Shown in pieces: positions 1 to 64,000 of a stretch of 64,000 nt of DNA. The notes under the pieces were generated by a model. That model ran no database searches and was not told the DNA's origin. It saw nothing but the letters and a program-made list of their open reading frames with translations. Each line of letters starts with the position of its first letter. Position 1 is the first letter of the stretch. Origin of the DNA: Candidatus Mycobacterium wuenschmannii (GTDB lineage: Bacteria > Actinomycetota > Actinomycetes > Mycobacteriales > Mycobacteriaceae); NCBI RefSeq assembly GCF_030252325.1, contig NZ_CP126981.1, forward strand, positions 3,844,001-3,908,000. The letters are read 5' to 3'. A program made the position numbers and the translations under genes.

Positions 1-288
1 CCAGAGGTCGTCCCGGCTCTCGGGAATATTGGAGCTGAAAAAGCCGCTGACACGCTGACCGCTGGCGTGGCAGACCAACGTAAGCTGTTGTCCCGCATCA
101 TAAAAGCCATCCTGGGAGCCCAGATCGGGACCATTGGTACGCGGGGTCCTGTGCTTCACCGCGGCCGTCGTGTCGGCATCCGCCGTCGGCCCTACCGACA
201 CGGCCTGCGTGAGTCCCGCCGCGATCACCGCCGCGCACATGATGACGTATCGGCGACGGTGTCGTTCGACCCTCAAGGCACGGCGCAA
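1..288 (-). CDS. Secreted protein, N-terminal fragment (runs off the window)
   Basis: This leftward reading frame is open from the window edge to a TTG codon at 288. The TTG is preceded by a GGGGGAGGA Shine-Dalgarno-like run only 3-4 bases away. An internal ATG at 240 is the alternative start. The first residues are basic (RRALRVERHRRRY), followed by a hydrophobic stretch (VIMCAAVIAAGLTQAVSV) and an Ala-rich end near ADADTTAAV, which is a typical Sec signal peptide. The exported part contains one Cys (LTLVCHASGQRV) and no domain I recognise. The C-terminus is missing, so the function is unknown. The basic N-region favours the TTG start over the ATG. Confidence 0.6.
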   Translation of the reverse strand, partial: MRRALRVERHRRRYVIMCAAVIAAGLTQAVSVGPTADADTTAAVKHRTPRTNGPDLGSQDGFYDAGQQLTLVCHASGQRVSGFFSSNIPESRDDLW

Positions 289-372
289 TGGTCCTCCCCC
301 AAGCCAGCTCACAACTTACTTGGAAAAGTCCGCGTCACAGGCGATTTCCCGACGCCACGCCGGGGAGCTTCG

Positions 373-1002
373 TCAGCGCTTGATGCCCGCAGTGAAGAGG
401 TCACCGAGTGGGCGCGTCCAGAGCGGACGCCGCACACGGTGTTGTTCGGCAACGGTGAACCCGGCGCCCTCGAACAGTCGCCGCATCTCGGCGGGCGTCG
501 GATTGTGCGATGGCGTCCACCGACTGCCGGGCAGTAGTGGCCGGCGGGCACTCATCGTCGAGATGGCAACGAGCCCACCCGGGACCAGCACGCGGTGGAA
601 TTCGCGCAAGGCGGCAGGCTGATCGAAGAAGTGAAAAGCCGACGTGGTCACCACCGCGTCGAGGGCCTCGTCGTCGAAGGGCAGGTGCTCGGCCGGGCCT
701 CGCCGCCAGTCGACCTCGCCGGGCCGGGCCTGAGCTTGCTTCAGCATGCCCTCGGACATGTCGACGCCGTAGACCGCTGCCGGGTGCAGGTCATTGTGGA
801 TGCGATCAGCGAGAATGCCTGTGCCGCAAGCGACATCGACCACCTGCGCCGACTGGTGGTCGCGCAATTGCGCGACCACCTCGTCGTGCGCCGGGCGGTA
901 AACCCACTCCTGCAACACCGGCAGGTTGTAGGCCGGGGCGGCGAAGCCCCAGAACCGCGTGACGACCTCGTTGAATCCGCGACGCTGCGGAGTCTGGGTC
1001 AC
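373..1002 (-). CDS. Class I SAM-dependent methyltransferase
   Basis: Predicted small-molecule methyltransferase of 209 aa, of the UbiE/Methyltransf_11 type. Motif I is VVDVACGTG (about residues 54-62) and the acidic motif II region is YGVDMSEGM. The sequence [28 protein letters not shown] carries the usual post-II and motif III features but exceeds what is needed to recognise it; key residues are the FHF and the terminal PGG. The start is GTG 1002, whose GTGA overlaps the TGA stop of the upstream methyltransferase, so the two are translationally coupled. The same frame stays open further upstream, but only as a shadow of that neighbour. The substrate is unknown. A perfect 26-bp palindrome lies inside the gene (855-880). 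Confidence 0.88.
855..880. other. Perfect 26-bp palindrome inside a methyltransferase gene
   Basis: The left half GGTGGTCGCGCAA (855-867) is followed directly by its exact reverse complement (868-880) with no spacer. It lies within coding sequence for the stretch [10 protein letters not shown] of the 373-1002 methyltransferase, so at least part of its symmetry may be a by-product of coding. I know of no binding protein for it. Confidence 0.9.
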
Positions 1003-1925
1003 TTGGTCGACGTGTAGTAGGTCACGTCGCCGACGTTGACCGAGTCGGTCGACTCGGGCACCGGCGGCAGATCGTGCTCGGCCAGCAGTTCGCTCGCCGT
1101 CCGGCCGACCGAGCGCCAGCCCAGCCCGTCGAGGTATTCGGCGACGTCGGCGCGGTCGCCCTGGTAGCCGAGTTCGTCGAAATCGAGGTCGAACCCGGCG
1201 GCGCGCCACTTGTCGGTGGCCTTGCGCATCATCTCGCGGACCTTCTCCTCGTCGACGTCGCCGGCATTGGGGATGGCTTCGGTGGCCAGCCGGCTGCCGT
1301 CGGCACTGAGCGCAGAGATGTTGTCCAGCAACCGATCCTGCGCCTCGGGCGGCAGGTAGCCCAGCAGCCCCTCGGCGATCCACGCGGTGGGCCGGCTCTT
1401 GTCGAAGCCGGCCTCGGCCAGCGCGGCCGGCCAGTCGTTGCGCAGGTCGATGGCGACCGTGCGGCGGTCGGTGGTCGGGCTCGCGCCCAATTCGGTCAGT
1501 GTCTGGGTCTTGAACGCGATCACCTCGGGCTGGTCGACCTCGAAGACGGTCATGCCGGCCGGCCAATCCAGCCGGTAGGCGCGGGCGTCGAGGCCCGACG
1601 CGAGGATCACGGCCTGGCGGATGCCGGCCTCGGTCGAGTCGGCGAAGAAGGCGTCGAAGAACCGGGTCCGGACGGCCATCGCGTCGGGCATCTGCTGCAG
1701 TTTCCAGGTCGAGTCCTCGTGGTCGACGCTCGAGATGTCGAGGTCACCGCTGGCCCAGCGGGTGAGGAAATCGACCCCGACGGCCTTGACGAGTGGCTCG
1801 GCATACTGGTCGTTGATCAGGGGGTTGTCGGCCTTGGTGGCGACGGCCCGGGCCGCGGCAACCATCGTGGCTGTTGCTCCAACGCTGGTGGCGAGGTCCC
1901 AGGTGTCGTTCTCGGTGCGCGGCAT
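999..1925 (-). CDS. Class I SAM-dependent methyltransferase, TIGR00027 / LCMT-like family
   Basis: 308 aa, the usual length of the mycobacterial family (about 300 aa) with many paralogues per genome. The N-terminus ([20 protein letters not shown]), the [10 protein letters not shown] segment and the SAM-binding [13 protein letters not shown] are hallmark sequences. DQPEVIAFK and [17 protein letters not shown] follow in the expected order. The family is related to leucine carboxyl methyltransferases, but its mycobacterial substrates are mostly unknown. The ATG start is preceded by AAGGAG at good spacing. Its stop overlaps the GTG of the next methyltransferase gene, so the two form an operon. 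Confidence 0.93.
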
Positions 1926-1934
1926 TGCGTGCTC

Positions 1935-1962
1935 CTTAGTTAGTCGGGACGTACTTAGTTAG
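1935..1962 (-). promoter_or_regulatory. Direct repeat upstream of the methyltransferase operon
   Basis: Read on the coding strand, CTAACTAAG occurs twice, 19 bp apart (1962-1954 and 1943-1935). The second copy runs into the AAGGAG ribosome binding site of the 999-1925 gene. The spacing puts both copies on about the same helix face for tandem binding. No obvious regulator is adjacent. Confidence 0.4.
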
Positions 1963-2013
1963 CCTAGCAAGTATTTAGCTGATCTATCAACTGTCGCGCG
2001 AAAGCGCAGGTGG

Positions 2014-2871
2014 CTATCGATGGCTGATCGCCGCGGTGACCTGAGCTACGCGCCGCCCAACCGTTTCCATCCGCCGGCGCGAGAGCGTCTGGAGCGGGTG
2101 CACGGCCACGATCATCGGCACCCGGTCGCGATGGTCGAAGACCGGTGCGGCGATCGTGGCGACCGGTTGCTGCGGGCGGGCGGCATCATCGTCGGGTAGG
2201 AAGCCGATCGTGGTGAACTCCATCAGCAGCTGATCGGTGATCTCGCGGACGTGATCGGGCAGGCCGTCGGCGGACAACGTACCCACCACATGGGCTGCCT
2301 GAGTCAGCGCGGGCGTCGTGCAGTCCACGTCGAACCCGCGTTTGCGGGTGCGCTCCAGCACTTCCTCCAGGCGACGCCTCAGCAACGGATTAGTGGCTCC
2401 GCTCCGCTCGATCCACGCGCTCTGCTCCCCGGGGGTGTCCCACGCGGCGAATGCGACTCCGAACGGCGGGGCGTAGCGGATCCGCTCGCCGGGCGCGCCG
2501 ATGGAGCGCTGACCCGCGTCCCCGAACGAGGTGATCATCAGCGAGTCGTCAAGGCGCTCGACAACCGATGTGGCGTAACCGAATTCGTCGGCGAGGTCAA
2601 GCGCCACCGTTCTGGCGGCGTGCGCCAGGGTTCGCGCCGTCTCGACCCGTGTCGCCACGACGGCCAGCGCCGGCCCCAGCGAATAGGTCTTGTCGACCGG
2701 GTCGCGGCTGACCCAACCGCGCTCACACAGGGTGGCCAGGATGGCGTGCGCGGTGGCCTGGGTCAATTCGAGTTCGCGCACCACGTCGGAGAACCGCCAC
2801 CGGACGTCGTCGTTTCCGGCGAGCAGTTCGACGACATCGAGAACGCGCGCGGTGGGCGGCGAAACGGGAAT
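2014..2871 (-). CDS. IclR-family transcriptional regulator (probable ATT start)
   Basis: The protein has an N-terminal winged helix-turn-helix (ARVLDVVELLAG, then RFSDVVRELELTQATAHAIL) and an IclR effector domain running to the end. The first usual start codon in frame is GTG 2784, but that would remove the first helices of the HTH. The frame is open up to a TAG at 2928-2926, yet has no ATG, GTG or TTG in that stretch. An ATT at 2871 is preceded, 7 bases upstream, by AAAGGAAG, giving a 285-aa protein of normal IclR length (start ISVSPPTARVLDVVELL). I therefore place the start there. It is divergent from the ADH operon at 2972, which it probably controls through the palindrome between them. 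Confidence 0.85.
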   Translation of the reverse strand: MPVSPPTARVLDVVELLAGNDDVRWRFSDVVRELELTQATAHAILATLCERGWVSRDPVDKTYSLGPALAVVATRVETARTLAHAARTVALDLADEFGYATSVVERLDDSLMITSFGDAGQRSIGAPGERIRYAPPFGVAFAAWDTPGEQSAWIERSGATNPLLRRRLEEVLERTRKRGFDVDCTTPALTQAAHVVGTLSADGLPDHVREITDQLLMEFTTIGFLPDDDAARPQQPVATIAAPVFDHRDRVPMIVAVHPLQTLSRRRMETVGRRVAQVTAAISHR

Positions 2872-2912
2872 CTCTTGACTTCCTTTCGGCGAGCTTCCTA
2901 CGCTGACTTTCT

Positions 2913-2940
2913 GATTATCGAGATGCTATCTCGAATAATC
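2913..2940. promoter_or_regulatory. Inverted-repeat operator between IclR gene and ADH operon
   Basis: The core TCGAGATGCTATCTCGA (2918-2934) is a perfect 7-bp inverted repeat around GCT. The symmetry continues outward (GATTA to the left, TAATC to the right) with a one-base offset, giving about 12-bp arms. A further TCGAGA half follows at 2939-2944. It sits 32 bp upstream of the ADH start and about 45 bp upstream of the IclR start, where an autoregulated divergent operator is expected. Confidence 0.7.
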
Positions 2941-2971
2941 GAGACAGCCTAGGGCGCGAAGGAGTGCGCGA

Positions 2972-4033
2972 ATGCGTGCAGTGGTGTTGCGCGACGGTCG
3001 ACTCGGCGTTCGAGAGGTCGACGACCCGGTTCCCGGGCCCGGTGAACTGCTGCTGCGAACATTGAGCACGGCGATCTGCGCGTCGGACGTGCACTTCATG
3101 GATCACCCGGAGATGGGGGTCGACGATCCGACGGGCCGATCTCTGTACGACGCGAACCGCGACATCGTGCTCGGCCACGAATTCGTCGGCGAGGTCGTCG
3201 GGCACGGGCCAGACTGCACCGGGCAGTTTCCCGTCGGCACCCGCGTCACCTCCATTCCCATCCGCGCGGTGAACGGCGGCCCGGAAGGAGTTGTCGGCGT
3301 GCGGATCATCGGCCAGCACCCTGAGGCTCAGGGCAGCTTCGGCGAACTGGTCGTGGTGGGGGAGTCGTTGGCGAAGTCGGTCGATGCGGACGTGTCCTGC
3401 GATGCCGCGGCGCTCACCGATGCATTCGCGGTCGGCGAGTTCTACGTGCGATCGGCACGGATGGAGGCCGGCGAGATCCCGATCGTCATCGGGGCGGGTG
3501 CGATCGGTCTGTCGGCCGTCGCTGCGCTGGCCACCCGGGGCGTGGAGCCAATCATCGTGTCGGACTACAACTCTGAACGCCGCGCGCTGGCGTGCGACAG
3601 CTTCGGCGCCCATGTCGCCGTCGACCCCGCCGAGCGATCACCGTTCGACGTCTGGCGCGAGCTGCGCGTCGAATGCGGAATGTGGGGCCCGATGGTCGTT
3701 TTCGAATGTGTCGGCGCATCGGGGTTGATCCAGAAGATCGTCGACAGCGTTGACATCGGAACCCGGATCTACTGCGCCGGTGGTTGGTACACCGGCGACA
3801 CGCTGAACATCACCGATGCGACCCGTCAAGGCGTGACCATCCAGTTCGGCGGTGGGCCGCACCCGCAGGACTGGTACGGCACGCTCGACGCGATCGCCGC
3901 CGGCCGGCTCGATCCGCTGCCCAGCGTCGGAGCGGTCATCGGCCTCGACGACGTTCCCGACGCGCTCGACTCGGCCCGAAAGTCCACTGGCCCAGCCCGA
4001 ATCATCGTCCATCCGAACGGAGACGTCACGTGA
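2972..4033 (+). CDS. Zinc-type alcohol dehydrogenase-like protein (MDR family)
   Basis: 353-aa medium-chain dehydrogenase/reductase. The N-terminal GroES-like catalytic domain contains ICASDVHF (zinc-ligand Cys region) and VLGHEFVGEVV (the GHE motif). The Rossmann domain begins with VIGAGAIGLSAVAAL. The four-Cys structural zinc lobe of classical ADH is absent, as in many catabolic MDR proteins. It probably oxidises an alcohol with NAD(P)+. It is the first gene of an operon (ADH, SnoaL-like protein, SDR) coupled by GTGA and ATGA overlaps and facing the IclR regulator. The substrate is unknown. Confidence 0.9.
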   Translation: MRAVVLRDGRLGVREVDDPVPGPGELLLRTLSTAICASDVHFMDHPEMGVDDPTGRSLYDANRDIVLGHEFVGEVVGHGPDCTGQFPVGTRVTSIPIRAVNGGPEGVVGVRIIGQHPEAQGSFGELVVVGESLAKSVDADVSCDAAALTDAFAVGEFYVRSARMEAGEIPIVIGAGAIGLSAVAALATRGVEPIIVSDYNSERRALACDSFGAHVAVDPAERSPFDVWRELRVECGMWGPMVVFECVGASGLIQKIVDSVDIGTRIYCAGGWYTGDTLNITDATRQGVTIQFGGGPHPQDWYGTLDAIAAGRLDPLPSVGAVIGLDDVPDALDSARKSTGPARIIVHPNGDVT

Positions 4034-4443
4034 GTGATCGCGAAGACCGCCAAGACATCGCCGAGGTGCTATTGCGCTACGCCACCGGGATCGACCGCCG
4101 AGACTGGCCGCTGTTTCGCACGGTGTTCACCGACGACTGCGAACTGGACTACGGCGAGATCGGTACGTTCCGGGGCGTCGACGCGATCACCGAATTCATG
4201 GATCAGGCGCACGCGATGGCGGGTCACACCATGCACCGGCTCACCAATCAGGTGATCACGGTCGACGGCGACACGGCCGAGTCACGGACCTACGTAGATG
4301 CACTGATCATGGTCGACGTGAACGCGGGGGTGAATGCCGCCGGGTTCTACGATGACGAACTGGTGCGGGGTGAGGACGGCTGGCGCGTGGCCCGTCGTCG
4401 CTTCATCCAGGTGCGGTTGGCTCAGGTGGGAGGCACGGCATGA
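4030..4443 (+). CDS. SnoaL-like / NTF2-fold protein
   Basis: 137-aa protein. The N-terminal helix REDRQDIAEVLLRYATGID followed by DWPLFRTVFTDDCELDY is the signature of the SnoaL_4/NTF2-like family. Members serve as small isomerases, dehydratases or ligand-binding partners in ring-compound catabolism. The internal HRLTNQVITVDGDTAESRTY is the usual beta-sheet core. The GTG start at 4030 overlaps the ADH stop by four bases, and its own stop overlaps the SDR start, so production is coupled to both oxidoreductases. The exact activity cannot be assigned. Confidence 0.85.
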   Translation: MSDREDRQDIAEVLLRYATGIDRRDWPLFRTVFTDDCELDYGEIGTFRGVDAITEFMDQAHAMAGHTMHRLTNQVITVDGDTAESRTYVDALIMVDVNAGVNAAGFYDDELVRGEDGWRVARRRFIQVRLAQVGGTA

Positions 4444-5252
4444 CCTTCGCGGACAAGTACGGGCCGTGGGCGCTGGTCCTGGGAGCGTCCGACGGCGTGG
4501 GGGCGGCGTTTGCCGAGGCGCTGGCGGACCGCGGGCTCAACGTCGCGCTGGTGGCTCGCCGCCAGGCCGTCCTCGACGAGGTGGCGGCCGGGATAGTCGC
4601 GCGCACCGGTGTCCAAACTCGTTCGCTGGCAATCGATCTCGCATCGCCTGACGCGACGGCGCAGGTTGTCGCCGCGACCACCGGTATCGAGGTGGGCTTC
4701 CTGGTCTACTGCGCCGGCGCCGACCCCAACTTCGAGCCGTTTCTGGCCAACCCGGTCGAGATCGCGGAATCGATGGTGCACCGCAACTGCGTTGTGCCGA
4801 TGCAGTTGTGTCACCGCTTCGCGCCCGCGATGGTCGAACGCGGCAAAGGTGGGATCGTCGTCTTCGGATCGGGCGCAGGCCTCGCCGGCGGACCCAACAT
4901 GGTGGCCTACGGCGCCACGAAGGCGTTCGACATGGTGTTCACCGAAGCCTTGTGGAGCGAACTGCACGACACGGGCGTCGACGTGCTCGGTCTCATTCTC
5001 GGCAAGACGAACACGCCCGCCCTGCGCAAGCTCGAGCACAGTCGCGGACACCTGTCTTCCGAGGATGCGGTGCCGTCGGACGCCGCCAGTGTCGACGAGG
5101 TGATCACCGAGGCGCTCGAAAACCTCAGCAACGGGCCGACTTTGATGGTGGGCGAGATGATGCGCGCGATGGCGCCGATGCTGGCATCGCTCAGCCGTAA
5201 TGAGGCGGTCGCGCTTTTTGCCCAGGCGCAGGCATCCGCGATGGGCGACTAG
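4440..5252 (+). CDS. SDR-family NAD(P)-dependent oxidoreductase
   Basis: 270 aa. The cofactor site is LGASDGVGAAFAEAL, a variant of TGxxxGxG. The active site has Ser in VFGSGAGLAG and the Tyr-x3-Lys in VAYGATKAF. The ATG start overlaps the TGA of the SnoaL-like gene. It is the last gene of the IclR-linked operon and is followed at once by a strong hairpin terminator. The C-terminal part is long and Met/Ala-rich (MMRAMAPMLASLS). The role is most likely oxidation or reduction of the same carbonyl or alcohol intermediate handled by the ADH at 2972. Confidence 0.9.
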   Translation: MTFADKYGPWALVLGASDGVGAAFAEALADRGLNVALVARRQAVLDEVAAGIVARTGVQTRSLAIDLASPDATAQVVAATTGIEVGFLVYCAGADPNFEPFLANPVEIAESMVHRNCVVPMQLCHRFAPAMVERGKGGIVVFGSGAGLAGGPNMVAYGATKAFDMVFTEALWSELHDTGVDVLGLILGKTNTPALRKLEHSRGHLSSEDAVPSDAASVDEVITEALENLSNGPTLMVGEMMRAMAPMLASLSRNEAVALFAQAQASAMGD

Positions 5253-5264
5253 GCCCGCCGAAAG

Positions 5265-5302
5265 CCAAACATCCCAGGCCCTTTCGGACCTGGGATGTTT
5301 GG
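5265..5302. terminator. Bidirectional hairpin terminator
   Basis: A perfect 14-bp stem (CCAAACATCCCAGG, 5265-5278, with its reverse complement at 5289-5302) surrounds a 10-nt loop. It lies between the convergent ends of the SDR gene (5252) and the secreted repeat protein gene (5330). There is no long T-tract, which is normal for mycobacteria. Confidence 0.85.
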
Positions 5303-5329
5303 TTACTGCTGGTTTGGACCGCCTGGCCG

Positions 5330-7150
5330 CTAAAGTCCGAGGAAGGACAGCGGGTCGAATGCGGTGGCCGCGCCGGCGCCCGCTTCGGTGAGTCCGTTGG
5401 TCAGTGCCTCGAGACCGGCGGTGAAGGCGTCGCCCGGGTTCAGCAACGCCGTGGCGTCGATTCCGCCGAACAGTGAGCCCAGATCCAGGTTGCCCAGGGG
5501 CGTGACCAGGATGTCGTGGATGGTGCTGGCCGCACCGTCCAGACCCGGGATAGCCGTGTAGATGTTCTCCACCCCACCACCCAAATTCAGCACGTCGTAG
5601 ACCGTTCCCACCGCGGGCAGAGTGGCCCCGTCGGCCGCGGGAATGAGGTCGGCGATCGAACTGGAATCTCCTGGGACGCTGAGCACGTCGCCGAGGTGGG
5701 TGACGGTGAACTCGGCGTTGGTGAGGCCGAGCAGGTTGGTCACCTGGTCGTTGGTGTCGATAGCGCCAATTGCGTTACCAGCGCCGTCGTACACGTTGAA
5801 GTCCTGCTGAGCCAACGTGAGCGAGATCGGTCCGAACCCGAGGTCCAAGGTCGGAGTTCCGCCGCCGAGGTTCAACAGCGGTGCGGCGCCGGTCAATTGG
5901 TAGACCGGGTTGAAGCCTTCGCCGGTAACCAGACCGAAGTCACCGGGTTGGGTGAAGTCTGCCGTCAACGGGTTGAAGGTCAAGCCGTCGAGGGTGAACG
6001 CATTCGCGCCTATGGCGCTGTCGCCGGCTTGGAGGCCGGTCAACGCGTCGGCCGGGTTGAGCGGGTTGGCGACGTTGATGTTCTCGAACAGCGAGGTCAG
6101 GTTGATCGTGCCGTAGGGCGTGACCAAGTTGTCGGTGACGCTGCCGAGGGCGCCCGGCGTGGCGGTGTAGACGTTCTCGAAGCCGCCGCCGAAGTTGAGC
6201 GCGTCGTAGACCGATCCCACGGTCGGCAAGTCAGCGGAGCCAACGCCCGCCGGTGTCACGTCGGTGACAATCAACTGGGTGTTCGTGAGCCCCAACAGGT
6301 TTGTCACGTCAACGCCGGTGTTGATGGTGCCGATCTCCGCAGCCGACGAGCCGCTGCCGCTATAGACGTCGAAGATCTGGGTGGCCAGATCGTTGCCACC
6401 GTTGGACGGATCGCCGAGTGACGTACCACCGATGACCAGCAGCGGTGCCGTGGTTGCGAGCGGGGCGACCGTGTTGAAACCTTCGGTTCCCGCCGAGTTG
6501 ATTGGGTCCAGGGTGGTGCCGGCAATGGTGAAGGCTTCCGGTGCACCGGTGATGCCGTGTGCCTCCAGACCGGTGAACGCGTCGCCGGGGTTCAGCGGGT
6601 TCGCCGCGTTGAAGGTGAACAGTGAGCTCAGGTCGTAGCTCTGGCCGGTCGGCGTGATGAACGTGTCGGTGACGGTGCCGTCGTCTCCAGGAGTGGCGAC
6701 GTAGATGTTCTCGTAGCCGCCGCCGAAGTTCCACGCGTCGTAGACCGAACCAATTGCGGGCAGGCTGGACGCGTCGCCGCCATCGGCCGCCGTGACGCCT
6801 GCGACAGTGAACTCGGCGTTGGTGAAGCCGAACAGGTTGGTCACGGTCTCATTGCCCTGAATGCTGCCCAGTTCGGCTCCGCCAGGGCTGTACACATCGA
6901 AGTTCTGGGTGGCGAGGGGCAGGCCGAGCGCCGTGCCACCACCCAACTCGAGCAGCGGCGGTGAGGTGGTGAGCTGGTAGACGGGGTTGAAGCCCTCAAC
7001 GCCCGCTGCGTTGATCGGGTCGAAAACGTAGCTGCCGATGGTGAAGGCGTCGTCGCCCGGGGCCGCCGCGGCGACGGCCACCTGCAGAAATGCGGTGGTC
7101 AACAATCCGCCCGTGGCCGCCAAACCGGCCGTGATCAAGCGTCTGTTCAT
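5330..7150 (-). CDS. Secreted protein built of three tandem ~180-residue repeats
   Basis: 606 aa from ATG 7150, which has a GGAG eight bases upstream; a longer frame start at 7219 lacks this. A Sec signal peptide (RRLITAGLAATGGLLTTAFL, cleavage near AAAA-PGDD) is followed by three copies of one unit at about residues 31-202, 203-381 and 382-606. Each unit carries FDPIN or FNPL, EGFNPVYQL, FDVY or FNVY, VTNLLGLTN, VGSVYDALNFGGG.EN.YTATPG, VT.LVTP.G, and ends with ANPLNP.DA.TGL. The sequence is rich in Gly, Asn, Thr and Leu and has no Cys, so an extracellular beta-rich fold is likely. I do not recognise the family; it is not a PE or PPE protein by its N-terminus. It appears monocistronic. Confidence 0.88.
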   Translation of the reverse strand: MNRRLITAGLAATGGLLTTAFLQVAVAAAAPGDDAFTIGSYVFDPINAAGVEGFNPVYQLTTSPPLLELGGGTALGLPLATQNFDVYSPGGAELGSIQGNETVTNLFGFTNAEFTVAGVTAADGGDASSLPAIGSVYDAWNFGGGYENIYVATPGDDGTVTDTFITPTGQSYDLSSLFTFNAANPLNPGDAFTGLEAHGITGAPEAFTIAGTTLDPINSAGTEGFNTVAPLATTAPLLVIGGTSLGDPSNGGNDLATQIFDVYSGSGSSAAEIGTINTGVDVTNLLGLTNTQLIVTDVTPAGVGSADLPTVGSVYDALNFGGGFENVYTATPGALGSVTDNLVTPYGTINLTSLFENINVANPLNPADALTGLQAGDSAIGANAFTLDGLTFNPLTADFTQPGDFGLVTGEGFNPVYQLTGAAPLLNLGGGTPTLDLGFGPISLTLAQQDFNVYDGAGNAIGAIDTNDQVTNLLGLTNAEFTVTHLGDVLSVPGDSSSIADLIPAADGATLPAVGTVYDVLNLGGGVENIYTAIPGLDGAASTIHDILVTPLGNLDLGSLFGGIDATALLNPGDAFTAGLEALTNGLTEAGAGAATAFDPLSFLGL

Positions 7151-7541
7151 AGGTCTTGCTCCTACTTTCCGTGTGCAGTGATAAGGGGCGGGCGTGGTGT
7201 TACTTGTGAGTAACGTCACGGGACCCTACTGAGGAGTAATATAGGAAGTCAATACAAAATCTTGGTTATCTCTCAGGTTCCCAGGCGATTGCCAGCTTAT
7301 TGACACCGCGTCAGCAGGCTCGCTCCGATCGTTGCGGGCTAACAACTGCAGCTCGGAAGACTGTTCCGGTTCGCGAAAGCAAGTAATGTCCCTGAGTCGA
7401 AATGAAGTGGTACTCAGGTGCCACTCAGTCGTCACGGTTCCGCGTCATGTGGTCGGCGGAAAATGCCTATACTTCGAACCGTCCAGAACGGCATTCTCAA
7501 ATTTGGAGAAGCCGTTTCCACTAGCGCGGAAGCGGGTCGGC
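7151..7541. promoter_or_regulatory. 391-bp divergent intergenic region with palindrome GTTACTtgtgAGTAAC
   Basis: The region lies between the divergent secreted repeat protein gene and the SDR gene at 7542. It is AT-richer than its surroundings. It holds a perfect inverted repeat (7199-7214, 6-bp arms, 4-bp spacer) about 50 bp upstream of the secreted protein start, and an AATATA/TATATT promoter-like element at 7238-7243. The weak reading frames across it have no homology I can see, and I find no RNA gene. Confidence 0.5.
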
Positions 7542-8327
7542 ATGACGGGAATGTGTGACGGCAAGGTCGCTCTGGTGACCGGGGCGAGCCGCGGATTGGG
7601 AAAAGCCATCGCGCAGCGGCTGGCCGCCGAGGGCGCCACAGTCGGACTCACCGCGCGCACGCTGGAACCGGACCCGAAGTACCACGGATCGCTGCAGCAG
7701 ACTCTCCGTGAGATCAGCACCGCGGGCGGTTCGGCGGTGGCCATCCAGGCGGACCTGTCCAACGCCGAAGACAGGCAGCGGTTATTCGCCGAACTGGTCG
7801 AAAAGGTCGGCGCGCCGGACATTCTCGTGAACAACGCCGCCGTGACATTCTTGCGGCCGCTCGACGAGTTCCCGGAGCGTCGCGCCCGCCTGATGATCGA
7901 AATGCATGTGCTCGCACCACTACACCTCACTCAATTGGCGATTCCGGCGATGCGCGAACGAGGCCGGGGCTGGGTGCTCAACGTGACTTCGGTCGGAGGC
8001 GACCTGCCCGAGGGCCCGCCATTCGCGGAGTTCGACCGAACCGCCGGCTTCGGAATTTACGGGACGGTGAAGTCGGCACTCAATCGACTCACCAAAAGCC
8101 TTGCCGCAGAACTCTTCGACGACGGCATTGCGGTGAATGCCGCCGCCCCGTCCAACCCGGTGGCCACTGAGGGGGCCGGCACCCTCGACCTGGCCAAGAC
8201 CGACACCGAGGACATCGAGCTCATCACCCAGACGGCGCTGACGCTCGTCACCGGCGACCCGGCGACGCTGACCGGACGCATCGCCCACACTCAACCGTTC
8301 CTGCGGGAAATCGGGTGGTTGCACTGA
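7542..8327 (+). CDS. SDR-family oxidoreductase
   Basis: 261 aa from ATG 7542 (a second ATG at 7551 is possible). The cofactor motif is VTGASRGLGKAIAQRL, followed by the NNAAV motif. Active-site residues are Ser in NVTSVGGD and YGTVK. The segment between them (LPEGPPFAEFDRTAGF) is longer than in most SDRs and resembles hydroxysteroid- or acyl-CoA-acting members seen in mycobacterial lipid clusters. Its last 13 bases overlap the GTG of the APH-type kinase gene, so the two products probably act on one substrate. Confidence 0.9.
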   Translation: MTGMCDGKVALVTGASRGLGKAIAQRLAAEGATVGLTARTLEPDPKYHGSLQQTLREISTAGGSAVAIQADLSNAEDRQRLFAELVEKVGAPDILVNNAAVTFLRPLDEFPERRARLMIEMHVLAPLHLTQLAIPAMRERGRGWVLNVTSVGGDLPEGPPFAEFDRTAGFGIYGTVKSALNRLTKSLAAELFDDGIAVNAAAPSNPVATEGAGTLDLAKTDTEDIELITQTALTLVTGDPATLTGRIAHTQPFLREIGWLH

Positions 8328-9277
8328 ACGACGCGCTGTTGGCGCAGTTAGCCGAACGACTTTCGTCACAGCGCGTTTCGGATCTGCACCCGTTGGTGGG
8401 CGGCGCATCGAGTCTGACCTTCGCCGGCCGGCGCCACGGCCGGCGCGTCGTCGTCAAGGTTGCCCCGCCCGGAGTTCCGCCCACCGCCCACCGGGACGTG
8501 CTACGGCAATCGCGCATGATCAAGACCTTGAGCCCGACCGAGGTACCCGTTCCGCAGGTCCTCTTCGAAGACACCGGCGATCCACCCCTGTTCGTGATGT
8601 CGTTCCTTGATGGAATCAGTTGCGAGCCGCTGTTCGATGACGCCGATGCCGGCTCCGAAGATGTTGTCGCGGAGCGCTTTCGGAATGCGGCCGCGACGCT
8701 CGCCCGACTGCACGGTCTCGAACCGGGAGATCACGACCTGGCCGGCGAGCCGGTGGTCGGACCGCTCGAGGAGGTCGAGCGGTGGTGTCGCACACTGGAA
8801 ACCGTCGACCCGACGCTGGCGCCGGGGTGGTCCGACGTCGCCGACGCGCTACGCGACAAGGCACCGCCGAGCCTCCGGCCCGCGATCGTGCACGGCGACT
8901 TCCGGCTCGGCAATCTGCTTGCAGACAGCGATCGAATCACTGCCGTCATCGACTGGGAGATCTGGTCGGTGGGCGATCCCCGCGTCGACGCCGGATGGTT
9001 CCTGATCAACTGCGACCCGCAGACCTACCGGCGCCCGACGCGGTACGGCGCGGCGGTCCCGCCGCTCGAGGAGCTTGTCACGATTTATCGCGATGCGATG
9101 AAAATGGAAGTGCCGGAACTGGATTGGTTCTGCGCTCTGGCGTGCTTCAAGTCGACGGCGACATGGTCGCTGATCGTCAAGCACAACCGGCGAAGGGAAG
9201 TGCCGGATGCGGGGCTGGAAGAGATGGCGCCGGTAGTGCCGCGACTGCTCGCGCGAGCGGGCGACCTGCTCGATTAG
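8315..9277 (+). CDS. APH-type phosphotransferase (kinase-fold) protein
   Basis: 320 aa with the aminoglycoside phosphotransferase fold. The N-lobe has a VVVKVAPPG lysine strand. The catalytic loop is IVHGDFRLGNLL (HGDxxxxN) and the metal-binding Asp is in AVIDWEIWSVGDPRVD. Mycobacterial members next to SDR and acyl-CoA dehydrogenase genes are more likely to phosphorylate hydroxyacyl-CoA-type compounds than antibiotics. In animals this domain is fused to an acyl-CoA dehydrogenase (ACAD10/11), and a dehydrogenase of that type lies nearby at 9993-11291. The GTG start overlaps the SDR gene by 13 bp; the stop overlaps the convergent small secreted protein gene by 4 bp. Confidence 0.87.
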   Translation: MVALNDALLAQLAERLSSQRVSDLHPLVGGASSLTFAGRRHGRRVVVKVAPPGVPPTAHRDVLRQSRMIKTLSPTEVPVPQVLFEDTGDPPLFVMSFLDGISCEPLFDDADAGSEDVVAERFRNAAATLARLHGLEPGDHDLAGEPVVGPLEEVERWCRTLETVDPTLAPGWSDVADALRDKAPPSLRPAIVHGDFRLGNLLADSDRITAVIDWEIWSVGDPRVDAGWFLINCDPQTYRRPTRYGAAVPPLEELVTIYRDAMKMEVPELDWFCALACFKSTATWSLIVKHNRRREVPDAGLEEMAPVVPRLLARAGDLLD

Positions 9278-9510
9278 TTGTGCGGAACGCCGTTCACGTC
9301 GGGCCCGGTGTCGGAGAACCCCTGCTGGATTCCCGCGGCGATCTGGCCGGCCGGCGGGGTGAAGAACTGGACGATCGGTCCCTGGGGGATCGGGTCGTGG
9401 CACTCGCAACTGAGGTCGCCGAACGACGCGGGGTCGGCGAATGCCGGTGCGGCCACACCGAGGCCGGCGGCTACGGCGATACCCGCTGTGACGAGGACTT
9501 TTGTGATCAT
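9274..9510 (-). CDS. Small secreted protein (78 aa)
   Basis: It has a clear signal peptide (MITKVLVTAGIAVAAGLGVA, cleavage after APAFA). The short mature part is about 53 residues, with two close cysteines in LSCECHDP and several prolines and glutamines. Small exported proteins of this shape are common in mycobacteria and mostly uncharacterised. The ATG at 9510 is preceded by GGGAGAATCTCA. Its stop overlaps the end of the convergent kinase gene. Confidence 0.8.
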   Translation of the reverse strand: MITKVLVTAGIAVAAGLGVAAPAFADPASFGDLSCECHDPIPQGPIVQFFTPPAGQIAAGIQQGFSDTGPDVNGVPHN

Positions 9511-9587
9511 TGAGATTCTCCCAGATGCGATTGCCCCCATGATACCGGCTGCCGCCGTCGGCTCGTCGCGCAAATCTGCGACACCGA

Positions 9588-9914
9588 TCAGCCGGCGAAC
9601 TGCGGGCAGTACGCGCCCACGGCGGCCCCGACGAAGTACCCGGCGTGGTACGGGTCGAGGCCGCTGCGGTCGATGACCTCTTGCGCGACGTCGTCCTTGG
9701 TCCGTCCCCTGCCGAGCTCCGTGCAGACCTGATGGGCGGCGTCGATGGCCGCCTCGGCCGACTTGTAATTGATGCCGCGAGACTGCAGCGCCGCCAGGAA
9801 CCGGTCGTCGAGAGGATCGGCGCGAACGTCGGCGACCAACGGTCCGAGCAGAGCTCCGGTGAGCACCGCAAGGCCCGCGAGTGCCCGGCCCGCCGAAATG
9901 CCGGCTCGTGTCAT
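9588..9914 (-). CDS. DUF732 family secreted protein
   Basis: 108 aa from ATG 9914, which follows AGAAAGG. A signal peptide (ALAGLAVLTGALLGPLVADV, cleavage near RADP) precedes a DUF732 domain. The hallmark is a mycobacterial exported helix bundle with DDRFLAALQSRGINY, a Cys in HQVCTELGRG, and a second Cys in VGAYCPQF that probably forms a disulphide with the first. The function is unknown. It follows the convergent end of the acyl-CoA dehydrogenase gene region and looks monocistronic. Confidence 0.9.
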   Translation of the reverse strand: MTRAGISAGRALAGLAVLTGALLGPLVADVRADPLDDRFLAALQSRGINYKSAEAAIDAAHQVCTELGRGRTKDDVAQEVIDRSGLDPYHAGYFVGAAVGAYCPQFAG

Positions 9915-9992
9915 GCAGGCGCCTTTCTGCGCAAAGGAGACATCGGGTGACCCCGGTCCGCACATTAGCGGCGGATGTGAGTCGGCGATGGA

Positions 9993-11291
9993 TTAACCGC
10001 GCGGAATTCCCGCGAGTTTGTCGGCAAACTTTTCCTCGGCGGCCTGGCGCAGGCGCAGGATGTGTTCGGACGGAAACACATCGGGTGATGGTGTGCAGTC
10101 CTTGAGTAGCAGCCTCGCCAACGTGACCTTGTGCACCTCGGTCGGACCATCGGCCAGGCCCAATACGAACGATTCGGTGAGGTACTGCACGAACGGCATC
10201 TCGTGCGACGTCCCGAGCGATCCGTGGATCTGCAACGCTCGCGAGGATACGTCGTGCAGCACCTTCTGCATCATCGCCTTGACGGCCGAAATGTCGCCTC
10301 GCACAGCCTGATAGTCGTTGAATTGATCGATCTTCCACGCGGTCTGCAGGGTTAGCAGCCGGAACGCCTCGATCTCCATCCACGAGTCGGCGACCATCTC
10401 CTGCACCATCTGTTTGTCGGCCAGCACGCTGCCCTGGGTATAGCGCGACACCGCGCGCTCGCAGATCATGTCGTAGATCCGGCGCACCAGTCCGACGGTG
10501 CGCATGGCGTGGTGGATGCGTCCGCCACCCAATCGGGTCTGCGCCACCGCGAACGCGCCACCGCGCGGGCCAAGCATGTGGTCGTCGGGAACGCGCACGT
10601 TCTCGTAACGGACGTAGCCTTCCCGGCCACCACCGCCGAGCGGCTGATATCCGAGCCCGACGTCGCGCAGCACATTGATGCCCGGGGTGTCGCCCGGTAA
10701 TACGAACATCGAATAACGTTGATAAGGCGAGGCTTCCGGGTCGGTCATCGCCATCACGATGATGAACGACGCCATCGACGCGAACGAGGAATACCACTTT
10801 TCGCCGTTGATCACCCAGTGGTCGCCGTCCCGCGTGGCAGTGGTGGTGAACACCTTCGGGTCTGCGCCGCCCTGCGGTTCGGTCATCGAGAAGCAGGAGA
10901 TGATCCGGTTGTCCAGCAGCGGCTCCAGGTAACGCTGCTTGAGTTCGGGCGTGCCGTAGTGAGCCAGGATCTCACTGTTCCCGGAATCCGGTGCCTGCGA
11001 GCCGAATACGATCGGCGCGCACTCCGACCGGCCGAGGATCTCATTGAGCAACGCCAGCTTGACCTGCCCGAAACCGGGGCCGCCCAGGTGCGGACCGAGA
11101 TGCGTCGCCCACAGCCCGCGCTCCTTGACGATCTTCTGCAGCGGCGGAATGAGGGCCTGGCGGACGGGATCGTTGAGGTCGTGCGACTCCTTGATGATCA
11201 GGTCGATGGGTTCGCACTCCCCACGCACGAATTCGTCGACCCACTTCAGTTGCGCCGCCCACTCCGGGTCAGTGGAGAAGTCCCAAGCCAT
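9993..11291 (-). CDS. Acyl-CoA dehydrogenase, ACAD10/11-like
   Basis: 432 aa. The flavin and substrate signatures are present: SMTEPQGGADP in the middle domain, NGEKWYSS, and TRLGGGRIHHAMRTVGL in the C-terminal helical domain. By eye, the position of the usual catalytic Glu near the C-terminus is Asp in LADGPTEVHK, as in ACAD10/11-type enzymes. It may therefore act on substituted acyl-CoAs and not do simple alpha,beta-desaturation. ATG 11291 follows AAAGGA. Its start overlaps the CoA-transferase stop by 23 bp; it is the last gene of a leftward operon with CoA-transferase and enoyl-CoA hydratase. FadE1 at 59.6 kb is a paralogue. Confidence 0.93.
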   Translation of the reverse strand: MAWDFSTDPEWAAQLKWVDEFVRGECEPIDLIIKESHDLNDPVRQALIPPLQKIVKERGLWATHLGPHLGGPGFGQVKLALLNEILGRSECAPIVFGSQAPDSGNSEILAHYGTPELKQRYLEPLLDNRIISCFSMTEPQGGADPKVFTTTATRDGDHWVINGEKWYSSFASMASFIIVMAMTDPEASPYQRYSMFVLPGDTPGINVLRDVGLGYQPLGGGGREGYVRYENVRVPDDHMLGPRGGAFAVAQTRLGGGRIHHAMRTVGLVRRIYDMICERAVSRYTQGSVLADKQMVQEMVADSWMEIEAFRLLTLQTAWKIDQFNDYQAVRGDISAVKAMMQKVLHDVSSRALQIHGSLGTSHEMPFVQYLTESFVLGLADGPTEVHKVTLARLLLKDCTPSPDVFPSEHILRLRQAAEEKFADKLAGIPRG

Positions 11292-12456
11292 GAGAGTCCT
11301 TTCGCTTCTGCGTTGCGGAGGCCGCGCTCTGTCGCACGACGCCGGCATTGGTCAACTCAGTGATCGCGTCGGCGTCGAGACCCAGCCCGGCCAGCACCGC
11401 GTGGGTGTGGTCACCCGGAAGCGCCGGCGACTTCGGCTGGGCGGCAACGGTTCGCGAGAACCGGGGCGCTGGAGCCTGCTGCGGGACGCCGTCGACCTCG
11501 ATGAAGGTGCCGCGCGCGACGTTGTGTGGATGATCGGGCGCCTCGGTGATCGTGAGTACCGGTGTGGCGCAGGTCCCGGGCGTGCCGAGTCGGTCCTCCC
11601 ACTCGGCACGGGTCCTCTGCGCAATGCGCTCCGCCAGCGCATTGCGGTGTGCTCGCCATGCCTCGGGCGCATCGGCATCGTGCGGCACGTCGACGCCGAG
11701 GCGTTGGCACAGCTCGGCATAGAACTGCGGCTCGATCGCGCCGACGGCGACGTGCTTGTCGTCGGCGGTCCGGTACACCCCGTAGAAATGCGCAGCGCCG
11801 TCAAGGATGTTGTCGCCCCGCCGATCTCGCCAGGTACCGGCATGTACCATGCCGTAGTACGGCGCCATCATGGTCGCCGCCCCGTCCACCATCGCGACAT
11901 CGAGCACCTGACCCTCGCCGGATCGGCGAGCCTCCAGGATGCCGCTGAGCAGCCCGATCGCCAACAGCATGCCGCCCCCGCCGTAATCGCCGATGAGATT
12001 CAAAGGCGGAACGGGTGTTTCGGCGCTGCCGATGCTGTGCAGCGCGCCGGTCAGCGCGATGTAGTTGATGTCGTGGCCGGCGCGATCGGCGTACGGGCCG
12101 TCCTGTCCGTACCCGGTCATTCGCGCGTAAACCAGTCGCGGGTTCGCGGCGCGCAACTCGTCGGGACCGATGCCGAGTCGTTCGGCCACCCCGGGCCGGA
12201 ACACGTCGACGAACGCATCGGCGTCAATCACCAAGCGGCGCACAAGTTCCGGTCCGCGAGCATCTTTCATGTCGACCGCGATCGAGCGCTGGTTGCGCCG
12301 GACCGTGTAGTCGATCGGTAGCGCGCCATCGACTTCGCGCACCTGGTCGACGCGGACCACCTCGGCCCCGAGGTCGCCGAGCAGCATTCCGCAGAACGGG
12401 CCCGGCCCGAGTCCGCCCATCATCACGACGCGCACGCCGTGCAGTGGGCCCGTCAC
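11269..12456 (-). CDS. CaiB/BaiF-type CoA-transferase (AMACR-like)
   Basis: 395 aa family III CoA-transferase. The start VVMMGGLGPGPFCGMLLGDLGAEVVRV, LVYARMTGYGQDGPYA, GHDINYIALTGAL and DVAMVDGA are typical, and the internal region matches alpha-methylacyl-CoA racemases (AHFYGVYRTADDKHVAVGAIE). It either epimerises 2-methyl-branched acyl-CoAs or moves CoA between acids; racemase-like is the better guess. The GTG start overlaps the upstream hydratase stop by GTGA. Its 3' end overlaps the dehydrogenase gene. Confidence 0.9.
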   Translation of the reverse strand: MTGPLHGVRVVMMGGLGPGPFCGMLLGDLGAEVVRVDQVREVDGALPIDYTVRRNQRSIAVDMKDARGPELVRRLVIDADAFVDVFRPGVAERLGIGPDELRAANPRLVYARMTGYGQDGPYADRAGHDINYIALTGALHSIGSAETPVPPLNLIGDYGGGGMLLAIGLLSGILEARRSGEGQVLDVAMVDGAATMMAPYYGMVHAGTWRDRRGDNILDGAAHFYGVYRTADDKHVAVGAIEPQFYAELCQRLGVDVPHDADAPEAWRAHRNALAERIAQRTRAEWEDRLGTPGTCATPVLTITEAPDHPHNVARGTFIEVDGVPQQAPAPRFSRTVAAQPKSPALPGDHTHAVLAGLGLDADAITELTNAGVVRQSAASATQKRKDSHGLGLLH

Positions 12457-13265
12457 GACGACCACGACTGCCGACGCGCGGCGGCCTCCTCGGTCGCATG
12501 GCTGAGCACCTGGTTGCGGTTCTCGAGTTCCAGGGCGGGGCCGAGGCCGGCGGCATCGGTGTTGACCTGCAACGCACGTTTGGTCAGTTGGACGCCGAGC
12601 GGGGTGAGTTCGGCTATCTGCGTTGCGATGTCGAGCGCGCGATCGGCGAGTTCCTCGGGCTCGGTGATCTCGCTGACCAGGCCGCGGCGATCGGCCTCCT
12701 CGGCGGTGACCGTCCGGCCGGTCAACATCCAGTCGGCCGCGACGCTGACGCCGACGATGCGCGGCAGAAAGTAGCTCATCCCCATCTCGGCGCCGGACAG
12801 GCCGAGCAGAATCGCGGCGTTCCCGAATGTCGCTGCGGTGGAGCAGATTCGGATATCCGCGGCAAGGCACAGCGCAAGCCCCGCGCCGACGCACGGGCCG
12901 TTGACGGCGGCGATCACCGGCTGCGGCATGTCGCGAATGGCTTGCGGAAGCGCAGCCATCGATTCCTGAAAACGGAGCCGGTCGATCGCGGGCGCCGTCG
13001 CCTCCGGTATGCCAGGGCCGAAGTCGCGGATGTCGATGCCGGAGCAGAAGCCACGACCGGCGCCGGTGACGATGACTGCGTGGACCGAGGAATCGGAGCC
13101 CAGCTCGGTGCAGGTGTTGAGCAGATCGCCGGCCACTGCCTCGTTGATCGCGTTGAGTCGTTCGGGCCGATTCAGGTGCAGCACGACCACGCCGGCATGC
13201 GGTCGCTGCACGCTCACCGTCGCGGTCAATCGAGCCCCCTTCGTCACGAGCCCTGGAACACCCAT
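12453..13265 (-). CDS. Enoyl-CoA hydratase/isomerase family protein
   Basis: 270-aa crotonase. The oxyanion-hole segments are GRGFCSGIDI and GPCVGAGLALCLAAD. By eye, the positions of the two catalytic glutamates of mitochondrial hydratase hold Ala (FGNAAILLG) and Asp (AADWMLTG), so isomerase, hydrolase or another crotonase reaction is as likely as hydration. ATG 13265 lies 12 bp from a candidate operator (13277-13291); GTG 13247 is an alternative start. First gene of the hydratase, CoA-transferase, acyl-CoA dehydrogenase operon. Confidence 0.88.
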   Translation of the reverse strand: MGVPGLVTKGARLTATVSVQRPHAGVVVLHLNRPERLNAINEAVAGDLLNTCTELGSDSSVHAVIVTGAGRGFCSGIDIRDFGPGIPEATAPAIDRLRFQESMAALPQAIRDMPQPVIAAVNGPCVGAGLALCLAADIRICSTAATFGNAAILLGLSGAEMGMSYFLPRIVGVSVAADWMLTGRTVTAEEADRRGLVSEITEPEELADRALDIATQIAELTPLGVQLTKRALQVNTDAAGLGPALELENRNQVLSHATEEAAARRQSWSS

Positions 13266-13276
13266 TCGCGCTTTAG

Positions 13277-13291
13277 GAGAATGCTATTCTT
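13277..13291. promoter_or_regulatory. Candidate TetR operator, site A (GAGAATGCTATTCTT)
   Basis: It contains a perfect AGAAT-gct-ATTCT inverted repeat just upstream of the crotonase/CoA-transferase/dehydrogenase operon. It matches two other sites in the island (14792-14806 and 22365-22379) on the pattern GAGAAYNNTRTTYT. Confidence 0.6.
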
Positions 13292-13315
13292 CTCGACCGC
13301 GCGGGCGCAACGGAA

Positions 13316-14119
13316 CTAGACGAAGTCCGATCCGCCGTCGACGTTGACCGTCGCGCCCGTGACGTACCCGTTCCGCTTCGAGGCCAGGTAGGTGGTGATC
13401 GACGCGATCTCCTCGGGCAGGCCGGCCCGCCCTAGGTCGCAGGGCTGGTGGAAGTTGTTCTCGATCCAGGTCATAACGTCGCGCGGATCGGATGCGTCGA
13501 GGCCGTCGGCGGCCAGGATGTCCTTGAGGTTTTCGGTGAAGCTCGCGGTGACGATGGTCCCCGGGCAGACGCAGTTCACTAGGATGCCGTCCTTGGCAAG
13601 GCTTTTCGACAGGTTCTTCGTGACGCTGGACAGCGCAGCCTTCGAGGCGGTGTAAGCGACGATGCGCGGACTTTGCCGCTGAATCGAGTGCGCGGACAGC
13701 GTGACGATGCGGCCCCAGTCCGCGGCCCGCAGCAGCGGCAACGCGGCCCGCACCGACCGGACGCCGGACATCGTGCCCAGCGTGAAGGCAGCGTCCCAGT
13801 CGGAGTCCTCCATCTGCTCGAAGAACCCGTCACCGGGTCCGATGGTGTGCACCAGACTGTTCACCCGGCCCCAGCGCTTGGCCACCTGGTCGAAGCCGGC
13901 GGCGATCGACGCGGCGTCGGTCATGTCCACGCTGATCCCGACGGCGTCGGGCGCGCCCGCCGCGCGCAGCGACTCGACCGCGGCATCGAGCGCGGCCTGA
14001 CCGCGCGCCATCACGGCGACGCTGGCGCCGTCGGCGGCGAGCGTCTGCGCGATCGCCAAACCCATGCCTTTGCTGCCGCCGGTGACGACGGCGGTCGATC
14101 CGGCCAATCCCAGGTCCAT
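13316..14119 (-). CDS. SDR-family oxidoreductase
   Basis: 267 aa. The cofactor motif is VVTGGSKGMGLAIAQTL; the active site has Ser in TLSAHSIQ and YTASK; the C-terminus GATVNVDGGSDF is the usual SDR end. It acts with NAD(P)(H) on an alcohol or ketone, possibly a 3-hydroxyacyl-CoA given the neighbours. It follows the TetR gene on the same strand after 9 bp and precedes the crotonase operon after 50 bp, so it may be co-transcribed with TetR. Confidence 0.9.
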   Translation of the reverse strand: MDLGLAGSTAVVTGGSKGMGLAIAQTLAADGASVAVMARGQAALDAAVESLRAAGAPDAVGISVDMTDAASIAAGFDQVAKRWGRVNSLVHTIGPGDGFFEQMEDSDWDAAFTLGTMSGVRSVRAALPLLRAADWGRIVTLSAHSIQRQSPRIVAYTASKAALSSVTKNLSKSLAKDGILVNCVCPGTIVTASFTENLKDILAADGLDASDPRDVMTWIENNFHQPCDLGRAGLPEEIASITTYLASKRNGYVTGATVNVDGGSDFV

Positions 14120-14128
14120 TGCTGCTCC

Positions 14129-14776
14129 TTATTTTCGGACGATGTTGTCGATCGTGTCGGGCTGCACGCCGAGTCCGCGCAGACAAAACCTCAGGGCGCG
14201 GCGGCGGACATCGGCGCGTTCGAAACCGCCTGCGGTCCAATGCTGTTCGGTGCTGGACCACACCACGCCCTGAATGGATCGGGCCTCGCTCACCGGATCG
14301 ACGTCGTGGAAGACGCCGTCGGTGAGGCCTCGGCGCAGTTGGTCGATCAGCGGCGTGAGCATCTCCTCGAACGCGGGCTGGATCAGCTCCGGTGCGGCGA
14401 ACATCTGCGACTGCGCCTCCAGCGAGAGGCGGCGTAGGTCGGACTTGATGCTTTCGTCGAAGGCCAGGTCGAGGCGGCCGTCGATCCACGCAGCCACCGC
14501 CTCGACCGGGCCGGCGGCCCTGGACATCTTCCGGTGCAGGCGGCGACTCTCGGCCCGGGCCATGTCGAGGAAGACCGCTGCGATCACGTGGTCCTTGGAG
14601 TCGAAATGCCGGTAGAACGCACGGGTGCTCAATTCGGCGCGATCGAGGACCGCGGCGACGCTCAGCCTGCGGACGCCGTGTTCGCGCAGGGCCTCCGTGG
14701 CGGCGGACATGATGATGCGATGCACGTCGGGGTCGGGCGCAAGCTTGCTGCGTCGCCGCGTGCGTGGGGCAGTCAT
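14129..14776 (-). CDS. TetR-family transcriptional regulator
   Basis: 215 aa. The N-terminal HTH spans about residues 20-66 (LSVAAVLDRAELSTRAFYRHFDSKDHVIAAVF). The rest is a helical ligand domain ending in LRFCLRGLGV, as in regulators of acyl-CoA or steroid genes. It is divergent from the crotonase at 14909. A palindrome (14792-14806) lies 15 bp upstream of its ATG, with related sites at two other promoters of the island. This makes it the best candidate for coordinating the catabolic cluster, with an acyl-CoA-type inducer (inferred). Confidence 0.92.
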   Translation of the reverse strand: MTAPRTRRRSKLAPDPDVHRIIMSAATEALREHGVRRLSVAAVLDRAELSTRAFYRHFDSKDHVIAAVFLDMARAESRRLHRKMSRAAGPVEAVAAWIDGRLDLAFDESIKSDLRRLSLEAQSQMFAAPELIQPAFEEMLTPLIDQLRRGLTDGVFHDVDPVSEARSIQGVVWSSTEQHWTAGGFERADVRRRALRFCLRGLGVQPDTIDNIVRK

Positions 14777-14791
14777 CCGGTCGCCTTAACT

Positions 14792-14806
14792 GAGAACGAT
14801 ATTTTC
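14792..14806. promoter_or_regulatory. Candidate TetR operator, site B (GAGAACGATATTTTC)
   Basis: An imperfect inverted repeat (TGAGAA ... TTTTCA) in the divergent region between the TetR gene and the crotonase gene at 14909. It is 15 bp from the TetR start codon, which fits autoregulation. It is related in sequence to sites A (13277) and C (22365). Confidence 0.6.
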
Positions 14807-14908
14807 ATTTAACGCTCGATCACTGTGACAGCGGTCTGCCGACGTTGTCAACGACAGGTTTTGCGACCTCGTGTTCCACTCCCGAAGCCCGAACGGTATG
14901 AAAGACGG

Positions 14909-15640
14909 GTGACCGCACTCGAGACGGCAGACGGCGCGACGATCCTCCGGTTCGACTCCGCTCCGGTGAACGCGTCCGATCTGGACATGCTGAACGTCAT
15001 CATCGACTCGATGGGCCGCGTCGAGGGGCCGGTCGTGCTGACTGGGGCCGGGCGCGCGTTCTCCGCCGGTGTCGACCTGCGGGCTCTGGTCGACGGCGGC
15101 GCCGACTACGCCGAGAAGTTCGTCGTCGCGCTGTCGGAGGCGTTCCTTGCGATCTACAACCACCCCGCGCCCGTGGTCGCGGCGATCAACGGGCACGCGA
15201 TCGCCGGTGGCTGTGTGTTGGCGATGTGCGCCGACGTCCGGCTGATGTCGGGCGGGACGATCGGCCTGACCGAGTTGTCCGTCGGGGTGCCGTTCCCTGT
15301 CGCGGCGCTGGAGATCTGCCGCGGCGCGATGGGCGCCTCAGCTACCCGGGCGGCGTTGGGCGCCAAGACAATCGACGCCGATACCGCGCTGGCTCTCGGC
15401 TGGGTCGACGAGGTGGTCGGTAAGGACGAGTTGCTCGACCGGGCGCTGGCCACCGCGCGTGAGCTGGGTCAGTACTCGCCGGCCGCCTACGCCGCCACCA
15501 AAGCTCAGCTGCACGCGCCGGTGCACGCCGCCGTCGACGCCGGCGCGGCGGCCGAGGCGGACGTGCGGGCCAGTTGGATCTCCGAGGAGACGCGCGGCCG
15601 TATCGTCGGATTCCTGGACGCGCTGGCCCGCGGTCGATGA
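14909..15640 (+). CDS. Enoyl-CoA hydratase/isomerase family protein
   Basis: 243-aa crotonase from GTG 14909; the frame is open further upstream without good start evidence. Oxyanion-hole segments are GRAFSAGVDLRAL and GHAIAGGCVLAMCADVR. The first catalytic Glu position is kept (GLTELSVGVP), unlike the crotonase at 12453. It lacks the long C-terminal extension of multifunctional enzymes. It is divergent from TetR and followed one base later by an SRPBCC-domain gene, so the two form a small rightward operon under site B. Confidence 0.88.
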   Translation: MTALETADGATILRFDSAPVNASDLDMLNVIIDSMGRVEGPVVLTGAGRAFSAGVDLRALVDGGADYAEKFVVALSEAFLAIYNHPAPVVAAINGHAIAGGCVLAMCADVRLMSGGTIGLTELSVGVPFPVAALEICRGAMGASATRAALGAKTIDADTALALGWVDEVVGKDELLDRALATARELGQYSPAAYAATKAQLHAPVHAAVDAGAAAEADVRASWISEETRGRIVGFLDALARGR

Positions 15641-15641
15641 G

Positions 15642-16103
15642 GTGAGTCTCTGGATCGCCCGGACCGAGTGCATTATCGGCGAGGACATCCCCGCCCCGCC
15701 GAGCGAGGTCCGCGACTTCTATGTCGACTTGGGCAACATCAAAGACTTTCATCCACTGGTGGTGTCGGTCGAAATGCTGTCGCACGACCAGCACGCCGAC
15801 GGCTATCAGACGACGTACCGGGTACGCGATCGTATTCCGCTGGGCCCGTTGACGATCGGCATCACATACTGGGCCCGGGTGCAGGTCCCCACAGGAGGAA
15901 ACGTGCTCACCGAGGCGCGTCAATTCCCACGGGTCCGGCTCAACGGGGTCGTGAGCTTCGAGCCGACCGAGAAGGGCACACGCCTCACCGAACGTCTGAC
16001 GATCGCCGCGCCGCGATTGCTCGCCGCGACTACCGCGCGCGAGGCGGTCGACGCCCATGTCGCGATGCTGGCCGGCATCCGAAGTCACTTCGAAAGCCGC
16101 TGA
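15642..16103 (+). CDS. SRPBCC / polyketide-cyclase-like protein
   Basis: 153 aa from GTG 15642, directly after the crotonase stop. The sequence begins ARTECIIGEDIPAPPSEVRDFYVDLGNIKDFHP, the standard START/Bet v1-like opening (key parts: IPAPPSEV and the D-x-x-N-I-x-x-F-H). The fold has a hydrophobic ligand cavity. Function here is unknown; ligand binding or removal of a toxic intermediate is plausible. The 3' end meets the convergent acyl-CoA synthetase gene 3 bp away. Confidence 0.82.
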   Translation: MSLWIARTECIIGEDIPAPPSEVRDFYVDLGNIKDFHPLVVSVEMLSHDQHADGYQTTYRVRDRIPLGPLTIGITYWARVQVPTGGNVLTEARQFPRVRLNGVVSFEPTEKGTRLTERLTIAAPRLLAATTAREAVDAHVAMLAGIRSHFESR

Positions 16104-16106
16104 ACA

Positions 16107-17564
16107 TCAGGCCAATTGCCGGCGCAGTTCCGTCTTGAGCACTTTGCCGTAGCTGTTCTTCGGCAACTCGTCCACCACCAGATACCGCTTCGGGCGTTTG
16201 AATCGGGCGATACGGGCCAGCAGGTGCGCGTCGAGGTCGACGGGGTCCGCCGCCCCGACGATGAACGCCACGACGACCTCGCCCCACTCCTGGTCGGGTG
16301 CCCCGACCACGCACGCCTCGGACACGCCGGGGTGTTCGAGCAGTGCCTCCTCCACCTCGCGCGGGTAGATGTTGGACCCGCCACTGATCACGACGTCCTT
16401 CGACCGGTCGTGCAGCGTCAGGTAGCCGCGCGCGTCGAAGGAGCCCATGTCGCCGGTGCGCAGCCAGCCGTCGCGCAGCGTGTCCGCGGTGGCAGCGGGG
16501 TCACGCCAGTAGCCGCCCATCACAACGTCTCCGCGACAGACGATTTCGCCGATCTCGTCCGCTTCGGCCGGCGTGCCGTCGGCGCGTTGCACCGCGACGT
16601 CGGTGCCGGACCGCGGATAGCCGACCGATCCGAGAATCGCGTCGTCCGCGGTCTCGTAGTCGACGCGGCGCAACCCGGTGATCGTCATCGGCGCCTCACC
16701 CTGGCCGTAGATCTGGGTGAACACGGGGCCGAACGCCGTGAGCGCCTTCTTGATGCTGTCGACATACATCGGGCCGCCGCCGTAGACGATGGTCCGTAGT
16801 TTGCTCGGGCGCGGCCGGCCCGTCTCGACCACGCGCTGCACCATGGTTGGCGCCAGGAATGCGCTGCAGCCGGGGTGGTACTCGCAGAGGTCGAGAAAGT
16901 CCGATGGTTCGAATCCGCCGCGCTCCGAGATCACTTGGCGCGCACCGCGTGCGACGTAAGCCGGGATGTACAGGCCCGAGCCGTGCGACATCGGCGCGGC
17001 GTGGATCAGGCTGCAATCCTGGTCCGGCGCATCCATATCGGCAAGATGCGCGACCGTCATGGCCATCAGGTTGCGATGACTGAGCATGGCGCCTTTGGAG
17101 CGGCCGGTCGTGCCGCTGGTGTAGAACAGCCAGGCCAGCGTCGCGGGGTCGGTGCTCGGCGCGGCAGCGGGCGCAGAGTCAAATCTCACCGAGTACTGTT
17201 CGGAGTCAATGACTTCCGTCGACCCTGCCAGAGTGGTCGCGATTTTCGGCGACGCAAAGACGTGTGCGGCCTCGGCGTCGGCGAGGATCTGGGTCATCTC
17301 GCGGGGATGTAGCTTGTAGTTGATCGGTACCGCGACGCATTCGGCGGCCCAGATGCCGAACAACAACTCGACGATCTCCGGCCGGTTCTCGCTGGCAATC
17401 GCTATACGCGCGCCTGCAGCGTGGTCGCGGCGGATCGATCCGGCCAGGCGCATCGCCCGCTCGCGCAGTTCGCTCCAGGTGCAGCAACGTCGTTGCCCGT
17501 GATAGACCGCACCGTGATCGGGAAAGCGTTGCGCGGCTTGGTCGAGCAACGCAAACAGGTTCAC
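16107..17564 (-). CDS. Acyl-CoA synthetase (FadD-like, AMP-binding)
   Basis: 485-aa ANL-superfamily ligase. P-loop [16 protein letters not shown], aromatic motif [18 protein letters not shown], and the C-terminal catalytic lysine in [14 protein letters not shown] are all present and in order. It activates a carboxylic acid to its CoA ester via an acyl-adenylate. The GTG start overlaps the upstream SDR stop by GTGA. Together with the SDR (17561) and a second synthetase (18336) it forms a leftward operon behind GntR. Confidence 0.93.
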
Positions 17565-18334
17565 TCGGCTATCCACTCCGAGTTCAGCGCGTACTTCGAC
17601 AGGTACTTCGTCGAACTCCACCCACCGTCGACCACGATGGTCTGCCCGTTGATGAAACTGCCACCCGGCGAGCACAGGAACGCCACGGTGCTGGCTACGT
17701 CGTCGACCGTGCCGAGGCGCTGGTGCGGTGTCATCTCGACCTGCATTCGGCGAAACCGCGGATCCTGCAACCGCTCTTCTGTCATCGCGGTCTGGATGAC
17801 GCCGGGAGCGACGGCGTTGCAACGGATTCCGTGTGCGCCGTACTGGGCAGCGATGTGGGTGGTCAGCGCAGTCAGCCCGCCCTTGGCCGCCGAGTACGGC
17901 CCGCCGCGGAGACCGCCGACGACCGCGAACGTCGAGGTGATGTTGATGATCGCCGAGCCGGGCTTCATGTGCGGCAACACGTCTCGTGCGAGCCGGAACG
18001 GCGCCTTCAGCATGACATCGAGGAAGTAGTCCAGGGTGGCGTCGTCGGTGTCGTGCAGCGGCGTCGGGTTGCCCACCCCGGCGTTGTTGATCAGGAAGTC
18101 GACGTGGCCCCACTTTTCGATCGCGGCGAGGACGACGCGGGCCGGTCCGTCCCGGTCGGTCAGATCGATCGCCACGGTGGCGACGCGGTCGCGGTCGCCG
18201 ATCTCGGCTGCCAGTTCGTTCAGCCGGGTCTGGTTGCGGCCGGTGGCCAGCACGGCCATCCCGGCGTCGGCCAGCTTTTTCGCGCAGCCGAAACCGATTC
18301 CGCCGGTCGCCCCGGTCACGATCGCTACCTGCAT
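17561..18334 (-). CDS. SDR-family oxidoreductase
   Basis: 257 aa. Cofactor motif [23 protein letters not shown], Ser in [18 protein letters not shown], and the C-terminal [14 protein letters not shown]. It lies between two acyl-CoA synthetase genes in one leftward operon (1 bp from the upstream stop, GTGA overlap downstream), so it probably oxidises a hydroxyl on the same acid or CoA ester. Confidence 0.91.
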
Positions 18335-18335
18335 G

Positions 18336-19904
18336 TCATCCGTCCGTCGTTGTCAGGGCCGCGCGGATCTGGTGCTTGAGCACCTTCCCGGCGTCGTTTC
18401 TCGGTAGAGCGTCCCAGATGACTACCTGTTCGGGTGCTTTGAAGATAGCGACTCCGTGCTCCCGCAGGAAGACGCGAAGGCTGTCCACGTCGGGTTGGGG
18501 CTGGTCGTTGGGAACGACGACGGCGCAGGCCCGCTCGCCGGTGCGGGCATCGGGCAGGCCGACGATCGCGACTTCCGCGACGGCGGGATGGCTGATCAGG
18601 AGGTCCTCGATTTCCTTGGGCGCGATGTTCTCGCCGTTGCGGATGATCAGGTCCTTGGCGCGCCCGGTGACGACGAGATAGTCGTCGTCGACCCAGCGGC
18701 CCAGGTCGCCGGTGCGGAAATAGCCTGCTGTGTCAAATGATTGGGTCTCATCGGTGGTGTGCAGGTATCCGATCAGCATCTGCGGGCCGCGGGCAAGGAT
18801 CTCCCCGTCGTTGTGCAGCGCGATCTGCGCGAAGCCTGGGCGCCCGTCGGTGTCGGCGGCGCGTGCGGGCTCGTCGGGTGCGCCGACGGTGGTCACCGGG
18901 ACTTCGGTGGAGCCGTAGACGCGCGTGACGGCGGCACGCTCGAAATAATCTGCCGCCCTGCGGATCAGCGACGGCGAGACCGAGGCGCCGCCGCAGATGA
19001 ATAGTTTCAATTCTGGCAGCCGCGTTGCGGCACGCTCGGCCGCGGCGAGTAGTTGCTGGAGGAATGGGGTCGCGCCCGCGAGGTGGGTGCAAGCTTCCCG
19101 GCCGATGAGGCTCACCGCGGCGTCGGCATCCCAGCGGTCCATCAGCACGGCCGAAGTGCCTAACAGCAGCGGGCATTCGAACGCGTAGATGGAGCCGCCG
19201 ATGTGGGCGACCGGCGAGGGGACCAGGAACCGGTCACCGGGCCGCACTTGCCAGTGCTCACGCAACTGCGTGAGCAGAGCGTGTATCGAGTTATGGCTGT
19301 GCAGGACGCCTTTCGGCCTCCCAGTGGTCCCCGAGGTGTAAAGAATCATCCGCACCGCGTCGGGATCCAGCTCGGGCAGAACGGGATTCGGTGCCCCGGG
19401 CAGCGGCGAGTCGCCGCGAACCACGACTACCTCCGGCGGGTCGTCGAGTTTCGGCACGACCCGCTGCAACATCTCCGCGTAGTCGTAACGCCCGAACACC
19501 GCGGGCACGAAAACCATCCGGGTGTGCGCATCGCTGAGAATGAACTCCAGTTCGCGGTCACGCAGCGACGGCAGGATCGGGTTGATCACCATGCCGGCGA
19601 GTGTCGCCGCGAGGTAGATGACCGCGGCCTCATGCCAATTCGGCAGCATGAACGAGACCACGCTTCCCTGCGGCATCCGCTGCAGCATCGCCCCAGCGAG
19701 GGCCGTCGCCTGCTCGTGCAAGCCGCGGCAGTCGATCCGGTGCGCGCCGTCGACCAGCACCACCCGGTCGGGTGTGTCCCGGGCCGCGTCGGCGAGCGAA
19801 TCGGCGAGGGTTTCGCGCACCCACCAGCCCCGCGCGTAGGCGTCCGCAGCCCGCTCGTCGTCCCAGCGGACCGTCCGGCCGCCGATCACCCGTGTACTGG
19901 ACAT
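18336..19904 (-). CDS. Acyl-CoA synthetase (FadD-like, cyclohexanecarboxylate-CoA ligase type)
   Basis: 522 aa. P-loop [58 protein letters not shown] and the C-terminal Lys in [13 protein letters not shown]. The N-terminus ([19 protein letters not shown]) and the [20 protein letters not shown] region resemble synthetases for cyclic and branched acids more than long-chain FadD. A perfect 10-bp-arm inverted repeat inside the gene (19255-19276) is probably coding coincidence. It is 14 bp downstream of the GntR gene. Confidence 0.92.
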
Positions 19905-19918
19905 CGCTGCGTGTGAGG

Positions 19919-20656
19919 TTAGCCGCGCACTCGGCGCATCGTCATCGAGTGGCGAAAGCGCGACGCCGGATGCGTGTTGATCGTCAGCTGGGCCACCTCA
20001 CCGTCGGACGTCGCGTAGGTGCGGTGCACCTCGAGTCCGGGGCTGCCCGCCTCGACACTGAGCTGCTCCGCCAGGGGCGACGCGATCAACACCGCGGCGA
20101 TCTCCTGGCGCACCTCGACGATGCTCACCCCGAAAATGTCTTCGACCAAGGGGAAGATCGGCCCGGCGTGCCGCGGCAGTAGCCGGCCGACACCGGCGAA
20201 GGTGCGGTTGATGTAGTACTCGGTGCGGCAGACCGGAAACTCGCCGCCGTCAATCCGGCGAAAACCCATGACTGCCAACCACTCTTCGCCCGCATCGAGT
20301 CCGGTGCGGGCGGCGAGTTCGTCGTCGACGCGCGTCATGCCGGTCGATTCGATGGCGAACTGTGCGCCGGTGGCGAAGGCCAGCAGGTCGTTGATCGACA
20401 CGACGTCCTGGACGTAGGAATCCGACGACGGGCGCGGCACCACCAACGTGCCCGCCCGCGGCCGCGATGCAACGAGGTTGTCGTCGCGCAGGCGCCGCAG
20501 CGCCTCCCGGACGGTGTACCGGCTGACCGAAAAGCGTTCGCACAGTTGGTATTCGGTGGGGAGCTGCGATCCGACGGGGTAGACGCCGTCGACGATCTCC
20601 TTGCGCAGCGCGCGGGCGACCTGCAGATAGCGGTGGTCGGCGGTGTCAGCCATCAC
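19919..20656 (-). CDS. GntR-family regulator (HutC subfamily, UTRA domain)
   Basis: 245 aa. N-terminal winged HTH: YLQVARALRKEIVDGVYPVGSQLPTE is longer than needed, but PVGSQLPTEYQLCERFSVSR and YTVREALRRLRDDNLV are the GntR signature. The UTRA effector domain follows (about residues 95-240), with YYINRTFAGV and the terminal beta strand EVHRTYATSDGEVAQLTI. It starts at GTG 20656 or ATG 20653, overlapping the upstream beta-propeller gene by 8-11 bp. Likely operators lie at 22304 and 22400. Confidence 0.92.
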   Translation of the reverse strand: MMADTADHRYLQVARALRKEIVDGVYPVGSQLPTEYQLCERFSVSRYTVREALRRLRDDNLVASRPRAGTLVVPRPSSDSYVQDVVSINDLLAFATGAQFAIESTGMTRVDDELAARTGLDAGEEWLAVMGFRRIDGGEFPVCRTEYYINRTFAGVGRLLPRHAGPIFPLVEDIFGVSIVEVRQEIAAVLIASPLAEQLSVEAGSPGLEVHRTYATSDGEVAQLTINTHPASRFRHSMTMRRVRG

Positions 20657-22253
20657 GACCGTCCGGCCGGAAAGCCAGCAGGCTGCCGTCGGCGTCGGCG
20701 GAGACGTACAGCGTGCCGTCGGGACTCGCGGCGATACCGGCGAACGGGCCCTGCGGACCCGAGAACGGCGGCATGCCCTTCAGCGGTTTGGGGACCACCC
20801 CGGGGTTCGCGCCGAGTGGCAACCCGGTCGCGATCGTGTGCCGCGATCCATCGTCGAGATTCACCTCGACCAGTTCCCGGGCGCCGGGGTCGACGACGTA
20901 CAGCCGCCTTCCCTGCGTCAAAAGCCCCTGTGGGCAACCGAAATCGTCCGCAACAGTCTGCGGTCCGGCACCGGTGAGCGTGACGACCCGGCCGGCGCCG
21001 GACTCGGACACCAGCCATCCGCCATCGGGTGCGAGCGCGACCCCGATCGGTTTGTTCAGGCCGGACGCGATCGCGTCGACCCGTCCGTCACGAACCGATA
21101 CCACGCGCCCGGTGCCGAGCTCGGCGGCCACGACCGTCCGGTCGGCGGCCAGCGCCACCCCGTACAGCTGGTCGAATCCGTCTGCCAGCACGTCGGTTTC
21201 GCCATCGGCCGGTCGGTAGTGGGCGATCTGGCCGCCGGAGGTGGTGACCACGAACTCGCCCGGACCGGCCGGGGCCAACCCGCGCAGGAAGCCTGGATAT
21301 CCGGGCGTGAACAGCATGCCGACCGTCTGGAGGCTGTGGTCGGGGCGCAGCACGTAGAAGTAAGTGCCGTCCGCGACGTACAGGCTGCCGTCGGGATCCA
21401 CCGCGAGATCGAGCGGCCAGTTCAGCCCGCCCGGCAGCAGCGCCGAGGTGGCCCCGTCGGGCAGGATCTCGGTGATTTCGCCGGTGAAGTTGGAGACGAA
21501 CAGCCGATCCCCGACAAATGTGCAATTGTCCAGTCCGGGGCTGAGATTCGCGAGCACGGTCTGCGATCCGGTGCGCGGATCGATGCGCAGCACCTGTCCG
21601 CTGTGTACCTGCGTCGAGACGATGTGGCCGGCCGCGTCGAACTTCACCGAGTCGGGCACGCCCAGGCCGGTCGCGACGGTCTCCGGCTCACCGCCGTCGA
21701 GGCCGATGCGCCAGATTTCGTTGGCGCCCATCACCGGGAAATACAGGAGGCCGTCCGGGCCGACCTCCATCGCGTTGGGCGACGGGATGTTCTCCAGCAG
21801 CACCCGCGGCGCGCCGCCGTTGAGGTCGAATTCGTACAGCCGCCCGCCCTCGCGGCACTCGCCGACGAACAACCGGCCCTGGTGCACGGTGATGCCGTTG
21901 GCCGACGGGATGTCCGCGCGCAGCACCCGGGTGTGGCCGTCGACGCCGCGGACGCTGACCCGGCCGTCCATCACCTCGGTGGCATAGAGGTCGCCGTTCG
22001 GTCCAAAGGCCGCATCGTCGGGCGCGATGATGTCGCCACCCTTGGCGCTGATGACCTCCAATTCGCCGGTGTCCACGTCGAGAGCGCTGATCTGGCTGCC
22101 GGTCACCTGCGCGATGTAGATCCGGCCGTCGGGGCCGGTTCGCAGCCCGTTGGCGCCGAACAATCTGCTGGGCGGGGTGAGTCGCTGCATGCGCCAGCCC
22201 GTGGCGAGGGTAGGCGACACCCCTGCGCCGGAGCGGCTTTCGTGCAGCAACAT
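20646..22253 (-). CDS. SMP-30/gluconolactonase-like beta-propeller protein
   Basis: 535 aa. It has a series of NHL/SMP-30-type blades: NGLRTGPDGRIYIAQV, DDAAFGPNGDLYATEV, NAMEVGPDGLLYFPV, LDLAVDPDGSLYVADG, IGVALAPDGGWLVSES. No signal peptide is seen, so it is cytosolic. Proteins of this fold include lactonases and strictosidine-synthase-like enzymes. Next to a Baeyer-Villiger monooxygenase operon, hydrolysis of a lactone is an attractive but unproven role. It is the first gene of the leftward GntR/FadD operon and divergent from the 22415 operon. Confidence 0.85.
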   Translation of the reverse strand: MLLHESRSGAGVSPTLATGWRMQRLTPPSRLFGANGLRTGPDGRIYIAQVTGSQISALDVDTGELEVISAKGGDIIAPDDAAFGPNGDLYATEVMDGRVSVRGVDGHTRVLRADIPSANGITVHQGRLFVGECREGGRLYEFDLNGGAPRVLLENIPSPNAMEVGPDGLLYFPVMGANEIWRIGLDGGEPETVATGLGVPDSVKFDAAGHIVSTQVHSGQVLRIDPRTGSQTVLANLSPGLDNCTFVGDRLFVSNFTGEITEILPDGATSALLPGGLNWPLDLAVDPDGSLYVADGTYFYVLRPDHSLQTVGMLFTPGYPGFLRGLAPAGPGEFVVTTSGGQIAHYRPADGETDVLADGFDQLYGVALAADRTVVAAELGTGRVVSVRDGRVDAIASGLNKPIGVALAPDGGWLVSESGAGRVVTLTGAGPQTVADDFGCPQGLLTQGRRLYVVDPGARELVEVNLDDGSRHTIATGLPLGANPGVVPKPLKGMPPFSGPQGPFAGIAASPDGTLYVSADADGSLLAFRPDGRDG

Positions 22254-22303
22254 CGGTGATGACCTTCCGTGGCCGTTTCAGCCGGTGACGTTAGCAACCG
22301 GTT

Positions 22304-22316
22304 TTGGTCTGGACAA
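22304..22316. promoter_or_regulatory. Candidate GntR operator, site 1
   Basis: TTGGTCTGGACAA resembles the perfect palindrome at 22400-22413 with one half degenerate. It lies about 50 bp upstream of the beta-propeller gene start, in the divergent region. Confidence 0.5.
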
Positions 22317-22364
22317 TAGGCAGGCAAGCTTCAGGCCGGTGCACTTGACGCTCGGCAATTCGCA

Positions 22365-22379
22365 GAGAATCATGTTCTC
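22365..22379. promoter_or_regulatory. Candidate TetR operator, site C (GAGAATCATGTTCTC)
   Basis: A 15-bp inverted repeat with perfect GAGAA/TTCTC arms, in the divergent promoter region between the beta-propeller gene (22253) and the SDR-Rieske-BVMO operon (22415). It matches sites A and B at the other two island promoters. Confidence 0.62.
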
Positions 22380-22399
22380 AATTATGCACACGACGATAT

Positions 22400-22413
22400 T
22401 TTGTCCGGACAAA
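22400..22413. promoter_or_regulatory. Candidate GntR operator, site 2 (TTTGTCCGGACAAA)
   Basis: A perfect 14-bp palindrome ending 1 bp before the GTG start of the 22415 SDR. A GntR protein bound here would block initiation of the rightward operon. TTGTC/GACAA half-sites are common for GntR regulators. Confidence 0.7.
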
Positions 22414-22414
22414 C

Positions 22415-23263
22415 GTGGGCAATAATCCACTGAACCTGCAGGGTCGGGTGGTCATCGTGGCCGGTGCGGCCGGTGGCGGTATCGGAACCACCGTCGCCCG
22501 GATGCTCGCCGAGGCCGGGGCGACGGTCGTCGCCGTCAGTCGCGGTAAAGCCAACCTCGACACGCACATCTCGCCGTTGGTCGAACAGGGCCTGCCGATC
22601 GTGCCCGTCGCCGCGGACGTCGCCACCGAGGACGGCGTGGCGACCGCCGTCGAGCGGGCGAAGGCGGCCGACGGCGAACTGCACGGGCTGGTCAACGTCG
22701 CCGGCGGGGCCGGGCCGCAGACCTGGATGCCGTCGACCCGGGTCACCCGCAGCGACTGGCGCGACCTGTTCGCCGCGAATCTGGAGACCGCGTTCTTCAT
22801 GAGTCAGGCGGTGGCCGCGGAGCTGAAAGTGCAGAACCGCCGGGGCTCGATCGTGTCGATCTCGTCGATCAGCGGAATGAACACCGCGCCGTTCCACATC
22901 GCCTACGGCACCGCCAAGGCGGCGATCGCCGCGATGACCCGCACGATGGCCGTCGAACTTGCTGCCGACGAGATCCGGGTGAACGCCGTCGCACCCGGTG
23001 TCACCGCGACACCGGCATCGCTCACCTACGTGGACGACGACGCCGAGCGTGACCGCACGGCCATCGCGATGGGTCGCCGCGGCCGACCCGAGGAGATCGC
23101 CGGCGCCATCCTGTTCCTGTTGTCGGACCTGTCCAGCTACATCACCGGCCAGACGCTGCTCGTCGACGGCGGCCTGGACCTCAAGTGGACGCACCTGGGC
23201 GCCGACAACACCTCACTCTTCCTCAAGGACGACTCGTTTCGAGACGCGATTAGGAGACCGTGA
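22415..23263 (+). CDS. SDR-family oxidoreductase, first gene of the Rieske/BVMO operon
   Basis: 282 aa. The cofactor motif AGAAGGGIGTTVARML has an extra Gly; the active site is SISSISGMNTAPFHIAYGTAK (Ser, Tyr, Lys in place). The C-terminus extends about 25 residues past the usual VDGGLD end. The GTG start touches a perfect palindrome, leaving no room for a Shine-Dalgarno sequence, so the mRNA may have a very short leader. The stop overlaps the start of the Rieske gene. Confidence 0.9.
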   Translation: MGNNPLNLQGRVVIVAGAAGGGIGTTVARMLAEAGATVVAVSRGKANLDTHISPLVEQGLPIVPVAADVATEDGVATAVERAKAADGELHGLVNVAGGAGPQTWMPSTRVTRSDWRDLFAANLETAFFMSQAVAAELKVQNRRGSIVSISSISGMNTAPFHIAYGTAKAAIAAMTRTMAVELAADEIRVNAVAPGVTATPASLTYVDDDAERDRTAIAMGRRGRPEEIAGAILFLLSDLSSYITGQTLLVDGGLDLKWTHLGADNTSLFLKDDSFRDAIRRP

Positions 23264-24639
23264 TGACCGATCTAGCCAAAGATGTGAATTCCCAAGCAGC
23301 GGAGGAACTCTCACGACCGATGACCATCGGGGTCGAGGCCTACATCTCCGAAGACTATGCGCGCGCCGAGCGCGACAAGCTCTGGCGCAAGGTCTGGCAG
23401 CAGGTCGGTCGTGTCGAGGAACTACCCGAGGTCGGTAGCTACCTGACCTACGACATCCTCGACGACTCGATCATCGTGGTGCGCAGCGGTCCGAACGAAT
23501 TTCACGCCCACCACAACGTCTGCATGCACCGCGGCCGGCGGTTGATCGACACTCCCGACGGCGCCAAGAATGCCTGCGCCCGAACGCGAAAATCCTTTGT
23601 CTGCGGCTTTCATGGCTGGACCTACGGCCTGGACGGTGCCTGCACCCACATCCGTGAACAGCAGGACTGGCAGGGCGCGCTGACCGCCGACAGCACGCGT
23701 CTCCGACCGGTCAGGGTCGAGACCTGGGGCGGCTGGTTGTGGATCAACATGGACCCCGACTGCGAACCCCTGGCCGACTTCCTGTTTCCCGCCGCCAAGA
23801 TTCTTGATCCGTTCGGCCTGGAGAACATGCGCTACAAGTGGCGCAAATGGCTGTCGTTCGACTGCAACTGGAAGGTCGCGCTGGAGGCCTTCAACGAGAC
23901 CTACCACGTCTTCACCACGCACCCTGAGTTCAACAAGTTCGGGGAATTCAAGGGCTGGGCGAAAGCACAAGGGCGGCATAGTCATATCGGCTACGACGCT
24001 CCCGAGGACATGGAGGCCACCAAGTCCAAGATCCGCCTGGGCACCGGTGCGGACCCGCGCATCTCGACCGCGGAGATGCAGGTCTACACGATGGAGGAGA
24101 CCAACGCCACCACCACCAAGACCTTGGTGAACGCGGCGAAGCGGCTGGTCGACGAACTACCCGAGGGGACGCCGGCCGACAAGGTCCTCGAGCATTGGCT
24201 GGCGTCGGCCCGTCGCGACGACGAGGCCCGCGGGGTGGTCTGGCCGACGATTCCCGCCGACATTCTCGGGCAGGCCGGGACCGCGTGGCAGATCTTCCCC
24301 AACTTCCAAATCGGCCAGGGCCTGACCAGCGCGCTCTGTTACGGCGCGCGGCCGCACCCCAGCTACAACCCGGACAAGTGCATCTTCGAGGTGTCGGTTT
24401 TCGAGCTGTACCCGAAAGGCGAAGAGCCGCAGACGGAGTGGGAGTACACGCCGGTCGGCGATCCGCGGTGGCGGTCGGTGCTGCCGCAGGACTTCTCGAA
24501 CATGGCCGCCGTCCAGCAGGGCATGAAGTCGCTCGGCTTCCCGGGCACCAGGCCCAACCCGTACCGCGAGCGCAGCACCGTGAACCTGCACTACCAGTTG
24601 TCGAAGTACATGGGAACCGGCGAACCACAGGAGCTTTGA
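23263..24639 (+). CDS. Rieske non-heme iron oxygenase, alpha subunit
   Basis: 458 aa from ATG 23263 (AGGAG 6 bp upstream; GTG 23260 is the alternative). The Rieske cluster ligands are CMH (in VCMHRGRR) and CGFH (in FVCGFHGWTYGLDG). They are 24 residues apart against about 15-17 in most families, due to an insert with an extra Cys (NACARTRK). The mononuclear iron site is ETYHVFTTH (E/D-x2-H-x4-H). It hydroxylates a substrate with O2 and electrons from a reductase; no ferredoxin or reductase gene is nearby, so electrons must come from elsewhere. Coupled to the SDR upstream and the BVMO downstream. Confidence 0.92.
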   Translation: MTDLAKDVNSQAAEELSRPMTIGVEAYISEDYARAERDKLWRKVWQQVGRVEELPEVGSYLTYDILDDSIIVVRSGPNEFHAHHNVCMHRGRRLIDTPDGAKNACARTRKSFVCGFHGWTYGLDGACTHIREQQDWQGALTADSTRLRPVRVETWGGWLWINMDPDCEPLADFLFPAAKILDPFGLENMRYKWRKWLSFDCNWKVALEAFNETYHVFTTHPEFNKFGEFKGWAKAQGRHSHIGYDAPEDMEATKSKIRLGTGADPRISTAEMQVYTMEETNATTTKTLVNAAKRLVDELPEGTPADKVLEHWLASARRDDEARGVVWPTIPADILGQAGTAWQIFPNFQIGQGLTSALCYGARPHPSYNPDKCIFEVSVFELYPKGEEPQTEWEYTPVGDPRWRSVLPQDFSNMAAVQQGMKSLGFPGTRPNPYRERSTVNLHYQLSKYMGTGEPQEL

Positions 24640-24644
24640 GATCG

Positions 24645-26501
24645 ATGACAACGTCCGAGGCGGCCTGCGGGCCCACCGACGTACCGCAGGACGTCGACAT
24701 CGACGCGACGCGGGCCAAGTATGCCCACGAGCGCGACAAGCGTCTCCGTAAGGATGCCGGTGCACAGTACCTCGAACTCGAGGGCGACCTGGCCGACCTC
24801 TACGAGGTGGACCCGTACACCCCGGTCGCCGACCGCGCCCCGATCAAAGAAGAGATCGAGGTGGCCGTCCTCGGCGGCGGCTTCGCCGGATTGCTATCGG
24901 GCGCCTACTTGAAAAAGGCCGGCGTACACGATGTTCGGGTCATCGACATGGCGGGCGACTTCGGCGGCGTGTGGTACTGGAACCGCTTCCCGGGCATCCA
25001 GTGCGACAACGACGCCTACTGCTACATCCCCATGCTCGAGGAACTCGACTTCCTGCCGAGCAAGAAGTTCGCCGACGGCGCCGAGATCTTCGCGCACTGC
25101 CAGGCCATGGGCAAACACTTCGACCTCTACGACGGCGCGATCTTCTCGACGCAGGTCGAGACCATGCGCTGGGACGACAGCGATAAGCGCTGGCGGCTGA
25201 CCACCAACCGCGGCGACGACATCCGGGCGCGGTTCGTGGTGATGGCGCAGGGCTCGTACAACAAGCCGAAACTGCCCGGCATCCCAGGTATCAAGGAGTA
25301 CCTGGACGCCGGCGGCCACGCGTTCCATTCCGCGCGCTGGGACTACGACTACACCGGCGGCGATGCGACCGGCGGCCTGCACAAGCTCGCCGACAAGCGG
25401 GTCGCACTGGTCGGCACGGGTGCCACCGGCGTGCAGCTGGTGCCGCATCTGGGCCGGGATGCCCAGCAGCTCTTCGTATTTCAGCGCACGCCGTCGTCGG
25501 TGGACATGCGCGCCAACACGCCGACCGACCCGGCCTGGGCGGCGACGCTGCAGCCGGGTTGGCAGGAGGAGCGCAAGCGCAACTTCCACAACTGGTCGCC
25601 GTTCGTCGGGGTGGTCTTCGGCGAACCGGATCTGGTGTGCGACTTCTGGACCGAGTTGGGCCGCAACATGACCGCCCGGATCGCCGCCAGCCCGGATCCC
25701 GCCTCACTGGGCATCGAGCAGATCATGGCGATCCGAGAGGGCGAGGACTACAAGATCATGGAGCGGCTGCGGCAACGGGTGGCCGACCTGGTCGCCGACC
25801 CCGAGACCGCCGAGGCGCTCAAGCCGTACTACCGATTCATGTGCAAGCGACCATGTTCCAGCGAGACGTACCTGCCGGCCTTCAACCTGCCCAACGTGAC
25901 GTTGGTGGACGTATCGGAGTCCAAGGGTGTGGAACGGCTGACGGAGAAGGGCATCGTCGCCAACGGCGTTGAGTACGAGGTGGATTGCGTCGTATTCGCC
26001 AGTGGATTCGAGATCTCGACCGAGATCAGTCGGCGCTTCGCGGTCGACGTCATCGAAGGTCGCGACGGACTGTCACTGTTCGACTATTGGCACGACCGCT
26101 ACCAGACGTTGCACGGCATGACGACCCGCGGATTCCCAAACCAGTTCTTCACCGGCTTCATCCAGGGCGGCGTATCGGCCAACACCACCGCGATGTTCGA
26201 GCAACAGGCCGAGCACATCGCCTACATCATCGCCGAAGCGCAGAAACGCGGTGCGACCACCGTCGAACCCAGCCAGGAGGGCCAGGACGGCTGGGTCAAG
26301 ACGGTCGCGGAACTCGCGATCGACAATTCGGCATTTGAGATGTCCTGTACTCCGGGCTATTACAACAACGAGGGCGCAGGCGGCGGCAAGGACAACGGCG
26401 CGTTCCTTGGTGACTTCTACTCGCCGGGCTTCTACGCATTCGGCGATCTGATCGCCGAGTGGCGGGCCAGCGGCGACTTGGAAGGGCTCGAGATTTCGTG
26501 A
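24645..26501 (+). CDS. Flavin-containing monooxygenase, Baeyer-Villiger type
   Basis: 618 aa. FAD-binding VAVLGGGFAGLLSGAYLKK, the second Rossmann motif VALVGTGATGVQLVPHL, and an intervening AFHSARWDYDY in place of the exact FxGxxxHxxxW fingerprint (H, W and the spacing are kept). CDNDAYCYIPML and WYWNRFPGIQCD match cyclohexanone/phenylacetone-type BVMOs with N-terminal extension. It probably inserts oxygen next to a ketone to give a lactone or ester using NADPH and O2. The ATG follows GGAG. The stop overlaps the next SDR start by GTGA. Confidence 0.92.
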   Translation: MTTSEAACGPTDVPQDVDIDATRAKYAHERDKRLRKDAGAQYLELEGDLADLYEVDPYTPVADRAPIKEEIEVAVLGGGFAGLLSGAYLKKAGVHDVRVIDMAGDFGGVWYWNRFPGIQCDNDAYCYIPMLEELDFLPSKKFADGAEIFAHCQAMGKHFDLYDGAIFSTQVETMRWDDSDKRWRLTTNRGDDIRARFVVMAQGSYNKPKLPGIPGIKEYLDAGGHAFHSARWDYDYTGGDATGGLHKLADKRVALVGTGATGVQLVPHLGRDAQQLFVFQRTPSSVDMRANTPTDPAWAATLQPGWQEERKRNFHNWSPFVGVVFGEPDLVCDFWTELGRNMTARIAASPDPASLGIEQIMAIREGEDYKIMERLRQRVADLVADPETAEALKPYYRFMCKRPCSSETYLPAFNLPNVTLVDVSESKGVERLTEKGIVANGVEYEVDCVVFASGFEISTEISRRFAVDVIEGRDGLSLFDYWHDRYQTLHGMTTRGFPNQFFTGFIQGGVSANTTAMFEQQAEHIAYIIAEAQKRGATTVEPSQEGQDGWVKTVAELAIDNSAFEMSCTPGYYNNEGAGGGKDNGAFLGDFYSPGFYAFGDLIAEWRASGDLEGLEIS

Positions 26502-27409
26502 GCGAGTTGCGGTTCGACGACCGCGTCGCCGTCGTCACCGGCGCCGGCCGCGGGTTGGGGTGCGCCTACGCACGACTGCTCGCCGAGCGCGGGGCGAAGG
26601 TCGTCGTCAACGACCCTGGCGGCGGTCTCGCCGGCGACGGGGCGGACTCCGCGCCGGCCGAGCGGGTGGTCGATGCCATCCGAGCGGACGGCGGCGAGGC
26701 CGTCGCGTGCACCGGGTCGGTGGCCACCAGTGACGGCGCCGCCGCGATCATCGGCACGGCGCTGGAGCACTACGGCCGCATCGACGCTTTGATACACAAC
26801 GCCGGCAACGTGCGCCGCGCCCCGCTCGCGGAGATGTCATCCGAGGACTTCGACGCGGTGCTCGACGTTCATCTGCGCGGCGCATTCAACGTTGTGCGAC
26901 AGGCTTTCCCGGTCATGACCGGGGCTGGCTACGGGCGGATCGTGCTCACCTCGTCGATTGGCGGACTGTACGGCAACCACGAGGTCGCCAATTACGCCGC
27001 GGCCAAGGCCGGCGTGATCGGGTTGTCCAACGTCGTCGCGCTGGAGGGTGCGCCCTACGGCGTGGCGTGCAACGTGATCGTGCCCGCGGCGGTCACCAGG
27101 ATGGCGGAAGGCATCGACACCTCGGCCTACCCGCCGATGGGACCGGAGCTGGTGGCGCCCGTGGTCGGCTGGCTGGCACACGAGTCCTGCTTGGTGACCG
27201 GTGAGATGTATGTCGCGTTGGCGGGCCGGGTGGCCCGGGCGGTCATCGCCGAAAGCCCCGGCGTGTACCGGCCGGCATGGACGGTCGAGGACGTCGCCGG
27301 CCATCTCGATGAGGTTCGGAACATGCAGGCGCCGTTGACCTTTCCCGTCGTACCCGACGGCCACAATGAGCACATTCGGTACAGCTTCGGATTGGCGAAC
27401 GGTGGCTAG
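26498..27409 (+). CDS. SDR, multifunctional-enzyme-type (3-hydroxyacyl-CoA dehydrogenase-like)
   Basis: 303 aa. The opening VAVVTGAGRGLGCAYARLLAERGAKVVVND and the following long acidic loop (PGGGLAGDGADSAPAERVVD) are typical of the SDR domain of peroxisomal-type MFE-2 proteins; key motif TGAGRGLG and the VNDPGG turn. The active site has Ser in TSSIGGLYG and YAAAK. A C-terminal extension follows in place of the usual ending. GTG 26498 overlaps the BVMO stop. Expected reaction: (3R)-hydroxyacyl-CoA to 3-ketoacyl-CoA. Confidence 0.9.
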   Translation: MSELRFDDRVAVVTGAGRGLGCAYARLLAERGAKVVVNDPGGGLAGDGADSAPAERVVDAIRADGGEAVACTGSVATSDGAAAIIGTALEHYGRIDALIHNAGNVRRAPLAEMSSEDFDAVLDVHLRGAFNVVRQAFPVMTGAGYGRIVLTSSIGGLYGNHEVANYAAAKAGVIGLSNVVALEGAPYGVACNVIVPAAVTRMAEGIDTSAYPPMGPELVAPVVGWLAHESCLVTGEMYVALAGRVARAVIAESPGVYRPAWTVEDVAGHLDEVRNMQAPLTFPVVPDGHNEHIRYSFGLANGG

Positions 27410-28565
27410 CCCCGCGGGCCCGCTGGCCGGGGTGCGGGTGGTCGATCTGACTGCGATGGTAATGGGACCGTACTGCACGCAGATTATGGCCGACATGGGC
27501 GCCGATGTCATCAAAGTCGAACCGCCGCAGGGAGATAACACCCGCTACATCTCTGTCGGGCCAGCGCCCGGCATGAGCGGGGTATTCGTCAACGTCAACC
27601 GCGGCAAGCGCGGCATAGTGCTCGACCTGCAGACCGACGCCGGCAAGCGTGCGTTGCGGGCTCTCGTAGAGACCGCCGATGTGTTCATCCACTCGATGCG
27701 CGCCAAGGCGATCGCCAAACTCGGCTTCGGTTACGACGACGTCGCCGAGATCAATCCGGGTGTCGTGTACACCAACTGCTACGGATACGGACGCCGGGGA
27801 CCGGACCGCGACCGCCCCGCCTACGACGACACCATCCAGGCCGAATGTGGTTTGCCCGCAGTGCAAGAGCAGCTGACCGGCCAAGCCGATTTCGTCGGCA
27901 CCATCATGGCCGACAAGGTCGCCGGCCTGACTGCGCTGTACGCCACGATGATGGCGCTGTTCCATCGGCAGCGCACTGGCGAGGGTCAAGAGGTCGAGGT
28001 CGCCATGTTCGAGACCATGGCGTCGTTCATCCTCGTCGAACATGCCAACGGCGCATTGTTCGATCCGCCGCTGGGACCCGCGGTGTATCCGCGCACCGTC
28101 GCGCCCAACCGGCGCCCCTACCGCACCAGTGACGGCCATGTCGCGGCGCTGATCTACAACGACAAACACTGGAACGCATTCATCGACGCGGTCCGGCCGC
28201 CCTGGGCCAGCGACCGGTACGCCACCCTGGAACAGCGTGCCCGCGAGATCGACACCGTCTACGGACTTCTTGCCGAGACGATGAAAGAACGCTCCACCGC
28301 CGAGTGGCTGGAGTTGTTGCGCGAACTCGAGATACCGGCCGCGCCGCTGAACACCCCCGGCGCGCTCTTCGACGATCCGCACCTCAACGCCGTCGGGATG
28401 TTCGAGACCGTCGAGACCCCGCACGGACCGGTGCGCTTCCCGGGCGTGCCCACCTGGTTCTCGCGGACACCAGGCAGCGTCGCGGGACCGGCGCCGGAAC
28501 TCGGCGAACACACCGCCTCAGTCCTCGACCAACTGGGCTTTGCTCACGAAATAGATTGCAAATAA
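27366..28565 (+). CDS. CaiB/BaiF family CoA-transferase
   Basis: Up to 399 aa. VRVVDLTAMVMGPYCTQIMADMG-ADVIKVEPPQGDNTR is the family opening (key: GPYCTQ and KVEPP), then VNRGKRGIVLDLQ, TNCYGYGRRGPDRDRPAYDD and EVEVAMFETMASF. Unlike the protein at 11269, it looks like a true CoA-transferase (formyl-CoA or carnitine-CoA type) more than a racemase. The start is uncertain: ATG 27366 gives a 44-bp overlap with the SDR gene, GTG 27402 only 8 bp. It is followed 14 bp later by a ThDP enzyme gene, a pairing known from oxalate metabolism (formyl-CoA transferase with oxalyl-CoA decarboxylase). Confidence 0.9.
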   Translation: MSTFGTASDWRTVASPAGPLAGVRVVDLTAMVMGPYCTQIMADMGADVIKVEPPQGDNTRYISVGPAPGMSGVFVNVNRGKRGIVLDLQTDAGKRALRALVETADVFIHSMRAKAIAKLGFGYDDVAEINPGVVYTNCYGYGRRGPDRDRPAYDDTIQAECGLPAVQEQLTGQADFVGTIMADKVAGLTALYATMMALFHRQRTGEGQEVEVAMFETMASFILVEHANGALFDPPLGPAVYPRTVAPNRRPYRTSDGHVAALIYNDKHWNAFIDAVRPPWASDRYATLEQRAREIDTVYGLLAETMKERSTAEWLELLRELEIPAAPLNTPGALFDDPHLNAVGMFETVETPHGPVRFPGVPTWFSRTPGSVAGPAPELGEHTASVLDQLGFAHEIDCK

Positions 28566-28579
28566 AGGAGTTTCCCATC

Positions 28580-30292
28580 ATGACGGTGCCCGTCTACAAG
28601 CGCATCCTCGACCTGTTCGAGGCCGAAGGGGTGAACACCCTGTTCGGCATCCCCGACCCCAACTTCGTGCACATGTTCGCCGAGGCCGACGCGCGTGGAT
28701 GGTCGGTGGTCGCCCCGCACCACGAACTCAGCGCGGGCTTCATGGCCGAGGCGGCCTCGCGGATGACCGGTCGGCCCGGTCTGTGCATCGGCACGCTGGG
28801 CCCGGGCATGGCCAACATCGCGGGTGCGATCCAGTGCGCGAAAGTGGAGAACTCGCCGGTGATCTTCCTCGGCGGTCAGCGGGCCCGCATCACCGAACGC
28901 CGGGTGCGGCGCGGCCGTATCCAATTCGTCCGCCAGGAACCGCTTTTCGCAGCCTCGGTCAAATACAGCGCCTCCATCGAGTACGCCGACCAGACCGACG
29001 AGATCATCCACGAAGCGATCCGCCAGGCGATGTCCGGCACGCCCGGTCCCGTCTATGTCGAGTACCCGTCGCATGTCATTCTCGAAGAGCTCGATGTGGC
29101 AGAACCGTTGCCGCCCAACCGGTATCGGCTTGTCAATCAGGGCGCCGGGGCACCCGAGGTCGCCGAGGCCGTGAAACTCATCCGCGAAGCGAAGAGCCCG
29201 ATCCTGCTGGTGGGCCACGGCGTGCACACCTCGCGCACCGGTGCCGCGGTGAAGGAGCTCGCCGACCTGATGGCCTGCCCGGTCATCCAGACCTCCGGGG
29301 GCACGTCCTACATCCCGGGGCTGCAGGAGCGAACCTTTCCCTACCTGTTCTCCCCGGCCGCCAACGAGGCGGTCGAGGAATCCGACCTGTGCGTCGCGTT
29401 GGGAACCGAACTCGGCGAGCCCATGCACTACGGCCGGACCCAGCACTGGGCGGGCAACGACGAGAACCGTAAGTGGGTGTATGTCGAGCAGGACCCGGCC
29501 GCGATCGGTGTCAACCGCCAGTTCGACGTGCCGCTGGTGGGGGACCTGCGCGGCGTCGTGCCGCAACTCGTCGAAGCGCTTCGGGACACGCCGCGCGACC
29601 CGTCCGCCAACCTCGACAAGCTCGTCAACGCTGACGCCGAGGAACTCGCGCAGCTTGCGGTCAGTGCGCCCTCGGGACGGTCGCCGATCCACCCGGCGCG
29701 CTACGTCGTCGAGTCCACCAGGGCGTTCAACGATCTCGAGGACGGCATCCTGGTCCGCGACGGTGGCGCGACCGTCATTTTCCAATGGACGTACTCGCAG
29801 TCCAAGCCGCGCGACGTCATCTGGAACCAGAACTTCGGTCACCTCGGCACCGGTTTGCCCTACGCGGTGGGCGCCTCGGTTGCCGAGGGTGGCAAGCGGC
29901 CGGTGATGCTGCTGACCAGTGACTCGGCTTTTCTCTTTCACATCGCCGAGCTGGAAACCGCTGCACGCCTCAACCTTCCGCTCGTCTGCGTAGTGGGTGT
30001 CGACCATCAGTGGGGCCTCGAAGTGGGCGTCTACAAGCGCACGTTCGAACAACCGTCGCCACAGCCCGGCGTGCACTGGAGCAAGGATGTCCGGATGGAC
30101 AAGATCGCCGAGGGCTTCGGCTGCCACGGCGAGTACGTGGAGAAGGAAGACGAGATCGGACCTGCCATCGCCCGCGCCTACGCCAGTGGGAAGGTCGGCG
30201 TGGTGCACGTGTGCATCGACCCGAAGGCCAACTCCGAGGAGATGCCGAAATACGACCGATTCCGCACCTGGTACGCCGAAGGCACCCAGTAA
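28580..30292 (+). CDS. Thiamine-diphosphate-dependent lyase/decarboxylase (acetolactate-synthase/HACL-like)
   Basis: 570 aa with the three ThDP-enzyme domains: N-terminal PYR domain with the activating Glu in APHHELSAGFMAEAASRM, central domain (VGHGVHTSRTGAAVKELA) and C-terminal PP domain. The metal motif is unusual: the expected GDG...NN reads TSDSAF...GVDHQWG, so the Asp ligand is kept, the flanking Gly are not, and the second Asn is Asp. ATG follows AAAGGAG. Linked to a CoA-transferase and an aldehyde dehydrogenase, it might cleave a 2-hydroxyacyl-CoA to an aldehyde and formyl-CoA, or decarboxylate a 2-oxo acid. Confidence 0.88.
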   Translation: MTVPVYKRILDLFEAEGVNTLFGIPDPNFVHMFAEADARGWSVVAPHHELSAGFMAEAASRMTGRPGLCIGTLGPGMANIAGAIQCAKVENSPVIFLGGQRARITERRVRRGRIQFVRQEPLFAASVKYSASIEYADQTDEIIHEAIRQAMSGTPGPVYVEYPSHVILEELDVAEPLPPNRYRLVNQGAGAPEVAEAVKLIREAKSPILLVGHGVHTSRTGAAVKELADLMACPVIQTSGGTSYIPGLQERTFPYLFSPAANEAVEESDLCVALGTELGEPMHYGRTQHWAGNDENRKWVYVEQDPAAIGVNRQFDVPLVGDLRGVVPQLVEALRDTPRDPSANLDKLVNADAEELAQLAVSAPSGRSPIHPARYVVESTRAFNDLEDGILVRDGGATVIFQWTYSQSKPRDVIWNQNFGHLGTGLPYAVGASVAEGGKRPVMLLTSDSAFLFHIAELETAARLNLPLVCVVGVDHQWGLEVGVYKRTFEQPSPQPGVHWSKDVRMDKIAEGFGCHGEYVEKEDEIGPAIARAYASGKVGVVHVCIDPKANSEEMPKYDRFRTWYAEGTQ

Positions 30293-30320
30293 GCGCTGCG
30301 ACTAAGGAAGAGTGCAAGCC

Positions 30321-31757
30321 ATGCGCGAATACCTGAAGTTCTACGTCGACGGACACTGGGTCGACCCGTTGCAGCCCAACCCTTTCGACGTGGAGAACCC
30401 GGCAACCGAGCAGTTGTCCGGGAAGATCTCGCTCGGCACTGCGGCCGACCTCGACGTGGCGGTACATGCCGCGCGGCGCGCCTTCGCGAGTTGGTCGCAG
30501 TCAACCCGCGAGGAGCGCCTCGATCTGTTGCAGGCGATCCTCGTCGAGTATCAGAAGCGTTCCGATGACCTCGCCGCGGCGGTCACCGACGAGATCGGCG
30601 CCCCAACCTCTTTGGCTGCGGGGGCGCAGGTCTTCCTCGGCATCGGGCACCTGAGCACAGCGATCGAGGCGCTGAAGAACTTCTCGTTCGAGGAACGCAA
30701 GGGCGAGAGTCTGATCGCCAAAGAGCCAATCGGTGTCTGCGGGTTGATCACACCGTGGAACTGGCCGATCAACCAGGTGGCGGTCAAGGTCTATCCGGCG
30801 TTGGCAACCGGCTGCACCGTCGTCCTCAAACCGTCTGAGGTGGCGCCGTTTTCGCCGTACATCTTCGCCGAGATCCTCGATGCCGCGGGCGTGCCGGCCG
30901 GTGTGTTCAACCTCGTCAACGGTGACGGCCCCGGGGTGGGGGAGGCAATCGCGAGCCATCCCGACATCGATCTGGTGTCGTTCACCGGGTCGACCCGTGC
31001 CGGCATCGAGGTGGCCAAGCTTGCAGCTCCGACCGTGAAGCGGGTGACTCAGGAACTCGGCGGCAAGAGCCCCAACATCGTGCTCGACGACACCGCCTTC
31101 GCCACCAGCGTCAGCGCGGGTGTGGCCAACATGATGCCCAACTCGGGCCAGAGCTGTAATGCGCCGACCCGGATGCTGGTCCCGAAATCTCGCATGGGCG
31201 AAGCGATTTCCGCCGCCCGAGAGGCCGCCGAGAAAGTCACCGTCGGACCTCCGGACGCGGGAACAACGATCGGGCCGGTGGCGTCGCGGGCGCAGTACGA
31301 GAAGGTCCAGCGCCTGATCCAGAAGGGTGTCGACGAGGGCGCGACGCTGGTCGTGGGCGGTCCGGGCCGACCGGACGGTCTGGACACGGGCTACTACGTC
31401 AAGCCGACCGTCTTCGCAGACGTCACCAACGACATGACCATCGCGCGCGAAGAGATCTTCGGGCCGGTGCTGTGCATCCTCGGCTACGACGACATCGACG
31501 ACGCGGTCCGGATCGCCAACGACACCGAGTACGGCCTCGCCGGCTTCGTGTCCGGGGCCGACCTCGATGCGGCCCGCCAGATCGCCCGCCGAATCCGTGC
31601 GGGCTGGGTGACGATCAACCACGCCTTTGACATGAACGCACCCTTCGGGGGTTACAAGCGCAGCGGCAATGGCCGGGAGTGGAGCGAATTCGGTTTTCAT
31701 GAATACCTGGAAGTGAAAAGCGTTTTGGGCTACACCCCGGAGGGAGCCACGCAGTGA
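30321..31757 (+). CDS. Aldehyde dehydrogenase
   Basis: 478 aa of the NAD(P)+-dependent ALDH superfamily. Proline-flanked WNWPINQ, coenzyme motif SFTGSTRAGIEV, general-base Glu in TQELGGKSPNIV, nucleophile Cys in NSGQSCNAPTR and EEIFGPVLCIL are all in place. It oxidises an aldehyde, probably the product of the ThDP enzyme or of the neighbouring alcohol dehydrogenase, to the acid. ATG 30321 is 9 bp after GGAAG; GTG 30312 is too close to it. Its stop overlaps the GTG of the ADH gene. Confidence 0.93.
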   Translation: MREYLKFYVDGHWVDPLQPNPFDVENPATEQLSGKISLGTAADLDVAVHAARRAFASWSQSTREERLDLLQAILVEYQKRSDDLAAAVTDEIGAPTSLAAGAQVFLGIGHLSTAIEALKNFSFEERKGESLIAKEPIGVCGLITPWNWPINQVAVKVYPALATGCTVVLKPSEVAPFSPYIFAEILDAAGVPAGVFNLVNGDGPGVGEAIASHPDIDLVSFTGSTRAGIEVAKLAAPTVKRVTQELGGKSPNIVLDDTAFATSVSAGVANMMPNSGQSCNAPTRMLVPKSRMGEAISAAREAAEKVTVGPPDAGTTIGPVASRAQYEKVQRLIQKGVDEGATLVVGGPGRPDGLDTGYYVKPTVFADVTNDMTIAREEIFGPVLCILGYDDIDDAVRIANDTEYGLAGFVSGADLDAARQIARRIRAGWVTINHAFDMNAPFGGYKRSGNGREWSEFGFHEYLEVKSVLGYTPEGATQ

Positions 31758-32914
31758 AATGCCGCGCCGCGGTGATCCGCGGTGTCGGTATGGACTGGGA
31801 GATCGAAGAGATTGATCTCGATCCGCCCCGCGCCGGTGAGGTGCTGGTGCGGATGGTCGTCGCCGGCGTCTGCCACTCGGACGACCACCTCTTCACCGGC
31901 GACGTGGTGCCGACAGCCGAAGCGCTGGCCGCGAGCGGGCAACCCGCACCGGACTGGTTCCCGCTACTCGGTGGCCACGAGGGCGCCGGTGTCGTCGCGG
32001 AAGTCGGGCCGGGAGTGACCGCCGTCCAGCCCGGCGACCACGTCGCGCTGTCCTTCATTCCCGCGTGCGGCAGCTGCCGGTTCTGCGTCGACGGGCAGAG
32101 TTACATCTGCGACATCGGCGCCAGCCTCTTCGTCCGCGAGATGCCGACCGACGGAACCTGCCGCCGCCATCTCGGCGACGAAAACCTGCTCGCCTACGGA
32201 CAACTCGGCACGTTCGCCGAGTATGCGGTGTTGTCGGAGAAGTCCGTCATCAAGATCGATGAGGCGATTCCGTTTCACGCCGCGTCGCTCGTCTCGTGCG
32301 GGGTCAGCACCGGCTGGGGTTCGGCGACGGTGTCCGCGGAGACCGAACCCGGCGACACCGTGGTCGTCATCGGCGCCGGCGGCGTCGGGATGAACGCGGT
32401 GCAGGGCGCGCGCGCCGTCGGCGCCAAATACGTCGTCGCCGTGGATCCGGTTGAGTCGAAGCGGGATTCGGCGAAGATCTTCGGCGCCACGCACAGCGCC
32501 GGATCCGCGGAGGCGGCGATACCCGTGGTGCGCGAGATGACGGGCGGCCTGATGGCCGATCGCGTCGTCATCTGCCCCGGGGTGGTGCATGTCGATGTGA
32601 TCCCGCAGGCGATGGCGTTGCTGCGCAAAGGCGGGATCTGCGTGCTCACCGGCATCACCCCGTACACCGAACCGCCGGTGCCAATGGTCCTGCAGGAGAT
32701 GACGCTGTCGGCCAAGCAACTCCGCGGCGCGCTTTACGGCGGAATGAATCCGCGCACCAGCGTGCCGATGCTGCTGTCGCTGTACCAGGCGGGCGCGTTG
32801 AAGCTCGACGAACTGGTCACCAAGCACTACCAACTCGACCAGATCAACGAAGCTTTCGTCGACCTGCGTGAAGGACGCAACATCCGCGGAATCATCGATT
32901 TCGCGGGTGCCTGA
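31754..32914 (+). CDS. NDMA-type zinc alcohol dehydrogenase (Rxyl_3153 family)
   Basis: 386 aa. Catalytic zinc ligands in GVCHSDDHLF and LLGGHEGAGVV; structural zinc Cys in CGSCRFCVDGQSYIC; coenzyme motif VIGAGGVGMNAVQGA. The sequence between (DIGASLFVREMPTDGTCR) and the 386-aa length match the actinobacterial N,N-dimethyl-4-nitrosoaniline-dependent group, which hold NAD(H) tightly and are linked to the redox cofactor mycofactocin. No mycofactocin genes lie in the window. Last gene of the 22.4-32.9 kb operon. Confidence 0.9.
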   Translation: MKCRAAVIRGVGMDWEIEEIDLDPPRAGEVLVRMVVAGVCHSDDHLFTGDVVPTAEALAASGQPAPDWFPLLGGHEGAGVVAEVGPGVTAVQPGDHVALSFIPACGSCRFCVDGQSYICDIGASLFVREMPTDGTCRRHLGDENLLAYGQLGTFAEYAVLSEKSVIKIDEAIPFHAASLVSCGVSTGWGSATVSAETEPGDTVVVIGAGGVGMNAVQGARAVGAKYVVAVDPVESKRDSAKIFGATHSAGSAEAAIPVVREMTGGLMADRVVICPGVVHVDVIPQAMALLRKGGICVLTGITPYTEPPVPMVLQEMTLSAKQLRGALYGGMNPRTSVPMLLSLYQAGALKLDELVTKHYQLDQINEAFVDLREGRNIRGIIDFAGA

Positions 32915-33007
32915 GCCAGCCAGTCGGCGGCAACCGTGGCATGGTTCTTGGTGGTCGAGCATGCCAGCGTCGCCATGTTCGACCCCGCCGGAGCTGCGGT
33001 CGGTTCC

Positions 33008-33067
33008 GCGAGCAGACGCAAATTTGCGTGTAGCAAAGGCTTTTCGTGCGATTCCGCGTCTGCTCGC
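33008..33067. repeat. Large intergenic inverted repeat
   Basis: Perfect 12-bp arms GCGAGCAGACGC (33008-33019) and GCGTCTGCTCGC (33056-33067) enclose 36 nt that include a second palindrome, GCAAATTTGC. It lies in the 269-bp gap between the NDMA-type ADH operon and the acyltransferase gene. It could end transcription, or be one copy of a dispersed mycobacterial intergenic repeat. The rest of the gap shows no gene. Confidence 0.7.
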
Positions 33068-33183
33068 CGGCGGACGCGCCCGTGTGTCTGACGCCGATAC
33101 GCTCCGACCGCGCTTAAGCTGACGCCTGAGACAGTAGGGACGCATGGGGTAACAGCGAAGGACGCCCGAGCATCGTTGGAGAG

Positions 33184-35295
33184 GTGAACACAGAACCGGC
33201 CGGGGCGTTCCCCGTGCCGGTTCATTCTGCGCGGAAGCCACGCTGGGTGGCCCCGCCCCCGGCCAGCAGGCCGACCCGGAAGCCGAACGACTCCGACGAC
33301 CGACGCTGCCCAGGCATCCGAGCACTCGACGGGCTGCGCGCGGTGGCCGTCGGGCTGGTGCTCGCCGACCACGGGGGCATCCCCGGCATGGCCGGCGGAT
33401 TCCTCGGCGTCGACGTGTTCTTCGTGCTCAGCGGCTTCCTGATCACCTCGCTGCTACTCGACGAACTCGGCCGGACGGGCCGCGTCGACCTGGGCAACTT
33501 CTGGATTCGCCGTGCCCGCCGGCTGCTGCCGGCGCTGGTCCTGATGGTCCTGACGGTCGCTGTCGGCCGGCAACTCTTCTCGCCAGAGGCGGTCGCCAGC
33601 CTGCGCAACGACGCCGTCGCCGCCTTCTTCTGGGTCGCCAACTGGATGTTCGTCGCGGACAAGACCGGCTACTTCGCGCAGGGCTCGCCGCCGTCGCCGC
33701 TGCAGCACGCCTGGTCCCTCGGCGTCGAGGAGCAGTACTACATCGTGTGGCCGTTGATCCTGGTCGCGGTCGCCGTGGCACTCGCTGCCCGCGCGCGGCG
33801 CCGCGACACGAAGGCGTCGGTGGGCGCCGTCCGGTTGACGATCTTCCTGCTCGCCACGCTCGGGGCGCTCGGGTCCGCGGCGACCGCGATCCTGCTCGCG
33901 TCCGACTCCACCCGCGACCGGGTCTACTTCGGCACCGACACCCGCGCCCAGGCGCTGCTGGTCGGCGCGGCGGCGTCGGCACTGCTGGTCGGCGACTGGC
34001 CCGCGCTGAACCGTGGCTGGCCGCTGATTCGCTCCCGGACCGGCAAGTGGATCGCGCGGACGCTGCCGGTGATCGGCCTGGCGCTAATCGGGGCGGCGGT
34101 GCATTACGCCACCGGTAGCGCCCGTGAATTCCACTACGGGTTGCTACTCGCCGTCGCGGTGGCCGCCGCGCTGGTGATCGCGCCGGTCGCCCTGGATCAG
34201 CGCGGACCGGTCGCCACCGTGTTGGCCTGGGGTCCGCTGGCCTGGCTCGGCGGCATTTCCTATGGCATCTACCTATGGCACTGGCCGATCTTCCTGGTGC
34301 TCAACGGACAGCGGACCGGATGGCATGGCCTGTCGCTGTTCGCGGTCCGCTGTGCCGCGACGCTGGCGGTGTCGGTGGTGTCGTGGTGGGTGATCGAGCA
34401 GCCCGTCCGCAAGTGGCGTCCATCGCGAGTGCCGTTGCTGCCGCTGGCCGGGGCCACCGCCGCGACGGCCGCGGCCGTGACGCTGCTGGTGGTGCCGGTC
34501 GTGCCCAAGGCCGGCGTCAGCGCGCTCGACTCCAGCCTGCCGCCCGGGGTGTCGCCGGTGGCGGTGGTGTCACCCTCGACGCCGGACGGTGTGCGGCCCG
34601 CGCGGGCGATCACCAAGCGTGACCCGCGGCGGCCGTTCACCGTGTCGGTCTTCGGCGACTCCATCGGCTGGACGATGATGCATTTCCTGCCGCCGACGCC
34701 GGGATTCCAGTTCGTCGACCACACCGTGATCGGATGCAGCCTGGTCCGCGGCGGCCCGTACAGCTACCTCGGCCAGACGCTGGACCAGAAGAGTGAATGC
34801 GAGAACTGGCCCGGCCGTTGGACATCGCAGATCGCCGTCGATCAACCCGACGCCGTGCTGCTGGTGATCGGCCGCTGGGAGACCGTGGATCGGGTCAACG
34901 AGGGACGCTGGACCCACATCGGCGACCCGGCCTTCGACTCCTACATCAGCGCCGAGCTGTCCCGCGCGATCAACATCCTCAGCTTCAGCGGGGCGCCGCT
35001 GACCGTCGCCAACCTGCCGTACAGCAGGCGGGGGGAGCGGCCGGACGGCAGCCTCTATCCCGAGGACCAGCCGCAGCGGGTGGACGAGTGGAACACCATG
35101 CTGGGCAAGACGATTGGCGACCGCCCGGACGTACGCGTGCTCGACCTCAAGAAGAAGCTCTGCCCAGAGGGCACCTACACCGCCGACGTCGAAGGCATCC
35201 ACGTCCGCAGCGACGGCGTGCACCTCACCGAGGCGGGCGTGCAGTGGTTGACGCCCTGGCTCGAGCAGTCGCTCAAGCCGCCGCCGTCACGCTAG
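33184..35295 (+). CDS. Integral membrane acyltransferase (acyltransferase-3 plus SGNH domain)
   Basis: 703 aa, OafA/YrhL type. After a Pro-rich cytoplasmic start come RALDGLRAVAVGLVLADHGG (catalytic His region), GVDVFFVLSGFLITSLLL, RRARRLLPALVLMV, and about ten membrane helices to near residue 440. An extracellular SGNH-like domain follows, with the nucleophile in VFGDSIGWTMM and the DxxH pair in RSDGVHLTEAG. Such proteins O-acylate cell-surface glycans or glycolipids using a cytosolic acyl-CoA. GTG 33184 is the annotated start; the ribosome site is weak. Convergent with the O-methyltransferase gene 9 bp away. Confidence 0.92.
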   Translation: MNTEPAGAFPVPVHSARKPRWVAPPPASRPTRKPNDSDDRRCPGIRALDGLRAVAVGLVLADHGGIPGMAGGFLGVDVFFVLSGFLITSLLLDELGRTGRVDLGNFWIRRARRLLPALVLMVLTVAVGRQLFSPEAVASLRNDAVAAFFWVANWMFVADKTGYFAQGSPPSPLQHAWSLGVEEQYYIVWPLILVAVAVALAARARRRDTKASVGAVRLTIFLLATLGALGSAATAILLASDSTRDRVYFGTDTRAQALLVGAAASALLVGDWPALNRGWPLIRSRTGKWIARTLPVIGLALIGAAVHYATGSAREFHYGLLLAVAVAAALVIAPVALDQRGPVATVLAWGPLAWLGGISYGIYLWHWPIFLVLNGQRTGWHGLSLFAVRCAATLAVSVVSWWVIEQPVRKWRPSRVPLLPLAGATAATAAAVTLLVVPVVPKAGVSALDSSLPPGVSPVAVVSPSTPDGVRPARAITKRDPRRPFTVSVFGDSIGWTMMHFLPPTPGFQFVDHTVIGCSLVRGGPYSYLGQTLDQKSECENWPGRWTSQIAVDQPDAVLLVIGRWETVDRVNEGRWTHIGDPAFDSYISAELSRAINILSFSGAPLTVANLPYSRRGERPDGSLYPEDQPQRVDEWNTMLGKTIGDRPDVRVLDLKKKLCPEGTYTADVEGIHVRSDGVHLTEAGVQWLTPWLEQSLKPPPSR

Positions 35296-35304
35296 CGGCG
35301 ATCG

Positions 35305-35961
35305 CTAGGTCGCGTAGCAGCTGAGCTCCATGCTGTCGCTGTCCCGGACAGCGAAATTGAAACTCACGTAGGGGGTTTCGCTGCTGTGCACGTAGTCCAG
35401 GTACGACCGGGTGTCCGGGCTCTCGGTGTTGTCCGCGATCACCAGCGCACCGGGCGACAGTTTCGGCTCCAGCAGCTTGATCACCGGCAGGTACAGCTCT
35501 TTCCAGCCGTCGAGCAGGACGAACTCGATCGGCCCGTCCAGGTCGGCGAGCGTCGACAGGGCGTCGCCCTCGAGCACGGTGATCAGGTCGTCGAGACCGG
35601 TGTCGGTGAAGGTCTGCTTGGCGGCAGCGATCTTGGGCTCGTTGATCTCGGTCGTCACCACCCGACCGGAACCATTGTCGCGCACCGCCGAAGCGAGGTG
35701 TAGCGCCGAAATGCCAAAAGACATACCGAATTCGACGATGGTGGCGGGTTTGGTCGCCCGCACCAGCGAGTACAGCAGTCGGCCGGACTCCGGCGTGACA
35801 GGAATGTAGAACTCGCTCATCGCGTCGGCGCGTTCCTTGACGGTCGCGTCCGCGGACATGTTCGGACGCCGCTCGCGCAGCGTGGACATCTGCTCCTGCG
35901 CCTCGGCGTACATCCGGTGCAGGGTGTCGGCGACTGCGGGTTGTTGCAATGTAGTAGCCAT
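35305..35961 (-). CDS. SAM-dependent O-methyltransferase (caffeoyl-CoA OMT-like)
   Basis: 218 aa. The N-terminal helical cap ends in EFYIPVTPESGRLLYSLV, followed by motif I IVEFGMSFGISALHLA, VVTTEINEPKIAAA, VLEGDALSTL and FVLLDGWKELY, as in class I cation-dependent O-methyltransferases. Substrate unknown. It appears monocistronic; its end faces the acyltransferase gene. Confidence 0.9.
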   Translation of the reverse strand: MATTLQQPAVADTLHRMYAEAQEQMSTLRERRPNMSADATVKERADAMSEFYIPVTPESGRLLYSLVRATKPATIVEFGMSFGISALHLASAVRDNGSGRVVTTEINEPKIAAAKQTFTDTGLDDLITVLEGDALSTLADLDGPIEFVLLDGWKELYLPVIKLLEPKLSPGALVIADNTESPDTRSYLDYVHSSETPYVSFNFAVRDSDSMELSCYAT

Positions 35962-36003
35962 GTCGACCAGCCTAGGCGTTAATGAACGCTTGCGGGCACT
36001 TCC

Positions 36004-36866
36004 CTATCTCATGATGTACGGGAATTGCGAGTGGGGGTGCAGGCCGTGAAGTTCTCGGCAGGACGGCGGTTGGCGCTGCTCGTGGTCCTTAATGCCGTAC
36101 TTACGAGCGAGTTCGGCGCCGATGAGGGTTTGGCCGCTGAGGTCGGCTAGGTCGGGGTCTTGGTAGAGGCGGTCGATGATGTGGCCGGTGAATTCGGGGG
36201 TTTCGGCTTCGTCGAGGATGTGGCCGAGTTTGGCGGGGTTGGCGGCGATGATGTCGCGGACCCGCTGCGTGAGTAGCGACCCCATCCAGATCGAGGCTGT
36301 GGCGATGCCGGTGTCTCGGAAGTCGACGGCCATGTCGGCGGCCATCTTGTCGACGGCTGCCTTAGGGACTCCGTAGGCGGGTCCGAAGATGTAGTGCATC
36401 GCTCCAGGTGATGAGGTAAAGACGACGAGGCCTTTGTTCTGGGGCAGCATCAGGGGTGCGGCGTAGACGGTGGCGACGTAACTGCTGCGTACACCGACGA
36501 CGAGGGTGTCGATCACCGTGAGTGGTTCTTCCCAGAATCGGGTGCGGCTCATCATCTGGTCGCGGACGGTGGCGGCGTTATTGACCAGGATGTCGAGTTT
36601 GCCGTGGTCGCGGGCGATGCGGTCGAACAGGTCGTTGACTTGGTCGTCGTCGGCGTGGTCGACGCGGACGGGGATGCCCACTCCGCCGAGGGCGGTGACT
36701 TGTGCGGCGGTGTCGTCGATGGTTCCCGAAGCTGCTGTGCCGCTGCTGTTTGGGTGCGGCCGGTGACGTAGACGGTGTAGCCGTGGCTGCCCAGGGCGCG
36801 GGCGATTCCTGCTCCGGCGCCTCGGCTGGCGCCGGTGACGACGGCGATGCGGTCGTGATCGGGCAT
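36004..36866 (-). pseudogene. SDR-family oxidoreductase with a -1/+1 frameshift
   Basis: The N-terminal part (ATG 36866: DRIAVVTGASRGAGAGIARALGSHGYTVYVTGRTQ) and the C-terminal part (IDDTAAQVTALGG through YGIKDHEQRQPP) of one protein are in two frames. They join near 36730-36750, where the first frame loses sense after TQTAAAQQL and the second picks up at ASGTIDDT. The C-terminal part has NNAAT, Ser in FTSSPGAMHY and YGVPK, so the enzyme would otherwise be complete (about 287 aa). Either a real inactivating indel or a sequencing error in GC-rich DNA. It lies 33 bp downstream of the P450 gene in the same direction. Confidence 0.82.
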
Positions 36867-36899
36867 GGGTGCCTCTCCTGTGTGTGGGGGCGGGCGGGG

Positions 36900-38258
36900 T
36901 CAGGGGTGGATGACGGCGGTGTCTTTGAATTCGGTGATGGGGCGGGCGAGTCCCTGGGTGTCGCAGATCTGTTGCAGTTTGTCCACGGTTTCGTCAACAC
37001 CTGGTCCGAGCCGTGGTCCGGGTGTGAAGTCGGCCGGTAGGTGACGCATGCCTTGGATGACGCCGATGGTGTCGTAGTGCACGGTGCCGGCGGGGTCGCA
37101 TCGGTAGTCGGGTAGGCGGTCCAGGACGGCGGTGAGCATGGATTTGAACACGGTGCGGGCGACGTTGGAGCCGATGCAGCGGTGAATACCGAGTCCGAAG
37201 CTGAAGTGGCGGTTGGCTTTTCGGTCCAGGATCATGGTGTCGGGGTCGTCGAAGGTGGCGGGGTCGCGGTTGGCCATGGCCCAGGACAGCCAGAGCCGTT
37301 CGCCTTCTTTGAGCGGGGTGTCGCCGAGGTGCATGTCTTCGGAGATGGTGCGTGCGTCTCCGGGTGCGGGGGTGAAGTAGCGCAGGAATTCTTCGGTGGC
37401 TGGATTGAGCAGGGTGTCGCGGTCGCGGCTGAGCCGGTCGCGTTCGTGGGGGTGGTCGGCGAGCCATTCCAGGGCGTGCGCGGTCAAGGCGGTGGTGGTG
37501 TCGAATCCGCCGCCGATCAGCAGGTTGAGCATGCCGATCAGTTCGATGTCGGGTGCGGGTTGGCCGTCGATGCGCAGTGTGGCGAGCGCGTCGATGATGC
37601 CGGGGCGCGGATGGGCACGGATTTCGGTGAGGTTGGTCCACAGGTCGATGCCCATGGCCATGTAGAGCTCGCGCACTCGGGCGGCGTCGGGTGAGTCGGG
37701 CGGGGTGTAGACCGAGGCGTGGGCGGGCTCGTTGTACATCTGCCACTGTGACAGCGGAACTCCGAGCATGGCCAGGGTGAGTACGGCGGGGACGATGTTG
37801 GCCAGGTCGTCGACGAAATCGATGTGACCGCCCTCGATGTAATCATCCAGGCATGCCCGTACGATCTCGTCGACGAAGGGTTCCCAGCGTTTGACCGCCG
37901 CCGGGGACAGGTAGGGGTTGAGCGCGGAGCGGTACTGGCGGTGCTCGGGGTCGTCCATCTCCAGCATGCCGCCGCGAAAATTTTCGGCCTCGATCATGGT
38001 GGGGATCGAGATGCCTTTGTAGCCGCGCCGTTCGCCGCGCACGTCGTGATCGTTGGAGACGTGCGGGCAGCGCGCCAGTTCGAAGACTTCCTGGCTGCCG
38101 GCGGCGACCCAGTGCCCGCCGTAAGTGTCGCTCCATGCGATCGGGCACCGCTGCTGCAACTCGCGGGTGATGTCGAGGAATTGGTCGCGGTACTGCGGCG
38201 TGTGCCGATCGAAGTGGTAGCTCGGACGCGAATTCGCTTGCGAAGGAGGGGTACTCAT
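36900..38258 (-). CDS. Cytochrome P450
   Basis: 452 aa soluble P450. I-helix LIGGGFDTTTALTAHALEW (oxygen-binding GGxDTT), ExxR in EEFLRYF, heme loop FSFGLGIHRCIGSNVART with the Cys ligand. No membrane anchor, so ferredoxin-dependent as usual in mycobacteria; no ferredoxin gene lies next to it. It hydroxylates an unknown, probably hydrophobic, substrate. It leads into the frameshifted SDR gene and is 142 bp downstream of the 38401 SDR. Confidence 0.95.
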   Translation of the reverse strand: MSTPPSQANSRPSYHFDRHTPQYRDQFLDITRELQQRCPIAWSDTYGGHWVAAGSQEVFELARCPHVSNDHDVRGERRGYKGISIPTMIEAENFRGGMLEMDDPEHRQYRSALNPYLSPAAVKRWEPFVDEIVRACLDDYIEGGHIDFVDDLANIVPAVLTLAMLGVPLSQWQMYNEPAHASVYTPPDSPDAARVRELYMAMGIDLWTNLTEIRAHPRPGIIDALATLRIDGQPAPDIELIGMLNLLIGGGFDTTTALTAHALEWLADHPHERDRLSRDRDTLLNPATEEFLRYFTPAPGDARTISEDMHLGDTPLKEGERLWLSWAMANRDPATFDDPDTMILDRKANRHFSFGLGIHRCIGSNVARTVFKSMLTAVLDRLPDYRCDPAGTVHYDTIGVIQGMRHLPADFTPGPRLGPGVDETVDKLQQICDTQGLARPITEFKDTAVIHP

Positions 38259-38400
38259 CGGCGGCTGCGGTGGTCGGTGCGGGTAACCCGCGTCCGGGTG
38301 TGGGCGCTGAGTGTTCGATGCGTCACAGCACGGTTCCCTTCATGAGATCAGGCTGACAGGGAACGCGACGCATCCCCGGGTCGGTGACGGACTGGTGTAA

Positions 38401-39153
38401 CTAGAGGACTGCGCCGCCGTTGACACCGATGACCTGGCCGGTGACGTAACTCGACTCGTCCGAGCACAGGAAGGTCACCAGAGCGGCGACGTCTTCACCG
38501 GTGCCGAGTCGCCCCGCGGGAATGGCCCGGGTCAACACCTCGGCAGGCGGAAGTTTCTTGGCCTCTTGCTGGGCGCGCAACATCGGGGAGTCGATGACGA
38601 ACGGCGGCACGGTGTTGATCGCGATGCCCAGCGGCGCGTATTCCTGGGCCACTGTTTTGGTCAATGCGATGACACCGCCTTTGGTGGCCGCATAATGACC
38701 TTGTCCGACAGCACCTTTCTGCCCGGCCGCCGAGGAGATCGTGACGATGCGGCCCCATTTCGCGGCCGCCATGTCCGCCAACGCTTCCTGCAGACACAGG
38801 AAGGTGCCGGTGAGGTTGATCGCGAGGTAGCGGTTCCACTCCTCGAAGGTGATCTTGCGGAATGCGGTGAACCCGGCGATCGCGGCGCTGGTCACCAGGA
38901 TTTCCACCGGCCCTAACGCCTCGCGCACCGCGCGGAATCCGCGTACCACCGAGACGGGGTCGGAGACATCGGCTTGCACCGCGACGCCGAAGGCGCCGTC
39001 TGCCTGCAGCTGGGCGGCGGCTTTCTCGGCGGCTTCACCGTCGATGTCGATGATGGCGACACTGCGCCCGGCGTGGGCCAGTTGGGTGGCAATGGCCAGT
39101 CCGATTCCCGATCCCCCGCCGGTGACTACCGCGACCCGATCCACCGCTGCCAC
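38401..39153 (-). CDS. SDR-family oxidoreductase
   Basis: 250 aa from GTG 39153, which has AGGAG upstream; the frame is open to 39204 but that region holds the operator. Cofactor motif VVTGGGSGIGLAIATQL, Ser in TISSAAGQKG, YAATK, C-terminus VTGQVIGVNGGAVL. Its promoter carries one copy of the 16-bp palindrome (39186-39201) shared by this cluster. Likely co-regulated with the P450 downstream. Confidence 0.92.
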   Translation of the reverse strand: MAAVDRVAVVTGGGSGIGLAIATQLAHAGRSVAIIDIDGEAAEKAAAQLQADGAFGVAVQADVSDPVSVVRGFRAVREALGPVEILVTSAAIAGFTAFRKITFEEWNRYLAINLTGTFLCLQEALADMAAAKWGRIVTISSAAGQKGAVGQGHYAATKGGVIALTKTVAQEYAPLGIAINTVPPFVIDSPMLRAQQEAKKLPPAEVLTRAIPAGRLGTGEDVAALVTFLCSDESSYVTGQVIGVNGGAVL

Positions 39154-39185
39154 CTGAGGCTCCTCATACACTCGTACAACATTGT

Positions 39186-39201
39186 CTGTACGTCTGTATA
39201 G
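39186..39201. promoter_or_regulatory. 16-bp palindrome, copy 1 (CTGTACGTCTGTATAG)
   Basis: Located 33 bp upstream of the SDR start (39153). It matches the shared pattern CTRTACGNNCGTAYAG with one deviating base. A further CGTACA half-site lies at 39173-39178. Confidence 0.7.
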
Positions 39202-39271
39202 CACACTTGGTGGCGGAGGTCACGGCCACGGTGATATACCCGTGGCCGATGGGCCGTGGTGCGGGCTCCCC

Positions 39272-40108
39272 TCAGGCGACGGCCTCTTCGCCGGCGAGCG
39301 TGGTGCGGTGCAGGAGTCGGACCGAGGTGGGTTCAAAAGGTAAGGCGCGGTGCAGCATTGCGGTGTTGTCCCAGATGACGAGGTCGCCTTTGTGCCAGTG
39401 CTGGCGCAAGGTGAACTGCGGCTGGGTCGAGAACTCGACGAGCTTGTCGAGCAGGGCGCGCCCTCGCGATGTGGGCCAGTCGATGATCTCCTGCGCCGTG
39501 GCCCCGAGCAGCATGGATTTGCGGCCGTTGCGCCGTGTCCAGATCAGGGGGTGGATTTGGGTAGGGACGCGGTCCCAGGTGGCGCGCTCGTCTGCGGTGG
39601 CGTCCGGGTTGGCCAGCGCCTGGGCTGCGGCGAAGCTGTGCAAGACCCGCAGACCGTCGAGTTCGTCGCGTTCGGCGGAGCTGAGCGCGTCGTAAGCGGC
39701 GTAGGTGCTGGCGAATTCGGTGTCACCACCGGCGGGGTCGACTTCGCGCGCAGAGAGCAGTGTCGCCTTCTGCGGTATCGATTGGGTCGCGCCGTCGATG
39801 TGCCAGTGAAAGTTGCCCTGTCGATACGACGCGAGCAGGGCATTGGTTTTGCTGGGATCCATGGTGATGGTTTGGATTTCGGGATGTCGGTGCTCGCCGG
39901 TCGGCTGGGTGACCACCGTGCCCAGCAGGCGGCTGAAGGCCAACAGGTCGTCGTCGTCGATGTGCAGCTCCCGGTAGATCACTACGCCGTAGCGCTCCAG
40001 GGCGGCATGGGTGTCCTCGGCCGCGCCGCGGGTGAGCAGTTGCCCGGGGTGACATCCGGTGATCTCGATACCGACCGAGTCGGTGAGTGCGCGCGCGGTG
40101 CCGATCAT
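39272..40108 (-). CDS. TauD/TfdA-family Fe(II)/2-oxoglutarate dioxygenase
   Basis: 278 aa from ATG 40108 (GGAG 6 bp upstream). Iron ligands: HxD in FHWHIDGATQS and the distal His in WDNTAMLHRALPF; the 2-oxoglutarate-binding Arg is in RLLHRTTL. It hydroxylates its substrate with release of succinate and CO2; in this family hydroxylation often splits C-S, C-O or C-N bonds (taurine, alkyl sulfates, 2,4-D). Its own promoter holds copy 2 of the 16-bp palindrome. Substrate unknown. Confidence 0.93.
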   Translation of the reverse strand: MIGTARALTDSVGIEITGCHPGQLLTRGAAEDTHAALERYGVVIYRELHIDDDDLLAFSRLLGTVVTQPTGEHRHPEIQTITMDPSKTNALLASYRQGNFHWHIDGATQSIPQKATLLSAREVDPAGGDTEFASTYAAYDALSSAERDELDGLRVLHSFAAAQALANPDATADERATWDRVPTQIHPLIWTRRNGRKSMLLGATAQEIIDWPTSRGRALLDKLVEFSTQPQFTLRQHWHKGDLVIWDNTAMLHRALPFEPTSVRLLHRTTLAGEEAVA

Positions 40109-40150
40109 GGCGGACTCCAACCGTGCGTTTGGTGATTTGTACAAACAATA

Positions 40151-40166
40151 CTATACGTGCGTACAG
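40151..40166. promoter_or_regulatory. 16-bp palindrome, copy 2 (CTATACGTGCGTACAG)
   Basis: Located 43 bp upstream of the TauD-type gene. A separate perfect TTTGTACAAA palindrome lies beside it (40136-40145). Confidence 0.75.
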
Positions 40167-40197
40167 CCCAGCGGGCCGGTGATGGGGTTGGTCGGGG

Positions 40198-40788
40198 TCA
40201 GGGGTTGTCGAGGGGTTCGACGTTGTCGAGGAAACGCTGCACGAGCGTCAGGGTTTCGGCGTGGCCGGTCTGGGTGCCCAGTGATTCTTCGAGCATGATC
40301 ATCCGCGGGATCCACACCAGCAAGAACAGCGCCGCGGCCGCCGGGACCCCGGAGCGGTCACGGTTGTGGGGTTCCCAGTGCGCGGTCACCGAGGCCAGCA
40401 GGGCCTGGCGGACCCGTTCGCCTCCTTCGCCGAGGACCGCGCGTAGCTGCGGGCGGTGGTTGGCCAAGGCGAGGAATTCCAGCAACAGGGCCGAGCCGCG
40501 TTGATCGTTGGCATAGGCCCAGACGGCGCGCAGGGGGTGTGGTGAGCGGGTGGCGTCGCCGAGGTCGGCGACGATGCGGTCGGTGGAGCGCCGCAGGACC
40601 GTGGCGAGCAGGTCCTCGACCGACGGGAAGTAGTACTGCACCAGGCCCGGAGCCACGTCGGCGGCGGCGGCGATGCTGCGAAATGTCATGGCCGCGTGGC
40701 CCTGCTCGAGCAGGAGTTGTTCGGCGGCTGCCAGGATCGCGTCGCGCTTCTGGGTGCGGCGCGCGCCGGCGCGGCCGGTGGGCGCCAT
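40198..40788 (-). CDS. TetR-family regulator, second of a tandem pair
   Basis: 196 aa. HTH: FRSIAAAADVAPGLVQYYFPSVEDLLATV (about residues 36-64 hold the recognition helix GLVQYYF). The C-terminal ligand domain is short and Leu/Ala-rich. The start ATG overlaps the TGA of the upstream TetR gene by one base (TGATG), so both are made from one message. It shares LVQYYFP and a similar layout with that neighbour, which suggests tandem duplication. Either protein, or a heterodimer, may bind the 16-bp palindromes. Confidence 0.92.
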   Translation of the reverse strand: MAPTGRAGARRTQKRDAILAAAEQLLLEQGHAAMTFRSIAAAADVAPGLVQYYFPSVEDLLATVLRRSTDRIVADLGDATRSPHPLRAVWAYANDQRGSALLLEFLALANHRPQLRAVLGEGGERVRQALLASVTAHWEPHNRDRSGVPAAAALFLLVWIPRMIMLEESLGTQTGHAETLTLVQRFLDNVEPLDNP

Positions 40789-41453
40789 CAGGCCCGGCGG
40801 CGTGACCGTGCCGGGGCGCGCTTGCGGCGTACCGACCGGGTTTCGATGGAGTCGAGGTAGTTCTCGATGGCTTTGATCACCTCGCGGTGCGATCCATCGA
40901 CCCCGATCCCGCCTTCGAGGTTCAGAAACTTCGGGATACCGGTGACCAGCAGGGCGACCGCCCCCAGCGACAATTCCCCGGGCAGCTGTGCACCCTTACC
41001 GAATTTGCGTGCCAGGGCGGCGATCTCGACGGCGCGGACCTGGTTGGTGACCTCCGCGATCGCGGACTGGATGGATTTGCGGTGATTGCCCAGCGCCATG
41101 AATTCGGTCATCAGTGCGCCGGTGGCCTCATCCCAGCTGAAGTCCCACAACGCATGCAACGGATCCTCGCTGCGCGCCTCGAGCGCTGAGCTCAACACCG
41201 CGGAGTTGCGCTCGGCGTAACGCTGGATCGCGGCCAGGAAGATGTCATCGAGTGTCGGGAAGTAGTACTGCACCAGGCTGGGGGTGACATCGGCCTTGGT
41301 CGCCAGAGCCCGATAGGTCACGCTGGCGTAGCCCTCGTCGAGCATCATCGTTTCGACGCAGTCCAGCAGCGCGTCGCGGGTCTTGGATGTCTCCGCGCCG
41401 ACGCGACGGGGTGTTGCAGCCACGGCCACCTCACTGGTTCGAGTTACGCCCAT
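40788..41453 (-). CDS. TetR-family regulator, first of a tandem pair
   Basis: 221 aa from ATG 41453. HTH: TYRALATKADVTPSLVQYYFPTLDDIFLAAI; the recognition helix is PSLVQYYF. The C-terminus is strongly basic (RSVRRKRAPARSRRRA), unusual for TetR and possibly an extra DNA contact. Copy 3 of the palindrome lies 19 bp upstream of its start, so it is probably autoregulated. Divergent from the SnoaL-like gene at 41551. Confidence 0.92.
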   Translation of the reverse strand: MGVTRTSEVAVAATPRRVGAETSKTRDALLDCVETMMLDEGYASVTYRALATKADVTPSLVQYYFPTLDDIFLAAIQRYAERNSAVLSSALEARSEDPLHALWDFSWDEATGALMTEFMALGNHRKSIQSAIAEVTNQVRAVEIAALARKFGKGAQLPGELSLGAVALLVTGIPKFLNLEGGIGVDGSHREVIKAIENYLDSIETRSVRRKRAPARSRRRA

Positions 41454-41471
41454 TTTCGCACTCGCCAACTG

Positions 41472-41487
41472 CTGTACATTCGTATAG
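41472..41487. promoter_or_regulatory. 16-bp palindrome, copy 3 (CTGTACATTCGTATAG)
   Basis: Located in the divergent region between the tandem TetR genes (19 bp from the start at 41453) and the SnoaL-like gene (41551). Confidence 0.75.
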
Positions 41488-41550
41488 TGTCGCATGGGAG
41501 TGGCGCGCCGCGGTGGTGTACGCGCGGCGCCGTGATCCCCAGGAGACCTT

Positions 41551-42114
41551 ATGTCGGCCGACCCCGATCTGGATGCGTTGCGTCGCGATGTGCAGTATCT
41601 ACTGGACCGCACCGCGATCTTGGACTGCGTCGCGCGCCACGCCCGGGGCTGTGACCGCCACGATGTCGACCTGATCGGCGCGGCCTACCACGATGACGGG
41701 GTCGACGAGCACGGTGCTGTCGTCAACTCCGGACCGGATTACGGTTTGTGGGCCAACAAGACTCATGCCGAAACATCGCTCGTGCACACCCACAACATCA
41801 CCACCCATTCGTGTGAGATCGACGGCGATACCGCGCACGCCGAAAGCTACGTGCTGGTGGTGCTTGTCGGGTCTGACGGGGCGAGCGCGCAGTTCATCAC
41901 CGGGCGGTATCTGGATCGGTTGGAGCGCCGTGGCGGGCAGTGGCGGATCGCGTTGCGCCGCTCCACGGTCGAGGGCATGTTCGTCGCTGATGCCCGTGTG
42001 TTGCAGTCGAAGTTCTTCAAAGCCCAGGGTTACTTGGTGGGCACCCGGGATCGCGCAGATCTGTCTTATGCGCGGCCGCTGACGATGCAGGCACCCGACC
42101 CGGCCCGCTGGTAG
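41551..42114 (+). CDS. SnoaL-like / NTF2-fold protein
   Basis: 187 aa. VQYLLDRTAILDCVARHARGCDRHD followed by LIGAAYHDDGVDEHG is the SnoaL_4 opening (key: R-A-I-L-D and the D-R-H-D turn). The core has HNITTHSCEIDGDTAHAESY and ITGRYLDRLER. Similar genes accompany P450 and SDR genes in steroid- and terpenoid-type clusters, but the reaction is rarely known. The ATG follows AGGAGACCTT. It is divergent from the TetR pair and convergent with the LLM monooxygenase gene. Confidence 0.87.
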   Translation: MSADPDLDALRRDVQYLLDRTAILDCVARHARGCDRHDVDLIGAAYHDDGVDEHGAVVNSGPDYGLWANKTHAETSLVHTHNITTHSCEIDGDTAHAESYVLVVLVGSDGASAQFITGRYLDRLERRGGQWRIALRRSTVEGMFVADARVLQSKFFKAQGYLVGTRDRADLSYARPLTMQAPDPARW

Positions 42115-42138
42115 CCCTACCCCCGGTCGGGCGGCGGC

Positions 42139-43523
42139 TTACTGGGTGTACATGCCGCGGTAGGCGAACGCCGGGTGGCGCGGGCTGATGTGGGCCTCGT
42201 CGGTGTCGAAGAGCTTCTGGCGCAACGTTCCTGGCCGGTACTCGCGTTGCATGATGCCCTTGTCCTGCAGCACGGGCACCACGTGGTCGAAGAATTCGTC
42301 GTAGGTCTCGGGCATGAGGGCGTTCATGATCTGTACCCCGTCCACGCCGGCGGCCTGCAACTCCAGCAGGCGATCGGCGATGCGTTCCGGGGTGCCGGCC
42401 AGGGTTTGCATGCGCGGCAACGACGTTAAGAAGTCGTGCACGGTCGGTTTGGCCCCGGCCGCCCAGGCGTTAATGAGGGCGTTGAACGCGCCGCGGATGC
42501 CGGGGATGTGGTCGACCAGGTCTTCCAGGGTGTCGCCGGGTCGTAGAGGCCGAGGTCCAGGCCGCTGAGGCTGGAGAAGTAGGCGGTCTGGGCTTCAGGG
42601 CTGCGGAACTCTTCGAGGTCGCGCCATTTGCGTTGGGCCTCTTCGTCGGTGGAGCCGACGATCACCATCATGCCGAGCAGAAACTTGATGTCGTCGTCAC
42701 GGCGACCGTGCTGGCGGACGATGCCGCGCACTGTGCCGACCTGAGCGGCGATCGCCTCTGGGGTCGCCGCCGACAGGAACATCAGCTCGGCGTGGCGGCT
42801 GGCGAACTCCAGACCGGCCGCCGACCCGCCCGCCTGGGCCAGGATGGGAACCCGCTGCGGTGAGGGGGCCATCAGGTTGAAGCCCTCTACCTGGTAGCGC
42901 TCACCGACGTGGTTGATGTCGTGCACTTTGGTGGGATTGGCGTAACGACCTCGGTCGGGGTCCTCGGTGATGGCGTCGACGTCCCAGGATCCCTCCCACA
43001 GCTTGTACATCACGTCGACGTATTCCTCGGCCCAGGCGTAGCGCTGTTCGTGGGACAGATTGCCGGGTAGGCCGAGATTGCGGAACGCGCGTTCGTTGGC
43101 GGAGGTGACGATGTTCCATCCGACCCGCCCGCCGCTGAGCTGATCCAGCGTGGATGCCATGCGCGCGAACACAAATGGGTGATGCTGGATTACCGAGCTG
43201 GTGTACATCAAGCCGATGTCGCTGGTTTGGTGTGCCAGCGCCGGTAACAGCATGCTGCAATCGGCGATGGGAACGTTCATGGCCTGTTCGAAGATGACGT
43301 CGCGGGAGCCGTTGAATTCGCCTTGAATCCCGAGCAGGTCGGTGAAGAAGAAGGCGTCGATCTTGGCGGCTTCGGCCTTCTTGGCCAGCTCGACCCACAG
43401 GTCCAACGAGGCGTACTCCCGGTTGCGGGAACGGGGGTGGCGCCAGATTCCGTGAAAGTTGTGGCCGATCGCGCTCATCACCAACAACGTCACGATCAAC
43501 CGGTTGTGCCGTGCACCGCTCAC
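42139..43523 (-). pseudogene. LLM-class flavin monooxygenase (NtaA/SnaA/DszA-like) with frameshift
   Basis: From GTG 43523 (GGAG 8 bp upstream) the frame reads a luciferase-like monooxygenase of the NtaA/DszA group: HNFHGIWRHPRSRNREY, DAFFFTDLLGIQGEFNG, GRVGWNIVTSANERAFRN, PILAQAGGSAAGLEFASRHAE. It breaks near 42536-42540: LYDP is followed by out-of-frame ATPWKTW, whereas one extra G would restore GDTLEDLVDHIPGIRGAFN and continue into the second frame (LAGTPERIADRLLELQAAGVDGVQ) to the stop at 42139. The repaired protein would be about 460 aa. The group uses FMNH2 from a separate reductase and often attacks sulfur- or nitrogen-containing substrates. Confidence 0.85.
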
Positions 43524-43575
43524 GCCGCATCTCCTGCATTCATCGAAGGACTGAATCTGTGACCGATTGAGCGCG

Positions 43576-44346
43576 TCAGACGCCGGCCGGGCCGGGGGCG
43601 CCGTGCATGTACAGCGTCTGCCCGGAGCAGAAACTGGATGCGTCGGAGGCGAAAAACAGCACGCCGTAGCCGATCTCGTCAGGCTCGCCGAGACGACCGA
43701 TGCCGTTGGTCATCGCGATCGCCTCAGGATCTAGGCCGTAGCGGGCCGCGTCGTCGGTCAGGGTAGCCGCCCGAACTGCCCCGACCGCGATCGCGTTGAC
43801 CCGGACTCCTTTGCGGCTCCACGCCGCGGCCATCGAACCCGTCAGGTTGTTCACCGCCGCTTTCGCCGCACCATAGGGCGCGGCTTGCGGCATCGCCAAC
43901 AGACTCGCGCCCGAGGAAATGTTGACGATGGCGCCCTTACCCTGGGCGAGCATCGGCTCCGCCGCGGCACGCGAGAGATGCCACACCGCACCGAAATTGA
44001 GCGCCAGCGTCTTCTCGAAGTCGTCATCGGGCCACTTCAGAATCGACTTCGTCTCGGCCCCGCCGGCGCAGTTCACCAGAATGTCGAGCCGGCCGAATTC
44101 CCGCAGCGCCGCCTCCACCAGGCTTTGGCAGGCATCTGCCGTCGTGACATCAGTCGACACCGCCAACGCCCGCCGCCCCAGCGCCTGAGCTTCCTTGGCC
44201 GTGGATTCCAGGGGATCTGGGCGTCGCCCGGCGAGCACGACATCAGCACCGTGCTCGGCGAGTACCAGAGCCGATCCCCGGCCAATCCCGGTGCCACCGA
44301 CGGTTATTACGGCAACGCGTCCGTCCAAAGAGAAGCGATCGTTCAC
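43576..44346 (-). CDS. SDR-family oxidoreductase
   Basis: 256 aa from GTG 44346. The cofactor motif is VITVGGTGIGRGSALVL, with Val in the first position where TG is usual. Ser in NISSGASLLAM, YGAAK, C-terminus CSGQTLYMHGAPGPAGV. Two copies of the 16-bp palindrome lie between it and the divergent P450. It leads into the LLM gene 52 bp downstream, so the two are probably co-transcribed. Confidence 0.91.
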   Translation of the reverse strand: MNDRFSLDGRVAVITVGGTGIGRGSALVLAEHGADVVLAGRRPDPLESTAKEAQALGRRALAVSTDVTTADACQSLVEAALREFGRLDILVNCAGGAETKSILKWPDDDFEKTLALNFGAVWHLSRAAAEPMLAQGKGAIVNISSGASLLAMPQAAPYGAAKAAVNNLTGSMAAAWSRKGVRVNAIAVGAVRAATLTDDAARYGLDPEAIAMTNGIGRLGEPDEIGYGVLFFASDASSFCSGQTLYMHGAPGPAGV

Positions 44347-44371
44347 CCAACCAGCCTTCCGTCGACAGCGA

Positions 44372-44387
44372 CTGTGCGATCGTACAG
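44372..44387. promoter_or_regulatory. 16-bp palindrome, copy 4 (CTGTGCGATCGTACAG)
   Basis: Located 26 bp upstream of the SDR start (44346) in the SDR/P450 divergent promoter, 22 bp centre to centre from copy 5 (about two helical turns). Confidence 0.72.
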
Positions 44388-44393
44388 CAGATG

Positions 44394-44409
44394 CTATATG
44401 GTCGTACAG
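44394..44409. promoter_or_regulatory. 16-bp palindrome, copy 5 (CTATATGGTCGTACAG)
   Basis: Located 20 bp upstream of the P450 start (TTG 44430). The right half is exact and the left half is degenerate. Confidence 0.68.
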
Positions 44410-44429
44410 CCAGCGATGAGGAGGGTGTC

Positions 44430-45620
44430 TTGAGCGACGACGTGTACTACGACCCGTGGGATATCGACATCGATCGTGACCCCTACCCGACCTATCGTCG
44501 GCTTCGCGACGAGGCCCCGGTGTATTACAACGAGCGGCACGACTTTTGGGGCGTCAGCCGCTATGTCGATGTCGATGCCGCCCTCAAAGACACCGCCAGG
44601 CTCAGCTCCGCCAAAGGCGACATCCTCGAAGTCGTGATGACTGACCCCGTGATGCCACCAGGGATCTTCATCAACGAGGACCCGCCGCTGCACACCATCC
44701 ACCGCGCGATCGTGTCGCGGGCCTTCACCCCGAAGAAGATGCGGGCCATCGAAGACAAGATCCGCGCATTCTGCGTCGCCTGCCTTGACCCGCTGGTCGG
44801 CGGCGAGCACTTCGACTTCGTCGTCGACCTCGGCGCCGAACTTCCCATGCGCACCATCGGAATGCTCGCCGGCATCCCCGACGCCGAACAACCCGCCGTG
44901 CGCGCGCACGCCAACCAGGTGCTGCGCAACGAGCCCGGTAAACCGATGGCGATCAAAAAAGATCACTACTTCACCGGCGAGATGTTCGGCGAGTACGTCG
45001 AATGGCGGGAGAAAAACCCCTCCGATGACCTCATCACCGAGCTGCTCAACGTCGAATTCGACGACGAAACGGGCACCCACCGCAAGCTGACCAAACAAGA
45101 ACTCATCGTCTTTCTCGCCGTGGTCGCCGGTGCCGGCGTGGAAACAACGGGGCGTTTGTTCGGCTGGATGGGCAAGGTTCTGGCCGAACACCCAGATCAG
45201 CGCAAAGAACTCGCCGCCGACCCCACGCTCATTCCCGGCGCTATCGAAGAACTGCTGCGCTACGAACCTCCCGGGCCGCACGTGGCCCGCTACGTCGCCA
45301 CCGACGACGTCACTTTCCACGATCAGGTCATTCCCGCGGGCAGCGCGCTGTTGATGATGCTGGCGTCAGCCAACCGCGACGAACGCCACTTCACTGACCC
45401 CGACTGCTTCGACATCCGACGCAAACCTGGCGGGCACCTGACCTTCGGTCGCGGCGCCCACTTCTGCGTCGGCGCACCACTGGCCCGACTCGAAGGCCGC
45501 GTCGCCCTCGAAGAAGTCCTCAAACGCTTCCCCGAATGGCACATCGACCTCGACAACGCCCGCCGCTCACGCACCTCCACCGTGCGCGGGTGGGACACCA
45601 TGCCGGCCCAACTCAGCTAG
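44430..45620 (+). CDS. Cytochrome P450
   Basis: 396 aa from TTG 44430, which has GAGGAGGG five bases upstream. An ATG at 44391 in frame would place the operator inside the gene, so TTG is preferred. I-helix VVAGAGVETTGRLFGWM (Val-Glu where most have Asn/Asp), ExxR in EELLRYEPPG, heme loop LTFGRGAHFCVGAPLARLE. The sequence is of the type found with terpenoid- and steroid-acting bacterial P450s. Divergent from the SDR/LLM operon and likely co-regulated through copies 4 and 5. Confidence 0.94.
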   Translation: MSDDVYYDPWDIDIDRDPYPTYRRLRDEAPVYYNERHDFWGVSRYVDVDAALKDTARLSSAKGDILEVVMTDPVMPPGIFINEDPPLHTIHRAIVSRAFTPKKMRAIEDKIRAFCVACLDPLVGGEHFDFVVDLGAELPMRTIGMLAGIPDAEQPAVRAHANQVLRNEPGKPMAIKKDHYFTGEMFGEYVEWREKNPSDDLITELLNVEFDDETGTHRKLTKQELIVFLAVVAGAGVETTGRLFGWMGKVLAEHPDQRKELAADPTLIPGAIEELLRYEPPGPHVARYVATDDVTFHDQVIPAGSALLMMLASANRDERHFTDPDCFDIRRKPGGHLTFGRGAHFCVGAPLARLEGRVALEEVLKRFPEWHIDLDNARRSRTSTVRGWDTMPAQLS

Positions 45621-45632
45621 CCACTTTTCTGC

Positions 45633-46574
45633 CTACAGCGCCTGCGGGAGCAGGACGATCTTGCCGTGGGTGTGGCGCCGCTCGAGTTCGGTGAACGCGT
45701 CGACGACCCGGTCCAACGGGTACGTCCTCGCCACGTCGAACTCCACCGCTCCCGAGACGATCAGGTCGGCGACTTCCTGTAGGACGGCCGCGGTCGACGC
45801 CTCGGCGCTGCCTTCGGTCTTTGCCCCCACTTCGGCGGCCTTCGCGAACGAGATGATCGTGTTGATTCGCTCGACCGGCACGCCGAGGTCGACAGCCAGT
45901 TGGACATAGTCGGGGCCGAACAGGTCGATGAAGGCGTCCAGGCCATCGGGCGCCGCCTGCCGTATGCGGTCGGCCAAGCCGTCGCCGTATTCGATCGGCT
46001 CGACACCGTGCGAACGCAACCATTCCGCGTTGCTCGACGACGCGATGCCCAACACCCGTACACCGAGTTGGGTCAGCAGCTGCACGACGATGCTTCCGAC
46101 CCCGCCGGCCGCGGCGGACACCGCCACCGTGTCTCCGCGCTTGGGCTGCACGGCCCGAACCGCGGCGTAGGCCGTGGCACCCACGACGTACAGGGAACCT
46201 GCTGTCTCCCAACTCAATTCGTCCGGTTTGCGGATCAGCTGATCGGCGGAGACGGTTGCGTGGGTGGCGTGGCTCGATCGCCGGTGGCTGAATCCGAGTA
46301 CCTTGTCGCCGACCGCGAAATCGCTTACACCTTTGCCGATCTCGATAACGATGCCGGCGAGGTCGCTGCCCTCGCCAGATGGGAAGGTGGCGGGGAACTG
46401 CTCGTGTAGGGCCCCGCTACGGATACCCGCCTCACCGGGGTTGATACCGGCGGCGCGCACCTCTACGAGCACCTCTCCCGCACCGGGTGTCGGCCTGTCG
46501 ACGTCCGCGACATAGAGGACGTCAGGACCGCCGTAGTTGTCGAATCGGACTGCGCGGGTTTGTGTCGTTGGCAT
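45633..46574 (-). CDS. NADP-dependent quinone-oxidoreductase-like MDR protein
   Basis: 313 aa. The N-terminal GroES-like domain contains VEVRAAGINPGEAGIR and FPSGEGSDLAGIV; the Rossmann motif is VSAAAGGVGSIVVQLL. Zinc-ligand Cys and His residues are missing, as in the quinone oxidoreductase/zeta-crystallin group. It reduces quinones or enones with NADPH. It ends 12 bp from the convergent P450 gene and is 39 bp downstream of ldtA in the same direction. Confidence 0.9.
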   Translation of the reverse strand: MPTTQTRAVRFDNYGGPDVLYVADVDRPTPGAGEVLVEVRAAGINPGEAGIRSGALHEQFPATFPSGEGSDLAGIVIEIGKGVSDFAVGDKVLGFSHRRSSHATHATVSADQLIRKPDELSWETAGSLYVVGATAYAAVRAVQPKRGDTVAVSAAAGGVGSIVVQLLTQLGVRVLGIASSSNAEWLRSHGVEPIEYGDGLADRIRQAAPDGLDAFIDLFGPDYVQLAVDLGVPVERINTIISFAKAAEVGAKTEGSAEASTAAVLQEVADLIVSGAVEFDVARTYPLDRVVDAFTELERRHTHGKIVLLPQAL

Positions 46575-46613
46575 TCCTGCGCCAACGAGGCCCTGCGCGG
46601 AACTATTCCGGCA

Positions 46614-47369
46614 TCAGGCGACCACGTTGATCGGGTCGCCGATGTGCACCGTGTCGAAATACCACGCGGCATTGTCCGGGCTGAGGTTGATGCAGCCGTG
46701 GCTGACGTTCGCGTAGCCCTGCGAGTCCACCGACCACGGCGCCGAGTGCACGTAGACCCCACCCCAGGTGACCCGGACTCCGTATTGCGCGGTGATCTTG
46801 TACCCGTCGGACGACTCGAGTGGGATGCCGATGGTGCGCGAATCCATCACGACCGTGCGCTCTTTCGACAGCGCAGAGAAATTTCCGATCGGTGTCGGGC
46901 GGCTGGGCTTGCCCATCGACGCTGGCATCGTGCGCAGCACCTCGCCGTTCTGGGTGACCGTGAAGGTGTGCGCGGAAATGCTTGCGGTGCCAACCACTTC
47001 GTCGCCGGTCTCGAATCCCGTCGACAGCGCGTGCACCGAGACGCCGATGTGGCTGTGCGCGGGCCAGTAACCGTTCGGCTTCCATTCGACGACATTCGGT
47101 TCCGGCCAATCGAGTTGCCCCGCCATGTGGTTGGGCGCGGTGACCGTGATCGACCGTTCGACTGCCGCGCGATCGGCGACCGGGCCGTTGAAGGTGATGA
47201 TCACCGGGTGGGCCACGCCGACCACGGCGCCACCGGCCGGTTGGATCGAGGCGACGGCGGGGGCCGGGCCGGGTGGCGCTATCGCCGCCACACCCGGTGC
47301 GGCTGACGCCACCATGGTCAGCGCGGCGGTTGCGGCCGCGAGCCAGCCCATACGAATCGATCTACGCAC
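46614..47369 (-). CDS. ldtA: L,D-transpeptidase LdtA (LdtMt1 orthologue)
   Basis: 251 aa from GTG 47369, the same length as M. tuberculosis Rv0116c as I recall it. A signal peptide (RRSIRMGWLAAATAALTMVA) precedes an Ig-like domain (VASIQPAGGAVVGVAHPVII) and the YkuD catalytic domain with the nucleophile in NVSHGCINLSPDNAAWYF (HxxxxxSHGC type). NGEVLRTMPASMGKPSRPTP and KERTVVMDSRTIGIPL closely match LdtMt1. It makes 3-3 peptidoglycan cross-links outside the membrane. GGAGGG lies 8 bp upstream of the start. Two palindromes precede the gene (47429-47472). Confidence 0.95.
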   Translation of the reverse strand: MRRSIRMGWLAAATAALTMVASAAPGVAAIAPPGPAPAVASIQPAGGAVVGVAHPVIITFNGPVADRAAVERSITVTAPNHMAGQLDWPEPNVVEWKPNGYWPAHSHIGVSVHALSTGFETGDEVVGTASISAHTFTVTQNGEVLRTMPASMGKPSRPTPIGNFSALSKERTVVMDSRTIGIPLESSDGYKITAQYGVRVTWGGVYVHSAPWSVDSQGYANVSHGCINLSPDNAAWYFDTVHIGDPINVVA

Positions 47370-47428
47370 GGTGCCCACCCTCCGAGACGATGCGAGCCCC
47401 GCTCGCATTCCGTCTCTCTAATATGCCC

Positions 47429-47455
47429 TATGTTCCTTTCAGCAAAGGGAACATA
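47429..47455. promoter_or_regulatory. Inverted repeat upstream of ldtA
   Basis: TATGTTCCTTT (47429-47439) pairs with its reverse complement at 47444-47455 with a single bulged G. It lies about 60-85 bp upstream of the ldtA start, either an operator or an RNA hairpin in the leader. Confidence 0.5.
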
Positions 47456-47457
47456 AG

Positions 47458-47472
47458 TTGCGAACGTCGCAA
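47458..47472. promoter_or_regulatory. Perfect palindrome TTGCGA-acg-TCGCAA upstream of ldtA
   Basis: 6-bp arms around ACG, 3 bp from the previous inverted repeat and about 90-100 bp from the ldtA start. It is placed like a transcription-factor site upstream of the core promoter. The rest of the 47370-47583 gap shows no gene. Confidence 0.55.
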
Positions 47473-47583
47473 ATTGCTGTCCATGTTACAGGCGATATGC
47501 CCTGTTAGGCCGGGTATTTGCGGGCATCGACGGTGATGTGGCCGCGGCCGCTGCGCGTGCGTTGGCAAGCGTCGAGACGGCTC

Positions 47584-47991
47584 TCAGCCGTGCCAGCTGC
47601 TCCAGCGCTGCACGGCGACGGCGATCACCGGCCCGTCGAGCGAAACCGATTGATACTGGGCATATTTCGCCCGTAGGAGGTCGCGCCCCTTTCGCGCCGG
47701 GTCGCCGTCGTAATGGATCGCGGCGACACCGTCGGCCCGCACCCACCACAGCTGGGCCCAATCCTCGTCGTAGTGATCGACGAGCAGACTCACCTGTGGA
47801 TTGTGCTCGATATTGGACAGCCGTCGAAGCCGTTGCGTGCTCTTGGGTTTGGCGTCGATCGCGGTGTACACCACCTGTTCGTGCACGGCGAAGACCACCG
47901 GCACCAGGTGCGGGCGACCGTCCGGTCCGGCCGTGGCCAGCCGGGACACCGGTGATCGGGCGAATCGAGCCTCGGCGTCGAAGTCGGCCAT
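47584..47991 (-). CDS. PPOX-class F420-dependent oxidoreductase (Rv0121c-like)
   Basis: 135 aa split-barrel flavin-fold protein of the TIGR03668 group. [29 protein letters not shown] and the [26 protein letters not shown] stretch are family signatures (key: [14 protein letters not shown] and KSTQRL). The fold reduces small molecules with F420H2 or binds heme/FMN. Its place after ldtA matches M. tuberculosis, where Rv0121c follows a few genes after Rv0116c. Confidence 0.9.
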
Positions 47992-48101
47992 GAGGCCGAG
48001 ACTAGCCGGGCCTGATCAGCGCGAGAACGACGTTCTGCAGGCCTGCACTCGTACTTCTGCTGCGAAAGGTCGATCTCGATCTCGGCGTGGCTCGGCCATG
48101 C

Positions 48102-48863
48102 CTAGTTGATGCTGAGCCCGCCGTCGACGACGATCGTCTGCCCGGTGACGTAGCCGCCGGCCGGCGACGCCAACCAGACGCCGGTGGCGGCGAGTTCGCG
48201 GTCGTCGCCGAGTCGGCCGAGCACCAGTCGATGTGCCTGGCTGTCCAGGTATTCGGGCGGGTACTCGTCAGTCATCTCGGTCTTGAAGAAGCCCGGAGCG
48301 AGCGCGTTGACCCGAATTCCCTTGCGGGAGCCCCATTGCTGGGCCAAGTCGCGGGTGAGTCCGATGACCGCCGCCTTGCTCGCGCTGTAGGCGGCCTGCG
48401 GCAGTCCCGCGGTGGTGATGCCGAGAATGCTGGCGATGTTGATGATCGAACTGCCCGGCTTCATGACGCGGCCGCAGGCCTGCGCCAACCAGTAGGACCC
48501 GTTGAGATTGACATCGATCACCGAGCGAAACTGTTCGGGTGTCTCGCGGGTCGCGGGCACGGCGGTGCCGACCCCGGCGTTGTTGATCAACACGTCGACC
48601 CGCCCGAAAGCCTCCATCGCGGAGTCGACCAGCGCCTGACCCTGCTCCGGCACGCTCACGTCGGTGCCGACCGTCAGGGCCTTGCGGCCGGCGGCCTCGA
48701 CCAGGGCCGCGGTGTCGGCCAGTCGCTCGACCCGGCGGGCCCCCAGTACGACGTTGGCGCCGGCCTCGGCGAACGCCTGCGCGAACGCAACGCCCAACCC
48801 GGACGAGGCGCCGGTCACGACCACCACTTTGTCGTCGAGTCGGAAAGAGTCCAGAACGCTCAT
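48102..48863 (-). CDS. SDR-family oxidoreductase
   Basis: 253 aa from ATG 48863. Cofactor motif VVTGASSGLGVAFAQAF, NNAGVGT, Ser in NIASILGITTAG, YSASK, C-terminus [15 protein letters not shown]. The most typical SDR of the window, FabG/glucose-dehydrogenase-like in pattern. Apparently monocistronic, divergent from pepA after a 155-bp gap. Substrate unknown. Confidence 0.92.
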   Translation of the reverse strand: MSVLDSFRLDDKVVVVTGASSGLGVAFAQAFAEAGANVVLGARRVERLADTAALVEAAGRKALTVGTDVSVPEQGQALVDSAMEAFGRVDVLINNAGVGTAVPATRETPEQFRSVIDVNLNGSYWLAQACGRVMKPGSSIINIASILGITTAGLPQAAYSASKAAVIGLTRDLAQQWGSRKGIRVNALAPGFFKTEMTDEYPPEYLDSQAHRLVLGRLGDDRELAATGVWLASPAGGYVTGQTIVVDGGLSIN

Positions 48864-49018
48864 GCGCAAGAAGCTACCGTCTAGCAACTTTTGGGCCTGA
48901 TCGCGCCCGAGGCTTGATACCGCAACACGTCGATATGCCCGATCAGCCGGGGCAGGCTACGGTTAGATGAACGGCATCGCTGGTCAATCGGGCTGGAACT
49001 CATGCAGGAGGTAACGGG

Positions 49019-50047
49019 ATGAGCGGATCGCACCGCCGCACACCGCGGAGGTCGTTGAGCGTGCTCAGTCTGTTGGCAGCGACGGGACTGGCATTCGCCA
49101 CGGTGCCCGCGAACGCGGCCCCCGTCATGCCGCCCCTTCCGCGCGACGCCGCATCGGCGACCTCGGTGGTCGGACCCCAGATCGTCGATATCGACGCCAA
49201 GCTGGGCTTCCAAAGCGCGATCGGCGCCGGCACCGGCATCGTCATCGACCCGAGCGTCATCCTGACCAACAACCACGTCGTCGCCGGCGCGACCGACCTG
49301 ACAGCGCGCTCGATCGCCAACGGCCAGGTTTTCCCCGCCACCGTGATCGGGTTCGACCGCCAACACGACATCGCGGTCCTGCAGCTGGCGGGCGGCGGTC
49401 TGCCGGTGGCCAACATCGGCAACTCGGACTCGGTCAGCGTCGGCGAACCGGTCGTCTCGCTGGGTAACGCCGGTGGTGTCGGCGGGGCGCCGAGTGTGGA
49501 GGAGGGGCGGGTCGCCGCGCTGAATCAGACGGTGTCGGCCAATGACGCCCTGACCGGCAGCACCGAAACCCTGGTCGGGCTGATCCAGATCGACGCGAAC
49601 ATCCGCCCCGGCGACTCGGGCGGCCCGACGGTCAACTCCGCCAACCAGGTGATCGGCATGAACACCGCCGCGTCGCAGAACTTCCACCTCGGCCGCGGCC
49701 AGGGCTTCGCGATCCCGATCAACCAAGCGATGGCCATCGCCGGGCAGATCCGGTCCGGCGCCTCGTCGCCGACTGTGCACATCGGGCCGACCGCGTTCCT
49801 CGGCGTCGGTGTCAACGACGCCCCGGGCGGCGGCGGCGCGATCGTCCGTCAGGTGATTCCGTCCGGCCCTGCCGCGGGCGCCGGTCTCAACCCCGGCGAC
49901 GTGATCAACGCAATCAACGGACAGCCGGTCAACTCGGCCACCGCGCTGACGAACATTCTCGACCAGCACCACCCGGGCGATCACGTCAGCGTGGGACTGC
50001 AGGGCCGCGCGATCGACGTGACGCTGGGCGACGGCCCGCCGGGCTGA
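49019..50047 (+). CDS. pepA: Exported serine protease PepA (S1C family, PDZ)
   Basis: 342 aa. Signal peptide ([20 protein letters not shown], cleavage after ANA). The trypsin-like domain has the full triad: His in [10 protein letters not shown], Asp in [11 protein letters not shown], Ser in [14 protein letters not shown]-terminal PDZ domain follows ([17 protein letters not shown] ... [16 protein letters not shown]). It matches M. tuberculosis PepA (Rv0125, Mtb32A) and sits directly before treS as there. ATG follows AGGAGG. It acts at the cell envelope or is secreted. Confidence 0.95.
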
Positions 50048-50134
50048 TGCCCTAACGCCGCGGCTCGGCCAGCAGCGCTCAATTCGTTTGGCGCATAAGG
50101 TTTTCGATGCCGCACCCCGGGTACGTGTAAGGTC

Positions 50135-51912
<1,778 letters not shown>

Positions 51913-51916
<4 letters not shown>

Positions 51917-53220
51917 ATCTGCCGTGGGCGGAATGGCTTCCACAGCAGCGCTGGTACGCGGGCCGCGGTCGCGAATTGGACACCGCCGAGCCAAGTTTGG
52001 TGGTGGAGCTGCGCGAAAGTCTGGACCTCACCCTCGTCGACGTCAGCTATAAGGACGGCTCGTCCGAGCGGTACCAGGTGATCGTCGGGTGGGATTCCGA
52101 GCCGCCCTCGGAGTTCAGCACCGTCGCCACGATCGGCGCCGACGGCGATCGGGTCGGTTTCGACGCACTGTACGACCCGGATTCGGCGGCGTTCCTGCTG
52201 TCGCTGCTCGACTTGTCGGCCACCCGCGGGAACGTGTCGTTCGGCAAGGAACCGGGCGTGAGCCTGCCGCTGAACGCCTATCCGCGGGTGTCGGACGCCG
52301 AGCAGAGCAACACCAGCGTGATCTTCGACCGTGACGCCATCGTGAAGGTGTTCCGTCGCGTGAGCCCGGGCATCAACCCCGACATCGAGCTCAACCGAGT
52401 GCTCGGCAGGGCCGGAAACCCACATGTGGCAAGGCTTTTGGGCAGCTATGAGCAGGCCGACGAGGACACCCCGCTGGGCATGGCGACCGAGTACGAGGGC
52501 AACGCCGCCGAGGGCTGGGCGATGGCGACCGCCAGCGTTCGCGACCTGTTCGCCGAGGGCGACCTGTACGCCTACGAGGTCGGCGGCGACTTCGCGGGCG
52601 AGTCGTATCGGCTGGGCGAGGCCGTCGCATCGGTGCACGCCGGTCTGGCCGAAGCGCTCGGCACGTCTCAGGCGCCGTTCCCGGTCGACACCGTGCTGGC
52701 CCGGCTGTCGTCGGCGGCCGCGGCAGTGCCCGATCTCGGGCAGTACGTTGCCGCGATCGAACAGCGCTTTCAGAAGCTGGCAGGGCAGACCCTCACCGTG
52801 CAGCGGGTGCACGGTGACCTGCACCTTGGGCAGGTGCTACGCACGCCGGAGTCCTGGCTGCTGATCGACTTCGAAGGTGAGCCGGGCCAGCCCTTGGCCG
52901 AGCGCCGTGCGCCGGACTCCCCGCTACGGGATGTGGCCGGTGTGCTGCGGTCGTTCGAGTACGCCGCCTACGGTCCGCTTGTCGACCAGTCCGCTGACAA
53001 GCAGTTGGCCGCGCGCGCCCGAGAATGGGTGCAGCGCAACCGAACCGCGTTCTGCGACGGCTACGCGGCGGCATCCGGGGTGGATCCGCGCGATTCCGCT
53101 CTGATTCTGGGGGCCTACGAACTCGACAAAGCGGTCTATGAAGCCGGCTACGAGTCTCGGCACCGGCCCGGTTGGTTACCCATCCCACTCCGGTCGATCG
53201 GCCGTTTTGTAGCAGACTGA
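51913..53220 (+). CDS. mak: Maltokinase Mak (Pep2)
   Basis: 435 aa kinase that phosphorylates maltose to maltose 1-phosphate with ATP. The N-terminal cap begins [17 protein letters not shown]; the catalytic loop is [12 protein letters not shown] and the metal site [12 protein letters not shown], then [19 protein letters not shown] 51913 is chosen over the in-frame 51892 codon because it overlaps the treS stop and has GAGGAG upstream. In some actinobacteria TreS and Mak are fused; here they are separate but coupled. Confidence 0.96.
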
Positions 53221-53287
53221 TCTGAGTCTCGCCTGAAACATGGCGCCTGATCTGCACATCGTGCGGTTCCGATGGAACCATAGTTTC

Positions 53288-53989
53288 ATGCCCCGCGCGA
53301 CGCTCGACCTTCGTGAGACGTTCGACAGTGAGGCCCGCCTCGCATATCTGCTGGCCGTACTGGCCGGTGTGCTGGGAGCGACCGCCTTCACTCACTCCGC
53401 CGGATACTTTGTGACGTTCATGACCGGCAACGCCCAGCGCGCCGTCCTCGGTTACTTCCGGGACGACGTGGTTCTGTCGGTGACGGCCGGGCTGCTGCTG
53501 CTGAGTTTCGTCGCCGGGGTGGTGGTCGCGTCGGTGTGCCGACGGCATTTTTGGGTGGCGCACCCGCACGGCCCGGCGATGCTGGCCACCTTCAGCCTGT
53601 TGGCGGCCACGGTCGTCGACGTGTTCGACGAGGGCTGGTCGGAGAGTCAGCTCGACTTTCCGCCGATCATGCTGCTGACCTTCGGAATTGGCGCTCTGAA
53701 CACGTCATTCGTCAAAGACGGCGAGGTGTCGGTGCCACTGAGCTACGTGACCGGCACGCTGGTCAAGATGGGCCAGGGCATCGAGCGCCACCTCGCCGGC
53801 GGAAGTCTGGCCGACTGGTTCGGCTATTTCCTGCTGTGGGGCAGCTTCATCGCCGGCGCAACCATCGGTGGCGTGATGAGCCTGTTCGTCAACGGCACCG
53901 GAATGCTGGTCTTCGCGTCCGGGGTCTGCACGCTGGCGACCGGTTACACCTACTTCCATCAGGACCGCCGCGCCCTGCTGAACAACTAG
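53288..53989 (+). CDS. DUF1275 (YoaK) family membrane protein
   Basis: 233 aa from ATG 53288; an ATG at 53240 would add an unconvincing extension. Six or so membrane helices begin with YLLAVLAGVLGATAFTHSAGYFVTFMTGNAQ, the YoaK signature (key: FVTFMTGN). The second half repeats the pattern with GIGALNTSF and SYVTGTLVKMGQ. Function unknown, probably a transporter or membrane carrier. It occupies the position between mak and fbpC and ends at a strong terminator. Confidence 0.9.
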   Translation: MPRATLDLRETFDSEARLAYLLAVLAGVLGATAFTHSAGYFVTFMTGNAQRAVLGYFRDDVVLSVTAGLLLLSFVAGVVVASVCRRHFWVAHPHGPAMLATFSLLAATVVDVFDEGWSESQLDFPPIMLLTFGIGALNTSFVKDGEVSVPLSYVTGTLVKMGQGIERHLAGGSLADWFGYFLLWGSFIAGATIGGVMSLFVNGTGMLVFASGVCTLATGYTYFHQDRRALLNN

Positions 53990-54027
53990 CGGACCGCCCG
54001 GATTTGGAATCTCGCTAAGCACAAAGA

Positions 54028-54068
54028 ACATCGGCCGCAGCGCCTGGGGGAAGCGCTGCGGCCGATGT
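54028..54068. terminator. Bidirectional hairpin terminator
   Basis: A 16-bp perfect stem (ACATCGGCCGCAGCGC with its complement) around a 9-nt loop, between the convergent YoaK-type gene (ends 53989) and fbpC (ends 54084). Confidence 0.88.
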
Positions 54069-54083
54069 GTGTGAAGGGGTCTA

Positions 54084-55193
<1,110 letters not shown>

Positions 55194-55237
55194 CTAACGA
55201 TTGGGTCGCGAGTGTCTCCCGTGGATAACGAAACGAA

Positions 55238-55274
55238 AACGCCCCCTGCTCAAAGCATTTGAGCAGGGGGCGTT
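55238..55274 (-). terminator. Rho-independent terminator of the ABC transporter operon
   Basis: A 17-bp perfect stem (AACGCCCCCTGCTCAAA and its complement) with a 3-nt loop, just downstream of the permease gene. On the leftward strand the stem is followed by TTTTCGTTTCGTT, a T-rich tail that is unusually classical for a mycobacterium. Confidence 0.9.
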
Positions 55275-55287
55275 ACGCTGTCGTGAC

Positions 55288-56115
55288 CTAGGTGAGGAGG
55301 CGACGCAAAAGCGTTGATGCCGTGGCGATTCCGAGGACCGCCGCCACCACCAGGACCACCACGTCCAACGGGTTGAACGCGGTGCCGATCAGCAGTGCCC
55401 GCAACGCGTGGACCTCGTAGCTCAGCGGGTTCACCGTGCTGAGCGCGTGCAGCCATCCGGGCATCACGTCGACCGGGTACAGCGCGTTGGACGCGAAGAA
55501 CAGCGGCATCGTGATGGCCTGGCCGATACCCATCAGCCGGTCGCGGCTGCGCACCAGTCCGGCCAGCGTCATCGACAGGCAGGCGAAGAACGCCGACCCC
55601 AGCATCACCACCGCCATCGCCGCCAGGATGCGCAACGGGTTGACCGTCACCCCGATACCCATCAGGTAGGCGAGCGCCAGCACGCCGACCACCTGGGCCA
55701 CCGACCGCACGCCCGCCGCAAACGCCTTGCCGGAGATCAAGGCCGATGCCGGCGCCGGCGTGACCGTCAACTTGGCCAGAATCCCCGCGTCGCGGTCCCA
55801 GATGATCTGGATGCCATAGAAAATCGAGATGAACAGCGCCGACTGGGCGATGATGCCCGGTGCGAGGAATGCCAGGTACGACACCGAACCGGTGTCGATC
55901 ACGTGCAGCTTCGAGAACGTGGTGCCGAAGATCAACAGCCACAACGCCGGTTGCACCATCCGCGTGACAAGTTCGGTGCGGTCGTGGCGCAACTTCTGCA
56001 TCTCCACGACCGCGAAGGCGCCGACGCGACCGAATGTCGCGGGCACGCGCTGCCACCCGTGTGGCGCCCGCACCAGCGCGCGGGGAGCGGGCTGGACGGC
56101 GGTATCAACCGGCAC
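55288..56115 (-). CDS. ABC transporter permease (DrrB-like)
   Basis: 275 aa from GTG 56115. Six membrane helices of the ABC2 family, e.g. MVQPALWLLIFGTTFSKL, FLAPGIIAQSALFISIFYGI, and the conserved LAKLTVTPAPASALISGK loop. It partners the DrrA-like ATPase whose gene it overlaps by 11 bp. Such exporters move hydrophobic drugs or, in mycobacteria, cell-wall lipids. An in-frame GTG at 56169 would overlap the ATPase gene by 65 bp and is less likely. Confidence 0.9.
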   Translation of the reverse strand: MPVDTAVQPAPRALVRAPHGWQRVPATFGRVGAFAVVEMQKLRHDRTELVTRMVQPALWLLIFGTTFSKLHVIDTGSVSYLAFLAPGIIAQSALFISIFYGIQIIWDRDAGILAKLTVTPAPASALISGKAFAAGVRSVAQVVGVLALAYLMGIGVTVNPLRILAAMAVVMLGSAFFACLSMTLAGLVRSRDRLMGIGQAITMPLFFASNALYPVDVMPGWLHALSTVNPLSYEVHALRALLIGTAFNPLDVVVLVVAAVLGIATASTLLRRLLT

Positions 56116-56926
56116 GGCTGGCAACCTTTCTGCTGGAACGGATTTCGCGGAACGAGCCCGCGGCTTCACCTTGCTCGGACAGGCCCGAAGCGGTGTAGTG
56201 CCGGAACACGTCCTCTAAAGTCGCGCACGCCGACACCGTCGACTTCAGCTTCGCCGGGGTTCCGACGGCGCGCAGCGTGCCGTGGTGCATCAGCGCCACC
56301 CGATCGCACAACGCGTCGGCTTCCTCCATGTAGTGCGTGGTCAGTAGCACGGTCATGCCGTACTGGTTCTGCATGTTCAGCACATGGCTCCAGACCCGGT
56401 CGCGAGCTATCGGGTCCAGTCCCACCGTCGGTTCGTCGAGCACCAGCAGCGAGGGACGGTTGACCAAGGCCTGCGCCACTTCCAGTCGGCGCACCATGCC
56501 GCCGGAGTAGGTACCCGCCGGCCGACCAGCGACGTCGAGTAATTCCATCGCGTCCAGCGCCTCGTCCACGCGGTGCGAGCGCTGCGCGCGCGGCACCCCG
56601 TACAGCCGCGCGAACCAGGCGACGTTCTGTCGGCCCGTCAGCGCGGGCTCAATCGAAAGCTGTTGCGGCACATAGCCGATATTGCTGCGGATGTCGGTTG
56701 TCTGGTGGCGCGCGTCGAGACCGAAGACGCGCAGTTCGCCGTGCTGCACCGGTGTCAGCGTGGTCAGCATTCGGACCACGGTGGTCTTGCCGGCACCGTT
56801 GGGCCCGAGCAGGCCCATCGTCTCGCCGGGACGGACCTGCAACGTGACGTCGTCGACGGCGGTGAACTGCCCGTAGCGGTAGGTGAGGTTGCGGGCGTCG
56901 ACCGCCATCGGTAGTGCTCTGCTCAT
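56105..56926 (-). CDS. ABC transporter ATP-binding protein (DrrA-like)
   Basis: 273 aa. Walker A GLLGPNGAGKTTVVRML, Q-loop YVPQQLSIEPALTG, ABC signature GTYSGGMVRRLEVA, Walker B LLVLDEPTVGLDP and switch His in TTHYMEEADALCD. The short C-terminal extension is typical of daunorubicin-resistance-type ATPases. Cytoplasmic, energises the permease at 55288. It is 2 bp downstream of the MarR gene, so the regulator and transporter form one operon. Confidence 0.95.
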   Translation of the reverse strand: MSRALPMAVDARNLTYRYGQFTAVDDVTLQVRPGETMGLLGPNGAGKTTVVRMLTTLTPVQHGELRVFGLDARHQTTDIRSNIGYVPQQLSIEPALTGRQNVAWFARLYGVPRAQRSHRVDEALDAMELLDVAGRPAGTYSGGMVRRLEVAQALVNRPSLLVLDEPTVGLDPIARDRVWSHVLNMQNQYGMTVLLTTHYMEEADALCDRVALMHHGTLRAVGTPAKLKSTVSACATLEDVFRHYTASGLSEQGEAAGSFREIRSSRKVASRAG

Positions 56927-56928
56927 GG

Positions 56929-57375
56929 TCAGCGCTCCTGTAGTCGTCGGGTCAGGGTGTCGAGCACTGCCAAACCTTTTGTCAGGTCTTCGATTTGGTC
57001 GTCACCGAGTCCCTCGATCACGTCGGCCAGCATGGCGCGCCGCGCCGCGCGGGAGGTGTCGACGATCTGCTGGGCCGCGCCGGCCAGACGCAACTGACCG
57101 ACCCGGCGGTCGGTCTCATCCGCGGTGCGGACCAGGTAGCCCTTGTTGACCAGCTTGGACACCAGCGTCGAGGCGGTGTTGGCGACGAGCCCCAACTCCG
57201 CTGCGGCGGCGCTGACCGAGATGCCGGGCTGCCGGGCGACCAGCCACAGCAACTCTGATTGCGACTCGGTCACGCGGGCCGAGTCGAAGCCCTGTCCGGA
57301 CGAGCGGCGGAGTTGCCGGCGAAACCTGCCGACGACGCGTGATACCTCGGTGACCGGGTCGATGAGAGTGTTCAC
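56929..57375 (-). CDS. MarR-family transcriptional regulator
   Basis: 148 aa. Winged HTH: SESQSELLWLVARQPGISVSAAAAELGLVANTASTLVSKLVNKGYL, then the wing VRTADETDRRVGQLRLA (key residues: DETDRR). First gene of the operon with the DrrAB-type exporter, so it probably represses it until a drug or lipid ligand binds. Start GTG 57375. Confidence 0.93.
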   Translation of the reverse strand: MNTLIDPVTEVSRVVGRFRRQLRRSSGQGFDSARVTESQSELLWLVARQPGISVSAAAAELGLVANTASTLVSKLVNKGYLVRTADETDRRVGQLRLAGAAQQIVDTSRAARRAMLADVIEGLGDDQIEDLTKGLAVLDTLTRRLQER

Positions 57376-57431
57376 TTGTATCTGTTTACGAGCTAAGTAT
57401 GTGTAGAGGCTATGTCCGAGCTAGCAGCGAG

Positions 57432-57929
57432 CTACTTCTGCAGACGATGCAGTACCACGTCAGCGAGAACCCCGTCATTGATGCTCGTCGTCATGTAGGT
57501 GCAGAACGGCTGCCTGCGTCGATCCGTCGGCGAACCGGGGTTCAGCAGTCGCAGACCGGTGCTGGTGGTGGTGTCCCAGGGGATGTGGCTGTGGCCGAAC
57601 ACCAGCACGTCGGTGTCGGGGTAGTGCCGCGACATCCGGGCGTCGCGACCGGCGCTACCGCCGGTCTCGTGGGTGACGGTCAAGCGCAGCCCGTCGAGCA
57701 CCGTGTCGGCGCGTTCGGGCAGCCGCGCCCGCAGCTCGGGCCCGTCGTTGTTGCCCCAGCAGGCGATCAGTCGGGCCGACCGGGCGGCCAATTCGTCGAG
57801 GAGTTCCGGCACCACCCAGTCGCCGGCATGGATGACGACATCGGCTCGAGCAACTTCGTCCCACACCCGCGCCGGCAACTCACGGGCCCGTCGTGGGACG
57901 TGGGTGTCGGCGAGTAGCAGCAACTTCAC
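57432..57929 (-). CDS. Metallophosphoesterase (YfcE-like)
   Basis: 165 aa. The metal-binding motifs are in order: LLLADTHVP (DxH), IHAGDWV (GD), CWGNNDG (GNHD variant with Asn for His), VTHE (GH-like) and VFGHSHIPWD. Cytoplasmic phosphodiesterase-like enzyme; the substrate is unknown. Start GTG 57929, 7 bp downstream of a small hypothetical gene on the same strand. Confidence 0.9.
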   Translation of the reverse strand: MKLLLLADTHVPRRARELPARVWDEVARADVVIHAGDWVVPELLDELAARSARLIACWGNNDGPELRARLPERADTVLDGLRLTVTHETGGSAGRDARMSRHYPDTDVLVFGHSHIPWDTTTSTGLRLLNPGSPTDRRRQPFCTYMTTSINDGVLADVVLHRLQK

Positions 57930-57936
57930 CTGGCCA

Positions 57937-58131
57937 TCATGCGGGCGGTGATGACTGGTCCTGACCGCGGGCTTCCGCGCCGGTTTCGCCGACGTCGAGG
58001 GCGTCGTCGTGACCGATGGTCCGGCCGACGTAGTGGCCGTCACCGTGGACGCCTTTGCGCGAGCGGGCCTCGTGCGTCTCCCGCTCGACATCGTCTTCGG
58101 CCTTATGGCCTTTACGGCGCCAAAATCGCAT
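57937..58131 (-). CDS. Small hydrophilic protein (64 aa)
   Basis: It begins MRFWRRKGHKAEDDVERETH and ends in a Gly/Glu/Asp-rich tail (DDALDVGETGAEARGQDQ). No domain, signal or membrane segment. It reads in the same direction as the phosphoesterase, 7 bp upstream of its start. Highly charged, probably disordered. The coding call rests on position, the ATG start and composition only. Confidence 0.5.
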   Translation of the reverse strand: MRFWRRKGHKAEDDVERETHEARSRKGVHGDGHYVGRTIGHDDALDVGETGAEARGQDQSSPPA

Positions 58132-58258
58132 GGTGGTGGTTACCCGGACGGCATTCCAGGCGAAACATCCCGGTGCTGGGGCCGATGCCGCCAGGTGGCA
58201 CGATGCTTACCAGCGCCGCCCGCGTTGTCCGTGGGCCCACTCAAAGGAGAGAAACGCC

Positions 58259-58714
58259 ATGCGCACCTTCGATTCCGTCGCCGACCTTGCCTCGATCAAG
58301 GGCGAAAGCATCGGCGAGAGCGACTGGGTGACCATCAGCCAGGAAGACGTCAACCTGTTCGCCGACGCGACCGGTGATCACCAGTGGATCCACGTCGACC
58401 CGGAGCGGGCGGCGAAGGGACCGTTCGGCAAGACCATCGCGCACGGATTCATGACGCTGGCGCTGCTGCCGCGACTGCAACACCAGATGTACACGGTCAA
58501 CGGCATCAAACTCGCAATCAACTACGGCCTCAACAAGGTTCGTTTCCCTTCGCCGGTCCCGGTCGGCTCGCGGGTGCGCGCCAAGAGCTCGCTCGTCGAC
58601 GTCCAGGATCTCGGCGACGGCGCGACTCAGGCGACGGTGTCGACCACCGTCGAGGTCGAGGGCAGCGACAAGCCGGCGTGCGTCGCCGAGAGCGTCGTCC
58701 GCTACATCTCCTGA
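58259..58714 (+). CDS. htdZ: (R)-specific enoyl-CoA hydratase HtdZ
   Basis: 151 aa, the length of M. tuberculosis Rv0130 as I recall it, with near-identical stretches ATGDHQWIHVDPERA and AINYGLNKVRF. Single hot-dog MaoC fold; the hydratase-2 motif supplies Asp and His in ADATGDHQWIH, and AHGFMTLALLPRL follows. It hydrates trans-2-enoyl-CoA to (3R)-hydroxyacyl-CoA. AAAGGAGAG precedes the ATG. The next gene starts within a few bases of its stop. Confidence 0.96.
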   Translation: MRTFDSVADLASIKGESIGESDWVTISQEDVNLFADATGDHQWIHVDPERAAKGPFGKTIAHGFMTLALLPRLQHQMYTVNGIKLAINYGLNKVRFPSPVPVGSRVRAKSSLVDVQDLGDGATQATVSTTVEVEGSDKPACVAESVVRYIS

Positions 58715-58720
58715 GTGATC

Positions 58721-59620
58721 ATGGATGCTGCGCTGGCCTCCTGGCTGGACGATGGACTCTACTTCGACTATCTCGGCTTCGACGTCTTCTACCGGGTCGA
58801 GGGCAGCGGCCCGCCGCTGCTATTGATTCACGGCTACCCGTTCAACTCGTTTGACTGGCAACCCATCTGGCCAACGTTGACGCAGCGGTTCACCGTCATT
58901 GCACCGGACATGATGGGCATGGGCTTCTCGGCGAAGCCGGTTCACTACGAGTACTCGGTGCACGACCACGCCGATATGCACGAGGCCTTATTGGAACACC
59001 TGGGTATCCGTTCCGCTCACATTTTGGCGCACGATCTCGGTGACTCGGTGGGCCAGGAACTGTTGGCGCGTCACGAGTTTGGCCAGCCCGCATACGGATC
59101 GCTGACTATCGACTCGATCACCTGGCTCAACGGCGGCATGTTCGTCGAGACCTATACGCCGCGGGCGGCGCAGAAGCTGCTGTCGGGAACTCCGTTGGGC
59201 GACATCCTGAGTCCGCTGCAGAACAGTCCGGTATCGCGACGCGTGCTGGAGCCGACACTGCGGGAGATGTTCGGCCCCAACACCAAACCAACCCCGCACA
59301 TGATGGAGGTCTTCCATCAAATCCTCGGTTACAACGACGGTCGGCGGGTGCTGCACAAAGTGGGGCGCTTCATCAAAGACCGTCACACCCACCGGAATCG
59401 GTGGGTACGGGCGATGCGCGAGACCGACGTGTCAATGCGATTGATCGACGGACCGATCGACCCGAACTCCGGGGCGCACATGGCCCGCCGCTACGCCGAG
59501 GTGATCCCCGGCGCCGACGTGGTGATGCTCGCCGAAGACATCGGGCACTGGCCACAACTCGAGGCGCCGGAGGCGGTACTGGAGCACTTCCTCGCGCACA
59601 TCGACCGGGTGACGGCCTAG
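58721..59620 (+). CDS. Alpha/beta hydrolase, MEST-like / epoxide-hydrolase-like
   Basis: 299 aa from ATG 58721 (GTG 58715 is also possible). Oxyanion motif LLLIHGYPFNSFDW; nucleophile elbow ILAHDLGDSVGQEL with Asp, not Ser, as the nucleophile, as in epoxide hydrolases and haloalkane dehalogenases; acid in DGPIDPNSG; His in EDIGHWPQLEAPE. The TIDSITWLNGGMFVETYTPRA stretch closely recalls the animal MEST family (key: NGG-F-ET). Coupled to htdZ. It sits between htdZ and fadE1; its stop codon overlaps that of the convergent fadE1. Confidence 0.9.
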   Translation: MDAALASWLDDGLYFDYLGFDVFYRVEGSGPPLLLIHGYPFNSFDWQPIWPTLTQRFTVIAPDMMGMGFSAKPVHYEYSVHDHADMHEALLEHLGIRSAHILAHDLGDSVGQELLARHEFGQPAYGSLTIDSITWLNGGMFVETYTPRAAQKLLSGTPLGDILSPLQNSPVSRRVLEPTLREMFGPNTKPTPHMMEVFHQILGYNDGRRVLHKVGRFIKDRHTHRNRWVRAMRETDVSMRLIDGPIDPNSGAHMARRYAEVIPGADVVMLAEDIGHWPQLEAPEAVLEHFLAHIDRVTA

Positions 59621-60906
59621 AACTCGGCGACGGCGTGCTCGAGGCGTTCGGCCAGGCGCGCTTGCGCCTGCTCGCGCCTCGTCGGCAGATGCTGCGACGG
59701 GAAAGGCGTTGTTACGGGCTCGTATTCGCGCAACGTGCGCCGGGCCACGGTCATCTTGTGCAGTTCGGTCGCGCCGTCGGCGATGCCCAGCGACTCCGCA
59801 GCGATCATCATCTTGACGAACGGCATCTCGTTGGACACTCCGAGCGCGCCGTGCAGGTGCAGCGCGCGCTGAACCACGTCGTGCAACACCGTGGGCATCG
59901 CGACCTTGACGGCGGCGATGTCGCGGCGCACCTTCTGGTAGTCGTGATGCTTGTCGATCAACCACGCGGTGCGCAGCACCAGCAGCCGAAACTGCTCGAT
60001 CTGGATCCAGCTGTCGGCGATCTTCTCCTGTGTCATCTGAAAGTTAGACAGTGGCCCCATCCGGGTTTGCCGCGATACCGCTCGCTCACACATCATGTCG
60101 AATGCCTTGCGGGCCAACGCAATCGTGCGCATAGCGTGGTGGATGCGTCCGCCGCCCAACCGGGTCTGCGCGATGGCGAATGCGTCGCCCTCGCCGCCGA
60201 GGATGTGATCGGCAGGCACTCGGACGTCGGCGTAGCGGACGTAGCCGTGGGTGGCGTGCGAGTCGGTCCCGACCCCGACGTTGCGGATGATCTCTACGCC
60301 GGGGGTGCCGGCCGGGACGATGAACAACGACATCTTGTCGCGGGTGCGCGCGTCGGGATTCGTGACGGCCATGACGATGAAGAAAGTCGCGTGCCGCGCG
60401 TTGGTGGAGAACCACTTCTCGCCGTTGATCACCCAGTCGTCCCCGTCGCGTTCGGCGCGCGTCTCGAACAGGCCGGGATCGGAACCGCCCTGCGGCTCGG
60501 TCATCGAGTAGCAGGAGGTGATGTCGCCCGCCAGCAGAGGCTCCAGGTAGCGGGTCTTCTGCTCAGGCGTGCCGAATAGAGCAAGGATCTCGGCGTTGCC
60601 GGAGTCGGGTGCCTGGGAGCCGAACACCGACGGCGCCCACCGCGAACGGCCCAGGATCTCGTTGAGCAGCGCCAGCTTCACCTGGCCATAGCCCTGTCCG
60701 CCGAGTTCGGGTTTGAGATGCGCGGCCCACAACCCGTGCTCGCGGACCTGCTGCTGCAGCGGTCGTAGGACCGCCATGGTCTCGGGGTCCTTCTTGTCGT
60801 ACGGGTCGAGCGATACCAGGTCGAGCGGCTCGAGTTCGTTGACCATGAATTCTTCGACCCAGTCCAGTTTCATCTGGTATTCAGGGTCGGTTTCGAAGTC
60901 CCACAC
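59617..60906 (-). CDS. fadE1: Acyl-CoA dehydrogenase FadE1
   Basis: 429 aa from GTG 60906. Signatures YSMTEPQGGSDPGLF, INGEKWFSTNARHATFF, TRLGGGRIHHAMRTIAL and LHGALGVSNEMPF. As in the paralogue at 9993, the catalytic Glu position is Asp by eye (GIADGATELHK), typical of ACAD10/11-like enzymes. Gene order after htdZ supports orthology to Rv0131c. Divergent from the GNAT gene 28 bp away. Confidence 0.92.
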   Translation of the reverse strand: MWDFETDPEYQMKLDWVEEFMVNELEPLDLVSLDPYDKKDPETMAVLRPLQQQVREHGLWAAHLKPELGGQGYGQVKLALLNEILGRSRWAPSVFGSQAPDSGNAEILALFGTPEQKTRYLEPLLAGDITSCYSMTEPQGGSDPGLFETRAERDGDDWVINGEKWFSTNARHATFFIVMAVTNPDARTRDKMSLFIVPAGTPGVEIIRNVGVGTDSHATHGYVRYADVRVPADHILGGEGDAFAIAQTRLGGGRIHHAMRTIALARKAFDMMCERAVSRQTRMGPLSNFQMTQEKIADSWIQIEQFRLLVLRTAWLIDKHHDYQKVRRDIAAVKVAMPTVLHDVVQRALHLHGALGVSNEMPFVKMMIAAESLGIADGATELHKMTVARRTLREYEPVTTPFPSQHLPTRREQAQARLAERLEHAVAEF

Positions 60907-60934
60907 GTCTGGGACGCTACTACTCTGGCTCGCG

Positions 60935-61549
60935 ATGACAATCCACACGCGCCCCGGGCGCAAAGCCGACGTTCCCGAGTTGGCGCAGGCGCTTGCCCAC
61001 GCGTTCTTCGACGACCCGGTGACGGTCTGGATGATGCCGGAAGAGAAGGCGCGAGTGAAGAGCCTGCGCAAGTTCTTCGGCACCGTCACCCGGCACCATC
61101 ATCTGGCCGGCGGGGGTGTGGAGGTGGCCACCGACGGGTCGACGATTGGTGCGGCGGCGCTCTGGGATCCGCCGGGCCGCTGGCAGCAGTCGACGGGGGA
61201 GCAGCTCAGGATGCTGCCGTCGTTCGCCCTCGGGTTCGGGCCGCGACTGTCGATGGGCCGTCGGCTCGGCGAGTTGTTCGCGACGATGAAGGCGCAACAC
61301 CCCGAGGAGCCGCACTGGTATCTCGCGGTGATCGGCAGCGATCCCGCGGTGCGCGGCAAGGGCTACGGGCAGGCGTTGATGCAGTCGCGTCTCGACCGTG
61401 TCGACGCCGAGCACGCGCCCTGCTACCTGGAATCGAGCAAGGAAGACAACATTCCCTACTACGAGCGGTTCGGCTTCCAGGTGGTGAGCGAGATCGTCAT
61501 CCCCCGGGGCGGTCCGACGCTGTGGCCGATGTGGCGCCCGCCGCGGTAG
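60935..61549 (+). CDS. GNAT-family N-acetyltransferase
   Basis: 204 aa from ATG 60935. The acetyl-CoA site is VIGSDPAVRGKGYGQALMQ (R/QxxGxG/A), followed by LESSKEDNIPYYERFGFQVV, the GNAT motif B end. The N-terminal half (AFFDDPVTVWMMPEE) matches the actinobacterial group acting on small molecules. Substrate unknown. Divergent from fadE1. Confidence 0.9.
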   Translation: MTIHTRPGRKADVPELAQALAHAFFDDPVTVWMMPEEKARVKSLRKFFGTVTRHHHLAGGGVEVATDGSTIGAAALWDPPGRWQQSTGEQLRMLPSFALGFGPRLSMGRRLGELFATMKAQHPEEPHWYLAVIGSDPAVRGKGYGQALMQSRLDRVDAEHAPCYLESSKEDNIPYYERFGFQVVSEIVIPRGGPTLWPMWRPPR

Positions 61550-61587
61550 GTGTTTAGCTGTCGGGGCCCGAGGGCAATCGACTGCCC

Positions 61588-61872
61588 ATGCCTGACGACG
61601 ACACCCTGAGGCCAAGCGAAGCGACCGACGCCGACGAGGTCCGCAATGACGACGGCGACACCGTCGTCACCCCGCCCGACGACTGGAGCGAGGCGAACAA
61701 GTTCGGGGTGACCGCCCGCGAAGAACGCGAAGGCGAGTCCCTCGACCAGCGGCTCGCCGAAGAGGAACCCGACGTGCTGGAGGACGCCGGCCCCGACGAG
61801 CGTCCGGCGCACCAGCATCACGGTCAGATCAGTGGAACCCCCGAGGACGGCGAGTCCCTTTTCGGACGGTGA
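61588..61872 (+). CDS. DUF5709-like small acidic protein
   Basis: 94 aa, strongly acidic, no hydrophobic segment. GESLDQRLAEEEPDV is the recognisable DUF5709-type core found in actinobacteria; the rest (SEANKFGVTAREERE) looks disordered. Function unknown. It overlaps the 3' end of the convergent DUF4185 gene by 49 bp. Confidence 0.75.
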   Translation: MPDDDTLRPSEATDADEVRNDDGDTVVTPPDDWSEANKFGVTAREEREGESLDQRLAEEEPDVLEDAGPDERPAHQHHGQISGTPEDGESLFGR

Positions 61873-62897
61873 GTGCGTGTGGTGTCGTGCACGGTCACGC
61901 GGAATTGCATCGCGCGGTAGGGCCATCCGTCGGCCGTGTGCCATTGCGACACCACCAGACCGACGCCGCCGACCGCGTCCAGCTTCGACCCCGGCAGGAC
62001 GTAGCCGCCATAGAGTTGTGCGACTCGTCCGCCGGCGTGGTCTTCGTCGTCCCAACTCGATCCGACGACCGGGATCTGCAGGGTCGCGTTGCGCACCGCC
62101 GTGGGCGAACTCATCACGCGGTATCCCAGCGCGTACTGCGATGCCAGAAATCCGCCCAGAACCCATCTGCCGCTGTCGAGTCGGCGCAGCGACAGCTCGC
62201 CCCAAGCCTCGCCGGCGGGTGTGACCGGTGTCGGACGAGCACCCCACGACCACAAGCCCTTTGCGCGGCCCCAGCTGACGTACTTTCGTCGATCGGCGAT
62301 GTGCTCGGGGCGTACCCGTTGCAGGATGATTCCCTTGTCGCGCTGAAAACCGGTGGAGGCCACGTAGATCCAGCCGTCGACGGGATCGTGGTCCCAGCTC
62401 CAGCATTGCGCGTGGCCGTCGTGCAGGCCGGCCGGAAAGGTGGCGCCCAAGCGCCGCCAGGACACGGCGCTGTCGTCGGACCGCCAGATCTCGGTCCACA
62501 CCACGTTGCCGAAGCCGCGGTTGACGATCGCGTGTAGATACAGCGAATCGCCCACCCGGAGCAGATCGGACGGGATCACGGTGCTGATGCCGCGGCGCGG
62601 ACGGCCGTTCGGGCCGGTTCGGTGCTCGTAGCGCCACAGCTGATGCGCGAACTCGCGGTCGGGGCCGCCGGCCCGCCGGTAGCTGATCGGATGGTGGGCG
62701 TCGCCGGTCCCGATCAGGATCACCGGTGAGCGCCAATGTCCTTGTCCGACTGCGTCACCCGAGAAGGTATCGCCGAAGACCGAGACCAGTGACCCGTCGG
62801 GGGCCGTCACCGATGCGCCGAGGTCGGTGCAGTTGACGCCCCACCGGTCGGTGAGCCCGGGGCCGGTGATGTCGGCAAGCTTGCCTTCGCGACGCAC
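61824..62897 (-). CDS. DUF4185 domain protein
   Basis: About 357 aa. ITGPGLTDRWGVNCTDLGAS, SLVSVFGDTFSG, HGHAQCWSWDHDPVDGWIYV-like blocks (here GHAQCWSWDHDPVDGWIYV) and LGYRVMSSPTAV fit the DUF4185 family, a predicted five-bladed glycosidase-like beta-propeller. GTG 62897 is the most plausible start, 6 bp after the upstream DUF427 stop; the frame continues upstream only as a shadow. No signal peptide is visible from this start. Same operon as the DUF427 gene. Confidence 0.82.
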   Translation of the reverse strand: MRREGKLADITGPGLTDRWGVNCTDLGASVTAPDGSLVSVFGDTFSGDAVGQGHWRSPVILIGTGDAHHPISYRRAGGPDREFAHQLWRYEHRTGPNGRPRRGISTVIPSDLLRVGDSLYLHAIVNRGFGNVVWTEIWRSDDSAVSWRRLGATFPAGLHDGHAQCWSWDHDPVDGWIYVASTGFQRDKGIILQRVRPEHIADRRKYVSWGRAKGLWSWGARPTPVTPAGEAWGELSLRRLDSGRWVLGGFLASQYALGYRVMSSPTAVRNATLQIPVVGSSWDDEDHAGGRVAQLYGGYVLPGSKLDAVGGVGLVVSQWHTADGWPYRAMQFRVTVHDTTRTHRPKRDSPSSGVPLI

Positions 62898-62902
62898 GAA
62901 GG

Positions 62903-63697
62903 TCAGTCCGAGAACGGGGTGACGGGCCGTTCGCGTCGCTGCCCGTCGACGGTGATGTCGAGCCGCTCGTTGAAGAACGCGACGTGGTCGCGTACGGGCT
63001 CGGCTTCGCGCAGTGGATCGCGGTAGGTCCACGCGATATCAGCCGGTCCGCCCGGCGCCGAGAAATACGACGCGCGGCCCTTGTAGGCGCAATCGCTGAC
63101 GGTGTCGGACGATTGGAGATCGGCGATGAGGTCGGCGGGCGGCAGGTAGAACCGGGTCGGCAGGCCGGTCTCGAACAGCAGCAGCGGCCGCGACGACTCG
63201 GCCAGCACCCGCCCGTCCGACTCGATCCGAACGTGACGGGTGCTAGCGAGGATATCGATGCGCTTGAACGGGTCGTGTGGATGCGAGACGACCGGTTCGT
63301 CTTCCTCGCGCCAGTCGAAGGCGCTGAAGTCAATGGTGAGGTAGCCGGCCAGGTCGGGGTCGTCCGGCTGGAAAGCCGCCGAGGGGCAGCGTCGGCCTTC
63401 GACAACCACGTCGAACACCTCGCCGGTACAGCTATGTGTCGCAAAGGGATTGGTCGGAACCAGGACCGGCAGCCCGGATACGTCGTCGACCCGGCCCGCC
63501 GATTCCAGCCTCGCTGCGAAGTCGGTCTGCGGCAGCGCATACGTCGGGACCAGCCGACGTGGCTCCCACACCAGCAACCCGTTCACGGTGTCGGCCACCA
63601 GCGCGTCGTTCAGGTAGATCCGCAGGCGCTTCTCGGTCGGTTCGTACCGTAGCGATTTCAACGCGTCGTCGAGCAGGTCTCTCATCCTGGTCCCCAT
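62903..63697 (-). CDS. DUF427 domain protein (two domains)
   Basis: About 264 aa with two DUF427 units. The first has KRLRIYLNDALVADTVNGLLVWEPRRLVP, the second HVRIESDGRVLAESSRPLLLFETGLPTRFYLPP, ending at CAYKGRASYFS (key: V-A-D-T and A-Y-K-G-x-A-x-Y). The fold is a small beta barrel of unknown activity. Start is uncertain among GTG 63700, ATG 63697 and ATG 63685. It leads into the DUF4185 gene. Confidence 0.88.
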   Translation of the reverse strand: MGTRMRDLLDDALKSLRYEPTEKRLRIYLNDALVADTVNGLLVWEPRRLVPTYALPQTDFAARLESAGRVDDVSGLPVLVPTNPFATHSCTGEVFDVVVEGRRCPSAAFQPDDPDLAGYLTIDFSAFDWREEDEPVVSHPHDPFKRIDILASTRHVRIESDGRVLAESSRPLLLFETGLPTRFYLPPADLIADLQSSDTVSDCAYKGRASYFSAPGGPADIAWTYRDPLREAEPVRDHVAFFNERLDITVDGQRRERPVTPFSD

Positions 63698-63704
63698 CAC
63701 TCCA

Positions 63705-64000
63705 CTATGGCGCGGGATGCACCGATTCGACGGTGTACAGGTGCGGCTCGAAGCCGATTGCCAGCTCAGCGCACTTGCCCATGTGCTCGCGGGCAGTCGG
63801 GTTCTGCTGCATCGCCTGCATCGCAGCGGCGTCCCGCCACTGCGCGTAATTGACTACCCGGGTGCCGTCAGTGCTGACGTGGATGTTCGCCGAGACGAAT
63901 TCGTCGACGTACTGCATCACGTCCTCGGTGGCTTCGGTCAGCAGTGCGGCGAGTTGTTCGGCGTTCTCGGGTTCGACGGTGAACACGTTGATCAGCGTCG
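63705..64000 (-). CDS. Antibiotic biosynthesis monooxygenase (ABM) domain protein, partial
   Basis: The frame is open at the window edge (TLINVFTVEPENAEQLAAL), so the true start lies beyond 64000. The ABM ferredoxin-like fold is clear: VNYAQWRDAAAMQAMQ and VSANIHVSTDGTR. Members act as small dioxygenases or monooxygenases without cofactor, or as heme-degrading proteins. The stop at 63705 is 5 bp upstream of the DUF427 gene start region, so they may be one operon. Confidence 0.85.
   Translation of the reverse strand, partial: TLINVFTVEPENAEQLAALLTEATEDVMQYVDEFVSANIHVSTDGTRVVNYAQWRDAAAMQAMQQNPTAREHMGKCAELAIGFEPHLYTVESVHPAP

Follow-up and report, generated by a model that had tools for sequence, protein, structure and literature searches.

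The window, a 64,000-nucleotide stretch of Candidatus Mycobacterium wuenschmannii DNA, contains a divergent gene cluster that recurs in mycobacteria, has its core on Rhodococcus and Sphingobium plasmids, and likely carries an operator for its own GntR regulator. We give about an even chance to the prediction that it is a catabolic cassette in which a bulky ketone or terpenoid would be attacked at a ring carbon to give a lactone, which would then be opened and the product trimmed. The cluster is common in the genus and tightly ordered, with a likely dedicated switch and a core that was likely transferred between phyla. We found no description of it among the titles and abstract openings listed from the open-licence PMC literature, which leaves subscription journals mostly outside, and no matching pathway was found, as anticipated by the sequence-only reading, which could put no pathway name to the combination. 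Should the prediction hold, an undescribed ring opening and a new group of ThDP lyases would be present in a large share of mycobacteria, and the operator would be a direct handle on the inducer, and hence on the substrate.

Gene content and order of the cluster

Eight open frames with high third-position GC are all present on the + strand from 22415 to 32914, with coordinates that are likely, rather than certain, starts. In order, they code for SDR1 (22415..23263; PF13561, 198.2 bits), a predicted alcohol dehydrogenase feeding the BVMO; the alpha subunit of a Rieske oxygenase (23260..24639; Rieske and Ring_hydroxyl_A domains); a type I Baeyer-Villiger monooxygenase, or BVMO (24645..26501; best NCBIfam match PtlE, 670 bits); SDR2, a dehydrogenase of the PRK07791 group (26498..27409; 215.3 bits, cut-off 373); CaiB, a family III CoA-transferase (27402..28565, alternative start 27366; PF02515, 388.4 bits); a ThDP-dependent enzyme (28580..30292; PF02776/PF00205/PF02775); an ALDH (30321..31757, alternative start 30312; PF00171, 501.5 bits); and an NDMA-dependent ADH (31754..32914), which clears the TIGR03989 cut-off of 440 with 492.4 bits. 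For the BVMO, the mechanical ORF start at 24195 is too early and 24645 is preferred; SDR2 starts with a GTG that overlaps the BVMO stop. The family names and tight spacing of the earlier reading hold up, the names agreeing with the Pfam and NCBIfam matches and the junctions running from -44 to +28 bp (SDR1 to ADH in order: -4, +5, -4, -8 [or -44], +14, +19 [or +28], and -4 bp). On sequence grounds, a single transcription unit for the eight genes is very plausible.

Five genes on the - strand belong to the same cluster as its divergent arm. These code for a double beta-propeller protein that is a candidate lactonase (20646..22253); a GntR regulator (19919..20656), in which both the GntR (PF00392, 72.3 bits) and UTRA (PF07702, 54.3 bits) domains are over the Pfam cut-off; an AMP-binding CoA ligase (18336..19904); an SDR (17561..18334; PF13561, 208 bits); and, at the distal end, a second AMP-binding CoA ligase (16107..17561; PF00501, 223.8 bits). 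The GntR protein scores 86.5 against the HutC equivalog cut-off of 220, and the ligase at 18336..19904 is below cut-off for both its best NCBIfam match (PRK06087, 341.6) and the cyclohexanecarboxylate-CoA ligase model (325.9). The true start of the distal ligase is probably near 17545-17560; its mechanical ORF is longer, extending to 18113 and overlapping the SDR.

Conservation was scored in the best 80 of 423 confirmed loci, all retrieved in a single search that had the Rieske protein as its query, so that the set favors Rieske-holding units. A gene was counted as present at ≥60% identity, and orthologue sets omit matches with <85% coverage, <45% identity, or stops. Across these best 80 of 423 mycobacterial loci and outgroups, a seven-gene core emerges of propeller, SDR1, Rieske, BVMO, SDR2, ThDP, and ALDH genes. 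Within the same best 80, SDR1 adjoins the Rieske gene in all 79 loci that hold SDR1, BVMO adjoins SDR2 in 72 of 79, SDR2 (present in 76/80) adjoins CaiB in 73 of 76, and ThDP and ALDH genes are adjacent in 39/39 loci reaching 1.7 kb past ThDP, of 65 ThDP loci. The divergent arm keeps its order in every one of the 72 of these best loci with SDR, ligase, GntR, and propeller genes; the SDR and the ligase at 18336..19904 are each present in 72/80, the GntR gene in 73/80, and the distal ligase in 56/80 at ≥60% identity. Gene order conservation in these Rieske-derived loci is far above chance.

As originally drawn, the eight genes do not make up the conserved unit, since neither CaiB nor ADH tracks the core, which also includes the propeller gene. 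CaiB is found in 73 of the best 80 loci, with close copies in Mycobacterium in the wide sense only and none found in the outgroup stretches. It lies directly before the ThDP gene in 39 of those 73, and 25 of the 65 best-80 loci with both CaiB and ThDP have acyl-CoA dehydrogenase genes separating the two (up to four in the loci inspected). The NDMA-dependent ADH is a linked but mobile member, following ALDH in 4 of the 42 ALDH-holding loci and left of the ligase arm in 32/80 (best 80 of 423). The ThDP gene is missing from the stretch examined in 15 of the best 80 loci, three of them Mycolicibacter loci with ALDH directly after SDR2, and several of the other 12 being short contigs or early ends; among 29 listed genomes of the same genus, 22 have it. 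Partners had also been proposed among the left-hand genes, and here the two synthetases and the propeller protein stand. The genes at 9993-14776 (acyl-CoA dehydrogenase, CaiB, crotonase, SDR, and TetR) were dropped as members, close acyl-CoA dehydrogenase and crotonase copies being near the unit in sister locus L008 only, with 10-kb flanks that are often too short.

The seven core genes are together in Sphingobium RAC03 (with ALDH in two pieces), Sphingobium V4, and a Rhodococcus USK13 plasmid, and also in G032, G046, and G037. The core is on one Rhodococcus plasmid and two Sphingobium plasmids, and therefore horizontal transfer is indicated; this points to movement of the core between phyla. 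In Nonomuraea, a BVMO relative (50%) adjoins a propeller relative (35%).

Palindromic sites between the arms

Two sites without assigned strand lie in the 161-bp divergent gap, site 1 (TGGTCTGGACAA, 22305..22316) and the perfect palindrome of site 2 (TTGTCCGGACAA, 22401..22412), which is 96 bp from site 1 and stops 2 bp short of where SDR1 is annotated to start. Of the best 80 loci (of 423), 8 lack a close divergent pair and were left out of the count; 69 of the remaining 72 have exactly two GTCNGGAC-type sites between the arms, at a spacing of 95-97 bp. Strict sites in these loci number 67 inside the gap and 0 elsewhere, and relaxed sites elsewhere number 5 in 1.5 Mb. The perfect palindrome adjoins SDR1 in 29/30 loci from 30 other genomes, and in the rearranged unit of M. 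branderi the ThDP gene has a perfect site 128 bp upstream. The operator and the GntR gene were both not found in any of seven outgroup loci, each with six or seven core genes. We conclude that the two palindromic sites are likely the operator of the cluster's own GntR protein, which is presumed to be the repressor of the divergon. In its own genome, TNGTCNGGACAA occurs at 8 places (10 hits, compared with 2 for a reversed-pattern control), two of them in the divergent gap. The other six comprise three within called frames (L100, L101, and L106) and three between frames (L099, L102, and L103).

A dedicated regulator gene with mostly one perfect operator per genome resembles a single-inducer response, as could be expected of a detoxification or modification cassette, which would oxidize and open a toxic compound of plant, fungal, or host origin but would not support growth. 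The plasmid hosts of the core genes, which come from soil, sand, and algal cultures, are also consistent with such a role. However, relatives have CoA ligases, acyl-CoA dehydrogenases, CaiB, and a gene for an enoyl-CoA hydratase close to the module, together with an ABC uptake system; this points to carbon use, and we consider detoxification unlikely.

Predicted enzyme functions

The steps of the predicted catabolic route are based on families, gene order, and analogy. The Rieske enzyme would hydroxylate a ring carbon, SDR1 would oxidize the resulting alcohol to a ketone, and the BVMO would insert oxygen to give a lactone, which the propeller protein may hydrolyze to a hydroxy acid. SDR2, with the ADH where present, would oxidize the freed hydroxyl, and CoA could be attached by the CoA ligases or, in mycobacteria, by CaiB. 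The ThDP enzyme is then predicted to cleave the C-C bond next to an alpha-hydroxy or alpha-keto group, yielding an aldehyde that ALDH would convert to an acid, and beta-oxidation would be continued by the acyl-CoA dehydrogenases carried in the unit of many relatives. As the substrate class, a bulky ketone of polycyclic or terpenoid type is the best fit. The earlier proposal that a ring ketone could be fully degraded survives as a Baeyer-Villiger route on a ring ketone, but full degradation goes beyond the evidence.

The Rieske protein has the CxH...CxxH and 2-His-1-carboxylate signatures of a Rieske non-haem iron oxygenase alpha subunit, with C88/H90, C115/H118, H216/H221, and D411 conserved in 89/89 orthologues kept. 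Its Glu213, which we take to be the bridging Glu, aligns with a Glu of carnitine monooxygenase; the score against the glycine betaine monooxygenase GbcA model (NF058607) is 120.3 bits, compared with a cut-off of 670.

The BVMO was compared with the type I signatures as given in PMC9836352: two GxGxx[G/A], [A/G]GxWxxxx[F/Y]P[G/M]xxxD, and FxGxxxHxxxW[P/D]. The two GxGxx[G/A] motifs and the first fingerprint are in 86/86 orthologues kept, and the second is strict in 63 of the 86 and in all 86 with F optional and W[P/D/N]; in the window protein it reads AGGHAFHSARWD, with A replacing F. By these signatures, the protein is a type I Baeyer-Villiger monooxygenase, and its kin include pentalenolactone D synthase and 5mq6. 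Its 670 bits are below the PtlE equivalog cut-off of 1100 (NF045818). PtlE being its best NCBIfam match, a biosynthetic cluster for a lactone-bearing natural product is conceivable, the more so as the hydroxylase-SDR-BVMO set is in common with the pentalenolactone cluster. Yet no Pfam match to a terpene cyclase was found in the 20 window proteins scanned (9993-35292), and genes for acyl-CoA dehydrogenases and uptake are added in relatives; we consider biosynthesis very improbable.

The propeller protein matches the SGL domain and has a beta-propeller fold of the SMP-30/gluconolactonase type, its N-terminal propeller being similar to lactonases. Asn119, Asn160, Asp201, and Asp242-Asn243, candidate residues of a catalytic metal site, are invariant in 25 aligned sequences, and lactonases are absent among the 50 matches listed in a Foldseek comparison with PDB.

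All three ThDP domains (PF02776, PF00205, and PF02775) are over cut-off, placing the enzyme in the superfamily, and Glu49, Asp448, and Asp475 are kept in 60/60 orthologues retained; we take Glu49 to be catalytic and the two Asp residues to be metal binding. The idea of a missing metal ligand was dropped because the AlsS row also has Asp at that position. In a 14-row tree with no HACL row, the enzyme falls outside the three OXC-side rows as a sister with a long stem (support 95/94). Against oxalyl-CoA decarboxylases and the PDB lyases belonging to that branch it scores only 132-178 bits, whereas those score 408-1262 against E. coli Oxc, and it is below the curated cut-offs for OXC (212.6 versus 557), TIGR03254 (190 versus 739.4), and HACL (159.1 versus 600). 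The scores and tree led us to reject it as a genuine oxalyl-CoA decarboxylase or HACL; by sequence it belongs to a subfamily without a name, sister to the branch of the oxalyl-CoA decarboxylases.

This sister position, the ThDP-ALDH adjacency, and the nearby CaiB, similar to frc-oxc of E. coli, suggest alpha-oxidation as an alternative, as does the company of alcohol and aldehyde dehydrogenase genes reported for an actinobacterial 2-hydroxyacyl-CoA lyase gene (PMC7176365). CaiB or a ligase would then form a 2-hydroxyacyl-CoA, the ThDP enzyme would release an aldehyde and formyl-CoA, and ALDH would give the shortened acid, with the oxygenases acting on a branched or ring-bearing acid. The low scores to that branch, the direct CaiB-ThDP order in only 39 of 73 loci (best 80 of 423), and the lack of close CaiB copies in outgroup stretches argue against it, leaving it possible but doubtful. 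The preferred ring-opening reading can also be extended to a mobile, self-contained cassette that founds a ThDP C-C lyase subfamily, with one carbon lost as formyl-CoA (or CO2) after the Baeyer-Villiger opening and the aldehyde passed to ALDH; it would be a bacterial counterpart of peroxisomal alpha-oxidation combined with ring cleavage, shared by mycobacteria with sphingomonads. We regard this extension as speculative and rather improbable.

Comparison with known systems

The pentalenolactone/neopentalenolactone cluster has, as annotated there, a common hydroxylase, SDR, and BVMO set acting on a ring carbon, presumably the PtlH hydroxylase, PtlF SDR, and PtlE BVMO. Our BVMO and a Streptomyces protein annotated with the PtlE function share 45.7% identity over 604 residues, but SDR1 matches the pentalenolactone SDR at 28.7% over 195 residues only. 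The hydroxylase is predicted to be the Rieske enzyme here, whereas pentalenolactone hydroxylation is by a 2-oxoglutarate enzyme, and ThDP, ALDH, CoA ligase, and propeller proteins are extra in our cluster. The best PDB match of the BVMO, nearly full length, is 5mq6 (378.8 bits), titled only 'Pyridine nucleotide-disulfide oxidoreductase-like protein' and which we take to be polycyclic ketone monooxygenase.

The E. coli oxalate locus frc-oxc-yfdV-yfdE also has transferases of the CaiB family close to a ThDP CoA enzyme, but Oxc is 26% identical to the window ThDP protein, beside which CaiB is inconstant. The PDB chain 7pt1, a 'lyase' that we take to be the actinobacterial 2-hydroxyacyl-CoA lyase, matches at 130.5 bits. 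The actinobacterial lyase gene has the same ADH and ALDH company as ours, but the sequence is distant, the substrate is a small tertiary acid, and 'Baeyer' is absent from the text (PMC7176365).

BVMO relatives (47% identical) on tomato Sphingobium plasmids found no support as tomatine enzymes, the passages of PMC10653915 consulted being without 'monooxygenase'. For anthraquinone degradation by Sphingobium AntQ-1, the substrate is aromatic, and the main text of PMC9836352 mentions neither Rieske enzymes nor thiamine. In the same text, however, a BVMO followed by a hydrolase is proposed to open a central ring, and BVMO genes of both type I and the luciferase-like type II are plasmid borne. AntQ-1 and our cluster have in common a BVMO-plus-hydrolase ring opening, predicted here, and a plasmid location, here of the core in Rhodococcus and Sphingobium.

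Gene order across mycobacterial loci

The genome carrying the window is closed and measures 5.1 Mb, and the eight plus-strand genes span 22415-32914 with very short or overlapping junctions. Domain and profile matches recovered the families that the sequence-only reading had named (SDR1, Rieske, BVMO, SDR2, CaiB, ThDP, ALDH, and ADH). The best 80 of 423 Rieske relatives all have mycobacterial names, the nearest among these 80 being that of Mycobacterium sp. 1245111.1 (96% identity), and on this ground we assign the host to Mycobacterium. That reading rightly flagged a module, but comparison of the 80 loci corrects its boundaries; the module is real, ordered, and mobile, with putative regulation and a predicted catabolic role.

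Searching window genes against these loci by tblastn shows SDR1-Rieske adjacency in 79/79 loci, Rieske-BVMO in 71/80 (a luciferase-like flavin enzyme follows Rieske in eight), BVMO-SDR2 in 72/79 (a TauD-type enzyme follows BVMO in five), and SDR2-CaiB in 73/76. CaiB adjoins ThDP in 39 of 73 loci and is followed by an acyl-CoA dehydrogenase in 30; ThDP-ALDH adjacency is seen in 39 of 65, exactly those 39 that extend 1.7 kb beyond ThDP. ALDH-ADH adjacency is found in only 4/42 loci; among all 80, 32 have ADH on the left side of the ligase arm and 4 on its right, and in 44 it is absent from the stretch. The divergent SDR-ligase-GntR-propeller order is kept in all 72 loci with all four genes.

Three Mycolicibacter loci (L053, L070, and L081) have SDR2 followed by ALDH, and ThDP and CaiB were not found within these stretches. 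ThDP-ALDH is separated from SDR1 in M. branderi. In genome G236 the unit is split between L098 (GntR-propeller and CaiB-acyl-CoA dehydrogenases-enoyl-CoA hydratase-ThDP) and L132 (operator-SDR1-Rieske). An AT3-SGNH acyltransferase (33184-35295), weak kin of SucT (121.6 versus 1275 bits), comes after the operon, with copies of at least 60% identity in 34/80 loci.

Palindromic sites in the divergent gap

The 161-bp propeller-SDR1 gap contains two putative operator sites, TGGTCTGGACAA at 22305 and TTGTCCGGACAA at 22401. Exactly two cores are present in 69 of the 72 loci with the divergent pair, spaced by 96 bp (48 loci), 95 bp (11), or 97 bp (10). Strict sites number 67 inside the gap and none elsewhere in the 72 loci, and there are five relaxed sites outside it in 1.5 Mb. 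The perfect palindrome is present in 31/60 genomes of the genus, and taking one locus per palindrome-bearing genome other than the window's, it adjoins SDR1 in 29 of 30 (the exception is G002). No strict site was found in any of the seven outgroup loci where no GntR was found, six of which carry all seven core genes and one (L091) six. We infer that GntR binds these sites.

A strict site was not found in L098, where GntR is present; in M. branderi (L110) sites occur, and the 38-kb stretch examined contained no GntR. In M. branderi, ThDP has a perfect site 128 bp upstream, and a second, near-perfect site precedes a P450 gene and then TauD and VOC genes (around L110:22310-23560); these genes may also belong to the regulon. 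Elsewhere in the window's own genome, another perfect site falls within a called frame (position 2530140), and a near-perfect operator, TGGTCCGGACAA (L102:1501), is followed about 315 bp downstream by a frame (L102:1828-2763) that we take to resemble an AurF-type diiron oxygenase.

The core outside Mycobacterium

ThDP matches at E <= 1e-100 occur in 27 of 249 genomes of the order, across four genera, one being a 183-residue piece. All seven core genes are present around G032, G037, and G046 and on plasmids of Rhodococcus USK13, Sphingobium RAC03, and Sphingobium V4; the G055 region has the core without BVMO. Neither CaiB above 34% identity nor an ADH match was found in these stretches. Because the alphaproteobacterial plasmids carry the same core at 52 to 73% identity, sequence comparison points to movement between phyla. 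In a 14-row ThDP tree, RAC03 groups with the window and the sister locus L008 (97/98), and the M. branderi plasmid copy lies outside them (84/81, a fork not starred). We assign no direction, since RAC03 is the sole Sphingobium row and its ThDP identity (73%) is about equal to that of M. branderi (74%).

On the RAC03 plasmid ALDH is broken into two pieces (L107:28719-30501), whereas V4 has it as a single frame; the RAC03 copy of the module may be undergoing decay. Alkyl-sulfatase-like and sulfotransferase-like genes lie near both Sphingobium copies (L107:37046-39471 and L111:8361-10798), as annotated in RAC03 and judged in V4 only from similar start sequence and place. A sulfated substrate is possible.

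Proposed chemistry and known systems

Our guess, from the BVMO's kin and the acyl-CoA dehydrogenase series, is that the substrate is a bulky ring compound. Paired acyl-CoA dehydrogenases are linked to steroid-like CoA esters. By analogy, a ring CH2 would pass through CHOH, C=O, and lactone to a hydroxy acid; ThDP cleavage would then supply ALDH with an aldehyde, and CoA thioesters would follow, then the acyl-CoA dehydrogenases. This scheme is drawn from two systems: the annotated pentalenolactone cluster, in which hydroxylase, SDR, and BVMO are grouped as here, and Sphingobium AntQ-1, whose BVMO-hydrolase pairs are proposed to open anthraquinone (PMC9836352).
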